A stretch of DNA of 45,582 nt, taken from the NCBI GenBank assembly GCA_003158875.1, contig PMLK01000039.1:2721-48302 (forward strand), written 5' to 3'. Below are positions 1 through 45,582 of the stretch, piece by piece; position 1 is the first letter of the stretch, and each line of letters begins with the position of its first letter. The position numbers and the translations under genes are program-made. The notes beneath the pieces were generated by a model. The model was given only the letters and a program-made list of their open reading frames with translations. It was not told the DNA's origin and ran no database searches. The DNA comes from Chloroflexota bacterium (GTDB lineage Bacteria; Chloroflexota; Limnocylindria; Limnocylindrales; CSP1-4).

Positions 1-1
1 G

Positions 2-1246
2 CGCGACGCCACGATCGTGACCATCTTCGAGGCGATCGGCGCCTACCGCGCCGGCAAGATGAGCGCCGAGGATCTGTACGAGATCGAGTCGGTCAGCTGT
101 CCGGGAGCCGGCGCGTGCGGCGGCCAGTACACGGCCAACACTATGTCGATGACGCTCGAAATCCTGGGGCTCTCGCCGGCGGGTTTGAACGGCATCCCGG
201 CCGAACATCCCGACAAGGACGCGGCCGCCCGGCGCTGCGGCGAGGTCGTTATGGATCTGGTCCGGCGCGACGTCCGGCCCAAGGAATTCGTCACCCGCAA
301 GTCGATCGAGAACGCCATCGCCTGCGTCGCCGCGACCGGCGGGTCAACGAACGCGGTCCTCCACCTGCTGGCGATCGCCCACGAATACGGCGTTCCCCTT
401 CACATCGACGAGTTCGGCGAGATTGCCGATCGGACTCCCATCGTCGGCGACATGATCCCCGGCGGTCGCTACGCCGCGGCCGATCTGTTCGAGGCCGGCG
501 GCCTGGCGCTCGTCACTCGCGAACTGCTCAAGAAGGGGCTCATCGACGGCACGACGCCCAACGTTGACGGCGGCACACTCGCGTCCCATGCCGCCGCCGT
601 CCAGGAAACCGCCGGCCAGAAGGTCGTGGTTCCGATCGAGGCCCCGCTCAAGTCGAACGGCGGCCTCACCATCCTCCACGGAACCCTCGCTCCGGACGGC
701 TGCGTCATCAAGCTCGCCGGCCACGAGCGTCGTTTCCACAAGGGTCCGGCGCGGGTCTACGACAACGAGCACGACAGCTACAACGCGGTCCAGGAAGGCA
801 ATATCAACCCCGGCGACGTCATCGTGATCCGCCATGAAGGTCCCGTCGGCGGCCCCGGGATGCAGGAAATGCTGTCGGTCACCGCGGCCGTGGTCGGGGT
901 GGGTCTGGGCGAGTCGATCGCTCTGCTCACCGACGGCCGCTTCAGCGGCGGAACGCACGGCCTGATGATCGGGCACGTGGCGCCGGAGGCGGCGCTCGGC
1001 GGCCCCATCGCGCTGGTCGAGGAAGGCGATGAGATCGTCATCGACGTGGATCGCCACGCGCTCGATCTCAACGTTCCGGCGGACGTCCTTGCGGAGCGGC
1101 GGGCCCGCTGGACACCACCAGCCCCCCGCTACAAGACCGGCGTAATGGCCAAGTACGCGGCACTGGTTTCGTCGGCGTCACTCGGCGCGGTCACCACCGG
1201 CACGCGGCTGGCGGAGCAGCTCGGGAATTCCGCGGCGCAGAAGTAG
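2..1246 (+). CDS. ilvD: Dihydroxy-acid dehydratase, 5'-truncated by the window edge
   Basis: Catalyses dehydration of 2,3-dihydroxy acids to 2-keto acids, the third common step of valine, leucine and isoleucine synthesis, using an Fe-S cluster. The reading frame is open from base 2 and reads [20 protein letters not shown], which matches the interior of IlvD; the GTG at 17 is therefore internal, not the start. The cluster-binding segment [17 protein letters not shown], the [12 protein letters not shown] stretch and the C-terminal [11 protein letters not shown] motif are all present. About 414 residues are visible of a usual 550-570, so roughly the first quarter lies outside the window. It is followed after 107 nt by an unrelated acetyltransferase on the same strand. 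No frameshift is seen. Identification is very secure. Confidence 0.96.
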
Positions 1247-1353
1247 CGGGTCTGGTCGGTCGGGGCCGCGCCCTCGTCGACGCCGCACGCTCGTCTGGGT
1301 CGCCACGTTCGGTCGGACCAGTCGGCATCGCCACCGTCGGCGATCATTACGCG

Positions 1354-1986
1354 ATGTCGCAGGAACCTGCCGTCGATGCCACGCCGCCGGGCTACGTCTC
1401 GGTGACGGTCACCACCACAAGCCTCGAGATGCTCGCCAACTCCGTGTCCGTCGCGCCAGAGGCGCCCATATCGCCCGATGCGCTCGCGGGCTGGCGGGTC
1501 GAGCGCTGGCGGGCGCCGTCGCCGGCCTCGTATCGGCGGCTGTTCACCGCCGTCGGCGGACCGTGGGGCTGGACCGGCCGGTTGCTGCTCGCAGAGTCGG
1601 AGCTGAACGCCGTTCTCACCGACGATCGCGTCGAGATCTGGCGGCTCTGGTGCGGCGCGACGGTGGCCGGATTCGTGGAGCTGGACCGGCGCGTTCGCGG
1701 CGAGACGGAGTTCGTCTACTTCGGGCTGACGCCGGAGTTCATCGGGCGCGGGCTCGGGTCATTCCTGCTGCGTTGGGCGATTCATCATGCATGGACGACG
1801 CGACCCAACGGCGGTCCGGACACGGTCGAAGCCACGCGCCGCGTCTGGCTGCACACGTGCGACTACGACCACCCTGCTGCGCTCGAGATGTATCGGCGGG
1901 CCGGTTTCGAGGTCTTCGCGGAGGAGTTGGGGCCGGAGTTGTATCCGGCCGGCTACCGACGACCTGCCGAGACGGCCGACAGGTAA
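1354..1986 (+). CDS. GNAT family N-acetyltransferase
   Basis: A 210-residue protein with a GNAT fold in its second half. The acetyl-CoA pyrophosphate loop is visible as IGRGLGSFLL (the R-G-x-G-x motif A) after a strand reading EFVYFGLTPEF, and motif B is DHPAALEMYRRAGFEVF. The first 40 residues are not obviously part of the fold, so an internal start is possible; ATG 1354 gives the longest form. Substrate unknown: GNATs of this kind acetylate amines, amino acids or protein N-termini. A small hairpin (1327-1344) precedes the start. Family assignment is good; function is open. Confidence 0.85.
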   Translation: MSQEPAVDATPPGYVSVTVTTTSLEMLANSVSVAPEAPISPDALAGWRVERWRAPSPASYRRLFTAVGGPWGWTGRLLLAESELNAVLTDDRVEIWRLWCGATVAGFVELDRRVRGETEFVYFGLTPEFIGRGLGSFLLRWAIHHAWTTRPNGGPDTVEATRRVWLHTCDYDHPAALEMYRRAGFEVFAEELGPELYPAGYRRPAETADR

Positions 1987-2074
1987 CCTCGACCGCACCC
2001 GCCGCGCACCCGCTACCCCCTACCTCGCCTCTACCACCGTCAGCCCCTCAACGGTCGAAGGCGACCTTACGTCC

Positions 2075-3214
2075 CTAAGGCTGGTAGATCTCGGCCGAAG
2101 CCAGATCGCTCTGATTTGAGTCGCCCCCGGTTATGAGCACGCGTCCGTCGTGCAGGAGGGTCGCGGTGCCGTTCTGACGTCCGGTGGTCAGCGACGAGGT
2201 GAACGAGAACGTCCCCGTGCTCGGGTTGTACAACTCGGCCGAGGCGATGGATACGTTCTGGGCGTCGTTGAATCCCCCGGCGATCAGGACCATACCGCTC
2301 GTCAGCAGCGTCGCGGTTTGTCCCACGCGAACCGTGCCCATCGTCCCGGTGGGAGTGAATTTGTCCGTAGTGGGGTCGAACAGCTCCGCGGTCGCCAGTG
2401 CGGCCGTGGATCCATAGCCACCCGCAACCAGAACGCGACCGTCGCCGAGCAGTGTCGCCGTCAGACCGTCGCGAGCCGATGACATCGACCCGACGGAGGT
2501 GAACTTGCCCGTCCCGGGATCGTAGATTTCGGCCGTGGCGAGCGGATCGGCGCCGTTCAAGCCACCGACCAGGAGAACGCGTCCGTCGGCCAGTCGCACC
2601 GCGGACGGATCGTCTCGGCCGCTCGCCATCGAACCGGTTGGCGTGAACTTGCCCGTCCCCGGGTCGTAGATTTCGGCCGACGCCAGATCTGTGTTGTCGT
2701 CCGTGCCCCCGGCCACGAGTACTCGCCCGTCCTTCAGCGTCACCATGACGTGCTTGCCTCGGATCGTAGACATGGAACCGGTCGGCGTGAACTTGCCGGT
2801 CGCGGGGTCGAAAAGCTCAGCCGATGCCAGATCGTTCGACGGCCCACCCCCGCTGATCAGGACGCGGCCGTCGGCGAGAAGAGCTGCGGCCTGCTGGTCT
2901 CGAGCGGTCGACATCGACCCGACCGGGCTGAAACTGTCGCTGATCGGGTCGAAGAGCTCGGCAGTTTCGAGCGCAGTGTCGTTGTGGTGTCCGCCAACCA
3001 CGAGCACACGGCCGTCCAGAAGCAGCGTGGCCGTTTGATCGCCGCGCTGGAAGGCCATCGGACCCGTGACGCCGAAGCTTCCCGGTAGCTGCTGGGGTCG
3101 TAGCCGGGTGGCCGTCGGAGTCGGCGCCGCCGTAGGAGACGGAGCGGAGTTTCCGCACGCGCCTACTACGAGGCTCAGGGAAATGGCTATGCATGCCAAT
3201 GCGGATCGCTTCAT
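2075..3214 (-). CDS. Kelch-repeat lipoprotein
   Basis: A 379-residue secreted lipoprotein. ATG 3214 is chosen over the upstream in-frame ATG at 3355 because a GGAG box lies 8 nt upstream and the protein then begins MKRSALACIAISLSLVVGAC, a signal peptide with a lipobox (VGAC). A short Thr/Pro/Ala linker follows, then six to seven Kelch-like blades with the recurring pattern AELFDP.T..FTPTGSMSTAR followed by DGRVLVAGG. Together they should form one beta-propeller anchored outside the membrane. Bacterial Kelch propellers of this type are often called galactose-oxidase-like; no catalytic partner domain is visible, so binding is more likely than catalysis. Divergent from the peptidase gene at 3343. 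Confidence 0.85.
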   Translation of the reverse strand: MKRSALACIAISLSLVVGACGNSAPSPTAAPTPTATRLRPQQLPGSFGVTGPMAFQRGDQTATLLLDGRVLVVGGHHNDTALETAELFDPISDSFSPVGSMSTARDQQAAALLADGRVLISGGGPSNDLASAELFDPATGKFTPTGSMSTIRGKHVMVTLKDGRVLVAGGTDDNTDLASAEIYDPGTGKFTPTGSMASGRDDPSAVRLADGRVLLVGGLNGADPLATAEIYDPGTGKFTSVGSMSSARDGLTATLLGDGRVLVAGGYGSTAALATAELFDPTTDKFTPTGTMGTVRVGQTATLLTSGMVLIAGGFNDAQNVSIASAELYNPSTGTFSFTSSLTTGRQNGTATLLHDGRVLITGGDSNQSDLASAEIYQP

Positions 3215-3342
3215 CGAATGCGCTCCATCGTCGACGCCGCGCCGCCGGCACGACTTGCCTGGTGAGGAGGATACAACGGCTTTCGCCCGGGGTCGCCGCG
3301 CGGCCCTGCCGGAGCGCCGATCGATACGCTGAGGCATCATCG

Positions 3343-4779
3343 ATGCAGAACGCATCCGAGGTTGTCGTGCAAGCTCCTGGAACCGAAATCCTGACCGAAC
3401 GAGAGACTGGCGAGCTGGTCGAGCTGCTGCAAGGGCTGCTCCGCATCAAGAGCGTGAATCCGCCCGGCGACGAGATACTCGCCGCTCGCTTCCTGGAGGG
3501 AGTCTTAGCCGCCGAAGGCATGGTCGCCAACGTCATCGAGCCGTTCCCGGGGCGCGCCTCCATTCTGGCTCGCGTCCACGGCGACGGCTCTGGCGGGGAT
3601 CCCTTGTTGCTGCTCTCCCACCTGGACGTGGTGCCTGCCGAGCCGGCCGGCTGGAGCCACGATCCTTTCGGCGGCGATCTTGCGGACGGCTACGTCTGGG
3701 GGCGTGGCGCGATGGACATGAAGAGCATGGTTTCGATGGAGGTGCAGGTCATGCGCCGCCTCGCCCGCCGGGCCCGCGAAGCCGGACTGGATCCCGCCGT
3801 CGATCCAATCCCGGGCTTGCGCCGCGACGTCGTCTTCTGTTCCTCGGCCGACGAGGAAGCGGGCGGCTGGCACGGCGCCGACTGGATCGTCCGCGAACAT
3901 CCGGAGTGGCTGCGAGCCGCGGCGGCGATCAACGAGGCGGGCGCTATCGCCACCACGTACGGCGGAGTCCGTTTCTACCCGATCCAGGTCGCGGAGAAGG
4001 GTTTCGTCGTCTACAAGCTCCACGTCAATGGTCACTGGGGCCACGGCTCCGTTCCCACTCCGGACAATGCCGCGGTTCTCGCCGCGCAGATCGTCACGCG
4101 AGTGGCGGAGCCGGGTCCGGTGCGCCTGACCGAAGCAATGGCCACGGCGCTGACACGGGCACTGCCGCACATGGCGGCGCGCGCGGCGCAGACCATCGGG
4201 GCATTGATCGCAGATCCGGCTGGCGTCCAGGCGGTCGACATCGACAGGGCGCTTCGAAATCTGTGCGATCCGGTTCTGGCCCGAACCATTTCGGCTGTGA
4301 TCCGCGACACCGCCTCGGTTGGGATCGTGAGTTCCGGAGTCAAGTACAACGTCATTCCCGGCACGGCGGAAATCGTCATCGACTGCCGCATCCTGCCGGG
4401 CACGGACGAACCGGCTATGCGCGCCGAGCTGCGGCGCCGAATCGGCGAGGAACTCTGGGCTCGCATGGACGTGGAGTGCGAGCAGACCGGGACTTCGATC
4501 CAGGCCCCCCTCGACAACCCGCTGTATGCGATTCTCGAGCAGGTCCTGCGCGATCACGATCCGGAGGGCGTGCCGGTGCCGTTCCTCGCCCCGTTCTCCA
4601 CCGACGCAAAACATCTGGCCCGCATCGGCGTCCCGACTTACGGCTTCTCACCGCTCCGCGTCGGCCCGGGCGACGGCCTCCTCGAGCTGATGCACGCCGA
4701 CAACGAGCGGGTAAGCGTGGAGGCGTTGCGGTTCGGCCTACCGGCTCTCTGGGACGCCGTGATCCGATTCTGCAACTGA
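3343..4779 (+). CDS. M20 family metallopeptidase (ArgE/DapE/CPG2-like)
   Basis: A 478-residue zinc-dependent amidohydrolase/peptidase. The metal site is readable: SHLDVVP (first His and Asp), GRGAMDMK (bridging Asp), SADEEAGG (general-base Glu and ligand Glu) and a late His in the segment ending DAKHLARIGVPTYGFSPL. An NVIPGTAEIVIDCRILPG stretch belongs to the dimerisation/substrate domain. ATG 3343 is preferred to the upstream in-frame ATG at 3193 because the family fold begins near ERETGELVELLQGLLRI and the upstream segment overlaps the divergent Kelch gene. The family cleaves acylated amino acids or dipeptides; the exact substrate cannot be read from sequence. Confidence 0.9.
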   Translation: MQNASEVVVQAPGTEILTERETGELVELLQGLLRIKSVNPPGDEILAARFLEGVLAAEGMVANVIEPFPGRASILARVHGDGSGGDPLLLLSHLDVVPAEPAGWSHDPFGGDLADGYVWGRGAMDMKSMVSMEVQVMRRLARRAREAGLDPAVDPIPGLRRDVVFCSSADEEAGGWHGADWIVREHPEWLRAAAAINEAGAIATTYGGVRFYPIQVAEKGFVVYKLHVNGHWGHGSVPTPDNAAVLAAQIVTRVAEPGPVRLTEAMATALTRALPHMAARAAQTIGALIADPAGVQAVDIDRALRNLCDPVLARTISAVIRDTASVGIVSSGVKYNVIPGTAEIVIDCRILPGTDEPAMRAELRRRIGEELWARMDVECEQTGTSIQAPLDNPLYAILEQVLRDHDPEGVPVPFLAPFSTDAKHLARIGVPTYGFSPLRVGPGDGLLELMHADNERVSVEALRFGLPALWDAVIRFCN

Positions 4780-4852
4780 TGCCCTGAGGCACCCCCGTCG
4801 ATGACCAAAGGCCCGACGTCAACCGGTTCGCGATCGAATAGCCTGACGTTGC

Positions 4853-4876
4853 CGGACGGAAGCGGCTCTCCGTCCG
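4853..4876 (+). terminator. Hairpin, possible weak terminator
   Basis: Perfect 8-bp stem (CGGACGGA / TCCGTCCG) with an 8-nt loop, about 70 nt after the M20 gene stop and before the ACT-domain gene. It is followed only by TTAG, so it lacks a proper U-tract. It could be a Rho-assisted or attenuating structure. Confidence 0.35.
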
Positions 4877-4919
4877 TTAGTCAACGCAGAGCCGCCTGAC
4901 GGTCACGTCGGGAGCGAGA

Positions 4920-5324
4920 ATGAGCCAGCAATTCGTCGTCCAGATGCCCAACAAGCCGGGCGAGCTTTCCCGCCTGACCCGCGCCCTGTGCGCGCGCGGC
5001 GTGAACATCGTCCAGATCAATCAGAGCACCGCGGGCGACCTCTCGTGCGCGATCATCCATACCGACTGCTGCGATGACGACACTTCGGACGTGCTTCGGG
5101 GCATGGGCTATCCGTATGTGATGGGCACAGGCGTGACGGTCGACATCGAGGACACCCCCTGCAGTCTTGGGGACGTCAGCGACAAACTCTCCGAGAAGGG
5201 CGTCAACATCAGGAGCTGCTGCGTCATCGGACGTCACAACGGCCGCGCGCAATGGTCGCTGGACGTGGACGACGAGGCGCGCGCCCGCGAAATTCTGGGC
5301 CTGCCCGCTCTCGTCGACGCTTGA
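4920..5324 (+). CDS. Tandem ACT-domain protein
   Basis: A 134-residue protein made of two ACT domains and nothing else. The first begins FVVQMPNKPGELSRLTRAL, with the usual Pro-Gly turn before helix 1, followed by RGVNIVQINQ; the second has DTPCSLGDVSDKLSEKGVNI. ACT domains bind small ligands, typically amino acids, at domain interfaces, so this is likely a stand-alone sensor or regulatory subunit. A GGAG box sits 4-5 nt before ATG 4920. There is no operon partner: the flanking genes are an M20 peptidase on the same strand and a convergent MarR regulator. The ligand is unknown. Confidence 0.85.
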   Translation: MSQQFVVQMPNKPGELSRLTRALCARGVNIVQINQSTAGDLSCAIIHTDCCDDDTSDVLRGMGYPYVMGTGVTVDIEDTPCSLGDVSDKLSEKGVNIRSCCVIGRHNGRAQWSLDVDDEARAREILGLPALVDA

Positions 5325-5411
5325 TCGTCGGCGCGGCGCCGGACCGCCAACGCGGAGCCGCCCTGGCAGCAACGGCCACTTCAGGGCCGCGCCGCCCCAC
5401 GGCCATGCGAC

Positions 5412-6137
5412 CTAGCGAGTCGGCCGCTGCTTGATCAAATGGCCGCGGCGCGAGATCGCGTGCGTTGACAAGGCCGCGACGCCCATAGCTACGAGTGCGC
5501 GCTCGGCAGTGGGAAGCGGCCGAACGATCGACAGGAACTCCTGGGCCCGGGCGCGATCCACGATTCCGAGGAGCGCCTGTCCGCGACCGGTCAGCCTGAG
5601 GGTCCGGACCCGCAGATCTTCAGTGTCTTGGGTGCGCTCCACGAGCTGGCGCTCGACAAGGCCGTTGACGAGTCGGCTGACGGCGGACTGCGACCGGCCC
5701 ACAGTATCGGCGAGGTCCGCGACGGTCATGGTGCCGTTATCGGCCAGGGCGTACAGGGCGGCCAGCTGGGTAAAGCCGAGGTTCAGTTCGCCGAGTTGCG
5801 CCGCGAAGCCAACCACAAGGTCTCGCCAGATGGCGCGGCCCATCGCGATCCGATCCGACAGCTCGCGCGGGTTGGAAAGCCGGTAACGGGCGGCTTCCAC
5901 CGGACCAGCCAGAAGTTCGCGCGCGGCCGACTCGACGGCGGCCCGACTGGGAACGGTCAGGTTAGGCAGATGCAGGAAAGAGCGTTGATTGGCTCGCAGC
6001 AATCGGAGCGACGACGCCGGTTTCGGCTGGGAAACGGGAGCCCGAACGATGCCTTCCTGGACGACCGGCACGTCCGGCAGCGGCTCGTCCTGGGGTCGCG
6101 AGGCGATATTCGGAAGTTTGGGACGGAACTGAGGCAT
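5412..6137 (-). CDS. MarR family transcriptional regulator with long N-terminal extension
   Basis: A 241-residue DNA-binding protein. The MarR winged helix occupies roughly residues 95-215: FTQLAALYALADNG, then the recognition helix GRSQSAVSRLVNGLVERQLV, then the wing with a D-x-R signature (ERTQDTEDLRVRTLRLTGRG). The first 60-70 residues are Pro/Arg-rich and not part of the fold, so the true start might be internal. It is divergent from fabD with a 192-nt gap that holds a perfect 12-bp palindrome (6168-6179), so it may control itself and fatty-acid synthesis. That regulatory link is inference. Confidence 0.85.
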   Translation of the reverse strand: MPQFRPKLPNIASRPQDEPLPDVPVVQEGIVRAPVSQPKPASSLRLLRANQRSFLHLPNLTVPSRAAVESAARELLAGPVEAARYRLSNPRELSDRIAMGRAIWRDLVVGFAAQLGELNLGFTQLAALYALADNGTMTVADLADTVGRSQSAVSRLVNGLVERQLVERTQDTEDLRVRTLRLTGRGQALLGIVDRARAQEFLSIVRPLPTAERALVAMGVAALSTHAISRRGHLIKQRPTR

Positions 6138-6167
6138 GGCTCAGACTAAGCCCGAGGGCACGATACA

Positions 6168-6179
6168 TGCAAGCTTGCA
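6168..6179. promoter_or_regulatory. 12-bp palindrome between marR-type gene and fabD
   Basis: TGCAAGCTTGCA is a perfect palindrome lying 30 nt upstream of the MarR-type start and 150 nt upstream of fabD. MarR proteins bind short palindromes of this kind near their own promoters. Operator role is inferred. Confidence 0.45.
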
Positions 6180-6329
6180 CACAGTTTCCCTCGTGGACCT
6201 GGCCGGCGGGTCTAGTGTGATGCTACGAGGCCGACCACTGGTGGTCCGCCCAATCGTCCAAGAGTTCCGTCCCGCCCGGTAGACGCACGTCCCAGCGCGC
6301 GGGTGGCGGAAGGAGATTCGACACAAGTC

Positions 6330-7292
6330 ATGGATCGCATCGCCTACGTATTCCCCGGCCAGGGGTCTCAGTCGGTTGGTATGGGCAAGGCCCTGGTCGC
6401 GGCTTCGCCGGCGGCGAAGGCGGTCCTCGCCGAAGCGGACGACGCCCTGGGCGAGTCGATCAGCACTCTCGCTTTCGATGGCCCGGAGGATCAACTCAAC
6501 CTTACGGTCAACTCCCAGCCGGCTCTCGTCGCGGTGTCGATCGCGTTCCTGGCCGCTATGCGCGAGCGCTGGGCAGCAGCCGGAGTGACCGAACCTGCGC
6601 CGGCGTACGTTGCCGGACACTCGATGGGCCAGTACAGCGCCCTCGTCGCCGCCGAGTCGATTTCGCTCGCCGACGCGGTCCGCCTCGTTCGCGAACGAGG
6701 CCGTCAGATGCAGGCTTCCGGCCAGGGCCGGCAAGGCGCGATGGCTGCGATCATCGGCCTGGACGACGCCCGCATCCCCGACCTCCTGGCCCTCGGCGCC
6801 GGCCTGGGCAGCGTGGCAGTCGCAAACCGCAACTCGCCCGGCCAGATCGTCATTTCCGGAGATCGCGCCGCGGTAGAAGCGGCCGCAAACGGCGCCAAGG
6901 AACTCGGGGCGCGGCGCGGTCTGGTTCTGCCGGTATCGGTGGCCGCCCATTCGACGCTGATGGCCGAAGCCGCCGAGGGTATGGCGAAGGTCCTCGCCCC
7001 GATCGCATTCACCGACCCCAAGACTGCACTGATCGCCAACGCGGACGCCCGGCTAATCACCACCGCCGCCGCCGCGCGTAGCGAACTGATCGAGCACCTC
7101 ACTCGCGGCGTCGATTGGGTCGCCGCAGTTCAGCGCATGACCGCCGACGGAGTGACGACGTTTGTGGAGGTCGGGTCGGGCAGGGTCCTGACAGGCCTGA
7201 TCAAGCGCATCGCTCCCGAAGCCACGGCCTTCGCCACGGACGAAGCTTCGGCCCCGGGTGGAATTGCCGTTCCGTTTGTAGAACCCAATTAG
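6330..7292 (+). CDS. fabD: Malonyl-CoA:ACP transacylase
   Basis: Loads malonyl groups onto acyl carrier protein for fatty-acid elongation. About 320 residues, the usual length. The protein starts MDRIAYVFPGQGSQSVGMG, the family signature. The catalytic Ser98 sits in GHSMGQYSAL and the catalytic His207 in VSVAAHSTLM; GRQMQ with the conserved Arg is also present. ATG 6330 is preferred because homologues begin at this point; an AGGAG box is 14 nt upstream, rather far, so the in-frame GTG at 6303 is an alternative. It heads a fab cluster with a ketoacyl synthase 56 nt downstream; no acpP lies between them. Confidence 0.95.
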   Translation: MDRIAYVFPGQGSQSVGMGKALVAASPAAKAVLAEADDALGESISTLAFDGPEDQLNLTVNSQPALVAVSIAFLAAMRERWAAAGVTEPAPAYVAGHSMGQYSALVAAESISLADAVRLVRERGRQMQASGQGRQGAMAAIIGLDDARIPDLLALGAGLGSVAVANRNSPGQIVISGDRAAVEAAANGAKELGARRGLVLPVSVAAHSTLMAEAAEGMAKVLAPIAFTDPKTALIANADARLITTAAAARSELIEHLTRGVDWVAAVQRMTADGVTTFVEVGSGRVLTGLIKRIAPEATAFATDEASAPGGIAVPFVEPN

Positions 7293-7348
7293 CCCAATTT
7301 CCTCGACGACGCCTCGTCGACCCGACCCTCCAGGAGGAGCAGGAACCC

Positions 7349-8611
7349 GTGCGCAAGCCCGACTACAACAGGCGAGTCGTCGTCACCGGACTCGGTGTCG
7401 TTTCCCCTATCGGTAACGACATCGATACCGTTTGGTCGAACCTACTCAACGGCTATTCCGGCATCGGCGAGATCACCCATTTCGACACGTCCAAGTACGA
7501 CCACAAGGCCGGCGGCGAAGTCCACGACTTCGACATCACTAAATGGTGGAACTTCAAGGACGCCCGCCGCACCGAGACGACGGTCCACTTCGCGGTCGCT
7601 TCCGCGCAGATGGCTCTAGCCGATTCGGGTCTCGAGATTACCGATGAGAATCGCTACGACGTCGGTGTCATCTACGGTTCGGGCGGCGGTGGACAGGGTC
7701 TGTTCATCTCCAATCAGGAGACCTGGCACACGAAGGGGGTTCGGGCCGTTAGTCCCTTCTTTATCGCCAACGGCTTGGTCGACGCCAGCTCAGGAACCAT
7801 TGCCATCGAGACCGGGGCCAAGGGCCACAACTTCTGCCCCGTGTCGGCCTGCTCGACCGGTACGCACTCCATCGGCGAAGCCGCCGAGGTGATCCGGCGC
7901 GGCGACTGCACCGCCGTCATCTGCGGTGCCGCCGAGTCGCCGCTGCTCGAGCTGGTCCATATCGGCTTCACGAACATGCGCGGCCTGGGCAACCCAGTCC
8001 CAGGCAAGAGCATCGGAACCGTGTCCCGGCCGTTCGACCGGACACGTGACGGTTTCGTTCTCGGCGAGGGCGCCGGCGCACTCATCCTCGAGGACCTGCA
8101 ACTCGCCAAAGCTCGCGGTGCCAGGATCTACGCCGAGGTTGTCGGATATGGTTCGGCCGCCGACGGCTTCGACATGATCGCGCCCGCTCCGCATGGCGAA
8201 GGCGCGGCACGATCTTTGAAGAACGCCCTCGAGCGACGCGGCGTTCCGGCCGACGAGGTCGACATGCTCAACCCGCACGGGACCTCGACTCCGGTCGGCG
8301 ACAAGTGCGAAAGCGAGGCCATCTGGTCCGCCTTCGGCGACCACACACCAGACCTTCTGATCTCCGCCACAAAGTCGATGACGGGCCACATGATGGGAGC
8401 CGCCGGAGCCTTCGAAGGCGTGGCGACGGTGCTGTCGGTATACAACCAGGTGGTCCCGGGGACGATCAACTACGCCGAGCCCGATCCCGAGTGCAACATC
8501 AACATCGCCACCGAGACGATCGAGAAGCCGATCCGCTACGCCCTCTCCAATAACATCGGACTGGGCGGACACAACTCGGCGATCATCTTCAAGCGCTACG
8601 TCGGCGACTGA
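7349..8611 (+). CDS. fabF: Beta-ketoacyl-ACP synthase II (first paralogue)
   Basis: Condenses malonyl-ACP with acyl-ACP in fatty-acid elongation. 420 residues from GTG 7349, which has an AGGAGG box 11 nt upstream and gives the canonical N-terminus VVVTGLGVVSPIGND. The catalytic triad is readable: Cys168 in VSACSTGTHS, His310 in NPHGTSTPVGD and His347 in KSMTGHMMGAAGA. It follows fabD in the same transcription unit and ends just before a strong terminator (8644-8680). A second, diverged copy lies at 11751; the two probably differ in chain length or substrate. Confidence 0.93.
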   Translation: MRKPDYNRRVVVTGLGVVSPIGNDIDTVWSNLLNGYSGIGEITHFDTSKYDHKAGGEVHDFDITKWWNFKDARRTETTVHFAVASAQMALADSGLEITDENRYDVGVIYGSGGGGQGLFISNQETWHTKGVRAVSPFFIANGLVDASSGTIAIETGAKGHNFCPVSACSTGTHSIGEAAEVIRRGDCTAVICGAAESPLLELVHIGFTNMRGLGNPVPGKSIGTVSRPFDRTRDGFVLGEGAGALILEDLQLAKARGARIYAEVVGYGSAADGFDMIAPAPHGEGAARSLKNALERRGVPADEVDMLNPHGTSTPVGDKCESEAIWSAFGDHTPDLLISATKSMTGHMMGAAGAFEGVATVLSVYNQVVPGTINYAEPDPECNINIATETIEKPIRYALSNNIGLGGHNSAIIFKRYVGD

Positions 8612-8643
8612 CCCGGCCTGTCACCGACGGCCGTAGTTCGGGT

Positions 8644-8680
8644 CAGCGGATTAGAGCGGCGGGGCTGCTCTAATCCGCTG
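8644..8680 (+). terminator. Strong rho-independent-type terminator after fabD-fabF
   Basis: A perfect 14-bp stem (CAGCGGATTAGAGC with GCTCTAATCCGCTG) closes a 9-nt G-rich loop 32 nt after the fabF stop and is followed by the T-rich run TTGTGT. This is the best terminator hairpin in the window. Confidence 0.75.
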
Positions 8681-8710
8681 TTGTGTCGCCGCCACCCGAA
8701 GCTGTACGCT
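8681..8710 (+). promoter_or_regulatory. Candidate promoter of the small hypothetical gene
   Basis: TTGTGT (8681-8686) and TACGCT (8705-8710) are spaced by 18 nt just beyond the fabF terminator. Match to the housekeeping consensus is moderate. Confidence 0.35.
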
Positions 8711-8738
8711 TCGCGCGCCTAAGCACGCTGGGGCCGGA

Positions 8739-8755
8739 GACGGGAAATTCCCGTC
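8739..8755. promoter_or_regulatory. 17-bp perfect palindrome, possible operator
   Basis: GACGGGAAATTCCCGTC has 8-bp arms around a single central base. It lies downstream of the candidate promoter and 23 nt before the next start codon, the position of an operator or leader hairpin. The one-base centre favours a protein-binding dyad over an RNA hairpin. Confidence 0.4.
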
Positions 8756-8778
8756 GACCGCTCGGTGGAGGAGTGGCG

Positions 8779-9228
8779 ATGGCGCGGGACCTGACTGTTG
8801 CGTGGGAGCTGCTCACGGCAGTGATGCGCGCGCGTCAGCAACTCGCGGCCGCGCGACCCCTAATCTGGGACAAGGCGCACCTCCCCACTGCCGAGCGCAT
8901 GGCAATCGTCAAGGCCTCGGCCGACGGCGATCGCTGGCGGCAGTCCAATGCCAACGACACGGATCAGGTTGTGATGCGCGTTTCCCTTGAGACGCATCTC
9001 AAGGACGGGAGACGCGTAACGAGTTGCCTGGACATCGTCGCCAGCCCGCGGCGGTGGCAAGCTCAGCCGTACATCAAGCTCACCGACGGCACCGAGCGCC
9101 TGATTTGGGAAGGTCAGACATCCGAAAAGGAAGACCCTGCCCGCTTTGCCGAGTCGGTCGATTCGGCGGCCAAGAGCCTTCTGGACGCCACCGTGGCGCT
9201 CGACTTCACGGACATCGACAAGGAGTAA
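8779..9228 (+). CDS. Conserved-looking hypothetical protein, 149 aa
   Basis: Not recognised. ATG 8779 is chosen because GGAGGAG lies 5 nt upstream; an upstream in-frame ATG at 8683 would add 32 unlikely residues. The protein is mixed alpha/beta, soluble and without signal peptide: a helical N-terminus (AWELLTAVMRARQQLA), a central part with alternating strands (VVMRVSLETHLKDGRRVTSCLDIVAS) and an acidic C-terminus. It sits alone between the fabF terminator and a convergent drug exporter, behind a palindrome at 8739-8755. Good codon use and a strong ribosome binding site support a real gene. Confidence 0.6.
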   Translation: MARDLTVAWELLTAVMRARQQLAAARPLIWDKAHLPTAERMAIVKASADGDRWRQSNANDTDQVVMRVSLETHLKDGRRVTSCLDIVASPRRWQAQPYIKLTDGTERLIWEGQTSEKEDPARFAESVDSAAKSLLDATVALDFTDIDKE

Positions 9229-9237
9229 CGGCTCCGG

Positions 9238-10965
9238 TCATACGTCCGACGGCGGCGCCTCGCCGAGGCCCGGCGTTGAGCCTATCGAGTCGGCAACCGT
9301 CCAGTTACGTGCCTTTGGCTTTGGCAGTAGCAGCGAGAAGATGAGTCCCAGCAACACAAAGCCCGTGGCCGCGAAGCCCGCCATTCGAGCCGACTGTACG
9401 AAGGCATCCTCGATCGGCGACGCAACCTCTTTGCCAAGCTGGCCGAGCGTGGCGGGATCCATCTCCGAGCCGAACTGCTTGGCCAGTGAGGGGTCGACCG
9501 TGCCGGATCGGAAGCCGATCAGCGCCTGACCGGCGGAACCTTCTATCGCCTGCCGGACCGCTACCTGGGCCGCGACCGGCAGTCCCGAAATCTTGGCCAG
9601 CCGGTCACCCGTGCCAACGCCGAGCGAGACGAAGAGGACAGAGCCAAGGATCGCAATGCCGAGCGCGGACCCGATCTGGCGCAGCATGGAGTTGGTCCCC
9701 GACGCCAGACCCGAGACTTCGGGCGGCACGTCGGCGAGGATGAGGCTCGTGAGCTGGGCTGAGGCAAAGCCAACGCCCAGGCCGTAGATGAACAGGGGCG
9801 GCACGAGAACCAGAACGTTGAGGTCACGTGACAGCAGCAGCGTGGTGATGAAGATGCCGATCGCCTCCAGGGCCATCCCGAGAGTCACCACGCGTCGCGG
9901 CCCAAACCGATTGGCGAGCGGCGCCGAGGTCGGCGCGGCGAAGAAGGCACCGATGGCGAGCGCGAGGATGGTCAGCCCGACCTGGAAGGCTGAGAGACCG
10001 ATCACCGCCTGAAGGAAGAGTGGCAGGACGAACAGGAGCCCGAACTCGCCGAGCGAGACGATCGTCCCGGCCAGGTTGCCGTAGCGGAAAGCGGGATATC
10101 GCCACAAGCCGAAGTCGAACAGGAAGAACTTACCGGCGCGCTCACGTCGGATCTCTACGACGGCAAAGGCAACCAGCATGGCGAAGCCGAGCAAGAACGT
10201 GAACGGAATGATGGAGACCGAGTCGAACGGCCAGCGCAAGCCGAAGAGCTCGAACGGCCGCGAGGGTGCGGTCCAGCCGTACGTGTAACCCTCGATCAAA
10301 CCGAAGACGACCGACGCCAGCCCGAGCGTGATCAGGACGAAACCGAACGGGTCGAATCCACCCTGCGCGTTTTCGTCGCACGACTCGTCGAGCCACATGC
10401 TCGTCCCGACAACTGCCAGCAAGCCGATCGGGACATTGACGTAGAAGGCCCAACGCCACGAAAGGTATGTCGTCAGCCAGCCGCCGATTAGCGGCCCGAG
10501 GGCGGCCATGCCGCCGATCACCGAGCCCCAGACGCCGAACGCAATGGCTCGGTCGCGTCCCTGGAAGTTGCTGTTGAGGATCGACTGCGTGGACGGCAGG
10601 ATCGCCGCCCCGCCGAGGCCCTGGAGGAACCGCGCACCTATGAGCGTCTCGCCACTCGGCGCGAAACCGGCCAGCACCGACGCGAAGAGAAAGAGCGCCA
10701 GGCCCGCCAGGTACATCTTGCGACGCCCGATCTGGTCGCCCAATCTGCCCATCGTGACCAGGAACGCGGCAAAGACCAGGGCATAGATCGTGTTGACCCA
10801 CTCGGTAGTGGTTCCGGAGAGGCCCAGATCGCGGGCGATCGACGGAACGGCGACGTTCACGATCGTCGCGTCCACGATGATCATGGCCACTCCGATACTG
10901 AGCATCGCCAGGCCAAGCCAGCGGCGACGCGTACCGGCTCGGCTCGTGAGATTGGGATTGGTCAC
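9238..10965 (-). CDS. MFS drug exporter, DHA2 (EmrB/QacA) family
   Basis: A 575-residue membrane transporter with about 14 hydrophobic segments, the DHA2 layout, so probably a proton-driven multidrug exporter. Family motifs visible include the loop GRLGDQIGRRKMYLAG (motif A), GARFLQGLGGAAILP (motif B) and WRWAFYVNVPIG. The large loop before the last TM segment (IEGSAGQAL... to ...GKEVASPIEDAF) is typical. The start is GTG 10965. It is divergent from a MarR regulator with a 59-nt shared AT-rich spacer, the classical arrangement in which the regulator represses the pump until a toxic ligand arrives. Confidence 0.92.
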   Translation of the reverse strand: MTNPNLTSRAGTRRRWLGLAMLSIGVAMIIVDATIVNVAVPSIARDLGLSGTTTEWVNTIYALVFAAFLVTMGRLGDQIGRRKMYLAGLALFLFASVLAGFAPSGETLIGARFLQGLGGAAILPSTQSILNSNFQGRDRAIAFGVWGSVIGGMAALGPLIGGWLTTYLSWRWAFYVNVPIGLLAVVGTSMWLDESCDENAQGGFDPFGFVLITLGLASVVFGLIEGYTYGWTAPSRPFELFGLRWPFDSVSIIPFTFLLGFAMLVAFAVVEIRRERAGKFFLFDFGLWRYPAFRYGNLAGTIVSLGEFGLLFVLPLFLQAVIGLSAFQVGLTILALAIGAFFAAPTSAPLANRFGPRRVVTLGMALEAIGIFITTLLLSRDLNVLVLVPPLFIYGLGVGFASAQLTSLILADVPPEVSGLASGTNSMLRQIGSALGIAILGSVLFVSLGVGTGDRLAKISGLPVAAQVAVRQAIEGSAGQALIGFRSGTVDPSLAKQFGSEMDPATLGQLGKEVASPIEDAFVQSARMAGFAATGFVLLGLIFSLLLPKPKARNWTVADSIGSTPGLGEAPPSDV

Positions 10966-11005
10966 GGTGTGGTAATCCTTGTGTAAGGCAACGTTTAGTA
11001 GAGGG

Positions 11006-11035
11006 ATTATGTTATATTCCTGCCATGGTTGACAA
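11006..11035 (-). promoter_or_regulatory. Candidate promoter of the DHA2 exporter, back to back with that of the MarR gene
   Basis: On the minus strand TTGTCA (11030-11035) and CATAAT (11006-11011) are 18 nt apart. On the plus strand TATATT (11013-11018) ends 6 nt before the MarR start ATG 11025, consistent with a leaderless transcript. The exporter -35 box therefore overlaps the first codons of the regulator, and one bound repressor could shut both promoters. The MarR -35 box is poor. Confidence 0.45.
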
Positions 11036-11585
11036 GGCCCCCACTACGGTCGACTTCTCGACGGCGAATCGGCCTTCCGACGCGGCGCTCGAGACCAGCC
11101 GGTTGCTGCTGGAGTTCCTGCACGCCGCCTACGCCACGCGTAACCTCGATAGGAATCCTGGGTTCGGCCCGTCCGACAGCACAGTCAAAAGCGAGCCGGC
11201 CGGCGTGCACGGCACCTCCGAAGAGGTTTCGGCTCATGCCGTCAGAGTCGCCATTCACATATACCAGCACGGCGAACGGACGGTCGGCCAGGTCGCTTCC
11301 GGGTTGGGCATCTCGTACGGTTGGGCCAGTCGCGTCGTTGACGAGGCCGAAGCGAGCGGCTATCTGATCCGCGAACGCGATGTCGACGACCGCCGGGTCG
11401 TGAGGGTCCGATTGAACCCGGACCGACTCGAGGAGGTCAAGCACGCCTCGGAGTGGCGCGGCCAGGCCGTTCAGCAGGCGCTCGAACCCCTCAGCGAAAC
11501 GGAAGGCAAGGCCGTCCGGCTCTTTCTACAACGCGTCACAGAACTCATGCTGAACGACGATCTACGGCAGGCCGGAAGCGCGTAG
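11025..11585 (+). CDS. MarR family regulator, probable repressor of the DHA2 exporter
   Basis: A 186-residue winged-helix protein. The helix-turn-helix reads TVGQVASGLGISYGWASRVVDEAEASGYL and the wing carries the MarR D-x-R signature in RERDVDDRRVVRVRL. Long helices at both ends would form the dimer interface. It is divergent from the exporter at 10965 over a 59-nt gap, which makes control of that pump the best guess. The ATG lies 6 nt after a TATATT box, so the mRNA may be leaderless. No ligand can be inferred. Confidence 0.85.
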   Translation: MVDKAPTTVDFSTANRPSDAALETSRLLLEFLHAAYATRNLDRNPGFGPSDSTVKSEPAGVHGTSEEVSAHAVRVAIHIYQHGERTVGQVASGLGISYGWASRVVDEAEASGYLIRERDVDDRRVVRVRLNPDRLEEVKHASEWRGQAVQQALEPLSETEGKAVRLFLQRVTELMLNDDLRQAGSA

Positions 11586-11600
11586 GCGAGGCCTAGCCGG

Positions 11601-11606
11601 TACAAT
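11601..11606 (+). promoter_or_regulatory. -10-like box upstream of second fabF
   Basis: TACAAT stands out in a GC-rich 165-nt spacer, about 145 nt upstream of the second ketoacyl synthase. No convincing -35 box is seen. The rest of this spacer shows no gene. Confidence 0.25.
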
Positions 11607-11750
11607 CTGTGGGTCGGATGCGCTACGCCGAGGGAGGCCTGGTGGCACCGACCGCCGTCCCATCGACTGACAGGTGTCCGTCGAGTCCGATGAGTTGGGC
11701 GCCGCCTGCGGTGGTCGCCTCCGCTTGCCAAACGTCTTAGGAGATGGCCC

Positions 11751-13016
11751 GTGCCCGCTACCGATCCCGCTCGTCGTGCCGTAGTTACCGGCCTTGGCGC
11801 CGTTACCCCCATCGGCAATACCGCCAAAGCCTACTGGGACAGCCTTCTTGCGGGCGTATCCGGAGTCGGGCCGATTACGCAGTTCGATCCAAGCGGGCTT
11901 GAGGTTCGGATCGCGGCCGAGGTCAAGGACTTCGACCCATGCATCGCCATGGATCGAAAGATGGCCCGGCGCATGAGCCGCTTCATTCATCTGGCGATGG
12001 CGGCCACGGCTGAAGCGGTCGAGGACTCGGGCATCGACTTTGCCGCATACGACCAGGATCAGCGCGATCGCGTAGCCGTCTGCCTGAACACGGGCGGCGG
12101 CGGCATGGACCAGGTCATCATCGGCACTCAGGTGATCGCCGACAAAGGCCCGGGCCAGGTTTCGCCCTTCGCCATTCCCGCACTGTCAGGATCGATGGCC
12201 GCCTGCCAGGTCTCGATGAAGTACGGCATCACCGGCCCCGTCATCACCCAGGTTGCGGCCTGCGCCAGTAGCGTCATCGCCTTCATCGACGGCCTGCGCA
12301 TGATCCGCAGCGGCGAAGTGGACGTCGCGCTCGTGGGCGGCACCGAAGGCTCGCTGCTGCCGATCGCTTTCGCCGCGCTCGGAAACATGGGCGCTCTCTC
12401 GAGCAGAAATGACGATCCCACCCACGCCTCGCGACCGTTCGATCGCGAACGCGACGGCTTCGTCTTCGGCGAGGGCGCCGCAGTGGTGGTTCTCGAGTCA
12501 GCCGAACACGCGATGGCCCGCGGCGCCAACATCCTGTGCGAAGTGGCCGGCGGCGGAATGACCGCCGACGCGTTCCACATCAGCGCTCCGGACCCGTCCG
12601 GGCGTGGCGCAGCCGCGGCGATGACCAAGGCAATGCGCGACGCCGCCGTCGCCCCGGACGAAGTGGACTACATCGTGGCCCACGGCACGTCCACGCCGCT
12701 CAACGACATGACCGAAACGAAGGCCATCAAGGTGGCCTTCGGCGCACATGCCTACAAGACCGCGATCAGCTCGCCGAAATCGATGGTCGGGCACCTGCTC
12801 GGCGCCGCCGGTGCCGTCAGCGCACTGGCCGCGATCGGGGCAATCCGGGACGGCGTGATGCCGCCTACCGCAAACCTCGAAAACCCGGACCCGGAATGCG
12901 ACCTGGACTACATCCCCAAGGTCAAGCGAGCCAAGAAGGTCGACATCGCGATCATCAACGGCTTCGGCTTCGGCGGCCAGAACGCGGTCACCGTCTTTCG
13001 GCGCTTCGAGGCGTAA
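11751..13016 (+). CDS. fabF: Beta-ketoacyl-ACP synthase II (second paralogue)
   Basis: 421 residues from GTG 11751, with AGGAG about 8 nt upstream. Canonical start AVVTGLGAVTPIGNTAKAYW. Catalytic residues: Cys171 in QVAACASSVIAF, His311 in VAHGTSTPLND and His348 in KSMVGHLLGAAGA; the C-terminus has the NGFGFGGQNAV turn. It is clearly diverged from the copy at 7349 (for example CASS in place of CSTG after the nucleophile) and is separated from the fabD cluster by the exporter and its regulator. Likely a condensing enzyme with different chain-length preference; this is inference from having two copies. Confidence 0.93.
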   Translation: MPATDPARRAVVTGLGAVTPIGNTAKAYWDSLLAGVSGVGPITQFDPSGLEVRIAAEVKDFDPCIAMDRKMARRMSRFIHLAMAATAEAVEDSGIDFAAYDQDQRDRVAVCLNTGGGGMDQVIIGTQVIADKGPGQVSPFAIPALSGSMAACQVSMKYGITGPVITQVAACASSVIAFIDGLRMIRSGEVDVALVGGTEGSLLPIAFAALGNMGALSSRNDDPTHASRPFDRERDGFVFGEGAAVVVLESAEHAMARGANILCEVAGGGMTADAFHISAPDPSGRGAAAAMTKAMRDAAVAPDEVDYIVAHGTSTPLNDMTETKAIKVAFGAHAYKTAISSPKSMVGHLLGAAGAVSALAAIGAIRDGVMPPTANLENPDPECDLDYIPKVKRAKKVDIAIINGFGFGGQNAVTVFRRFEA

Positions 13017-13060
13017 GGTCGCTCCCGAGATCTGTTCGAACCGCAACGCGGAAACGGCCC

Positions 13061-13079
13061 GCCGCTCCGCGTGAGCGGC
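13061..13079 (+). terminator. Short hairpin after second fabF
   Basis: GCCGCTC and GAGCGGC form a perfect 7-bp stem with a 5-nt loop, 45 nt after the fabF stop. No U-tract follows, so termination is uncertain. Confidence 0.35.
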
Positions 13080-13097
13080 TGCGTGTAGGATTTGGAC

Positions 13098-13607
13098 GTG
13101 CTTCGCCGTCGACTCCTTCCTCCCTGGCTGCGACGCGGCGTTGAGGCCGGTGTCGTGGGAGCCCTCCTGTCTCTCGGCACTCTCGTCGCGTTCCAGGTGA
13201 GTAGGCCCGAGCCGCGGCTGGTTCTGCCGACCGGCCTTGACAGTGCGTTCATCTTGCTGCCCGCGGTGGTCGCCCTAGGCGTGTTCGTGGTTGCGTACCC
13301 AACGTTCATGGCGGCCACGCGAGGTGATGCAGTCATGGGTATCGTGGCCGCGTTCCTGGTGGCGGCCGACGCGCTCATGCTGGTTTCATTCGCCATCGGC
13401 GATCAGGTCGTGGTTCACCCGATCGGACGCAGTCTTCCGCTGGGCATCGTCGCGGCGGCGGCCTCGCTGCCGGTGGCGCTCGCGGCAGCTTTGGTGGGCC
13501 AGGTTACGGCGCCGTTCGGCTTCGGGCACTCGGCCGGAATCCGTTCGGCCGTGGCCGGTGCTGTCGTCGGTCTGGCGGCGGCGATCGTCGTCGCCTATAC
13601 CGTCTAG
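13098..13607 (+). CDS. Small integral membrane protein, 169 aa
   Basis: Not recognised at family level. Four or five hydrophobic segments are visible: AGVVGALLSLGTLVAF, AFILLPAVVALGVFVVAY, VMGIVAAFLVAADALMLVSF, LGIVAAAASLPVALAAALV and SAVAGAVVGLAAAIVVAY. The N-terminus is Arg-rich, so it should face the cytoplasm. GTG 13098 has AGGA 9 nt upstream; TTG 13092 is the alternative. It is convergent with copA with only 18 nt between the stop codons. No functional motif is seen. Confidence 0.6.
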   Translation: MLRRRLLPPWLRRGVEAGVVGALLSLGTLVAFQVSRPEPRLVLPTGLDSAFILLPAVVALGVFVVAYPTFMAATRGDAVMGIVAAFLVAADALMLVSFAIGDQVVVHPIGRSLPLGIVAAAASLPVALAAALVGQVTAPFGFGHSAGIRSAVAGAVVGLAAAIVVAYTV

Positions 13608-13625
13608 GCGACGGCCCGCGGTGAA

Positions 13626-16055
13626 CTAAGCGGCAGCGGCCGAGTTGAGACGCAACGCGGCCGTCGACCTGGCCGCGCTGGACCCCAGATCGAATCGGCG
13701 AAGTCGCAGCGAGTTGGTCACGACGCTGACCGATGAGAGAGCCATGGCGCCCGCCGCGAGCGCCGGGTTGAGCGTGACACCCAGGATCGGGAATAGCGCG
13801 CCCATCGCCACCGGGATCAGGACTACGTTGTAGCCGAAGGCCCACAACAGATTCTGGCGAATCACGCGCCGGGTCTGGCGGGAGAGCCGGATGGCCGTGG
13901 CCACGGCTCGCGGATCGCCACCGACCAGCGTCACGTCCGACGCTTCCATGGCCACGTCCGCGCCCGTACCGATAGCGATTCCCACGTCCGCGCGCGCCAG
14001 CGCCGGAGCGTCGTTGATACCGTCACCGACCATCGCCACTCGCCGGCCGCGGGCCTGGATGGCCGCCACGGCATCGGCCTTGCCGGCCGGCAGCACTTCC
14101 GCCATAACTCTCCCCGGGGCGATTCCCACGGCCGCGGCCACGGAACGGGCGACGCGGAGACCGTCGCCGGTCACGAGCCAGACTTCGACGCCTGCCGCGG
14201 TCAGCTCCCGAACGGCCTGGGCAGCTTCGGGCTTGATCTCGTCCACGGTCGGCAATAGGCCGGCGGCCCGGCCGTCGATCGCGACGTAGGTGACGGCCGA
14301 GGCAGCTTCGGACGCCGAGTGGGTCGCTGACGCCGCTTGCGTTGCCTGCGTCGCTTGTGTCATCGCCGAAGCGCTCCCCCCGGTCTCCGCGGAGTGAGAG
14401 GCCGCGGCCAGTGCTCCCAGTTCGACTCCCTCCGACTCGAGGTAGGCCGCGGTTCCAACCAGCACAGTTCGCCCGTCCACGCGGCCTCGCACGCCACGCC
14501 CCGTCACGGCCTCGAAGGCTTCCACCGTTCCTCGACCGATGCCGAGTTCGTCGGCGCGGGCGAGGATCGCCGCGGCCAGTGGATGCTCACTCCCCCGCTC
14601 CACGGCCGCGGCCGCGTCGAGTACCGCCACCGGTTCGAACCCCGGCGCGGTTACAACGTCTCCGAGCGTGGGCCGGCCGCGAGTCAACGTTCCGGTCTTG
14701 TCGAACACCACGGCCTGTATGCCGGCCGCAAGTTCCAGAGCCTCGCCGCCCCGGATGAGAATGCCCGCTTCGGCGCCCTTGCCCGTCCCGACCATAATCG
14801 CCGTCGGCGTCGCCAGACCCATCGCACAGGGGCACGAAATCACCACTACCGTGATGAAGGCAACGAGCGCGTGAGTGACTTTGGGATCCGGACCGAAGAC
14901 GTACCACAGGCCGAACGTCAGCGCTCCGAGGCCGAGCACCACCGGCACGAATATGCCGCCGATCCGATCCGCGAGCCGCTGAATCGGAGCCTTGGAACCC
15001 TGTGCCCGCCGCACCAGGTCGACTATGTGGGCCAGCGCCGTGTCGTGCCCGACCCGGGTCGCGCGGAAGAGGAACGTGCCCCGGCCGTTCATCGTGGCCC
15101 CGATGACCTGCGCCCCGGAACTCTTCAGGACCGGCAACGGCTCGCCGGTCAGCATGGATTCGTCGACGGTCGACTCGCCCTCGACGACCTTGCCATCGAC
15201 CGGTACCCGCTCGCCGGGCCGGACACGCACGAGGTCGCCGACACGAACGTCCTCCAGGGGAACGTCGATCTCAGCGCCGGCCCTGACGATGCGAGCCGAT
15301 TGCGCCTGCAGGCCGAGTAGCTCCTTGATCGCTCCGACGGTCTGGGACTTGGCCCGCGCCTCGAGCCAGCGACCCATCAGCACCAGCCCGACGATCGCCG
15401 TCGAACTGTCGAAGTAGGTCTCAGGTTGAATGCCGGCCGAGCGGAGGATTTCGGGGGCGACGGTCACCAGCACACTGTAGGCCCAGGCGGTTGTAGTGCC
15501 GACCACCACGAGGGTATCCATACCGGTGGACCGATGGATCGCCGATCGCCATGCCGCTCGATAGAAGCGCCGGCCGGCCCAGAACTGGACGAAAGTGGCC
15601 GGGCCCAGCAGCAGCCAGGCCAGCTGCTCCATCCCGATCGGCAGCGACGGGGCGTACATCAAGCCCATCGCGACGGCCGCCACGAGCAACGCCACGGCCG
15701 CCGAGATTCCCAGCGAACGTCTGTCGTGGGCTCGTTCCGCGGCCTCGGCATCCGCTTCGTCGGCGAGGCTCAAGGCCGTTCCGTCGGCGGCGGCAGGGAC
15801 CTGCCGAACCTCGTAGCCGGCCGCCTCGATGGCCCGCGCCAGTTCGTCGAGCCCCGCGATCTCGGGCAGGTATCTGATCGTGGCGACTTCCGTGGCCAGA
15901 TTCACATTGGCTTCGGCTACGCCCGGGGTCTTGCGCAGAAAGCGCTCAATCCGGTTCACGCACGAGGCGCAGCTCATGCCCTCGATGGGCAGCGATATCT
16001 CCGCGGAGACTGTCGGGGAATCAGGAACTGATACTGTCGCGCTTGGTGTTTCCAT
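13626..16055 (-). CDS. copA: Copper-translocating P-type (P1B) ATPase
   Basis: Exports Cu(I) across the membrane at the cost of ATP. 809 residues. The N-terminal heavy-metal domain has its CxxC at Cys29/Cys32 (GMSCASCV). The transmembrane metal site is CPC in [11 protein letters not shown] (about residue 406), the phosphorylated Asp is in DKTGTLT (about 450), the nucleotide-domain HP motif is SEHPLAAAI and the hinge is [21 protein letters not shown] 16055 is chosen because a TTGCCG-17-TATACT promoter ends 10 nt before it, giving a nearly leaderless mRNA; the ORF continues upstream to 16115 but would run through the promoter. Odd: an Ala/Ser/Thr/Gln-rich insert ([20 protein letters not shown]) in the nucleotide-binding domain. 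Confidence 0.94.
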
Positions 16056-16070
16056 ACTCCCGGGGAGTAT
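16054..16070. promoter_or_regulatory. CsoR-like operator overlapping the copA -10 box and start
   Basis: ATACTCCCGGGGAGTAT is an inverted repeat with perfect 7-bp arms and a CGG centre. GC-rich cores flanked by ATA/TAT are typical of copper-sensing CsoR operators in front of copA genes. It overlaps the copA -10 hexamer and the start codon, so a bound repressor would block RNA polymerase. No csoR gene is in the window. Confidence 0.6.
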
Positions 16071-16094
16071 AGGCGTGTCGAGTCCATTCGGCAA
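16066..16094 (-). promoter_or_regulatory. copA promoter
   Basis: On the minus strand TTGCCG (16089-16094) and TATACT (16066-16071) are separated by exactly 17 nt. The expected start site falls at or a few bases before ATG 16055, so the transcript would be leaderless or nearly so. Confidence 0.65.
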
Positions 16095-16140
16095 CGATCC
16101 AGACTCGACAACCACGATTCAGGCTCAGTCGCAGACCTGG

Positions 16141-16158
16141 TACCGTCGGGGGTATTCT
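16141..16158 (+). promoter_or_regulatory. Candidate promoter and imperfect copper-operator-like site of the divergent MFS gene
   Basis: TACCGTCGGGGGTAT (16141-16155) is an imperfect TACC...GGTA dyad overlapping a TATTCT -10-like box (16153-16158) that ends 8 nt before ATG 16167. No good -35 box is seen. The resemblance to CsoR-type sites is suggestive only. Confidence 0.3.
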
Positions 16159-16166
16159 TTCGCGCG

Positions 16167-17459
16167 ATGACCACGGCACCTGCCCACGACCCAGAGGTCA
16201 CCACTACGGAGATCCAGGTCGACGTGCACTTGACCACGCCGTGGACTTTGCGTGCCATCTACACGGCGATTGGCCTCTCGACGGCGTCCCTGGTCACGTT
16301 CGTGCCGGTGATTCTCAAGACCCGCGGCCTGGACCCGGCGGTGATCGGGCTCGTGGCTTCGCTGGGGGCCCTGCTCTCCACCCTGGTTGTGCCGTTATGG
16401 GGCCACCTGGCCGACGCCGTTGTGGGGCGGATCCGCGCCTTTCGGATTGGGTTGATCCTGGCCTCGACGGCGGCCGTGGGACTTCTTCTCGACCTGCCTC
16501 TGGCGCTCATTGCTGTCTTGCTCGCAACCTTCACGATCTATGCAAGCCTCTTCATTGGGCTGGCCGACTCTCTGGCGGTGGCGGAATTGCCTGCCCCTGA
16601 ACGCCAATACGGGGCCTTACGAGCCCATGCCAGCCTGTCCTACACGGTCGGCATCGTACTCGTGGGATTCCTTTACAGCTGGTCGGGCTACGGCCTGGCG
16701 CCCGTGGTCTTCCTGGTTTGGGCCGTCAGCCTGTTTGTGCTCGTCGGTCGCATTCCGGATCCGACGAGGCCGGCAAAGACTCGGACCGACTCCTCTGTGC
16801 CCGGGAGTCGTCGGACGATCCGTTTTGGCTCGCCCGGTCGGGCGGTGGCGGTCCAGCCGCGTCTGCTGACCATCATGATCGTCTTCGCCGTCGCCTTTAC
16901 CGGGATCCAGGGGGCGCTGACCTTCATCGGGATCCGGATCATTGAGCTCGGTGGACAGCCATCCGACGTAGCAATCTCATTCGGAGTCGCGGCGCTGGCC
17001 GAGATTCCGGGTCTGGTGGCGGCTGGATGGCTGGGGCGGCGGATCGGGCTGCGGCCGCTCCTGGTGGCGTCGTTGACCCTTTACGGGCTGTGCATCGCAT
17101 CGTGGGGCGTCCTGCCGATTGCGGTAGCGATCAACGCCACCCGCGCGGTCACCGGTCTCTGCAACGGAGCCCTCATGGCGGCCCGGGTTCTGCTCGTCCC
17201 CCGACTCCTGCCACGATCTCTCCAGGCTACTGGGCAGGTTCTCTTTCAGGCCTCCAGCCTGGGTTTTGGCAGCGTCCTGGGAAGTGTGGTCGGAGGGATG
17301 GTCTACGGCGCCTTCGGCCCCGCGATCTCGTTTGCCGCGGCAGGGAGCGTCGCGATCGCGGGCGGCCTGGCGGCATGGTTCGTACTGGACGGTGCGATTG
17401 GTGGAAACCTGACCGGAACGACGCCCGACGAACGGCGCCTGCACGACCCACTGGGCTGA
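16167..17459 (+). CDS. MFS transporter, divergent from copA
   Basis: A 430-residue carrier with about 12 hydrophobic segments in two halves joined by a charged central loop (DPTRPAKTRTDSSVPGSRR). The segment GALRAHASLSYTVGIVLVG resembles the conserved loop of the MFS_1-like/LacY-type group, and LGRRIGLRPLLVASL is a motif-A-like loop in the second half. The substrate is not readable. ATG 16167 lies 8 nt after a TATTCT box and may be leaderless. It shares a 111-nt regulatory region with copA, so a link to copper uptake or stress is possible but unproven. Confidence 0.85.
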   Translation: MTTAPAHDPEVTTTEIQVDVHLTTPWTLRAIYTAIGLSTASLVTFVPVILKTRGLDPAVIGLVASLGALLSTLVVPLWGHLADAVVGRIRAFRIGLILASTAAVGLLLDLPLALIAVLLATFTIYASLFIGLADSLAVAELPAPERQYGALRAHASLSYTVGIVLVGFLYSWSGYGLAPVVFLVWAVSLFVLVGRIPDPTRPAKTRTDSSVPGSRRTIRFGSPGRAVAVQPRLLTIMIVFAVAFTGIQGALTFIGIRIIELGGQPSDVAISFGVAALAEIPGLVAAGWLGRRIGLRPLLVASLTLYGLCIASWGVLPIAVAINATRAVTGLCNGALMAARVLLVPRLLPRSLQATGQVLFQASSLGFGSVLGSVVGGMVYGAFGPAISFAAAGSVAIAGGLAAWFVLDGAIGGNLTGTTPDERRLHDPLG

Positions 17460-17490
17460 CTTCGACCGCGAACGAGGTACCTGGTTAGCG

Positions 17491-17540
17491 TGGCACGCCC
17501 GGGATGATTCGAACCCCCGACCCTCTGATCCTAAGTCCGG
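17491..17540 (-). tRNA. 3' half of a tRNA (degenerate; likely attachment-site remnant)
   Basis: Read on the minus strand, the sequence runs from an anticodon-loop-like CTTAGGATCAGA through the T-arm GGGGGTTCGAATCATCC to the acceptor strand CGGGCGT and an encoded GCCA end. The T-loop TTCGAAT and the GATCAGAGGG junction resemble bacterial tRNA-Arg. The T-stem has a G-A mismatch, and upstream of the anticodon region the D-arm cannot be folded; an ACGCACG at 17572-17578 only imperfectly matches the acceptor. It is therefore unlikely to be a working tRNA. Its 5' side faces the accessory region, as expected for the att scar left when an island integrates at a tRNA anticodon loop. Confidence 0.5.
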
Positions 17541-17740
17541 TTCCCGTCAGAGCAAGCAGCTAGAGTCGATTCGTGCGTGGAACGGCCGTCGCGAGGACGC
17601 CGTCTTCGTCGATTCCGGGATGAGTCTGGATCCCGCCCCGGAGAGAGTCTTGGTCCCATCGCGGGAACCTGAAAGATTCCGATGCCTCGTCGGAATCGTT
17701 TCCTTCAAATGCCCACCACGAGACTTAGGGTTGAATCATA

Positions 17741-17770
17741 CGCCTCGAGGCGGACGTGTTCGCCTCGAGG
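17741..17770. repeat. Tandem CGCCTCGAGG palindromic boxes spaced by 20 bp
   Basis: CGCCTCGAGGCG is a perfect 12-bp palindrome at 17741-17752, and its first ten bases recur at 17761-17770, exactly two helical turns further on the same face of DNA. They lie about 80-110 nt upstream of the regulator gene at 17850 and look like paired operator boxes. The rest of the 17541-17849 spacer shows no gene. Confidence 0.45.
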
Positions 17771-17799
17771 CACGGTGTCGCGGCGCAATACTAGCGTGC

Positions 17800-17844
17800 T
17801 TGACTCAGGGATCCTCGTGCACTCATACAGCACTCGGAGTGCAC
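17800..17844 (+). promoter_or_regulatory. Promoter and nested inverted repeats in front of the MNT regulator
   Basis: TTGACT (17800-17805) is followed after 18 nt by CATACA, a plausible -35/-10 pair. GTGCACT (17817-17823) and AGTGCAC (17838-17844) form a 7-bp inverted repeat around this -10, and a second dyad GCACTCGGAGTGC is nested inside. GGAG (17836-17839) is the ribosome binding site for ATG 17850. The layout fits autoregulation by the downstream DNA-binding protein. Confidence 0.45.
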
Positions 17845-17849
17845 TATAG

Positions 17850-18470
17850 ATGCACCGCCAGCGGCCAATGCAAATGCGCCAGTCTGGACTCTTTGGCACG
17901 GCGGCCGCAATGCGGCTGATCGGCCTTTTGTATATCAACCCTGAGATCTCGTTTCGCCTCATCGAGATTCAGGCATCTCTTCGCGACTCAGTGAACCGCC
18001 GGGCCGCGATCAACACTCTGAACCGGTTGATTGCCGACGGCTTCGTGGAGAAGATCGGCAAGGGTGAATCTTCGCGCTATCGAGCCAACCCCCGGTGCTT
18101 CGTGTTCGACGAGCTCGCCTCAATCGCCGTCAAGACTCTTGGTGGGTACGAAGAACTCATCGAAGAGCTCGGTCATGATCACAACATCGTGACCGCGGCG
18201 ATATACGACTCGTTCGCCAAAGGCTCGCAGCGTGCCGATTCCGACCTCGACCTAGCGTTGGTTGCACGAGATCCCGGGGCGTTGTCACTCTTTGATCTGC
18301 TCGGGAAGATCGAGACAATTGCTGGTCATGCGGGTCGACAGGTGAACACAACCACCCACACTGAGTCCGATGCCGCCGCCGGCGGGAGCGAATTTCTCAG
18401 CAAGGTTCTCAACGGCCCAGTCATCTGGCTGAAGGGGGGCGATCGTGGCCCGCATAACGACGCCGGCTGA
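17850..18470 (+). CDS. Winged-helix regulator fused to an MNT-type nucleotidyltransferase domain
   Basis: A 206-residue two-domain protein. Residues 15-90 form a winged helix (RLIGLLYINPEISFRLIEIQ, then RRAAINTLNRLIADGFVEKIGKG). Residues 105-200 are a minimal nucleotidyltransferase: IYDSFAKGSQRADSDLDLALV contains the G-S (125-126) and paired acidic residues D132/D134 of the polymerase-beta superfamily. Such proteins occur in toxin-antitoxin-like and conflict loci, often beside a HEPN gene, and can act as autoregulators or as AMP-transferring antitoxins. GGAG lies 10 nt before the ATG. A second start with a strong ribosome binding site overlaps its end (18445) but opens only an 18-codon frame. 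Nested inverted repeats upstream suggest autoregulation. Confidence 0.75.
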   Translation: MHRQRPMQMRQSGLFGTAAAMRLIGLLYINPEISFRLIEIQASLRDSVNRRAAINTLNRLIADGFVEKIGKGESSRYRANPRCFVFDELASIAVKTLGGYEELIEELGHDHNIVTAAIYDSFAKGSQRADSDLDLALVARDPGALSLFDLLGKIETIAGHAGRQVNTTTHTESDAAAGGSEFLSKVLNGPVIWLKGGDRGPHNDAG

Positions 18471-18501
18471 TTTGTTCGTCACCGAAATCGGCGCCTCATG
18501 A
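18445..18501 (+). pseudogene. Stump of a gene coupled to the MNT regulator
   Basis: GTG 18445 has a strong GGGGGG box 5 nt upstream and overlaps the end of the MNT gene by 26 nt, the usual set-up for a translationally coupled partner. The frame stops after 18 codons (VARITTPADLFVTEIGAS) and runs into the tail of the convergent WD40 pseudogene. I read it as a truncated partner gene, possibly a lost HEPN-type protein; the product cannot be identified. Confidence 0.3.
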
Positions 18502-20553
18502 ATTCAGGCACTTCGAGGTCGGACTCGTCGTACGTCGCTCGGATGGGATCTGGCTCCCACTTCGTATCTCCCCACATCCGCGAAGCTGGCGGCGCGTCTT
18601 CGGGCCGTGGCTCGGCGCCCTGAGCCGGCCGGTTCCCTGCCAGCAGTTTCAGGATCCGGACCCGCCCGACCGTGTCGCCGGAGGCGATCAACGAAGGGTC
18701 CGCGGGCACGGTGCGGCAAGTCGTGATGCGAGTGCCATCGTCGGGCGCCCACGAGACCAGCTCCCGACCGTCCGTGACATCCCCCAGACGGTGAGTGGCT
18801 TCCCGTCGGCGCAGGTGACGAACCACCGACCATCCGGCGTCACCGCCACCGAGAGGATCGGGGCTTTGCCGCGGTCCAGCGTCAGCACGCGCCGGTCCTC
18901 CACGAAGTCCCAGACGCGGGCCACGTCGCTCGTTCCCCCGTAGATGAGTTCCGCCCATCCGGAGTCAACGCAATCGCTCGAACCGCGCCCGCCTCGCCTT
19001 TGAACTCCCAGGGGTGACCGCGCTCCGGCCAGAGGTGGAGGGTGCCGGACTCGTCGCCGGCGATCAGCCCTTTGTCACCCGGCCGAAAGGCGATCGAATG
19101 AACCAGGCCCCGGTGAGTATCGAGCTTCCTCGCGACGAGCCGGCTGGCTAGATCCCAGACCCAAGCGGAGTCGGGCCAGCCGCCGGCAGCGACCTGCTTC
19201 CCGTCCGGCGACACCGCCAGAGCCCTGATCGGGCCGGGGCTGCCATCGAGCGTGCCCTCTCGCCGGCCCGTGGCGAGATCCCAGATCCGCAGGACACCGT
19301 CCAGATCGCCCGAGAGGATCTGAGTGCCGTCCGGAGTGACCGCCACCGAAGTGATCGAGCGCGAGTTGCCGTCCAGGTGGCAGAGGACCCGGCCGGTGGC
19401 GCCGTCCCAAACGAGGACCACTCCGTCCTCGCCGCCGGAGACAATCCGGCTGCCGTCCGAGTTGGCGGCCACCGCCCACACTGGGCCCTCATGCCCGTCC
19501 GTGGCCGGCACCCGGCGGGGACGGCTAATATCCCAGAGACGCAGGGCCAGCTGGTGGCCGAAGGTGACGACCCCGGTGCCATCGGGAGTGACCGCCGCAC
19601 CGAGCAAGATGCTGCCGGGAAGATTCGAGCACCCGGAGGGCTCCGAGCAGCCGGGCGTGAGCCAGGAGCCTGGCCAAACGCCCGGGGGGTACTCGAGGGT
19701 CTCTTCGAGTTCGCCCGTCGCAAGGTTCCACACGTGCGTCGCGAGGCAGCCGTCCGCCGTGACGACGCGAGTTCCGTCCACCGTGATCGCGAGCGAGTGG
19801 GCGCCCCTGCTGCCGAACGAGCGCTCCAGGGTGCCGGTCGCGAGATCGAAAGCGCGGAGCGGGCCGCTCGTAGGGGCCGAGATGACGCGGCTTCCGTCCG
19901 GGGTGATCGCCACGGCTTGAATGCCGCAGTCGAATGGCTGGCCGTGAGGATTCGTTCCAGCCGATCGCTCGCCAGATCGAAGACCCGCACCGTCCCGTCC
20001 CCGCCGTTGCCGATGTCGGCGCCCGAGACTACGCGGCATCCGTCCGGTGTCACCGCCAGCGCCGCTACGCTGCCGAGCTGCTCCCGGAGCGCGTATTCGA
20101 AGTCACCAGTCCCGAGGTTCCAGACGCGGATCGAGCAATCCTTCCCGCTCGAGATTGCGCGCTTGCCGTCCGGCGTGACCGCCACGGCCAGGACGGGCTC
20201 CACGTGCCCCTCAAGCGTCAGCTCCAGGCTGCCGGTGCGATATCCCAGACGCGGACAAGCGAGTTGTCGTACGCGGCGACGATCCGCCTGCTGTCGGGCG
20301 TGATCGCCAGCGCAAACACGCGACCACGGACGCCGCGGAACTCGCGCTCCAGGCCACCCCCGGCGAGGTCATGGACCTGGAGCTCGTAGCCGCCCGACAC
20401 GACGCGTCGCCCGTCCGGCGTGACCGCCGCCGCCCGCACCCAATGCGTCTGGCCCGGCAGGTCGCGATCGCGCGGGCCGCCCGGTAGCGGGAGGGCCGGG
20501 ACGAGCGGAATGAGGGATGGCCAGGTTGGGTTTCGCTCACGGCCTTCAGGCAT
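18479..20553 (-). pseudogene. WD40-repeat protein gene broken by four frameshifts
   Basis: Conceptually a WD40 propeller protein of about 690 residues starting MPEGRERNPTWPSLIPLVPALPLPGG, the same pre-propeller segment as the intact 14-blade protein at 22690. Blades of the form AVTPDG..VVSGG...VRVWDL continue through three reading frames. Protein homology to neighbouring blades breaks and resumes in another frame near 20237 (WDIA to TGSLELTLEGH), 19945 (RILT to GQPFDCGIQAVAIT), 18952 (PDGR to ELIYGGTSDVARVW) and 18785 (LTVW to DVTDGRELVSW). Each is a net shift of one base. Either the gene has decayed, or the consensus sequence is poor here; the intact repeats at 22.7-24.7 kb argue for decay. 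It overlaps the preceding gene by 8 nt (ATGCCTGA). Confidence 0.75.
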
Positions 20554-21225
20554 TGCGCGCGCCTCTCTTGCCGCTCTTCACGCTCACCGCGTAGTTCGAG
20601 GCCTCGAACTCATCATGGTGCTCACTGTAGTAGGACCAGATACGGTCCACCTCGATCAGGACCGGGCACGCCTCGGGGTGGACGCGGATCGTGATCGTCG
20701 TGTCGGTGGCACCGTTGTCGCCGATGGCCCACGAGTTGGCGACGGCCCTGGCCTCGATCCCCGGGAGAACCCTCGACCACTCGGCCGACAGTCTGCCGAG
20801 TCCACCCACCGTCCGCCGGACTTGAGCCGACGAGGGTAGTCGCCGCGGAGTCCGAAGTCGTTGCCACGGTACCGCTCAGTACTGGAAAGCGTGACCTCAA
20901 CCGGCTCGTCGTTCGCCACGAGCTCGACCTCGACCTCGACCTCTACCGAGTATTCGGTGCCCCTGCCATTGGCGCTCGGCCGCCGCATTGCCGATGACCT
21001 CGCCGTGTGCCGCGCCGGGTAGTCGGCCGACAGCAAACCCTCGTCATCGGCCGCCGCGCCTGCCCAGCTAGAACACTCATCCAATCGCGAACTGGTTCGG
21101 CGTCCCCCGTGCGGGCCGGTCTTCAGGTCAAAATCGTACGCCTCCACGCCGATCCCTCTGCCCGCGGACCATCAGTCGAGCTGAAGCTGGTCGATCTTGG
21201 TCACAATCAGACGAGCCCTGATCAT
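20546..21225 (-). pseudogene. Unknown protein gene with an in-frame stop and a frameshift
   Basis: ATG 21225 overlaps the stop of the HEAT gene as ATGA, a translational-coupling arrangement. The frame opens MIRARLIVTKIDQLQLD, meets TGA at 21174-21172, then continues in the same frame as EAYDFDLKTG and YSVEVEVEVELVANDEPVEV; after a frameshift near 20815 it ends DRIWSYYSEHHDEFEASNYA and KSGKRGARNA. GTG 21147, behind AGAGGG, could rescue a shorter product. The protein is not recognised; it has a beta-rich centre and no signal peptide. It sits between the HEAT gene and the WD40 pseudogene in the same operon. Confidence 0.5.
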
Positions 21226-21545
21226 CGGCTTCTCGTTCTCGTCCTTATCTCCTTCATGGCGTTGCGGGATTCCTGGGCCACGCCCCAGCGGGCCTGGTTC
21301 TTCGGGGCGCCAGGGACGAAAAGGTAGGGCTCCTGGTTATCCGGGTGCCTAGCGGCTCTTCGAAGGGCCGGGAGGGCGCTCTCATCTCCGACCTCTGCCA
21401 GAGCACAGGCGGCTTCCATGCGCACGACCGCGTCCGGCGAGTCGGCCAGCGCTTCGACTAGTGTGCCCACGTCCCGTTTGGCCTCAAGCTTCTTGATGTC
21501 TTTGGGTTTGAGCTTTCTGACGTCGGGTGGTCCGAATAGCGGCAT
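21222..21545 (-). CDS. HEAT-repeat mini-protein (MPLFG type, copy 1)
   Basis: A 107-residue protein starting MPLFGPPDVRKLKPKDIKKL, with HEAT-like helices LVEALADSPDAVVRMEAACALAEVGDESALPALRRAA. AGGAGG lies 9 nt before the ATG. It is a paralogue of the plus-strand gene at 22269, sharing the MPLFG start and the VR-EAA-AL-GDESAL helix pair. It heads the decayed minus-strand operon (unknown protein, WD40 pseudogene) and overlaps the next start by ATGA. HEAT repeats are protein-binding scaffolds; the partner is not known. Confidence 0.75.
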   Translation of the reverse strand: MPLFGPPDVRKLKPKDIKKLEAKRDVGTLVEALADSPDAVVRMEAACALAEVGDESALPALRRAARHPDNQEPYLFVPGAPKNQARWGVAQESRNAMKEIRTRTRSR

Positions 21546-21967
21546 GACGAGGTGCCTCCTAGCGGGACATTGTAACTGGGCAGTGGACCGCCTCGGAGCC
21601 CGGGATTTCCGCGGAAGTCACCTTGTCAGGCGGACCCCCAATCTTGGATAACCGCCGCCTGGACGTGAAGGCTTGCCGGGCCTCCCCTCGGATCGAGGCG
21701 ATTCTGTTGCCGCGAACAAGGTCGTGGGTGGCGCTTGCACTACCAAAGATCGTCATCCGGTCGGTCCGAGCCAATCGCCCTTCAGCTCGGCATCGGACTC
21801 GAGTCGACTGGCCCGAGCTGACTCCGCGCCCGTCAGGTGCGGCCTAAGGCCGATGCTCGGCTCCGTCACACTGATGGACGGTCTAGTCGGCCGCCCGAGG
21901 TGCGTGGCGGAGGGATGGCGGCGCAGGCTATTCGGACTCTTCCGCAACAAGAGAAAGGGATTGGAGC
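21546..21967. other. Spacer with no convincing gene
   Basis: 422 nt between the two divergent small operons. The reading frames here (for example 21559-21774 minus, 71 codons) have no recognisable motif or good ribosome binding site. It should hold the promoters of the HEAT gene at 21545 and the membrane-protein gene at 21968, but no clear -35/-10 pair stands out. Confidence 0.4.
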
Positions 21968-22201
21968 ATGGCTCCTGAGCTCCTGCTGGTTCTGGGCGCG
22001 GTCGTTTCGATCGCTGGAATCATCGTGATCGCGCTTGCATGGATGATCGAGCGCCGCGACGACGAGAAGTACCCGTCGCCCGTACCTCTGTCCATCTACC
22101 ATTCGGCCCCCTACAACCGCAGGATGAGAGCGGGAATCGTGTTTGTTGTCGTTGGTGGATGCATCGTCCTCATTGGGTTGGTGCGGCTCCTGGTGCGATA
22201 A
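21968..22201 (+). CDS. Small two-TM membrane protein, 77 aa
   Basis: Two hydrophobic segments flank a short charged loop: LLVLGAVVSIAGIIVIALAWMI, then ERRDDEKYPSPVPLSIYH, then AGIVFVVVGGCIVLIGLVRLLV. AAAGGG lies 8 nt before the ATG. No known family is recognised. It precedes the second HEAT mini-protein gene by 67 nt on the same strand, so the two may be co-transcribed. In a conflict locus a two-TM protein of this size could be a membrane anchor or pore subunit, but nothing in the sequence proves that. Confidence 0.55.
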   Translation: MAPELLLVLGAVVSIAGIIVIALAWMIERRDDEKYPSPVPLSIYHSAPYNRRMRAGIVFVVVGGCIVLIGLVRLLVR

Positions 22202-22268
22202 TCGGAATCCCTTCCTACGGGCGGATCGACGGCGCAGGAAGACAGCGATTGGCATGGAGGAACCGGTA

Positions 22269-22628
22269 ATGCCGCTATTCGGGCGACCCAACGTCGAGAA
22301 GCTCGAGGCCAATGGGAACGTACGAGCCCTGATCAAAGCGCTGAGCTATGCGCCAGACCCGCAGGTGCGAATAGAAGCCGCGGAGGCTCTCGGACGAATC
22401 GGGGATGAGAGCGCCTTGGGTCCGCTCTCAGAAGCATCCGAGGATCATGCGTGGGGCGACGATCAGAGCGTGGCTAATGCAGCCGCGGGCGCGCTCGGCA
22501 AGTTCACCCTTCGTCGCATGCAAGAGGCGGTAGGCGATGGTCCCATAACCGACGAGGACATCAGAATCGCCGACGACTACTGGGCCTCGGTCGGAACGCA
22601 GCGGGTACCTGATCGCGACAGCCACTGA
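22269..22628 (+). CDS. HEAT-repeat mini-protein (MPLFG type, copy 2)
   Basis: A 119-residue paralogue of the gene at 21222: MPLFGRPNVEKLEANGNVRA, then LIKALSYAPDPQVRIEAAEALGRIGDESALGPLSEAS, with the same helix pair. GGAGG lies 8 nt before ATG 22269, which fixes the start against an in-frame ATG at 22254. The C-terminal 50 residues (LRRMQEAVGDGPITDEDIRI) differ from copy 1. It is convergent with the large operon: its stop is 62 nt from the last WD40 stop. Confidence 0.75.
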   Translation: MPLFGRPNVEKLEANGNVRALIKALSYAPDPQVRIEAAEALGRIGDESALGPLSEASEDHAWGDDQSVANAAAGALGKFTLRRMQEAVGDGPITDEDIRIADDYWASVGTQRVPDRDSH

Positions 22629-22689
22629 AGGGGACGAGGAAGAAGTAATCGGACGCACCAGCCGCCAGGGAGCTGAGGGGTCCCGCTGG

Positions 22690-24747
22690 CTACTCGAGCA
22701 GCAACAGAACATGGATGCCACCGATCTCGTCGCCGTAGACAAAGAGCCGCGCGTCCGTGTGCACGGTGCAACTGGCCGAGACCATGACACCAGGATCAGT
22801 GATCCAAGATGCCACTTTCTGTCCGCTGCCAAGATCCCAGACGGACACCGTGCCATCGTCGCCTCCCGAGATGATGCGTCTGCCGTCAGGCGTTACCGCT
22901 AGCGCATTCACGCTACCCGTGTGGCCCTCCAGCGTGCACTCCGGGCGGCCGGTCTGAGTACTCCAGACCCGGACCGTGAAGTTCTTATAGCCAACGCCGC
23001 CATCACCCGAGATCACCCGTCTGCCGTCCGGTGTGACAGCCAACGCCTGGACAATAGTGTCGTGGCCCTCAAAGGTGCGCTCGAGACGGCCGTTCTCGGC
23101 GTCCCAGACCCGAACCAGCTGGTCGGCGCCGCCCGAGACGACCCAGCGGCCGTCCGAAGTAGTCGCCACCGCCAGTACCCCGCCGGCGTGGGCCTCGATC
23201 GCGAGTTCGAGATTGCCGCTGGCAAGATCCCAGACGCGCAACGCGCCGTCCATGCCACCCGAGACGACCCGGCTACCGTCGGGGGTTACCGCCAGCGCCC
23301 GTACGCCGCCGTAGGCGCGGTGACCTTCGATGGTACGTTCGAGGCGGCCGGTCGCGAGATCCCAGACCCGCACCCTGCCGTCCATGCCGCCCGAGACGAC
23401 CCGGCTACCGTCGGGGGTTACCGCCAGCACAGACACTCGGCCATTCCCACCCGCGAACGTTCGCTCGATTCGACCGCTGGCGAGGTCCCGGACGCGCACC
23501 GTGCAGTCCTGATATCCATCGCCACCTGACACGATCCGACGGCCGTCCGGGGTGACCACCACCGCCCAAACCCGGCCCGTGTGGCCATCTGGCTTGGGCT
23601 CAGACTTGCCTCGCGCGAGATCCCAGACCCGCACCGAGCCGTCGTCGCTGCCCGAGACGATCCGGGTGCCGTCCGGGGTAACCGCTACCGCGCGTACTGC
23701 CGAAGCGTGGCCCTCGATGGTGCGCTCGAGACCGCCGCTTGCGAGGTCCCAGACTCGCACTATGCGCTCGTCCGCAGATACGATCCGGGACCCGTCCGCG
23801 GTGATCGCCATCGCCAGCACAAAGCCAGTGGAACCCTCGAGCGTGCGTTCCACCATACCGCTGGCGAGGTCCCAAACTAGAATCCCGCGGCCGGAGATCG
23901 ATGCCATGCGGGCGCCGTCCGGGGTGACCGCTACTGCGGTCCCATGATTCTCATGCGTACGTTCCAGTTTGCCGGTGTCGAGATCCCAGACTCGGACCGT
24001 GCCGTCATAGCTGCTCGAGACGATCCGGGCGCCATCCGGGGTGACCGCGACAGCCTCCACACGTCTGCTGTGCCCCGAAAGCGTCCGCTCCAGGCGGCCG
24101 CTCGTCAGATCCCAGACGCGCACCGTCTGGTCCGCGTCGCCGCCGCCCGACACAACCCGGCTACCGTCCGGCGTCAAAGCCAGCGACCGCACCCAATCAG
24201 TGTGACCCTCGAGAGTGCGTTCCAGGCGGCCGCTGACAAGGTCCCAAACCCGCACGGTGTTGTCGGCGCTGCTCGAGACGACCCGGGCGCCGTCCGGGGT
24301 GACCGCCACAGCAGACACCCTGGCGTGATGGCCAGTCAGCGTGTGCTCGAGACGGCCGGTCGCGAGATCCCAGACCCGCAGCGTGTGATCCTCGCTGCCC
24401 GAGACGACGTGGCGACCATCCGGTGTGACTGCCAGAGCGAGCACCCATTCACTCTGGCCGACTAGAACCCTTTCAAGCGGACCGCCCGCTCGGGCGAGCG
24501 ACGCGGTCAGAGGGCAAAGCCACGGCCGCGGCGCTCTATTGCGTATCTCACCCAAGAACCTGTCGATGCCAGGGTCGGCAGTTCCCACCAATCGGCCCGT
24601 GAGCTGCCCCGGCAGCCGCGCTGGATCCGCGGCGAGGAACGGAGCCGAGAGCTTCAGCGCTCCATCGACTGCCTCGAGGACGTGCGACCTCGGATCCAGC
24701 GTCACTTGAGAAGCACCACCTAGAACTCTGCCTTCATGACCAGACAT
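22690..24747 (-). CDS. WD40 propeller protein, 14 blades (operon gene 6)
   Basis: A 685-residue cytosolic protein. Residues 1-95 contain PWLCPLTASLARAGGPLERVL, preceded by a segment with LPGQLTGRLVGTADPGID; this linker is typical of NACHT/STAND-WD40 proteins, where it joins the ATPase to the propeller. Fourteen WD40 blades follow, most of the form GH..V.AVAVTPDG..VVSG..D.TVRVWDL..GRLERTLE, enough for two seven-bladed propellers. It ends in a degenerate blade (YGDEIGGIHVLLLLE) without the zinc ribbon found in operon genes 2 and 4. ATG 24747 overlaps the TrkA-RyR stop by 14 nt; an upstream ATG at 24780 is possible. I read it as the split-off sensor half of a DUF4062-NACHT-WD40 architecture. Confidence 0.88.
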   Translation of the reverse strand: MSGHEGRVLGGASQVTLDPRSHVLEAVDGALKLSAPFLAADPARLPGQLTGRLVGTADPGIDRFLGEIRNRAPRPWLCPLTASLARAGGPLERVLVGQSEWVLALAVTPDGRHVVSGSEDHTLRVWDLATGRLEHTLTGHHARVSAVAVTPDGARVVSSSADNTVRVWDLVSGRLERTLEGHTDWVRSLALTPDGSRVVSGGGDADQTVRVWDLTSGRLERTLSGHSRRVEAVAVTPDGARIVSSSYDGTVRVWDLDTGKLERTHENHGTAVAVTPDGARMASISGRGILVWDLASGMVERTLEGSTGFVLAMAITADGSRIVSADERIVRVWDLASGGLERTIEGHASAVRAVAVTPDGTRIVSGSDDGSVRVWDLARGKSEPKPDGHTGRVWAVVVTPDGRRIVSGGDGYQDCTVRVRDLASGRIERTFAGGNGRVSVLAVTPDGSRVVSGGMDGRVRVWDLATGRLERTIEGHRAYGGVRALAVTPDGSRVVSGGMDGALRVWDLASGNLELAIEAHAGGVLAVATTSDGRWVVSGGADQLVRVWDAENGRLERTFEGHDTIVQALAVTPDGRRVISGDGGVGYKNFTVRVWSTQTGRPECTLEGHTGSVNALAVTPDGRRIISGGDDGTVSVWDLGSGQKVASWITDPGVMVSASCTVHTDARLFVYGDEIGGIHVLLLLE
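23245..23428 (-). repeat. Near-identical 52-nt blocks in successive WD40 blades
   Basis: Blocks 23245-23296 and 23377-23428 differ at one base over 52 nt and are 132 nt (44 codons) apart, encoding the VTPDGSRVVSGGMDG part of blades 9 and 10. This indicates recent blade duplication or gene conversion. Confidence 0.75.
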
Positions 24748-26536
24748 CGCCCCGCCGCACCCGCACCACCGCGAACCCAATCTCCGCCAGGAACCCCGGT
24801 ATCCCCCGCACGGCCGCCCGATCCATCTCCTTGATGTCCTCGGCCAGATCCCCGTAGGAGACCAGGTATGGGCTTTCCTTCCGCTCCTCGTTCCGGGCCG
24901 CCGCCAGGCGCCACCCCGCGGCCAGGCGCTCCTTCATCCAGCGCTTATGCTCATCGGGCGCCAGCACCTCGATCTCGTCGGCCGCAAACGCCAGCGGCGC
25001 GGCGTCCCAGTCGGTCATGGGGACGATGTCGCAACCGATCAGGGCGAGCTTGCGGAAGATGTCGGCCGCCTGCGCCCGGTTCGACTCCTTGAGGGACTCC
25101 GGTAGCTGCGCCCACTCCACCATGGAGGGGTTCGTTTCGGCAGACTGTCCCTCCAGGCGCCGGCTCGCGACGTAGTTGGCATGGATTGCGCGCGCGAGGG
25201 TTTCGTTCTGCCCTGCCAGCAACACGTCCGGACGGCACACGAGGTCCAGGAGCCCGAACACGCTGAGGTTGCCGTACGTCTCGCCGTGGCCGTCGCCCAG
25301 AAGCGTGGCAATGCCTCCGCCCTGCGTGGTGCGGACGACGATCGGGACGGCGCGGTCGCCGAGGCGATGGCGGAGGTGCAGGGCCGCGCGGAGGCCGACT
25401 GCATCGTCGCCGACGCAGACATACACGCCGGTGACGTCCGACTTGCCACGGCGGCCGAAGAGGAAGTCGGCCCGCTCGAATTCGGCCGAGTCGAGATCCA
25501 CGCTGTGGGGCCTCAACTCGCAGGCATCAGCCAGGCGCGGGAAACGCTCGTGCAGCAGGGCGACCCGAGCGTCGGCCGCAAGATCGACCGCGGTGATCTT
25601 GAGCTTCTTGCCGCTCACGCCCGGAATGGACCGCCAGCGGCGAGCTGCATGCACGATGAGCCTGGTGCCCATCTCGCCGAGGCCCACGACCACGATGTGC
25701 GGCGCGCCCAGGGGAGTCTTGCCCTCGGCATCGAATGGTGGGTAGTCCGTGAGAAGCGCGGGCGCGCCCAGCTCCGCCACGTTGAAATACTCGATGCGCG
25801 CGCCGCCTCCACGGCGAGCCAGCCCCACCTGTCGGAGTACATCGGCGAGCTTGTCGTCCGTGACGTGGACGAAGCAGGTGAGCGGCGAGCCGCTCCGCAT
25901 GCCCGCCAGCGCGGCGGCGGCGATGGCGATGTCGGAGTTCCTGCCGTCGTCTCCCGCAACGGCAAAGAGGTACCCGGCTTTGCTCGCTCCGGCCCGGCGC
26001 AGCATGGCGGGATCCGTGCCGTCGCCCACAAGGACCACGATGCCAACCTCGCGGCAGCGAGCGATGGCGCCGTTCTCCATATCCGACTCGATGGCGACCA
26101 CCTGATACCCCGCCTCGCGCAGCGTCCTAGCGAGCAGCGAGCCGAGACGGCCGAGCCCGCACACGACCACGTGATTGGAATAGAACCGGACGCGGGCGGC
26201 GGCCAGCTGCTCGCCGAGAAGCGTCGCCAGCGCGCTCAGAGTTGCGCCGGCCGCCACCGCCGGAGCCAGGAAGCGCGCGATTTCGAGCTGCCACGGCACC
26301 GGCTGCGCCACGGCGCCGGAGTGGATGATGAAGAGCTGGAGCGTCCGGTACAGGTTGTCGAGGAAGCTGCCCGGCTCGCCGAGCGCCCGCGAGTTGAGGT
26401 CGAAACCGATCCAGCCGAGGACAAGGGCAGCCGCGAATAGGACGGTGATTGTTGGCCAGCGGACTGCGGCCCAGGCGCGGCTGAGGCGGCGCTGCCAGCG
26501 AGAAAGCAACGGCGAGGCGTCGCGCGTAGCGCGCAT
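24734..26536 (-). CDS. Two-TM, double TrkA-N, RyR-domain protein (operon gene 5)
   Basis: A 600-residue membrane protein. TM segments lie near 27-46 and 86-108, with a short loop between. A TrkA-N/RCK-like Rossmann domain follows (VVVCGLGRLGSLLARTL, GLGRLG at 127-132), then a second one near 282 (VVVGLGEMGTRLI). The C-terminus has RyR-like repeats: LARAIHANYV...WAQLPESLKESNRAQA (about 447-510) and KRWMKERLAAGWRL...YLVSYGDLAEDIKEMDR (about 525-595). The fold order recalls ligand-gated potassium channels, but the TVGYGD selectivity filter is missing, so it is not a normal K+ channel. RyR domains in bacteria are proposed to bind nucleotide-derived ligands. ATG 26536 is 4 nt after the previous stop. 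Likely a ligand-gated membrane effector. Confidence 0.8.
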   Translation of the reverse strand: MRATRDASPLLSRWQRRLSRAWAAVRWPTITVLFAAALVLGWIGFDLNSRALGEPGSFLDNLYRTLQLFIIHSGAVAQPVPWQLEIARFLAPAVAAGATLSALATLLGEQLAAARVRFYSNHVVVCGLGRLGSLLARTLREAGYQVVAIESDMENGAIARCREVGIVVLVGDGTDPAMLRRAGASKAGYLFAVAGDDGRNSDIAIAAAALAGMRSGSPLTCFVHVTDDKLADVLRQVGLARRGGGARIEYFNVAELGAPALLTDYPPFDAEGKTPLGAPHIVVVGLGEMGTRLIVHAARRWRSIPGVSGKKLKITAVDLAADARVALLHERFPRLADACELRPHSVDLDSAEFERADFLFGRRGKSDVTGVYVCVGDDAVGLRAALHLRHRLGDRAVPIVVRTTQGGGIATLLGDGHGETYGNLSVFGLLDLVCRPDVLLAGQNETLARAIHANYVASRRLEGQSAETNPSMVEWAQLPESLKESNRAQAADIFRKLALIGCDIVPMTDWDAAPLAFAADEIEVLAPDEHKRWMKERLAAGWRLAAARNEERKESPYLVSYGDLAEDIKEMDRAAVRGIPGFLAEIGFAVVRVRRGDVWS

Positions 26537-26540
26537 GTCC

Positions 26541-29081
26541 CTAGGGCCTCATGTCGGCGACGAAGCTGTTCACCCTGAGGATTTCGCCGCAATCCGCATT
26601 GGCGCAGGGAATCGGCATCCCAAGCTGCCCTGGCGCGACAGGGAACTCCGAGATGCAGACCGGACACAGAACGCGCGCCCCTGCTCCGCGATCGGCCGCC
26701 GTGACTACGGTCGGCCCAGGTGTCAGGCATTGCACGAGGCCCAGCTGGACAAATCCGGACTCGGTTCCCCAAGCCAGCATCGGGAAATGATCGTGGAAGA
26801 CGAGTGTGTCAGCGGAAATCCGCATCCGGGGTAGTGGCAGACACGCAATGATCTCCGAATGGCTCCCGCTGCCGATATCCCAGATCGTGAGTAGCTTGTC
26901 TCGCGTAACTGAGTAAAGGTACCGACCATCGCCGCTGAAACGGCAGGCCTCCACGGGGAGAGAATGGGAAAGGATCCCAACGGCGCGGCCCGTCTCAGAC
27001 ACCCACAGCCTCACCGTTGAGTCATCGCTGGCCGACGCGATTTTCGTAGCATCAGGGCTCACACAGAAGTCTCGTATCTGGGCCGTGTGACCTTGTAGGG
27101 TTGCGACGCGCCGCAGGCCAACGCAATCCCAGACTTCGAGTTCCTGTGAGCCCTCGGATGGAAGCGAAAGAACCAGGCGACTGTCAGGGCTGAATGCCCC
27201 AAAGGGGACATGTAGATCCTGGCCCGTTCGCGCATCCCAGAGGGATTGGTCGAATGCGACATATCGGCCATCGGGGCTGAAGACGCATGATCGCCCTTCG
27301 GACGAAGCCAGGCGCAGATCGTTCTGGAGATCCCAGAGATGGAACTTGGGAGGTCCAAACAACCCGCCCGCTCCTGCCGAGGTCGAGCGGATCGCCACTC
27401 TGAGCCCATCCGGTCCGAACGACGCTTCTAGGGGCCTGCCGTCGAGGTGGATCGTCTTGTCTTTCGTGCCTGTGGCCGCGTCCCAGATCTCACAATCAGG
27501 TTGGCCGTGGCCACCAGTCAGGACGAGATCGCCACTTGGACTCAATGCGGATGGGTCATCCTGCCAAGGATCGCCGAACTCTCGGAGCACCTGTCCCGAC
27601 TGAGAGCCGCAGAGCCTCACTGGCTCAGACTCGACGGCTGAAAGGAACACCCGACCGTCGGCGCTGAAGGTGATGGCGGCGGGCACCTGCACCGTCTTGA
27701 CGGTGCCATCGGATTGCCTACGGCGCCTGAGGCCGTAGGTCTCGATCTGACCCCCTGTTCTTGTGTCCCACAGAATCGCAGGGCTTGGGGACGACAATAG
27801 TCGACTGCCGTCGCGATTGAACGCCACCGCCGCGCCGCCCCATGCTGTCTGCTCCGTCGAGTCCGCCTCGACCCTGGCCGCGTCCCAGAACTTGATCTCA
27901 GGTCCCGAAACCGTGAGTATCTGCTCGCCGTCTGGACTGAATGCTCCGACGGTGCTGAACAATCCGGCTTGGGTGCCGGCTTTGAGCACCCCAACCTGGG
28001 AGCCGGTCTTTGGATCGGCGATCCACGGAAAGCTGGCTTTCCTTCCACCATGGACCAGCATCTGGCGTCCGTCTGGGCTGTACCTTGAGTTGTCGAAGAC
28101 AGCACCGGTTGTCGCCCCGAGCTTCCAGAGCAACTCGCCGGTACGCAGGTCGAAGACCTTGCAGCCATCGGTATCCATCATCGCTACTCTGAGACCATCG
28201 GGGCTGAGGTCGCACTCCTCTCGCGTGAAGGGCCACGCACGACCCTCCCAGTAAAACACCTGATGGCCGGAATCCCGATCCCATACTCTCCGCCCCGCGC
28301 CGCCGCCGTTCGGAAACTGGCCGGCCGTGAGAATGCGCGTGCCATCGCGAGTGAAGAGGCAGAGAGACATCGGCCCATCGTGCGACTTCATCTGCACGTG
28401 GAGTCTGCGCTGCGCCAGGTCCCAAACCCTGATCGTTCCATCTTTGCAGCCAAGGGCGAGCCAGCGCTCATCCGGGCTGAGATCCAGACAAGTGATGGGA
28501 TCCGATTGCTCGTACAGTGCAGCGCCCTGCTGCCCTGTCGCGGGATCTTCAAGATGAACAGAGTAAGTGGATTCCCAATGGCCGCTGACCAAGCGCCCCT
28601 TCATTCTTACTAGCAGCAGCATGCTGCCGGGCGAGAACGAAATGTCTGTGCCCCTGGTGAGGCGTTCTGCCCTGGTCCGGCGATCCCACACATAATGGTT
28701 CCCAGGGCTTACCGGCCCGGTCAGCAACACATATCGGCCGTTCGGGCTCACGTGGACTGCAGTCGGCTCGAAGGATGGATCTGCAGAAAGTGGCACTGTC
28801 TGAACCAGGGAGCCCGATTCGCCGGGTGGCATCATTATGCGGATCCAGGGGCGCGAGCCACGGACGCTCCGCTTGGCCCGCGCAGGCTCCATCTGCTCTC
28901 TGACTTTGTCGCCCTCCCATTGCAGCCAGTTGTGAATCTGCTGCCAAAGGATCTCGCGGTGCCCGGCGACGACATTTGCCTCGCGGCCGAGCGCTCGCGC
29001 GTAGGCCGACACCATCTCGAGTCTCTCATCCATGCTCAAGACAATTCCGAGACCGGCCTTTCCACTGCCCGATGAGCCCAT
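26541..29081 (-). CDS. WD40 propeller protein with C-terminal zinc ribbon (operon gene 4)
   Basis: An 846-residue protein. The N-terminal module (about 17-100) has ILWQQIHNWLQW and SRPWIRI, shared with operon gene 2. The middle is a long array of diverged WD40 blades with the SPDGR/SADG signature. The last 41 residues are a zinc ribbon (CPVC, then CANADC, then LRVNSF) like those ending genes 2 and 3. ATG 29081 starts 4 nt after the upstream stop with GGGGAAG close by; ATG 29033 (MDERLEM) is an alternative nearer to the conserved module. Base composition looks slightly less GC-rich than the neighbours. Role: probable recognition or assembly platform; no enzyme motif is seen. Confidence 0.82.
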   Translation of the reverse strand: MGSSGSGKAGLGIVLSMDERLEMVSAYARALGREANVVAGHREILWQQIHNWLQWEGDKVREQMEPARAKRSVRGSRPWIRIMMPPGESGSLVQTVPLSADPSFEPTAVHVSPNGRYVLLTGPVSPGNHYVWDRRTRAERLTRGTDISFSPGSMLLLVRMKGRLVSGHWESTYSVHLEDPATGQQGAALYEQSDPITCLDLSPDERWLALGCKDGTIRVWDLAQRRLHVQMKSHDGPMSLCLFTRDGTRILTAGQFPNGGGAGRRVWDRDSGHQVFYWEGRAWPFTREECDLSPDGLRVAMMDTDGCKVFDLRTGELLWKLGATTGAVFDNSRYSPDGRQMLVHGGRKASFPWIADPKTGSQVGVLKAGTQAGLFSTVGAFSPDGEQILTVSGPEIKFWDAARVEADSTEQTAWGGAAVAFNRDGSRLLSSPSPAILWDTRTGGQIETYGLRRRRQSDGTVKTVQVPAAITFSADGRVFLSAVESEPVRLCGSQSGQVLREFGDPWQDDPSALSPSGDLVLTGGHGQPDCEIWDAATGTKDKTIHLDGRPLEASFGPDGLRVAIRSTSAGAGGLFGPPKFHLWDLQNDLRLASSEGRSCVFSPDGRYVAFDQSLWDARTGQDLHVPFGAFSPDSRLVLSLPSEGSQELEVWDCVGLRRVATLQGHTAQIRDFCVSPDATKIASASDDSTVRLWVSETGRAVGILSHSLPVEACRFSGDGRYLYSVTRDKLLTIWDIGSGSHSEIIACLPLPRMRISADTLVFHDHFPMLAWGTESGFVQLGLVQCLTPGPTVVTAADRGAGARVLCPVCISEFPVAPGQLGMPIPCANADCGEILRVNSFVADMRP

Positions 29082-29085
29082 CGGC

Positions 29086-31752
29086 CTACTTCCCCACCAC
29101 GAACTCATTGACCCGCAGCGGCCCCTCGCACTTAGGACACGGAATGTCGTTGCCGCGCCACTCCTTCTTGAAAGGCGAAATCGTGTTGCACCACGGGCAC
29201 CGCAACACCATTCCCTTCCCGAAATCAGTCCCCGTAACAATGAGCGGCTTCCGCCCGCCGGCCTTGCCGCCGCCCAGGGCCTCGATGGCCATCTCGTAAT
29301 CGTCCTGGAGCGCGTAGACGCCCGCGTAAGTTCTGGTCGTCTTGCCGTCCGGCCCGGGGTGCTCGGCGATCGCCACATCGGCCGCCTTGCGCTCGAGGAA
29401 CGTGAAGTCGGTCAGCGTCTCGTAGAGCTCCTGCTTGTATGGCTCGGGCTCGTCGCCGACGCAAGCGCCGGCCAGGTGGAAGGGCAGCTCGCTGAGGCCG
29501 CGGGCGTAGCCGCCGGTCCAGCTGCGGTCCTTGGCCGGATCGGAGCGGACGCGAAAGTAGCCGGCCAGCTCTGCATTGCGCCGCTGGGCGCGCTCGCCTT
29601 CCAGGCATTCGGCCGTGGCGGCTTCGCGCAGCTGGTTGTGATAGAAGGCCAGCAGCGTGGTGCCCTCGGAGCTGCGCTCGGTGAGATACGGCGCCACGTC
29701 GAAGTAGAGCCGCGACCAGATGACGATCGGAAGCTTGCGATCCTTTGCCTCCTGGAACGAGCGGGCCGCGAAATCGTCGATGACCGCGTCATCGGCCGAA
29801 AGAACGTCGAGGACCTCATCTTCCGAGAGCCCATACCGAGAGGCGGCGAGATAACCGAGCGAATGTCGGACCAGCACGTCGCCGTGGTTGACGCGCTGCG
29901 ACAGGCGCGGGAAGAGGTTCTGGCGGATCAGCCCCTGGACGCCTTCGTGCAGGACGGTCTGGGCCGCCGGAGCATACGAGCGCCACAGTCGGGCCTCCTC
30001 GAACGCCAACCGCAGATATAGCGGCAAGCCTTCGGAGCGACCGAACTTCTCGAGGACTTCCTTGCGCTGGGCAGGCTGGAGCGCCCGGCCGGCATGCTCG
30101 AGCCAGAGCATGAGCAGCTTGTCGGCTTCGCCGGCCGACATCGCTTTGACGGAGATGACATCGGGCGTCGGATGCTTGGCCAGGAGTGCCTTCTCGCACT
30201 CACCCGGCAGCGTCGAAACGGCCAGCCGGACGTTGGCCGGCAGGTTCGCCGGAAGCCACGACAGGCTCCGCGCCGCGCCGGCCAGCTGGTCAAGCGCGTC
30301 GAGGACGACGATGAGTGGGCGTTCGGCCTTGGCCAGTTCCAGGCGCTTGCCGAACTCGACGGCGAGGTCGTTGTATTCCGATGGGATGGTCGAGGCGTCG
30401 CCGCCGTACTCGCGGGTGATCTGGCGGCACAGCGAGTCGAGGAGCGCGCGGCCGTCCGACGAAGCCGGCGTCGCGCCGATGAAGCGGTAGACGACCAGGG
30501 CGTTCGAATGGGCCAGCTGGGCCTGCTCGATCGCCTTGGCCATGAGGGCGGACTTGCCCGAGCCGGGCTCGCCGACGATGGCCAGCGGTTTGGCTTCGCC
30601 GCCATTGAGGTACTGGGCGATCGCTGCCAGCGGCTCCTCGCGGCCGACGAAGTGAGCGCACCGATCGCGCCCGAAGTCCTCATGGGCCCAGATCTCGGCT
30701 TTCTGCTGGTCGATCTTGGCGGCCATATCCAGCTCGTCGCGGATTAGCCGGCCGAGGCTGCCCCAGACGTCGATGCAGAGCGTGCCCGTCGCCTTGGGGT
30801 CGTCGAGGAGGGCCAGGCAGGCTTCGTAGTCGTCCGGCAGTGAGCCGATGTGGTCGGTGGTGATCCCGTCAGATGTCAGGCTCGCCCGATAGTCGTGGAC
30901 GTTCGACTTCCATTGGCCCTTTTCGTCTTCCCTGCCCAGGAGCGGGCGGAGCGACTTCTCCTTGAGCGCCGTCTGGCGATCATGCGATTCGGTGTCGATG
31001 ACGAAGCGACCGTCCGAAACGGCGCCATCGAAGAAGTCCCGGCCGGAGGCTTCGGTCGGCTCGCCTTCGAGTGCCCGGAAGAAGCCGAAGACGTGGCCGG
31101 CTGCGTCTGGCACCTGAAGGGCACCGCGCAGGATCTCCTGCTCGGTGGCGGAGGCCTCGTATCGGACGCGGGCCTTCTCGTCATAGCCAGCGGCTGCGAC
31201 AGCGCCGCACAGGATGGCTCGCAGGCGGGCTTCGACATCTGCCCACTGGGCCTTCTCTCGCTCGGTGGCCGCTTTGCGGACTTCGGGAGTGGCGCTCTCG
31301 GCGATGTCGACCTTGCGTGGCTGCAGGCACCAGACCGGCGGCGCGGCATTCTCATCGAGCCGATACCAGGTCTTGAGCAGTGCCTTGTCGTCGGCCGCGG
31401 TGACCTTGGCTTCGATCGCGGCGAACTCGGCGGCCGGGATCTCGGGCGGCAGCGGGCGCCAGCCGTATCGATCGCCCAGCAGGACGACGAAGTTTGGGCG
31501 CGGCGTCACCTTCTGGCAGCGCTCGATCTCGCCCTGGCAGATGGGCATCGTGCGCTGGTCGAGGCCGGCTTCTTCGCTCACGCCCCAACGCAGGTCGATG
31601 GCCTGGAACCGGGCGCCGCTCTTCGCGCATAGCTCGCGGAGGCGCGGGAAGACGTATCGCTGGAGGGCGTCGCGCTCGGCCTTGAGGTCGCTGAACGTGG
31701 AGCTGACGAAGATCCGGAAGGTCTTGCTGGGCCGCGTGCCCTCTTCAGACAT
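29086..31752 (-). CDS. DUF4062 plus NACHT/STAND-like NTPase with zinc-ribbon tail (operon gene 3)
   Basis: An 888-residue protein. Residues 10-110 are a DUF4062 domain (FRIFVSSTFSDLKAERDAL, LRWGVSEE, VVLLGDRYGWRPLP), a TIR-like fold found at the N-terminus of STAND NTPases. The NTPase has Walker A GEPGSGKSALM near 393 and Walker B LIVVLDALDQLA near 480; helical segments fill 520-840. The last 37 residues are a zinc ribbon (CPWC...CPKC...LRVNEF). In NACHT-WD40 proteins a propeller normally follows; here the propellers are separate operon genes. GAGGAGG lies 5 nt before ATG 31752. Likely the switch of the system, with DUF4062 as signalling or effector domain; the effector role is inferred. Confidence 0.88.
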   Translation of the reverse strand: MSEEGTRPSKTFRIFVSSTFSDLKAERDALQRYVFPRLRELCAKSGARFQAIDLRWGVSEEAGLDQRTMPICQGEIERCQKVTPRPNFVVLLGDRYGWRPLPPEIPAAEFAAIEAKVTAADDKALLKTWYRLDENAAPPVWCLQPRKVDIAESATPEVRKAATEREKAQWADVEARLRAILCGAVAAAGYDEKARVRYEASATEQEILRGALQVPDAAGHVFGFFRALEGEPTEASGRDFFDGAVSDGRFVIDTESHDRQTALKEKSLRPLLGREDEKGQWKSNVHDYRASLTSDGITTDHIGSLPDDYEACLALLDDPKATGTLCIDVWGSLGRLIRDELDMAAKIDQQKAEIWAHEDFGRDRCAHFVGREEPLAAIAQYLNGGEAKPLAIVGEPGSGKSALMAKAIEQAQLAHSNALVVYRFIGATPASSDGRALLDSLCRQITREYGGDASTIPSEYNDLAVEFGKRLELAKAERPLIVVLDALDQLAGAARSLSWLPANLPANVRLAVSTLPGECEKALLAKHPTPDVISVKAMSAGEADKLLMLWLEHAGRALQPAQRKEVLEKFGRSEGLPLYLRLAFEEARLWRSYAPAAQTVLHEGVQGLIRQNLFPRLSQRVNHGDVLVRHSLGYLAASRYGLSEDEVLDVLSADDAVIDDFAARSFQEAKDRKLPIVIWSRLYFDVAPYLTERSSEGTTLLAFYHNQLREAATAECLEGERAQRRNAELAGYFRVRSDPAKDRSWTGGYARGLSELPFHLAGACVGDEPEPYKQELYETLTDFTFLERKAADVAIAEHPGPDGKTTRTYAGVYALQDDYEMAIEALGGGKAGGRKPLIVTGTDFGKGMVLRCPWCNTISPFKKEWRGNDIPCPKCEGPLRVNEFVVGK

Positions 31753-31803
31753 CTGTTCCTCCTCGTGTCGCGAACGACGCCACAGAGCTGCCGATTGGAT
31801 GAC

Positions 31804-33774
31804 TTAGTGGAGCGTGAATTGGTTCAGCCGTAGCGCACGGTTGCAGGTGGGGTTTGGGCAGGCGAGTTCGGTGCCGAGTTGGGCGCGCTTGACCGGGAAC
31901 GTCTCTCGACAGGCGGGGCAGCGGGCCGTCAGCTCATGATCGTGGCTAGTTGCTGTGACGACGAGCGGCCCAAAGTCGATGCCGACGAGGCGGGCGAGAT
32001 GCACGCCCCCACCAGCGTCCCCCCATGCCGCGATCGGCGAGAACGGGTGCAAGATCATAGCTTGCGCGGCCCCGGACATGACCAGCGCAGCGCGTTCGGC
32101 GCCGACGACGATATCCCATACCCTCAGAGTTCGATCCCTGCCTGCGGAGACGATCCAGGTTCCATCCGGACTGACAGCACACTCTTGGACGCCGCTAGCG
32201 TTCCCGCTGAGGATGGCCTGTTCGGTGCCCGTCTCAACATCCCAGATCCTAAGTGTGCCGTCGCCTCCGGCCGAGACGATCTGGGTGCCGTTCGGGCTCA
32301 CGGCACAAGCATTGACCCTGTGACGATTACCATCTTGTGGCCTGGCGTGGCCAGCCAAGGTAGCCCGCGCTGTGCAGGTCCCGGCGTCCCAGACCGTTAT
32401 CGAATCGTCCCCGAGGGAGGCGATCCACGTGCCATCTGGGCTCACTTGACAACGCCAGGCAGAGTCAGGCGGACCAGTAAGCGTGGCCCGTTCAGTTCTG
32501 GTCGCCACATCCCAGATCTTCAGGCTGCTGCCGCCTGTTGAGGCAATCCATCTTCCGTCTGGGCTAACCGCGCAACTCGACACGGGGCCCGTGTGCCCAG
32601 TGAGCGTGGCAATCTCATCGCCGGTTGCAACATCCCAAATCTTGAGCGTGCAATCACCGCTCGCCGAAACCATCCAGGCGCCATCGGGACTTACCACACA
32701 AGCGCTCACGCCCCCAACATGGCCAGATGGGATGCTCCGAGAATCCGCGCGGGCCGCGTCAACATCCCATATCTTGAGCGTAGATTGGCTATCGCCGGAG
32801 ACAACCCAAGTTGCGTCCGGGCTCACCGCACAAGTTCTCACTTCGCCGACGTGACCGACGAGGGTGGCCCGCTCGGCGCCAGTCGCAGCGTCCCAGATCT
32901 TGATGGTTCCATCTCGGCTCGAAGAGAGGATCCAGGTTCCTTCAGGGCTCACAGCGCAAGCGCTCACGCCGGCGGCATGGCCTGAAAGGGTCAAACGTTC
33001 AGTGGCGGTATGTACATCCCAAATCTTGACGCTGTGATCGTGGCTGGCGGAGACGATCCATGTGCCGTCCGGGCTCACAGCACAGGCGTTGACGCTGCTG
33101 ACGTGGCCGGTCAGCGTGGTCCGCTCAGAGCCGGTTGCAACATCCCAGATCTTCAGAGTGCCGTCCTGACTAGCAGAGACGATCCAGGTACCATCTGGAC
33201 CCACCGCACAATCCCGAACCCAGTGCGTGTGCCCAACGAGGGTCGTTTGCTCTGCGCCACTGGCGGCGTCCCAGATCTTGAGCACATCGTCTCCTATGTG
33301 TCCGCCGCCACTGGAGACGATCCAATTGCCATCAGGGCTCACTGCGCAAGCCATAACCATGCCGGTATGACCTGTGAGTGTGGACCTCACAGCCCCCGTC
33401 TGGGTATCCCAGATACAGAGCGTATGGTCGGTGCAGGCGGAGACGACCCAGGCACCGTCGGGGCCAACCGCGCACCCGTTGACGAGACCAGACTGGCCCG
33501 CGAGGGTCAGAAGTAGTGATTCGGACTCTCGCAGCCGGCTGTAGTGGTTGATCCACGGGCGGGCGTCCGGGCGGCTCCGCCGCTCCCGCTGCGGCTGAAG
33601 TCTTTCGGCGAGAGGCGATAGGGCCCACTGCAACCTGTTGTACAGCTGTTGCCACAGCAGTTCGGGGCGCTCGTGGAGCACGTGGCTCTCGCGGCGGAGT
33701 GAGCCCGCGACCGCAGCCAACGCCGCCAGCCTGTCGTCCGCCGGAGCTGCTGCTCCGGGTATCGTGTGCGCCAT
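31804..33774 (-). CDS. WD40 propeller protein with N-terminal LWQQ module and zinc-ribbon tail (operon gene 2)
   Basis: A 656-residue protein. Residues 13-75 hold LLWQQLYNRLQW (39-50) and RPWINHY, shared with operon gene 4. About twelve WD40 blades follow, with the signature ACAVSPDGTWIVSAS..G.LKIWDVATG. The last blade (AAWGDAGGGVHLARL) leads through GPLVVTATS into a C-terminal zinc ribbon from about 619: CPAC, CPNPTC, LRLNQF. GGAGGG lies 9 nt before ATG 33774; the gap to the next gene is 51 nt. Expected to be a cytosolic scaffold or ligand-recognition subunit. The Cys at the second position of CAV in most blades is characteristic of this copy only. Confidence 0.88.
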   Translation of the reverse strand: MAHTIPGAAAPADDRLAALAAVAGSLRRESHVLHERPELLWQQLYNRLQWALSPLAERLQPQRERRSRPDARPWINHYSRLRESESLLLTLAGQSGLVNGCAVGPDGAWVVSACTDHTLCIWDTQTGAVRSTLTGHTGMVMACAVSPDGNWIVSSGGGHIGDDVLKIWDAASGAEQTTLVGHTHWVRDCAVGPDGTWIVSASQDGTLKIWDVATGSERTTLTGHVSSVNACAVSPDGTWIVSASHDHSVKIWDVHTATERLTLSGHAAGVSACAVSPEGTWILSSSRDGTIKIWDAATGAERATLVGHVGEVRTCAVSPDATWVVSGDSQSTLKIWDVDAARADSRSIPSGHVGGVSACVVSPDGAWMVSASGDCTLKIWDVATGDEIATLTGHTGPVSSCAVSPDGRWIASTGGSSLKIWDVATRTERATLTGPPDSAWRCQVSPDGTWIASLGDDSITVWDAGTCTARATLAGHARPQDGNRHRVNACAVSPNGTQIVSAGGDGTLRIWDVETGTEQAILSGNASGVQECAVSPDGTWIVSAGRDRTLRVWDIVVGAERAALVMSGAAQAMILHPFSPIAAWGDAGGGVHLARLVGIDFGPLVVTATSHDHELTARCPACRETFPVKRAQLGTELACPNPTCNRALRLNQFTLH

Positions 33775-33805
33775 TCGTCTGCCCTCCCGCCCCTTCCCTT
33801 GCCCG

Positions 33806-36800
33806 CTACAGGTTCTCGAACGTGATCGTGCCCTCCTCCGCCCCCAACGCGGTCGCCTCCATCGTGCCCGGCTTGCGGTTGCCGGCGTGGATCCAGGCCA
33901 GCGGCAGGTGGCGTGCCCGGGCCCGCCCCACTACCTCCGCGGTCCCGCCCTCGCCCTGAGCAGGGTTGCCGTCCCAAACCGCCACGAGGACGTCGATGCA
34001 ATCGAGCATCCGCTGGCCGGCCGAGGCGTAAGCCACCTCCCGGCTGACCTGCGCCGGCAGATCGACGACGTCATCTGCCCGGGCCAGGAAGAGCAGGAAC
34101 TCCTCCTTGGAAGCGGGGGTCGCGAAGTCGTCGAGGTATTCGAACTTGGGCAGTGGCAGGACCGCCTGCAGGCACGAGTGCGTCCTCTTCAGGACGGCAG
34201 CGGCGACCAGACGATCGGCCCCCTCCGCGAGCGACGAGACCACCATCAGCGACCGACCCGGATACTCGGCTTCGATCCGAGCCAGCGCCTTCCCGATGCC
34301 GGCCGTTATCAGGTCCGTCTCCGTGAGCACGCGGTGACCCGTGACCCCGATGCGCAGCCGGGTGAGATCCTCCAGCCGCGCCAGCGTCATCCCCGCGGCG
34401 ACGACGATGTCGGGGATCTCGCGGACCATCATCCGGTCCTTTTCCTTCTCGTTGTCGGGCAGCTCTTCCCACGGCCGGATGCAGGGGTGCAGCTTCTTGG
34501 CGTCGTCGCGCGGGTCGCCGTAGCGCCAGCCGGTCTTGATCTTGCGAGCGACCCATCGGTCGTGCTCTCGGATGGCCAGCCGCTCCACGCGGGGGTCTGC
34601 CGCATCGACCGAAACCACCGGTGCCCCGGCCGGCGCATCCTGCCGCAGCACGAGTCCCAGCACCTCCAGCTTGCCGGGCAGGTCGCGAGCCACGCCGCGG
34701 TTCTGCTCCTTGAGGTTGTCCGAGAGCCGATCGTAGTCGACCAGCGCCGGAAGAGTCTCGAGCTTCGCCGGTCGCCCGGCGTATTTGGCCAGCACCGCGT
34801 GGCTCGTCAGGTACTCCGGCGTGCCGTTCCAGCCGTGCCCGAGCCCCAGCATCTCATCGCAGTATTCGATGTGGACCGCCTCGGCCAGGCGTTCCAGGAG
34901 CTCGCCTTCCGGAACGTAGCGCTCGACGATCTTCATGAACTCGGCTGCATCCACATGGGCGTCAAGCTGATCGGCCGCCGGCAACGTCGAGCGTTCGTAG
35001 CGACTCTTGCCGTGGAGCGTGCTCGTGGCCACGATCGTTTCGAGGGATCGCGCGCCGTGCTTGTACGAGCCGACTTCCAGGAAGGCCCGCAGCACACCGG
35101 AGTCGATCGTGAGTCGGGCAGCCTTGCCGTTGCGCTCGAAGAGCCCGGGCCGGTCGCGCAGCAGCATCGAGCGCAGCAGAATGGCCCGCCGGATGCGGTA
35201 ATAGGGATCGGCTTCGGGGTCGCCGCCCCGCGGGTCCGGACCCACGATGTCCACATGGCCCTTCAGGCGGCTGGCAAAGTCGGGGCCCTTGGCCAGGCGG
35301 AAGTCGTCGGTCTTGTTGCCTGCGAAGTCGGACAGCCGGACGCTGGTGCCGCCAGCAAAGACGAAGATGGCCTTGCCGATCGGATGAAGGATCTGGCCCT
35401 GCTGGAATGCGCCGTCCTGCATCGGCGCCAGGAAATGGCGCAGCCAGCCGAACGACTCGTCGCCGAGCCGCGAGTCGAACTCGTCCCAGAGCACGAACGG
35501 CAGCTTGCCGCGCAGGCCGACGTCGCGAACCTGATGCAGAGCGTCGGCCAGCTCCGACGGGTCGCGCATCTGCGAGAGGTTGAACGTCAGGTCCTCGATC
35601 AGGTTGGCGTCGAGAGCCGACTTCACAACTGCCTTGACGCCGAACGACTTGCCGGCGCCCGGAGGCCCAAAGACGGCGATGTTGAGCGGGCGCGGCGCCG
35701 GCTCGAAGTTGTACTCGCGCATCAGCGTCCGGATGCTGCGGAAGCCTTCGATCTCACCTCGATCGACGGTCACGAACTTGCCGAAGCTGCCGATTGGAAC
35801 GTCCTTGAGCGCGACCTCGACGCCGTCGCGGGCGACCGCCTCGGCGACCGGCTCGAGGCCCTCGGGGTAGCGGCCTTCCAGGATCGACCAAGAGTCAGGG
35901 GCTACGGCCGGGATCGCGGCGACCGAGAAGTCCCGCGGCTCCTTCGCCAGCTCCTTCGCGATGTCGCAGGCTGGGAACTTGAGGCCGGCCCGGCCGGGCT
36001 CGCAGTCCGCGGGGCCGTATCCCTGGAGGTGCAGCGCCCGACTCGCGGCGAGCCCGCTTCTGATGCCCCGATGGACGTCCGGCTCATCCGGGTTCATAAG
36101 TAGTTCGCGCGCGATGCCGGCGGTGAGGCACGACGCATAGCCGATCATCGAGCCGGGATACTGCTCGGCCCAGCTGTTCTCGATCGCCTCGGGGTCGAAG
36201 ATGACGTGGCAGTCGGGCTCCACCAATCGATCGAGCTGGCTGTCGACCGAACCGCGCTGCGACAGCAGCACGGCGCCGCCGGTGCCCAGCGAGACCACGA
36301 CGTGGGCGCAGCTGACCAGCCCGTTGACCGCCGGGTGGCGCATCAGTTCTCGGGCCAGGTCGCCGGCGATCCGCTCCCACGAGAGTTCACGGCTGATCTT
36401 GACGTCGCTGAGGCGCAGGTCGTTGAGTGTCATGACAACGACCAGGCGCCCGGCATGGAGCCGAAGCACGCGCCGCCAGAGCTCGCCCGATGCGACCGGG
36501 CAGGCCATCTTGAGCAGGACCCAGGGCCGGGCGCCGGCCGCAGGGCTCGTCGAGGCCGCGTCGTCGCCTAGCCCCAAGACCGTGGGCCAACTCTCGGGTG
36601 CCGTGCGGAACCCGAGGCCTGCGTCGTCGAGGATCACCAGGTCGGCGGACGAGTCTTGCGCAGCCGGCGCGCTCTCAGGCTTTCGCGCTCGATCGAGCCC
36701 CAGGAACTCCTCGACGCGCCAGATGCTGCTGTCTCGATCGCCCTTCTTGCGCGGGAACCGCGACCAGATCGCGTAGGAGTTGTGGAGGTGGGGATCGTCC

Positions 36801-37072
36801 CGGGTCTCGGGGGAAAGGCTCGGGCCGGAGACCGTGGTGGCGGTGCCTTCCGTCGATAGCGTCCCAGCGACCTCGGTCATGAGGTGCGCCATCAGGGCCG
36901 CCCCACCCGGCTGCGCGTACATCTCAGAGCGGTCTGTGGCATTCCAGGCTATGCCGGAATCGACGAGCTTCCGAGTCCGCGCCAGGTTGCAGTCCAACGT
37001 GACGTCGCCGGCGACGATTACGCGGCGAGCGGCCGCCGACTCGGTTGCCGCGTCCTGCTTCGGATCGCCCAT
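33806..37072 (-). CDS. PfkB-like / AAA+ / RyR / SLOG multidomain sensor (operon gene 1)
   Basis: A 1088-residue protein. Residues 15-380 resemble a PfkB/ribokinase-like fold (RVIVAGDVTLDCN, then VVVMTLNDLRLSDVKI, then HVVVSLGTGGAVLLSQ), though I cannot place a full catalytic site. An AAA+ ATPase has Walker A GPPGAGKS near 468 and Walker B PFVLWDEFDS near 525. RyR repeats lie near 730-820 (LPALVDYDRLSDNLKEQN) and 827-897 (EHDRWVARKIKTGWRYG, IRPWEELPDNEKEKDR). The C-terminus (905-1080) is SLOG/DprA-like: RIGVTGHRVL, SSLAEGADRLVA, DVLVAVWDG. RyR and SLOG are proposed nucleotide-ligand binders, so this is the likely sensor. ATG 37072 has GGGAG 7 nt upstream and begins MGDPKQDAA. First gene of the operon. 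Confidence 0.82.
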   Translation of the reverse strand: MGDPKQDAATESAAARRVIVAGDVTLDCNLARTRKLVDSGIAWNATDRSEMYAQPGGAALMAHLMTEVAGTLSTEGTATTVSGPSLSPETRDDPHLHNSYAIWSRFPRKKGDRDSSIWRVEEFLGLDRARKPESAPAAQDSSADLVILDDAGLGFRTAPESWPTVLGLGDDAASTSPAAGARPWVLLKMACPVASGELWRRVLRLHAGRLVVVMTLNDLRLSDVKISRELSWERIAGDLARELMRHPAVNGLVSCAHVVVSLGTGGAVLLSQRGSVDSQLDRLVEPDCHVIFDPEAIENSWAEQYPGSMIGYASCLTAGIARELLMNPDEPDVHRGIRSGLAASRALHLQGYGPADCEPGRAGLKFPACDIAKELAKEPRDFSVAAIPAVAPDSWSILEGRYPEGLEPVAEAVARDGVEVALKDVPIGSFGKFVTVDRGEIEGFRSIRTLMREYNFEPAPRPLNIAVFGPPGAGKSFGVKAVVKSALDANLIEDLTFNLSQMRDPSELADALHQVRDVGLRGKLPFVLWDEFDSRLGDESFGWLRHFLAPMQDGAFQQGQILHPIGKAIFVFAGGTSVRLSDFAGNKTDDFRLAKGPDFASRLKGHVDIVGPDPRGGDPEADPYYRIRRAILLRSMLLRDRPGLFERNGKAARLTIDSGVLRAFLEVGSYKHGARSLETIVATSTLHGKSRYERSTLPAADQLDAHVDAAEFMKIVERYVPEGELLERLAEAVHIEYCDEMLGLGHGWNGTPEYLTSHAVLAKYAGRPAKLETLPALVDYDRLSDNLKEQNRGVARDLPGKLEVLGLVLRQDAPAGAPVVSVDAADPRVERLAIREHDRWVARKIKTGWRYGDPRDDAKKLHPCIRPWEELPDNEKEKDRMMVREIPDIVVAAGMTLARLEDLTRLRIGVTGHRVLTETDLITAGIGKALARIEAEYPGRSLMVVSSLAEGADRLVAAAVLKRTHSCLQAVLPLPKFEYLDDFATPASKEEFLLFLARADDVVDLPAQVSREVAYASAGQRMLDCIDVLVAVWDGNPAQGEGGTAEVVGRARARHLPLAWIHAGNRKPGTMEATALGAEEGTITFENL

Positions 37073-37323
37073 CGCTCGTCTCCCTCTCCGGCCGGAGACC
37101 CGACCGGACGTCACAGCCAACGCCGACACGACTCGGCGGCCACCACAGAGTAGCGCAGGCGAGTGGTGGAAACCGGGTGCCCGAACGCAATGCCACTGGG
37201 CACAACCAGCAGCGCCTGCAGCACCAGGTATGCCACGGCCATAGCCGCATCGGCGTGTTCAAAGGACGCCTTTCAACATTTGAGCAGATCCGCAGCCGGC
37301 GCAAGCGATTGCGAACTCCGACC

Positions 37324-37833
37324 CTAGCGGTGGCCTTCTTCGAGCTCTATCTGCTCGAGGGCTACGACGATCGCCAGCCCCATGGGGACATCGAAGCTGG
37401 GGGCGATCTGGACGGCGTAGCCGCCGTGCAGGCTCACCAGCTTGCGAGAAGCGACGATGACGTCCTGGCCGCCGTTGGTGATACGGAACTCCCGAGCGAT
37501 CCAATCGCCCTTGATGGCGAGAGTGTCGCCGTTGGCGGCCGTGACGGTGAAGTTGTCGCCGAAGAAGCTGACCAGCGACTTCTGGATGGTGACGACTACC
37601 TGATCGCCGCGCTTGATCTCGAAGGTCCTGCGCAGGTGACCGAGAGACTGGTTGATCTGATAGAGCACCGAGCCTTGCATGTCCTTGAGGACCAGGGTTC
37701 GCCTGATCGCGATCGCCTTGCCGTCAACCTCGAACACACGCTGCCCGTTGACGTCGTCGATCCACAGATCGCCGCCCACCGAAACCAGGCTCTGGTTGAG
37801 AACGAATGTCTGGGCTACCGGAACGAACGACAT
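37324..37833 (-). CDS. LURP-one-related (tubby C-terminal-like) protein
   Basis: A 169-residue beta-rich protein of the LURP-one-related family. Typical features are FVLNQSLVSVGGDLWIDDVN, VFEVDGKAIAIRRTLVLKDMQG and the recurring strand pairs around FEIKRGDQVVVTIQK. The fold is a 12-stranded barrel around one helix, related to tubby and phospholipid scramblase. Bacterial members are of unknown role and may bind lipid or nucleic acid. GGAG lies 10 nt before ATG 37833. It is on the same strand as the large operon but 251 nt upstream of it, so co-transcription is uncertain. Confidence 0.85.
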   Translation of the reverse strand: MSFVPVAQTFVLNQSLVSVGGDLWIDDVNGQRVFEVDGKAIAIRRTLVLKDMQGSVLYQINQSLGHLRRTFEIKRGDQVVVTIQKSLVSFFGDNFTVTAANGDTLAIKGDWIAREFRITNGGQDVIVASRKLVSLHGGYAVQIAPSFDVPMGLAIVVALEQIELEEGHR

Positions 37834-37906
37834 GACTTCAAGTCTCCATGGGGTTCGGACGACGACAGGCGAGCAGCATAACCGCGCATGTAGGCCGCGC
37901 GGCGGG

Positions 37907-38827
37907 TCAGGCCAGGGCCTGCGCCAGAGTCAGGCCCGTCTCGCTCTCGCACAGTTCCCACAGTCTCGTCATTTGCTCCGGCTTGTCGATGTTCCGGCCT
38001 ACGCCTCTGACGACCGGCGCACCGAACGTGATCCAATGCGGGGCGTACAGAGTGCCACCCACCGCGGCGGGATCGGTTGCGGCTCGCAGCTGAGGAAGCG
38101 CTCCCATGGCGGCGGACTGGCCCATGATCTGAGTAACGCCGCTCCAGAAGTGCTGTCTGAAGCCGCCGTTGGCGCGAACGCTCGTGGCCTGCAAATTGGT
38201 CTTGGAGAAGCCCGGATCGGCACCGTAGGCAGTCAAGCCGCGGCCCTGAAGCCGCCGGTTCAGCTCGAAGGCGAACTGCAGGTCGGCCCGCTTGGACAGG
38301 CCGTAGGCGTCCCAGGGGTCGTAGCAGCCGTGCATGTTCGGGTTGGACAGGTCGTACGAACCGGCGATGAAACGCGCCGTGGACGTGGTGCAGACCACCC
38401 GCGGCCGTTCCGCCGAGAGCAGCGCCGGCAGCAGCTGCAGAGTCAGCGCGAAGTGCCCGAGGACGTTCGTCCCGAACTGGGTCTCGAACCCGTCCTCGGT
38501 CTTGCCTTCCTTCACCGCCATGACGCCGGCGTTGTTGAAGAGCAAGTCGATCCTGGGGTGAGCGGCAGTTACTTCGGCGCTGAATGCCGCGACCGAAGCG
38601 AGCGAGCCCAGATCCAGATGGCGGATGTCGAGCCGCGCGTCCGGAACCGTGGCCAGGATGTTCCGTCGCGCCGCCTCAGCTTTGTCCAAGTTGCGAGCCC
38701 CGATCACCACCAGCGCCCCGTGGGCGGCAAGCTGGCGGGTCGTCTCGAGACCGAGCCCTCCGTTGCCGCCGGTGACGATGGCAACCTTCCCGTTCAGATC
38801 GGGGATATCGCGCGCCTTCCAGACCAT
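37907..38827 (-). CDS. Short-chain dehydrogenase/reductase
   Basis: A 306-residue NAD(P)-dependent oxidoreductase, close to the retinol-dehydrogenase/WW-oxidoreductase-like group. The cofactor loop is [19 protein letters not shown], the structural motif is LLFNNAGVM, and the catalytic Tyr-Lys pair is in [11 protein letters not shown], with the Ser in [17 protein letters not shown] is the post-catalytic proline loop. GGAGAGG lies just before ATG 38827. The substrate is not readable. Its gene neighbours give no pathway. Confidence 0.9.
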
Positions 38828-38919
38828 ACCCTCTCCTTCGCCTGTGGCGTCAGATTAGCAGGGTGGGGCGCGGTCGGGAGCGTGGGCGCGAGGCCGTGGC
38901 GAAGGCAGCGGCGGCGAGG

Positions 38920-39585
38920 CTACTGGCGGGCGACGGGCCTCATGGGGTAGACGCCGACGATGCCGGGACTGGTCGGGTCGAGAAGAACCTCGCAACCGAC
39001 TTCGCCCGCCCTGATCAGTTCGCCCAGGAACCCGGCCTCACGGGATGGCAAGCCCACATACAGGACGCCGTCGCCGGTCGCCATCGGGCTGACTTCGTCT
39101 TCGATCCCTTCGATGAGGAAACGGCGGCGGAGTTCGTGGAGGGGGATGTACGGGCGACTCTTGATGAAACGGCGCATCTGAGCCAGCGTGCAGGACGACT
39201 TCGCCGCGGCGGGTTCGGAGTCGTCCGCCCCGTCGTCGCCACACGCCTCGACTGGCATGGGCGGCGCGATCTCGCGGCCGGCGCCGCGATCCAGGCTCTC
39301 GCTGCGCGCACCTCGTTCGTCGCGTTCGCCAGGTTCGCCGTTGCGCCGTCCGGCTCCGGAGCGATCGCCCTGGCGGGGTTGGCGCGGCTGGCCCTGGCGG
39401 GGTTGGGCCTGGCGGGGTTGGGCCTGGCGCGGCGACGGGGAACCGTCGCGAGCGGCCTGGGGCTGAGTTGCGGACGCTTCGACCGCCGTCGAAGACTCGT
39501 CGGCCTGGACCGGCGCTGGCGCCTGAACCGCCGCCGCAGCCTGGCCACGCCCGCCGTGCCCACGACCCCGTCGCCTGGTGCTCAT
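38920..39585 (-). CDS. Hypothetical protein with Gln/Pro/Arg-rich linker, tail gene of the oxidoreductase operon
   Basis: 221 residues from ATG 39585, 10 nt after the gamma-subunit stop. The first half is low-complexity: RRRGRGHGGRG, then Ala/Gln/Pro runs with repeated PRQAQ/PRQGQ units. The second half (about 125-221) looks folded: SSCTLAQMRRFIKSRPYIPL, HELRRRFLIEGIEDEVSPM, DGVLYVGLPSREAGFLGEL and VGCEVLLDPTSPGIVGVYP. I do not recognise the family. The basic Gly/Arg-rich N-terminus suggests nucleic-acid contact. The longer frame to 39816 only reads through the preceding gene. Confidence 0.6.
   Translation of the reverse strand: MSTRRRGRGHGGRGQAAAAVQAPAPVQADESSTAVEASATQPQAARDGSPSPRQAQPRQAQPRQGQPRQPRQGDRSGAGRRNGEPGERDERGARSESLDRGAGREIAPPMPVEACGDDGADDSEPAAAKSSCTLAQMRRFIKSRPYIPLHELRRRFLIEGIEDEVSPMATGDGVLYVGLPSREAGFLGELIRAGEVGCEVLLDPTSPGIVGVYPMRPVARQ
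39369..39432 (-). repeat. 15-bp tandem repeats encoding the PRQ linker
   Basis: CCTGGCGGGGTTGGG occurs perfectly at 39393-39407 and 39408-39422, with partial copies on both sides. It lies inside the low-complexity half of the hypothetical gene and is prone to copy-number change in multiples of five codons. Confidence 0.7.
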
Positions 39586-39595
39586 TGGCGAGGCG

Positions 39596-40210
39596 CTACT
39601 TCTGAGCCGCGGCCAGCTCGACGGCCTCGGACGAAGCGGTTCCGGCAAGTACCTTCGCCGCGTAACGTGCCGCGAAACTGGCGGCGGCCTGCTCCGAAAC
39701 GATCTTCTTGATCGAGTCCTGGTCCAGACCGTAGCCCCACTTGATGGCGGCGATGTTGTCTTCGATGTACTTCTTGGGCAGGGCTTCGCGGAGATGGTCT
39801 TCGGTGAAGTCGACATCGCAGACGCACAGCAGTCTGCCGAGCGCGATCATGTTGCCGAAGAGATCGCGACCGAACTTCTCGACGCCGAGCTGAAGGAACG
39901 GAATCTCCTCGCCGGTTTCGCCGGCCTTCATCAGACCGATGTCGGCGATCACGTAATCGGTGCTGAGGTGGTGGGGGCCTCGACCCGCCAGACGCAGGAC
40001 CACGTCCGCGCACTCGACTACGAAGTTGGAGATGGGCTCGGTGTCGTAGCGCAGGAATGCCTCGCTCATGCCACCCCGGACCGACGAGTCATAGTCGAAC
40101 AGCAGCGTGACCTCGAAACCCATAACGGTGAGCAGGCTGGCCATGGTGCTGCCGATGACCCGGACGCCCTGTCCACCTACTCCGTCGATGACGATCGACT
40201 TGCCTGACAT
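39596..40210 (-). CDS. 2-oxoacid:ferredoxin oxidoreductase, gamma subunit
   Basis: A 204-residue subunit of a CoA-dependent 2-oxoacid oxidoreductase. It starts KSIVIDGVGGQGVRVIGSTM, the family's GxGGQG motif, followed by DYDSSVRGGMSEAFLRY, where the Arg-Gly-Gly stretch is conserved. DADYVIADIGL-type and NMIALGRLL segments are also typical. It acts with the beta, alpha and ferredoxin-like subunits encoded just upstream on the same strand; the gap to the beta gene is 20 nt. The KorC/PorC class is clear; the 2-oxoacid (oxoglutarate, pyruvate or branched-chain) is not certain. Confidence 0.88.
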   Translation of the reverse strand: MSGKSIVIDGVGGQGVRVIGSTMASLLTVMGFEVTLLFDYDSSVRGGMSEAFLRYDTEPISNFVVECADVVLRLAGRGPHHLSTDYVIADIGLMKAGETGEEIPFLQLGVEKFGRDLFGNMIALGRLLCVCDVDFTEDHLREALPKKYIEDNIAAIKWGYGLDQDSIKKIVSEQAAASFAARYAAKVLAGTASSEAVELAAAQK

Positions 40211-40230
40211 CGGTCTCTCCTCGTCCGCGC

Positions 40231-41010
40231 CTAGTTTTTCGAGCCGTTGCCGGACCCGCCGGCGACGGGGAGGGGCTCACCCTTGACGATGCCGGTCTGG
40301 TGCGGTTCCAGATGGGTCGCACCGGCGGGAGCGGCTTTGTACTCGGTGCGGTAATTCTGGAGCATGTCGTTCGCGCTCGAGAAACCGATGCGCCGGCCGT
40401 TGTTCTCGATGCACTGGCTGGCCACGTCTACGAAGGCGAAGCCCGGCCATTGGATCGCTTCCTTGATGGCCTTCTTCATCGGACCCTGGTGGTAGACCGT
40501 GGTCTTGGCGTAGAAAGCGTTGGGATTGGAAGCGACCACGCCCTGCAGGTTGATCGGCGAGTAACCGGCACCGGACGGGGACGAGATGGTGCTCGTGCCC
40601 TTGGGCGTCGTCGGTCCCGCCTGACCGCCGGTCAGGCCGTAGATCTCGTTGTTGTTGCAGATGACCGTCACGTTGGGATTGCGGCGGATCGAGTGGAGCA
40701 GGTGGTTGCCGCCGATGGACGCCGTGTCGCCATCGCCCGAAACCACGATGACGTTCAGTTCGGGGCGGACTAGCTTGATGGCTTCGGCGACCGGAAGCGT
40801 CCTGCCGTGAAGCGTGTAAACGGACTCGAAGTTCATGTAGGCGCCCATGCGGCCTGTACAGCCGATGCCGGTAATCAGCACGGTGTTGGTCTTGTCCAGA
40901 CCGAGGTCGTCCATGACCGAAGCGAGCTGCTGCATGATGAGACCAATGCCGCAACCGGGGCACCAGATCGTGGGGAACAGCTCGGTCTTTAGCTTGTCCT
41001 TGACTGCCAT
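40231..41010 (-). CDS. korB: 2-oxoacid:ferredoxin oxidoreductase, beta subunit
   Basis: A 259-residue thiamine-diphosphate-binding subunit. IWCPGCGIGLIMQQL provides the conserved Cys pair of the Fe-S/TPP region; GDGDTASIGGNHLLHSIRRN with ICNNNEIYGLTGGQ is the TPP-Mg binding signature. Length is typical of KorB/VorA. It binds the 2-oxoacid-derived intermediate and passes electrons to ferredoxin. The gene follows the alpha subunit by 28 nt. The Kor label is by overall resemblance; substrate specificity should be checked. Confidence 0.88.
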   Translation of the reverse strand: MAVKDKLKTELFPTIWCPGCGIGLIMQQLASVMDDLGLDKTNTVLITGIGCTGRMGAYMNFESVYTLHGRTLPVAEAIKLVRPELNVIVVSGDGDTASIGGNHLLHSIRRNPNVTVICNNNEIYGLTGGQAGPTTPKGTSTISSPSGAGYSPINLQGVVASNPNAFYAKTTVYHQGPMKKAIKEAIQWPGFAFVDVASQCIENNGRRIGFSSANDMLQNYRTEYKAAPAGATHLEPHQTGIVKGEPLPVAGGSGNGSKN

Positions 41011-41038
41011 TGCCTGAACCTCTTCCGGGGGACGCGGA

Positions 41039-42127
41039 TCAACCGACCGCCACGGTCGACTTCTTGTCGACTGCGAAGCCGGCGGGAAGCATGCCGATTC
41101 GGTCGAGGCCTTCTGAGATGGCCTCGATGCTCATGCGTCCACCGAGCAGCGGAACTCGCTCGACGCGGCGCAGGAGCATGTGCTCAACGACGCTGGCGTA
41201 TTGCCCGTCGCTGCCTTCGATGACGACGATCTTCTTGTACTTGCCCGCGACCTCGGCCAGCTCCTTGTCCAGGGTGGGCCACATCCGGATCGGGCGGAAG
41301 AGAGCGAAGTACGGGGCCAGCGGCCGCGCCACTCGCGCCGTAATGCCGAACGCGATGACGAGCGTCTCGGCATCCTTGTTCCAGCCGTACTCGTGGAAGT
41401 TGTACTTTTCGGCCACGGCCAGGCGGTTGTCCCGCGATTCGTAGTACTGGCGAATGAACTCGTCGCCGTCGGCAGTGGCGGGCTCACCGTCGGGGTACGT
41501 GGCCACGCCCGAGAAGAGCCGGGTGCTGCCCGACGCCAGCGGCTCGAGCGTCCGCGGAACCACTGGAACGTCGATGGTGTCCAGGTCCGCGACTTCGTTG
41601 AGATGGCCCAGGAAAGCGTCCGAGAGGAGCACAACCGGGCTTCGACTTTCTTCCGCGGCGTTGAACGCCTGGATGGAGTACTCGTAGCACTCGGCAACCG
41701 TCGACGGATAGAAAACGATGCTCGTGTAGTCGCCCGTGGAGCCGTAGCGCGTCTGCAGTAAATCGCCCTGGCCCGGCATCGTCGGCATACCGGTACCCGG
41801 ACCGACGCGCATCACGTTGACGATTACGCACGGGATGCCGACCTTGTGGCCGTAGCCAACCGCTTCCTGCATGAGGCTGAAGCCCGGGCCGGAAGTCGCC
41901 GTGAAGGACTTGGCCCCGGCCAGACTGCCGCCCAGGATCGCGTTGGCGCTCGCGATCTCATCCTCTTCCTGAAGGAAACGAAACTCGGGGTTCTTGGAGG
42001 CGTAGACGGATGCCTGGGCCAGGATCTCCGACGAGGGACTGATCGGATAACCGGCGAAGAAGCTCGCTCCCGCCTTGACGGCGCCGAGGAAGACCGCCTC
42101 GTTGCCCTGGACGAGTCGTTTGGCCAT
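41039..42127 (-). CDS. korA: 2-oxoacid:ferredoxin oxidoreductase, alpha subunit
   Basis: A 362-residue subunit that contributes the pyrimidine side of the thiamine site. The start MAKRLVQGNEAVFLGAVKAG, then FFAGYPISPSSEI, EEDEIASANAILGGSLAGAK and TSGPGFSLMQEAVGYG are the family signature, and RVGPGTGMPTMPGQGDLLQ is the conserved loop. GGGAGG lies 8-9 nt before ATG 42127, which is 2 nt after the ferredoxin-subunit stop. With the other subunits it could feed reduced ferredoxin from, or carboxylation flux into, the TCA cycle. Confidence 0.9.
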   Translation of the reverse strand: MAKRLVQGNEAVFLGAVKAGASFFAGYPISPSSEILAQASVYASKNPEFRFLQEEDEIASANAILGGSLAGAKSFTATSGPGFSLMQEAVGYGHKVGIPCVIVNVMRVGPGTGMPTMPGQGDLLQTRYGSTGDYTSIVFYPSTVAECYEYSIQAFNAAEESRSPVVLLSDAFLGHLNEVADLDTIDVPVVPRTLEPLASGSTRLFSGVATYPDGEPATADGDEFIRQYYESRDNRLAVAEKYNFHEYGWNKDAETLVIAFGITARVARPLAPYFALFRPIRMWPTLDKELAEVAGKYKKIVVIEGSDGQYASVVEHMLLRRVERVPLLGGRMSIEAISEGLDRIGMLPAGFAVDKKSTVAVG

Positions 42128-42129
42128 CG

Positions 42130-42438
42130 CTATGCCCTCCCGGTGGACGCGGCTTCGTCACGCTTGGGCAGGACCTCGATGGCGAGGTCCGGGCAATAGC
42201 GCTCGCAAAGACCGCAACGGATGCAGTCCGTGGCCTCGATGATCGCGTCGTGCGTCAGCAGCAAGCTGTCCTTGGGGCAGATCTCGACGCAGATGTTGCA
42301 GCGCTTGCACCACTCGTCGACCCAGCGGATGTTGACGTAATCGACGATCGTGGGATCGAGATGGACTCGTTTTTCGGCAGCGTAGACGGTAGTAATGGCC
42401 GGATCTCCCAGCAGCTCGGCGGCGTCGCGAGTGGCCAC
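42130..42438 (-). CDS. 4Fe-4S ferredoxin-type delta subunit of the oxidoreductase
   Basis: About 102 residues with two clusters: CKRCNICVEICPKDSL and CIRCGLCERYCPDLAI, both CxxCxxCxxxCP. It is the electron-transfer subunit and the first gene of the oxidoreductase operon. GTG 42438 is chosen because a TAGACT -10-like box ends 10 nt before it, consistent with a short or absent leader; the frame stays open to TTG 42492, giving an alternative 120-residue form (MRPNHQRRNS...). Neither start has a good ribosome binding site. Confidence 0.82.
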   Translation of the reverse strand: MATRDAAELLGDPAITTVYAAEKRVHLDPTIVDYVNIRWVDEWCKRCNICVEICPKDSLLLTHDAIIEATDCIRCGLCERYCPDLAIEVLPKRDEAASTGRA

Positions 42439-42553
42439 CGGTTCAGTAAGTCTACGGAATTGAGAGTTACGGCGCTGATGGTTGGGTCGCAAGGCTCGTT
42501 GGACGCGCCGATTGCAACCTCACCGGAACTTCTCGGCAACCCGCTTGTGGCTC

Positions 42554-43111
42554 CTACTGCACCCTGAGAATCGTCTTGGCCTCGGACCAGTGGCGTTCCA
42601 GCTGGTAGTAGTCGCGTTCCGGCGGGGCGAAGATGTGGACGATTACCGCCCCGAAGTCCACCAGGGTCCAGTGCGAGTTGGAACCGCCTTCGCGCCCGAT
42701 CGGCCGGACGCCCTCGGAGCGCAGCTTTTCGGTGATGCCGTCGGCGATCGCGCCGAGCTGCCGTTCCGAGCCGCCGGAGCAGATCACGAAGTAGTCCGCC
42801 ATGGACGTCAGCTCGGTGACCTCGAGCAGCACGATGTCGGCCGCCTTCTTGTCCTCGGCGGCGTCGACGATCAAGCGGGCAACTTCGAGCGAGGTCAGCC
42901 GGGCGCCGCGGGCCCGGAGCGACTCTTCGATCTCCGGCTCGGTCGGCACGTCCGCGTCCGCCGCGGCCGCGGCTTCGACTTCCGCTTCCAGCGCGTCGGC
43001 CAGGGCGGTCTCATCCACGGCGGCCAGTTTTGTGCGGCGGCGCGGCAGGCCGTCGGGGCTGGGGAGGGTCTCAGGTGCGGTCGTCGCGGGCGAGGTCGAA
43101 GAATCGGTCAC
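42554..43111 (-). CDS. rsfS: Ribosomal silencing factor RsfS, with long N-terminal extension
   Basis: 185 residues against the usual 105-130. The RsfS domain is residues 75-185: VARLIVDAAEDKKAADIVLL, TSMADYFVICSGGSERQLGA and HWTLVDFGAVIVHIF. It binds ribosomal protein uL14 and prevents subunit joining when nutrients are scarce. The first 70 residues are Ala/Glu-rich and unlike the family; they may be a disordered tail, or the real start may be internal. GTG 43111 is 1 nt beyond the nadD stop, the common nadD-rsfS pairing. Confidence 0.92.
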   Translation of the reverse strand: MTDSSTSPATTAPETLPSPDGLPRRRTKLAAVDETALADALEAEVEAAAAADADVPTEPEIEESLRARGARLTSLEVARLIVDAAEDKKAADIVLLEVTELTSMADYFVICSGGSERQLGAIADGITEKLRSEGVRPIGREGGSNSHWTLVDFGAVIVHIFAPPERDYYQLERHWSEAKTILRVQ

Positions 43112-43112
43112 G

Positions 43113-43814
43113 TCAGGCGGTCCTCAAGGTGTTATCAGAACGATACAGGCCGTGGTCTTGAATGTACGACTCCACGGCCGGCGGCACGAGGTAGCGAATG
43201 GACAGTCCCGCGGCGATGCGATCGCGCACGTCGGACGAGGAATGGGCCAGCGGCACGGTCTGGACGCAATCGATTCGATCCTGGGTCGCCTCGCCGTCCA
43301 GCAGGACTGCCGTGCGAGCGTCGCGGTCCGGCAGCGGCGAGCCCGGCCGCGGCACAACTGCCAGACGCGCCAGCTCGAGCAAACGAACCGGTTCGTGCCA
43401 GGTGGACAGTCCGGCCAGCGCCTCGGTGGACAGAATGAACCACAGCTCGCGCTCGATACCGTGACGGTTCGCCTCGCCGACCAGTTCGGCCAGCGTGTCG
43501 ACCGTGTATGACGGACCGTCGCGTCGCAGTTCGATCTCGCACAACTCGAAAGCTCGGTTGTCCGCGATGGCCAGGCGAACCATGGCGCAACGATCGGCCA
43601 CCGTGGCGAGGTCGTCGTCGAGTTTGTGTGGCGGCCTCGGGGCAGGCACGAACAGGACTCGGTCCAGCCGCAGCGCCTCGCGAACCTGCTCCGCGACGAC
43701 GAGATGGCCGTAGTGGATCGGGTCGAACGTGCCGCCGAGGATTCCGACGCGCCGATCGGAGGCGTCGATCCAGGCGGACGGAGCGGTCACGGGTTCCACC
43801 GCGCGCCCGGCCAT
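43113..43814 (-). CDS. nadD: Nicotinate-nucleotide adenylyltransferase
   Basis: Transfers AMP to nicotinate mononucleotide in NAD synthesis. 233 residues. GILGGTFDPIHYGHL carries the GxFDPxHxGH nucleotide-binding motif; PPHK is the conserved loop, and VPLAHSSSDVRDRIAAG is the C-terminal SSxxR signature (ISST-type). ATG 43814 overlaps the obg stop as TGATG; an upstream ATG at 43844 is less likely. It lies between obg and rsfS in a standard housekeeping order. Confidence 0.94.
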   Translation of the reverse strand: MAGRAVEPVTAPSAWIDASDRRVGILGGTFDPIHYGHLVVAEQVREALRLDRVLFVPAPRPPHKLDDDLATVADRCAMVRLAIADNRAFELCEIELRRDGPSYTVDTLAELVGEANRHGIERELWFILSTEALAGLSTWHEPVRLLELARLAVVPRPGSPLPDRDARTAVLLDGEATQDRIDCVQTVPLAHSSSDVRDRIAAGLSIRYLVPPAVESYIQDHGLYRSDNTLRTA

Positions 43815-45124
43815 CAACGGTCGTCCCAGTCGTCCGGCTCCCATTCGAGTTCAGTGGCGCCGATGCGGACCGTTTCTCCCGGAACTATGCCCTTGCGGCG
43901 CAGCTCTTCATCCACGCCAAGCCGCACGAGATCTCGCTGGAAGCGCTCGGCCGATTCCTCGACGTCGAAATTGGTCTGGGCCGCCAGTCGCTCGATCTTC
44001 TTGCCGCGAACCACGTACGTGCCGTCTTCCACAACAACCAGGAACGAGTCGCCCACGCCGTCGATGCGGTGGACGACGACCCCATCGGACATCGGCGTCT
44101 CGGAAAGCGAATCGGCAGAGGGCAGGAGCGTCGCCAGCGCCGCGCGCAGCTCGGCCACTCCCTGACGCTCGGTCGCGGAGATGGCCACGACCGGCAGACC
44201 CTGGGCCTGCCGGGCCTTCTCGAACGCCGGCCATGCGTCGGCAGCGCCGGGCCGATCCATCTTGTTGAATGCCACGAGCGTCGGCTTGCGCAGCAGAGCC
44301 GGATCGTGGGCTTCCAGTTCGTCACGAATGACGTTGTAGCTCCACTCGGGATCACGGTCGGAGCCGTCGACGATGTGGACCAGCATCCGCGTCCGCTCCA
44401 CGTGGCGGAGGAACGCGTGGCCGAGTCCGGCGCCGGTACTGGCGCCCTCGATCAGCCCTGGAACATCCGCGATAGTGGGCCGGCGCGTCTCCGGATCGGC
44501 GGCGTCCAATACGTCGCTCAGGTCCAGGACGCCGAGATTCGGCTCGAGAGTAGTGAATGGGTAGTCCGCGATCTTGGGCCGCGCCGCCGTAAGCGCCGCG
44601 AGCAACGTCGACTTGCCCGCGTTCGGCAAGCCCACCAGCCCGATGTCGGCGATCAGCCGCAGCTCGAGTCGAATCCAGAGTTCCTCGCCGGGTTCGCCTT
44701 TCTGGGCGTGGCGCGGCGTCTGGTGCGTGGACGTCGCGAAGTGGACGTTGCCGAGGCCGCCCTTCCCACCGCGGGCGACCATCAGAGTCTGATCCGTGGC
44801 CACGAGATCGCCCAGCAGACCGCCCGTCGCGTCATCGAAGACGCTCGTGCCGGGCGGCACCTTGAGATAGATGTCCGCACCGGCCTTGCCGTGCATTCGA
44901 TCACCCGAACCGCGACCGCCGGGAGTGGCTTTGTAATGGTGGGCCTGGCGGTAATCTCGAAGGCTGGTTTCGCCCGGGTCGACGGTCAGGTATATGGAGC
45001 CGCCGCGGCCGCCATCGCCGCCGTCGGGGCCTCCGCGCGGAACGTGAGCCTCACGCCGGAAAGTTGCCGCACCGTCGCCGCCGCTCCCGGCATGGGCGTA
45101 GATCCTGACTCGGTCGATGAACAT
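43814..45124 (-). CDS. obg: Obg family GTPase
   Basis: 436-residue essential GTPase for large ribosomal subunit assembly and stress control. The Gly-rich Obg fold (DRVRIYAHAGSGGDGAATFR, GGPDGGDGGRGG) covers residues 1-158. The G domain has G1 GLPNAGKSTLL, G3 DVPGLIEGAS and G4 FNKMD. The C-terminal OCT domain follows, ending EWEPDDWDDR. The start MFIDRVRI at 45124 matches the family. Overlaps nadD by TGATG and lies 77 nt downstream of rho. Confidence 0.96.
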   Translation of the reverse strand: MFIDRVRIYAHAGSGGDGAATFRREAHVPRGGPDGGDGGRGGSIYLTVDPGETSLRDYRQAHHYKATPGGRGSGDRMHGKAGADIYLKVPPGTSVFDDATGGLLGDLVATDQTLMVARGGKGGLGNVHFATSTHQTPRHAQKGEPGEELWIRLELRLIADIGLVGLPNAGKSTLLAALTAARPKIADYPFTTLEPNLGVLDLSDVLDAADPETRRPTIADVPGLIEGASTGAGLGHAFLRHVERTRMLVHIVDGSDRDPEWSYNVIRDELEAHDPALLRKPTLVAFNKMDRPGAADAWPAFEKARQAQGLPVVAISATERQGVAELRAALATLLPSADSLSETPMSDGVVVHRIDGVGDSFLVVVEDGTYVVRGKKIERLAAQTNFDVEESAERFQRDLVRLGVDEELRRKGIVPGETVRIGATELEWEPDDWDDR

Positions 45125-45201
45125 GGCTCAATTCTCGCACGCGGCACGTGGCGGGCCGGGCGCAGCTATGAGCGCGGCCGAAAGATGAAGTGGGGGGGCG
45201 A

Positions 45202-45582
45202 TCAGGCCTGGTCGAGATTCTTGGTCAGCTTCGCCAGGAAGTCGACGTTGTTCTCGCTCTTGGCGAGGCGATTGAGCAGCAGCTCAAGGCCTTCGTTGGT
45301 TCCGACCGCCGAAAGCATCCGGCGCATGGTCCAGACCATCTTGAGAGTCCCCTCCTCCAGGAGGAGCTCCTCGCGTCGGGTGCCAGAACGCTGGACGTCG
45401 ATTGCCGGGAAGATGCGCTTCTCGGCGAGCTTGCGGTCCAGGATCAACTCGCTGTTGCCGGTGCCCTTGAACTCTTCGTAGATGACATCGTCCATGCGCG
45501 AGCCGGTATCGACCAGGCAGGTACCGATGATCGTCAGCGAGCCGCCATCTTCGATGTTGCGGGCGGCGCCGAAGAAGCGCTT
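45202..45582 (-). CDS. rho: Transcription termination factor Rho, 3' part only
   Basis: The last about 126 codons of Rho; the 5' part is beyond the window. The frame is open to base 45582 and reads [20 protein letters not shown], then [20 protein letters not shown], the conserved C-terminal ATPase core with the R-loop and arginine-finger regions ([20 protein letters not shown]). It is an RNA-dependent ATPase that ends transcription. Presence of Rho fits the scarcity of U-tract terminators in this window. Confidence 0.95.

Follow-up and report, generated by a model that had tools for sequence, protein, structure and literature searches.

Does a truncated tRNA gene beside a set of conflict genes mark the point at which those genes entered the chromosome? 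The question is raised by a 45,582-nucleotide stretch of DNA (the window) from a Chloroflexota bacterium, whose genome is a draft, 91% complete. The original prediction saw in positions 17491-17578 the 3′ half of a tRNA and took it for the attachment-site scar of a tyrosine-integrase island that had brought in the neighboring conflict genes.

The tRNA-Arg(UCG) 3′ half

17491..17535, minus strand: tRNA-Arg(UCG) 3′ half, decayed (sequence reading and comparison with intact genes)

Positions 17535 down to 17491 of the minus strand read CTTAGGATCAGAGGGTCGGGGGTTCGAATCATCCCGGGCGTGCCA. This is a tRNA-Arg(UCG) 3′ half that starts in the anticodon loop and ends in the encoded CCA. Both this reading and the matches to intact genes bear out the minus-strand 3′ half that had been predicted; its extent holds for 17491-17535 on that strand, while 17536-17578 is not tRNA but the end of an island. 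The intact tRNA-Arg genes of other genera match the window over exactly the 3′ half (e.g., 90% over 48 nt, E about 5e-12), and an intact gene of the same genus is identified by ARAGORN as a tRNA-Arg with anticodon TCG. Some match to a 95-nt query was found in 97 of the 126 genomes of the order, and most of the matches listed cover the tRNA half only. Thus far the window resembles islands whose integrases cross over in anticodon loops: it holds a displaced tRNA fragment that begins at the anticodon-loop crossover.

The half has decayed. Of its 45 bases, 6 depart from the genus consensus. Intact tRNA-Arg copies have 0-2 such differences (25 distinct copies in the loci examined), and halves joined to the island end described below have 0-6 (10 distinct copies); these copies were merged by sequence, so they are not genome counts, and were picked up only if they had six mismatches or fewer. 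The anticodon has changed from TCG to TAG and, because it would read TAG, we take the half to be no working gene. In line with the original prediction, ARAGORN found no complete, functional tRNA in the window, and no Rfam match for the feature reached the gathering score. The search for an intact tRNA of the same type in this genome (G000) led to C12:57023, where a 5′ half is followed by CTTCGGATCAGA and the contig ends. The probe that had been suggested recovered no second copy in this genome, in part because the anticodon base has decayed in the window (CTTAGG for CTTCGG).

Two other readings of the tRNA sequence were rejected. By eye, six of the seven bases of 17572-17578 could pair with the acceptor strand, with CTCTG/CAGAG correctly spaced. 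A complete tRNA with an enlarged anticodon loop would nevertheless be missing its D arm, ARAGORN was negative when introns were allowed, and in the relatives the 5′ part is an island arm. With a lowered threshold (-ps20), ARAGORN gave five candidates over a 300-nt stretch, which were taken as noise and not used. A group I intron in the tRNA was set aside as well, there being no Rfam match and intact tRNAs occurring apart from the joints.

The island end and the recurrence of the joint

17528..17537, minus strand: crossover core GACTTMGGAT, common to both kinds of junction in the genus
17538..17748, minus strand: conserved island end (the Y arm) adjoining the core (comparison with other copies)
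17705..17714, minus strand: putative arm-type site 1, GGGCATTTGA (motif from integrase-side arms)
17675..17687, minus strand: putative arm-type site 2, AGGCATCGGAATC (motif from integrase-side arms)
17735..17740, minus strand: -10-like TATGAT at the inner edge of the Y arm (from sequence only; TATAAT or TACAAT in most copies)

The tRNA portion ends at 17535, and the Y arm of about 210 nt follows the crossover core of the attachment-site joint, GACTTCGGAT. BLAST and pattern searches found this joint, an island end connected to the tRNA core, at 14 places (13, plus one interrupted by an N run) in 9 of the 21 genomes of the genus, and in this genus only; the three remaining pattern matches, in 3 of 86 other genomes of the family, have no tRNA half after them. 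Not all copies are whole: three in G045 and G038 contain an N run inside the tRNA half, one in G045 stops at a contig end, that of G043 is shortened near the acceptor end, and that of G053:C1 retains only the first bases of the half. All the named relatives are MAGs of Chloroflexi, and the isolate names of most contain “fen”.

The window matches the same-genus joints with E values of 1e-16 to 1e-24. Against other full-length copies the similarity ends sharply, on the outer side at 17490, with the last base of the tRNA, and on the inner side at about 17686-17748. Since the similarity stops on both sides, the module travels with unrelated flanks, and an element-specific arm beside the core, common to copies that differ in their flanks, is what an island would show. 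Leftward from 17490, the sequence after the 3′ half matches no other locus examined. The joint pattern has no exact match among viral contigs, and a phage or plasmid origin was discarded, as all 12 phage records and the best 20 of 65 plasmid records align at the tRNA-half end only. At 17741-17771, just inside the arm, two copies of CGCCTCGAGGC lie 20 bp apart in an inverted repeat.

The partner integrase and its arm-type sites

As had been predicted, no integrase lies in the window; the six PF00589 matches in this genome all fall on other contigs. Contig C94, which carries the island of the window, has no such match; in G055 an integrase gene does lie inside the island. In G055:C99 and G054:C246, a tyrosine integrase with R, HxxR, H, and Y present in the usual order is found directly behind the 3′ end of an intact tRNA-Arg(UCG). 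In all three elements, the stretch between this tRNA and the integrase carries GGGCATCTGAYWC four times as a direct repeat, at spacings of 24-30 bp. When up to three mismatches are allowed, the motif, defined on the integrase-side arms, has at least one site in all 12 Y arms compared and in 39 of 500 mononucleotide-shuffled arms; the partial Y copies of G052 and G037 were left out, and five of the 12 Y arms carry two sites, 28-30 bp apart. The resemblance of the arm repeats to tRNA led us to consider a bridge-RNA-like guide. Because they also occur at intervals in direct orientation next to the integrase, the repeats are better read as arm-type sites.

The two ends come together on G055:C131, where an integrase end with a tRNA 3′ remnant lies at 104.6 kb and a joint of Y, core, and 3′ half at 46.3 kb, with no further Y or left-end motif between them. 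From their sequences and their orientation, which is as expected, these would be the two ends of one island of ~58 kb. At E 1e-40, the partner integrase is absent from the genome of the window and from seven of the eight other genomes that carry joints. Therefore, the link between integrase and Y arm rests on G055 and on the shared repeats, and the absence counts against a simple picture with one integrase.

Another integrase type stands behind an intact tRNA-Arg(UCG) in G038:C108. The homologous integrase of other genera often adjoins tRNA-Gln(CTG): among 30 integrase loci scanned, some of which are second integrases, 12 had tRNA-Gln(CTG) in the stretch covered, two tRNA-Arg(TCG), one tRNA-Thr, and 15 none. 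Viral contigs hold three distant relatives of the partner integrase (32-37% identity). At G055:C99:26742-32039, two related integrases face each other across a 1021-aa gene with a weak NACHT match; several other genera have facing pairs like this one, in which one integrase often adjoins tRNA-Gln(CTG). The genome of the window has integrase fragments at C81:91181-91378 and C4:15601-15849, beside tRNA-Thr(CGT) and tRNA-Arg(CCG), which are likely to be further island remnants. In two genomes of the genus, an IS-like stretch with GAGTCGCGACAT repeats (L162:3052-4180; L094) starts directly at the CCA end of a tRNA-Arg, and such a stretch also lies beside an intact tRNA-Arg in two other genera.

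The locus and its insert

13626..16115, minus strand: P-type ATPase, core left neighbor
16075..37318, no strand: insert relative to the loci of relatives, between the P-type ATPase promoter and the LOR gene (locus comparison)
16167..17459, plus strand: MFS transporter, part of the insert and not core here
17850..18470, plus strand: Polbeta nucleotidyltransferase protein with a weak N-terminal regulator match, beside the island end (PADLOC candidate PDC-M05A)
22690..37129, minus strand: conflict module of WD40, TrkA-RyR, WD40, DUF4062-NACHT, WD40, and RyR genes
37324..37833, minus strand: LURP-one-related (LOR) gene, core right neighbor
37907-38827 and 39596-42127: SDR and POR genes, next after LOR

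The P-type ATPase and POR genes share a contig in many genomes of the genus, 5-17 kb apart. Fourteen loci of relatives were compared, of which 11 have the ATPase together with POR, SDR, or LOR and the other three the POR side only. On the LOR side the homology of the window to these loci extends as far as 37319, and it picks up again at 16074, in the promoter of the ATPase gene; the 21.2 kb in between contain the joint along with the MFS and conflict genes. In the two loci checked for it, an O6-methylguanine methyltransferase gene takes the place of the insert. None of the 11 loci with both sides has, at the thresholds used, a tRNA, 3′ half, Y arm, 5′ half, MFS gene, or conflict genes (WD40 matches below 50% identity were dropped beforehand). 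The site is thus not a tRNA gene in relatives free of the island, nor does an intact tRNA bracket the island together with the fragment in the window, which has no tRNA. Relatives that have the fragment in the same context but lack the island were sought and not found; the empty loci are empty of the fragment too.

The scar does not lie at an edge of the insert but 1.4 kb inside it. The fragment had been placed exactly where the core genes stop, which is incorrect because the MFS gene to its left is absent from the locus of the relatives; core homology ends at about 16074, 1.4 kb further left. The edges of the insert share no repeat longer than 7 nt, thus none that would back a particular insertion route, and at its right edge there is no 5′ half, left arm, or integrase.

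The conflict genes are likewise found apart from this site. The module at ~22.9-37.0 kb recurs in G039:C131 with about 78-83% nucleotide identity in the non-repeat parts, at a different locus and with no joint within 60 kb around it, and it is partly present in G044:C22, on the opposite side of a Y joint. A search with its NACHT protein (E 1e-120) detected the module in only 3 of 107 genomes of the family. Given the empty loci and the module elsewhere, the locus and the module are both independent of this attachment site. Of the attachment-site scar originally predicted, the tyrosine-integrase joint with its crossover in the anticodon loop therefore stands; the scar as entry mark of the conflict island is not supported, there being no tRNA in 11 of 11 loci of relatives, a scar that lies inside the insert, and a module without scar in another genome.

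Origin of the joint

We propose that the feature is a fossil attachment-site joint of the attR type, which was probably formed at a tRNA-Arg(UCG) elsewhere and carried in with the insert. The order of the joint would be an element arm with arm-type sites for the integrase, then the crossover core, then the displaced tRNA-Arg(UCG) 3′ half. A tyrosine-integrase island would insert into the anticodon loop of tRNA-Arg(UCG), giving the working tRNA a new 3′ half at the integrase end and pushing the old 3′ half to the far end. After formation of the joint at such a locus elsewhere, homologous recombination, illegitimate recombination, or another element may have brought a 21 kb block with the joint, the MFS gene, and the conflict genes to the site between ATPase and LOR, and the tRNA half, no longer needed, would then have decayed. 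The identity of the tRNA, the recurring joint, the arm repeats at both ends, the integrase by the intact tRNA of relatives, and the tRNA-free locus support this proposal. Since the insert spans ~16075-37318 with the scar 1.4 kb inside it, the scar is most likely a passenger in the insert rather than its entry point.

An alternative explanation is that the scar arose in situ: a tRNA-Arg(UCG) would once have stood at this locus, perhaps in this lineage alone, the conflict island would have integrated into it, and the restored tRNA and the integrase would later have been lost. The form and orientation of the joint suit such a history, with the conflict genes on the element side, and array elements of the genus do carry tRNA-Arg copies about. 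The 11 tRNA-free loci speak against it, as do the non-core nature of the MFS gene left of the scar, the module without scar in G039, and the bare right edge of the insert. We regard an origin in situ as unlikely.

It is less probable still that the joint is an attP, that is, that a circular island (Y, core, 3′ half, left arm) entered by homologous or other recombination with its attachment site uncut. An attP would show the same order of Y, core, and 3′ half, but it should run on into the integrase-side arm with its repeats, and the window runs into the MFS gene, with neither repeats nor integrase.

To a similarly small degree, the conserved block might be a functional RNA, a structured transcript with the tRNA half as its 3′ end. 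The 12 aligned arms have a consensus fold of -39.6 kcal/mol, against -18.3 +/- 3.1 for 50 column shuffles that did not keep dinucleotides; the reverse strand of the alignment folds more weakly (-28.2), and -10-like boxes lie upstream in most copies. One arm hairpin folded alone gave z of -0.9 to -2.3 in the 9 of 12 copies from which the script could excise it. On the other side, compensatory changes affect only 4 of the 44 pairs of the arm fold, the 88-nt interval 17491-17578 folds no better than shuffles (z 0.80), the block of arm and tRNA half has no Rfam match of note, the repeated arm sites account for part of the conservation of the arm, and the window's copy of the tRNA half is in decay. 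Very improbable is a chance likeness or a join made in assembly at the repeated tRNA half, at which other contigs of the genus do break or hold N runs: the window matches same-genus joints at the E values given above, its copy lies six bases off the consensus and hence is not an identical repeat, and the core ATPase and LOR genes flank the insert on both sides.

A tandem array of tRNA-Arg(UCG) 5′ halves

G000:C12:22907-57065: tandem array, three complete units split by tRNA-Arg(UCG) 5′ halves

On contig C12 of the same genome, tRNA-Arg(UCG) 5′ halves occur at 22907, 45997, and 57023, with a gapped one at ~33190. Those at 22907 and 45997 are followed by the core and a conserved left end of about 185 bp, TGCCCGGACG..., that at ~33190 by an N run and the remainder of the left end, and that at 57023 by the core and the first part of an intact tRNA, where the contig ends. 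Ahead of each 5′ half lie an end some 210 bp long, which carries three direct repeats, GATCAGATGCTC, and an element-borne upstream region that replaces the native one; tRNA-Arg copies travel on these elements in this genus. The units measure 10-13 kb and hold metabolic genes where sampled, and no PF00589 match was found in four of four complete units (three here and one on G038:C108). When the array left end was compared with the Y arm as an inverted partner, the reverse complement exceeded all 200 shuffles in four of seven copies and did not in the other three.

The 5′ halves that part the tandem units are less ordinary than the scar. Like integron cassette arrays, C12 has repeated recombination-site-like junctions between cargo units; unlike them, its units are of 10-13 kb, its junctions hold tRNA 5′ halves, and neither an integron integrase nor attC is among the features identified. 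It is tempting to propose, as a tentative possibility, an integron-like platform in which the tRNA-Arg(UCG) of the genus would take mirror-image elements, bringing either a new upstream region and 5′ half or a new 3′ half. Integrase-less cargo units of 10-13 kb would be added in tandem through arm sites that copy the anticodon-stem half-site of the tRNA, with the integrase acting in trans, and finished joints like that of the window would be shed elsewhere with defence cargo.

Relation to known islands and meaning

The tycheposons of Prochlorococcus are tRNA-anchored islands with tyrosine recombinases, and the likeness of the present elements to them lies in these traits, by description and not by sequence. 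The scar itself is a textbook joint of a known kind. It is like the Islander islands, as these appear in excerpts of PMC4383910, in the integrase by an intact tRNA, the crossover in the anticodon loop, and the displaced 3′ fragment at the far end; it is unlike them in that the fragment of the window is decayed and away from any tRNA locus, with the intact partner and the integrase in relatives only. The excerpts of PMC9897764 describe tRNA fragments left behind by mobile elements as common.

Islands that leave a 5′ fragment are the closer comparison for C12. According to the same excerpts of PMC4383910, 159 of 3919 islands leave a 5′ tRNA fragment, and only four tandems of three or more were counted; those of PMC8371274 describe pTN3-type archaeal islands with a 5′ tRNA fragment and say that in bacteria a tRNA restored under a new promoter is rarely encountered. 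The array units likewise carry an upstream region with the tRNA-Arg 5′ half and leave a 5′ half. In contrast to the islands in these excerpts (PMC4383910, PMC8371274), they stand in a row, and four complete ones are without a PF00589 integrase, a difference that concerns the array and not the scar. A narrow literature search found nothing on islands of Limnocylindria and nothing relevant on tandem 5′ forms.

The scar carries a caution: defence genes that have a tRNA half next to them need not have entered at that half; the empty loci show that here the half came with the insert. For this uncultured Chloroflexi genus, the finding points to tRNA-Arg(UCG) as a hotspot at which 5′-half units, rare in bacteria, stand in tandem without an integrase of their own.
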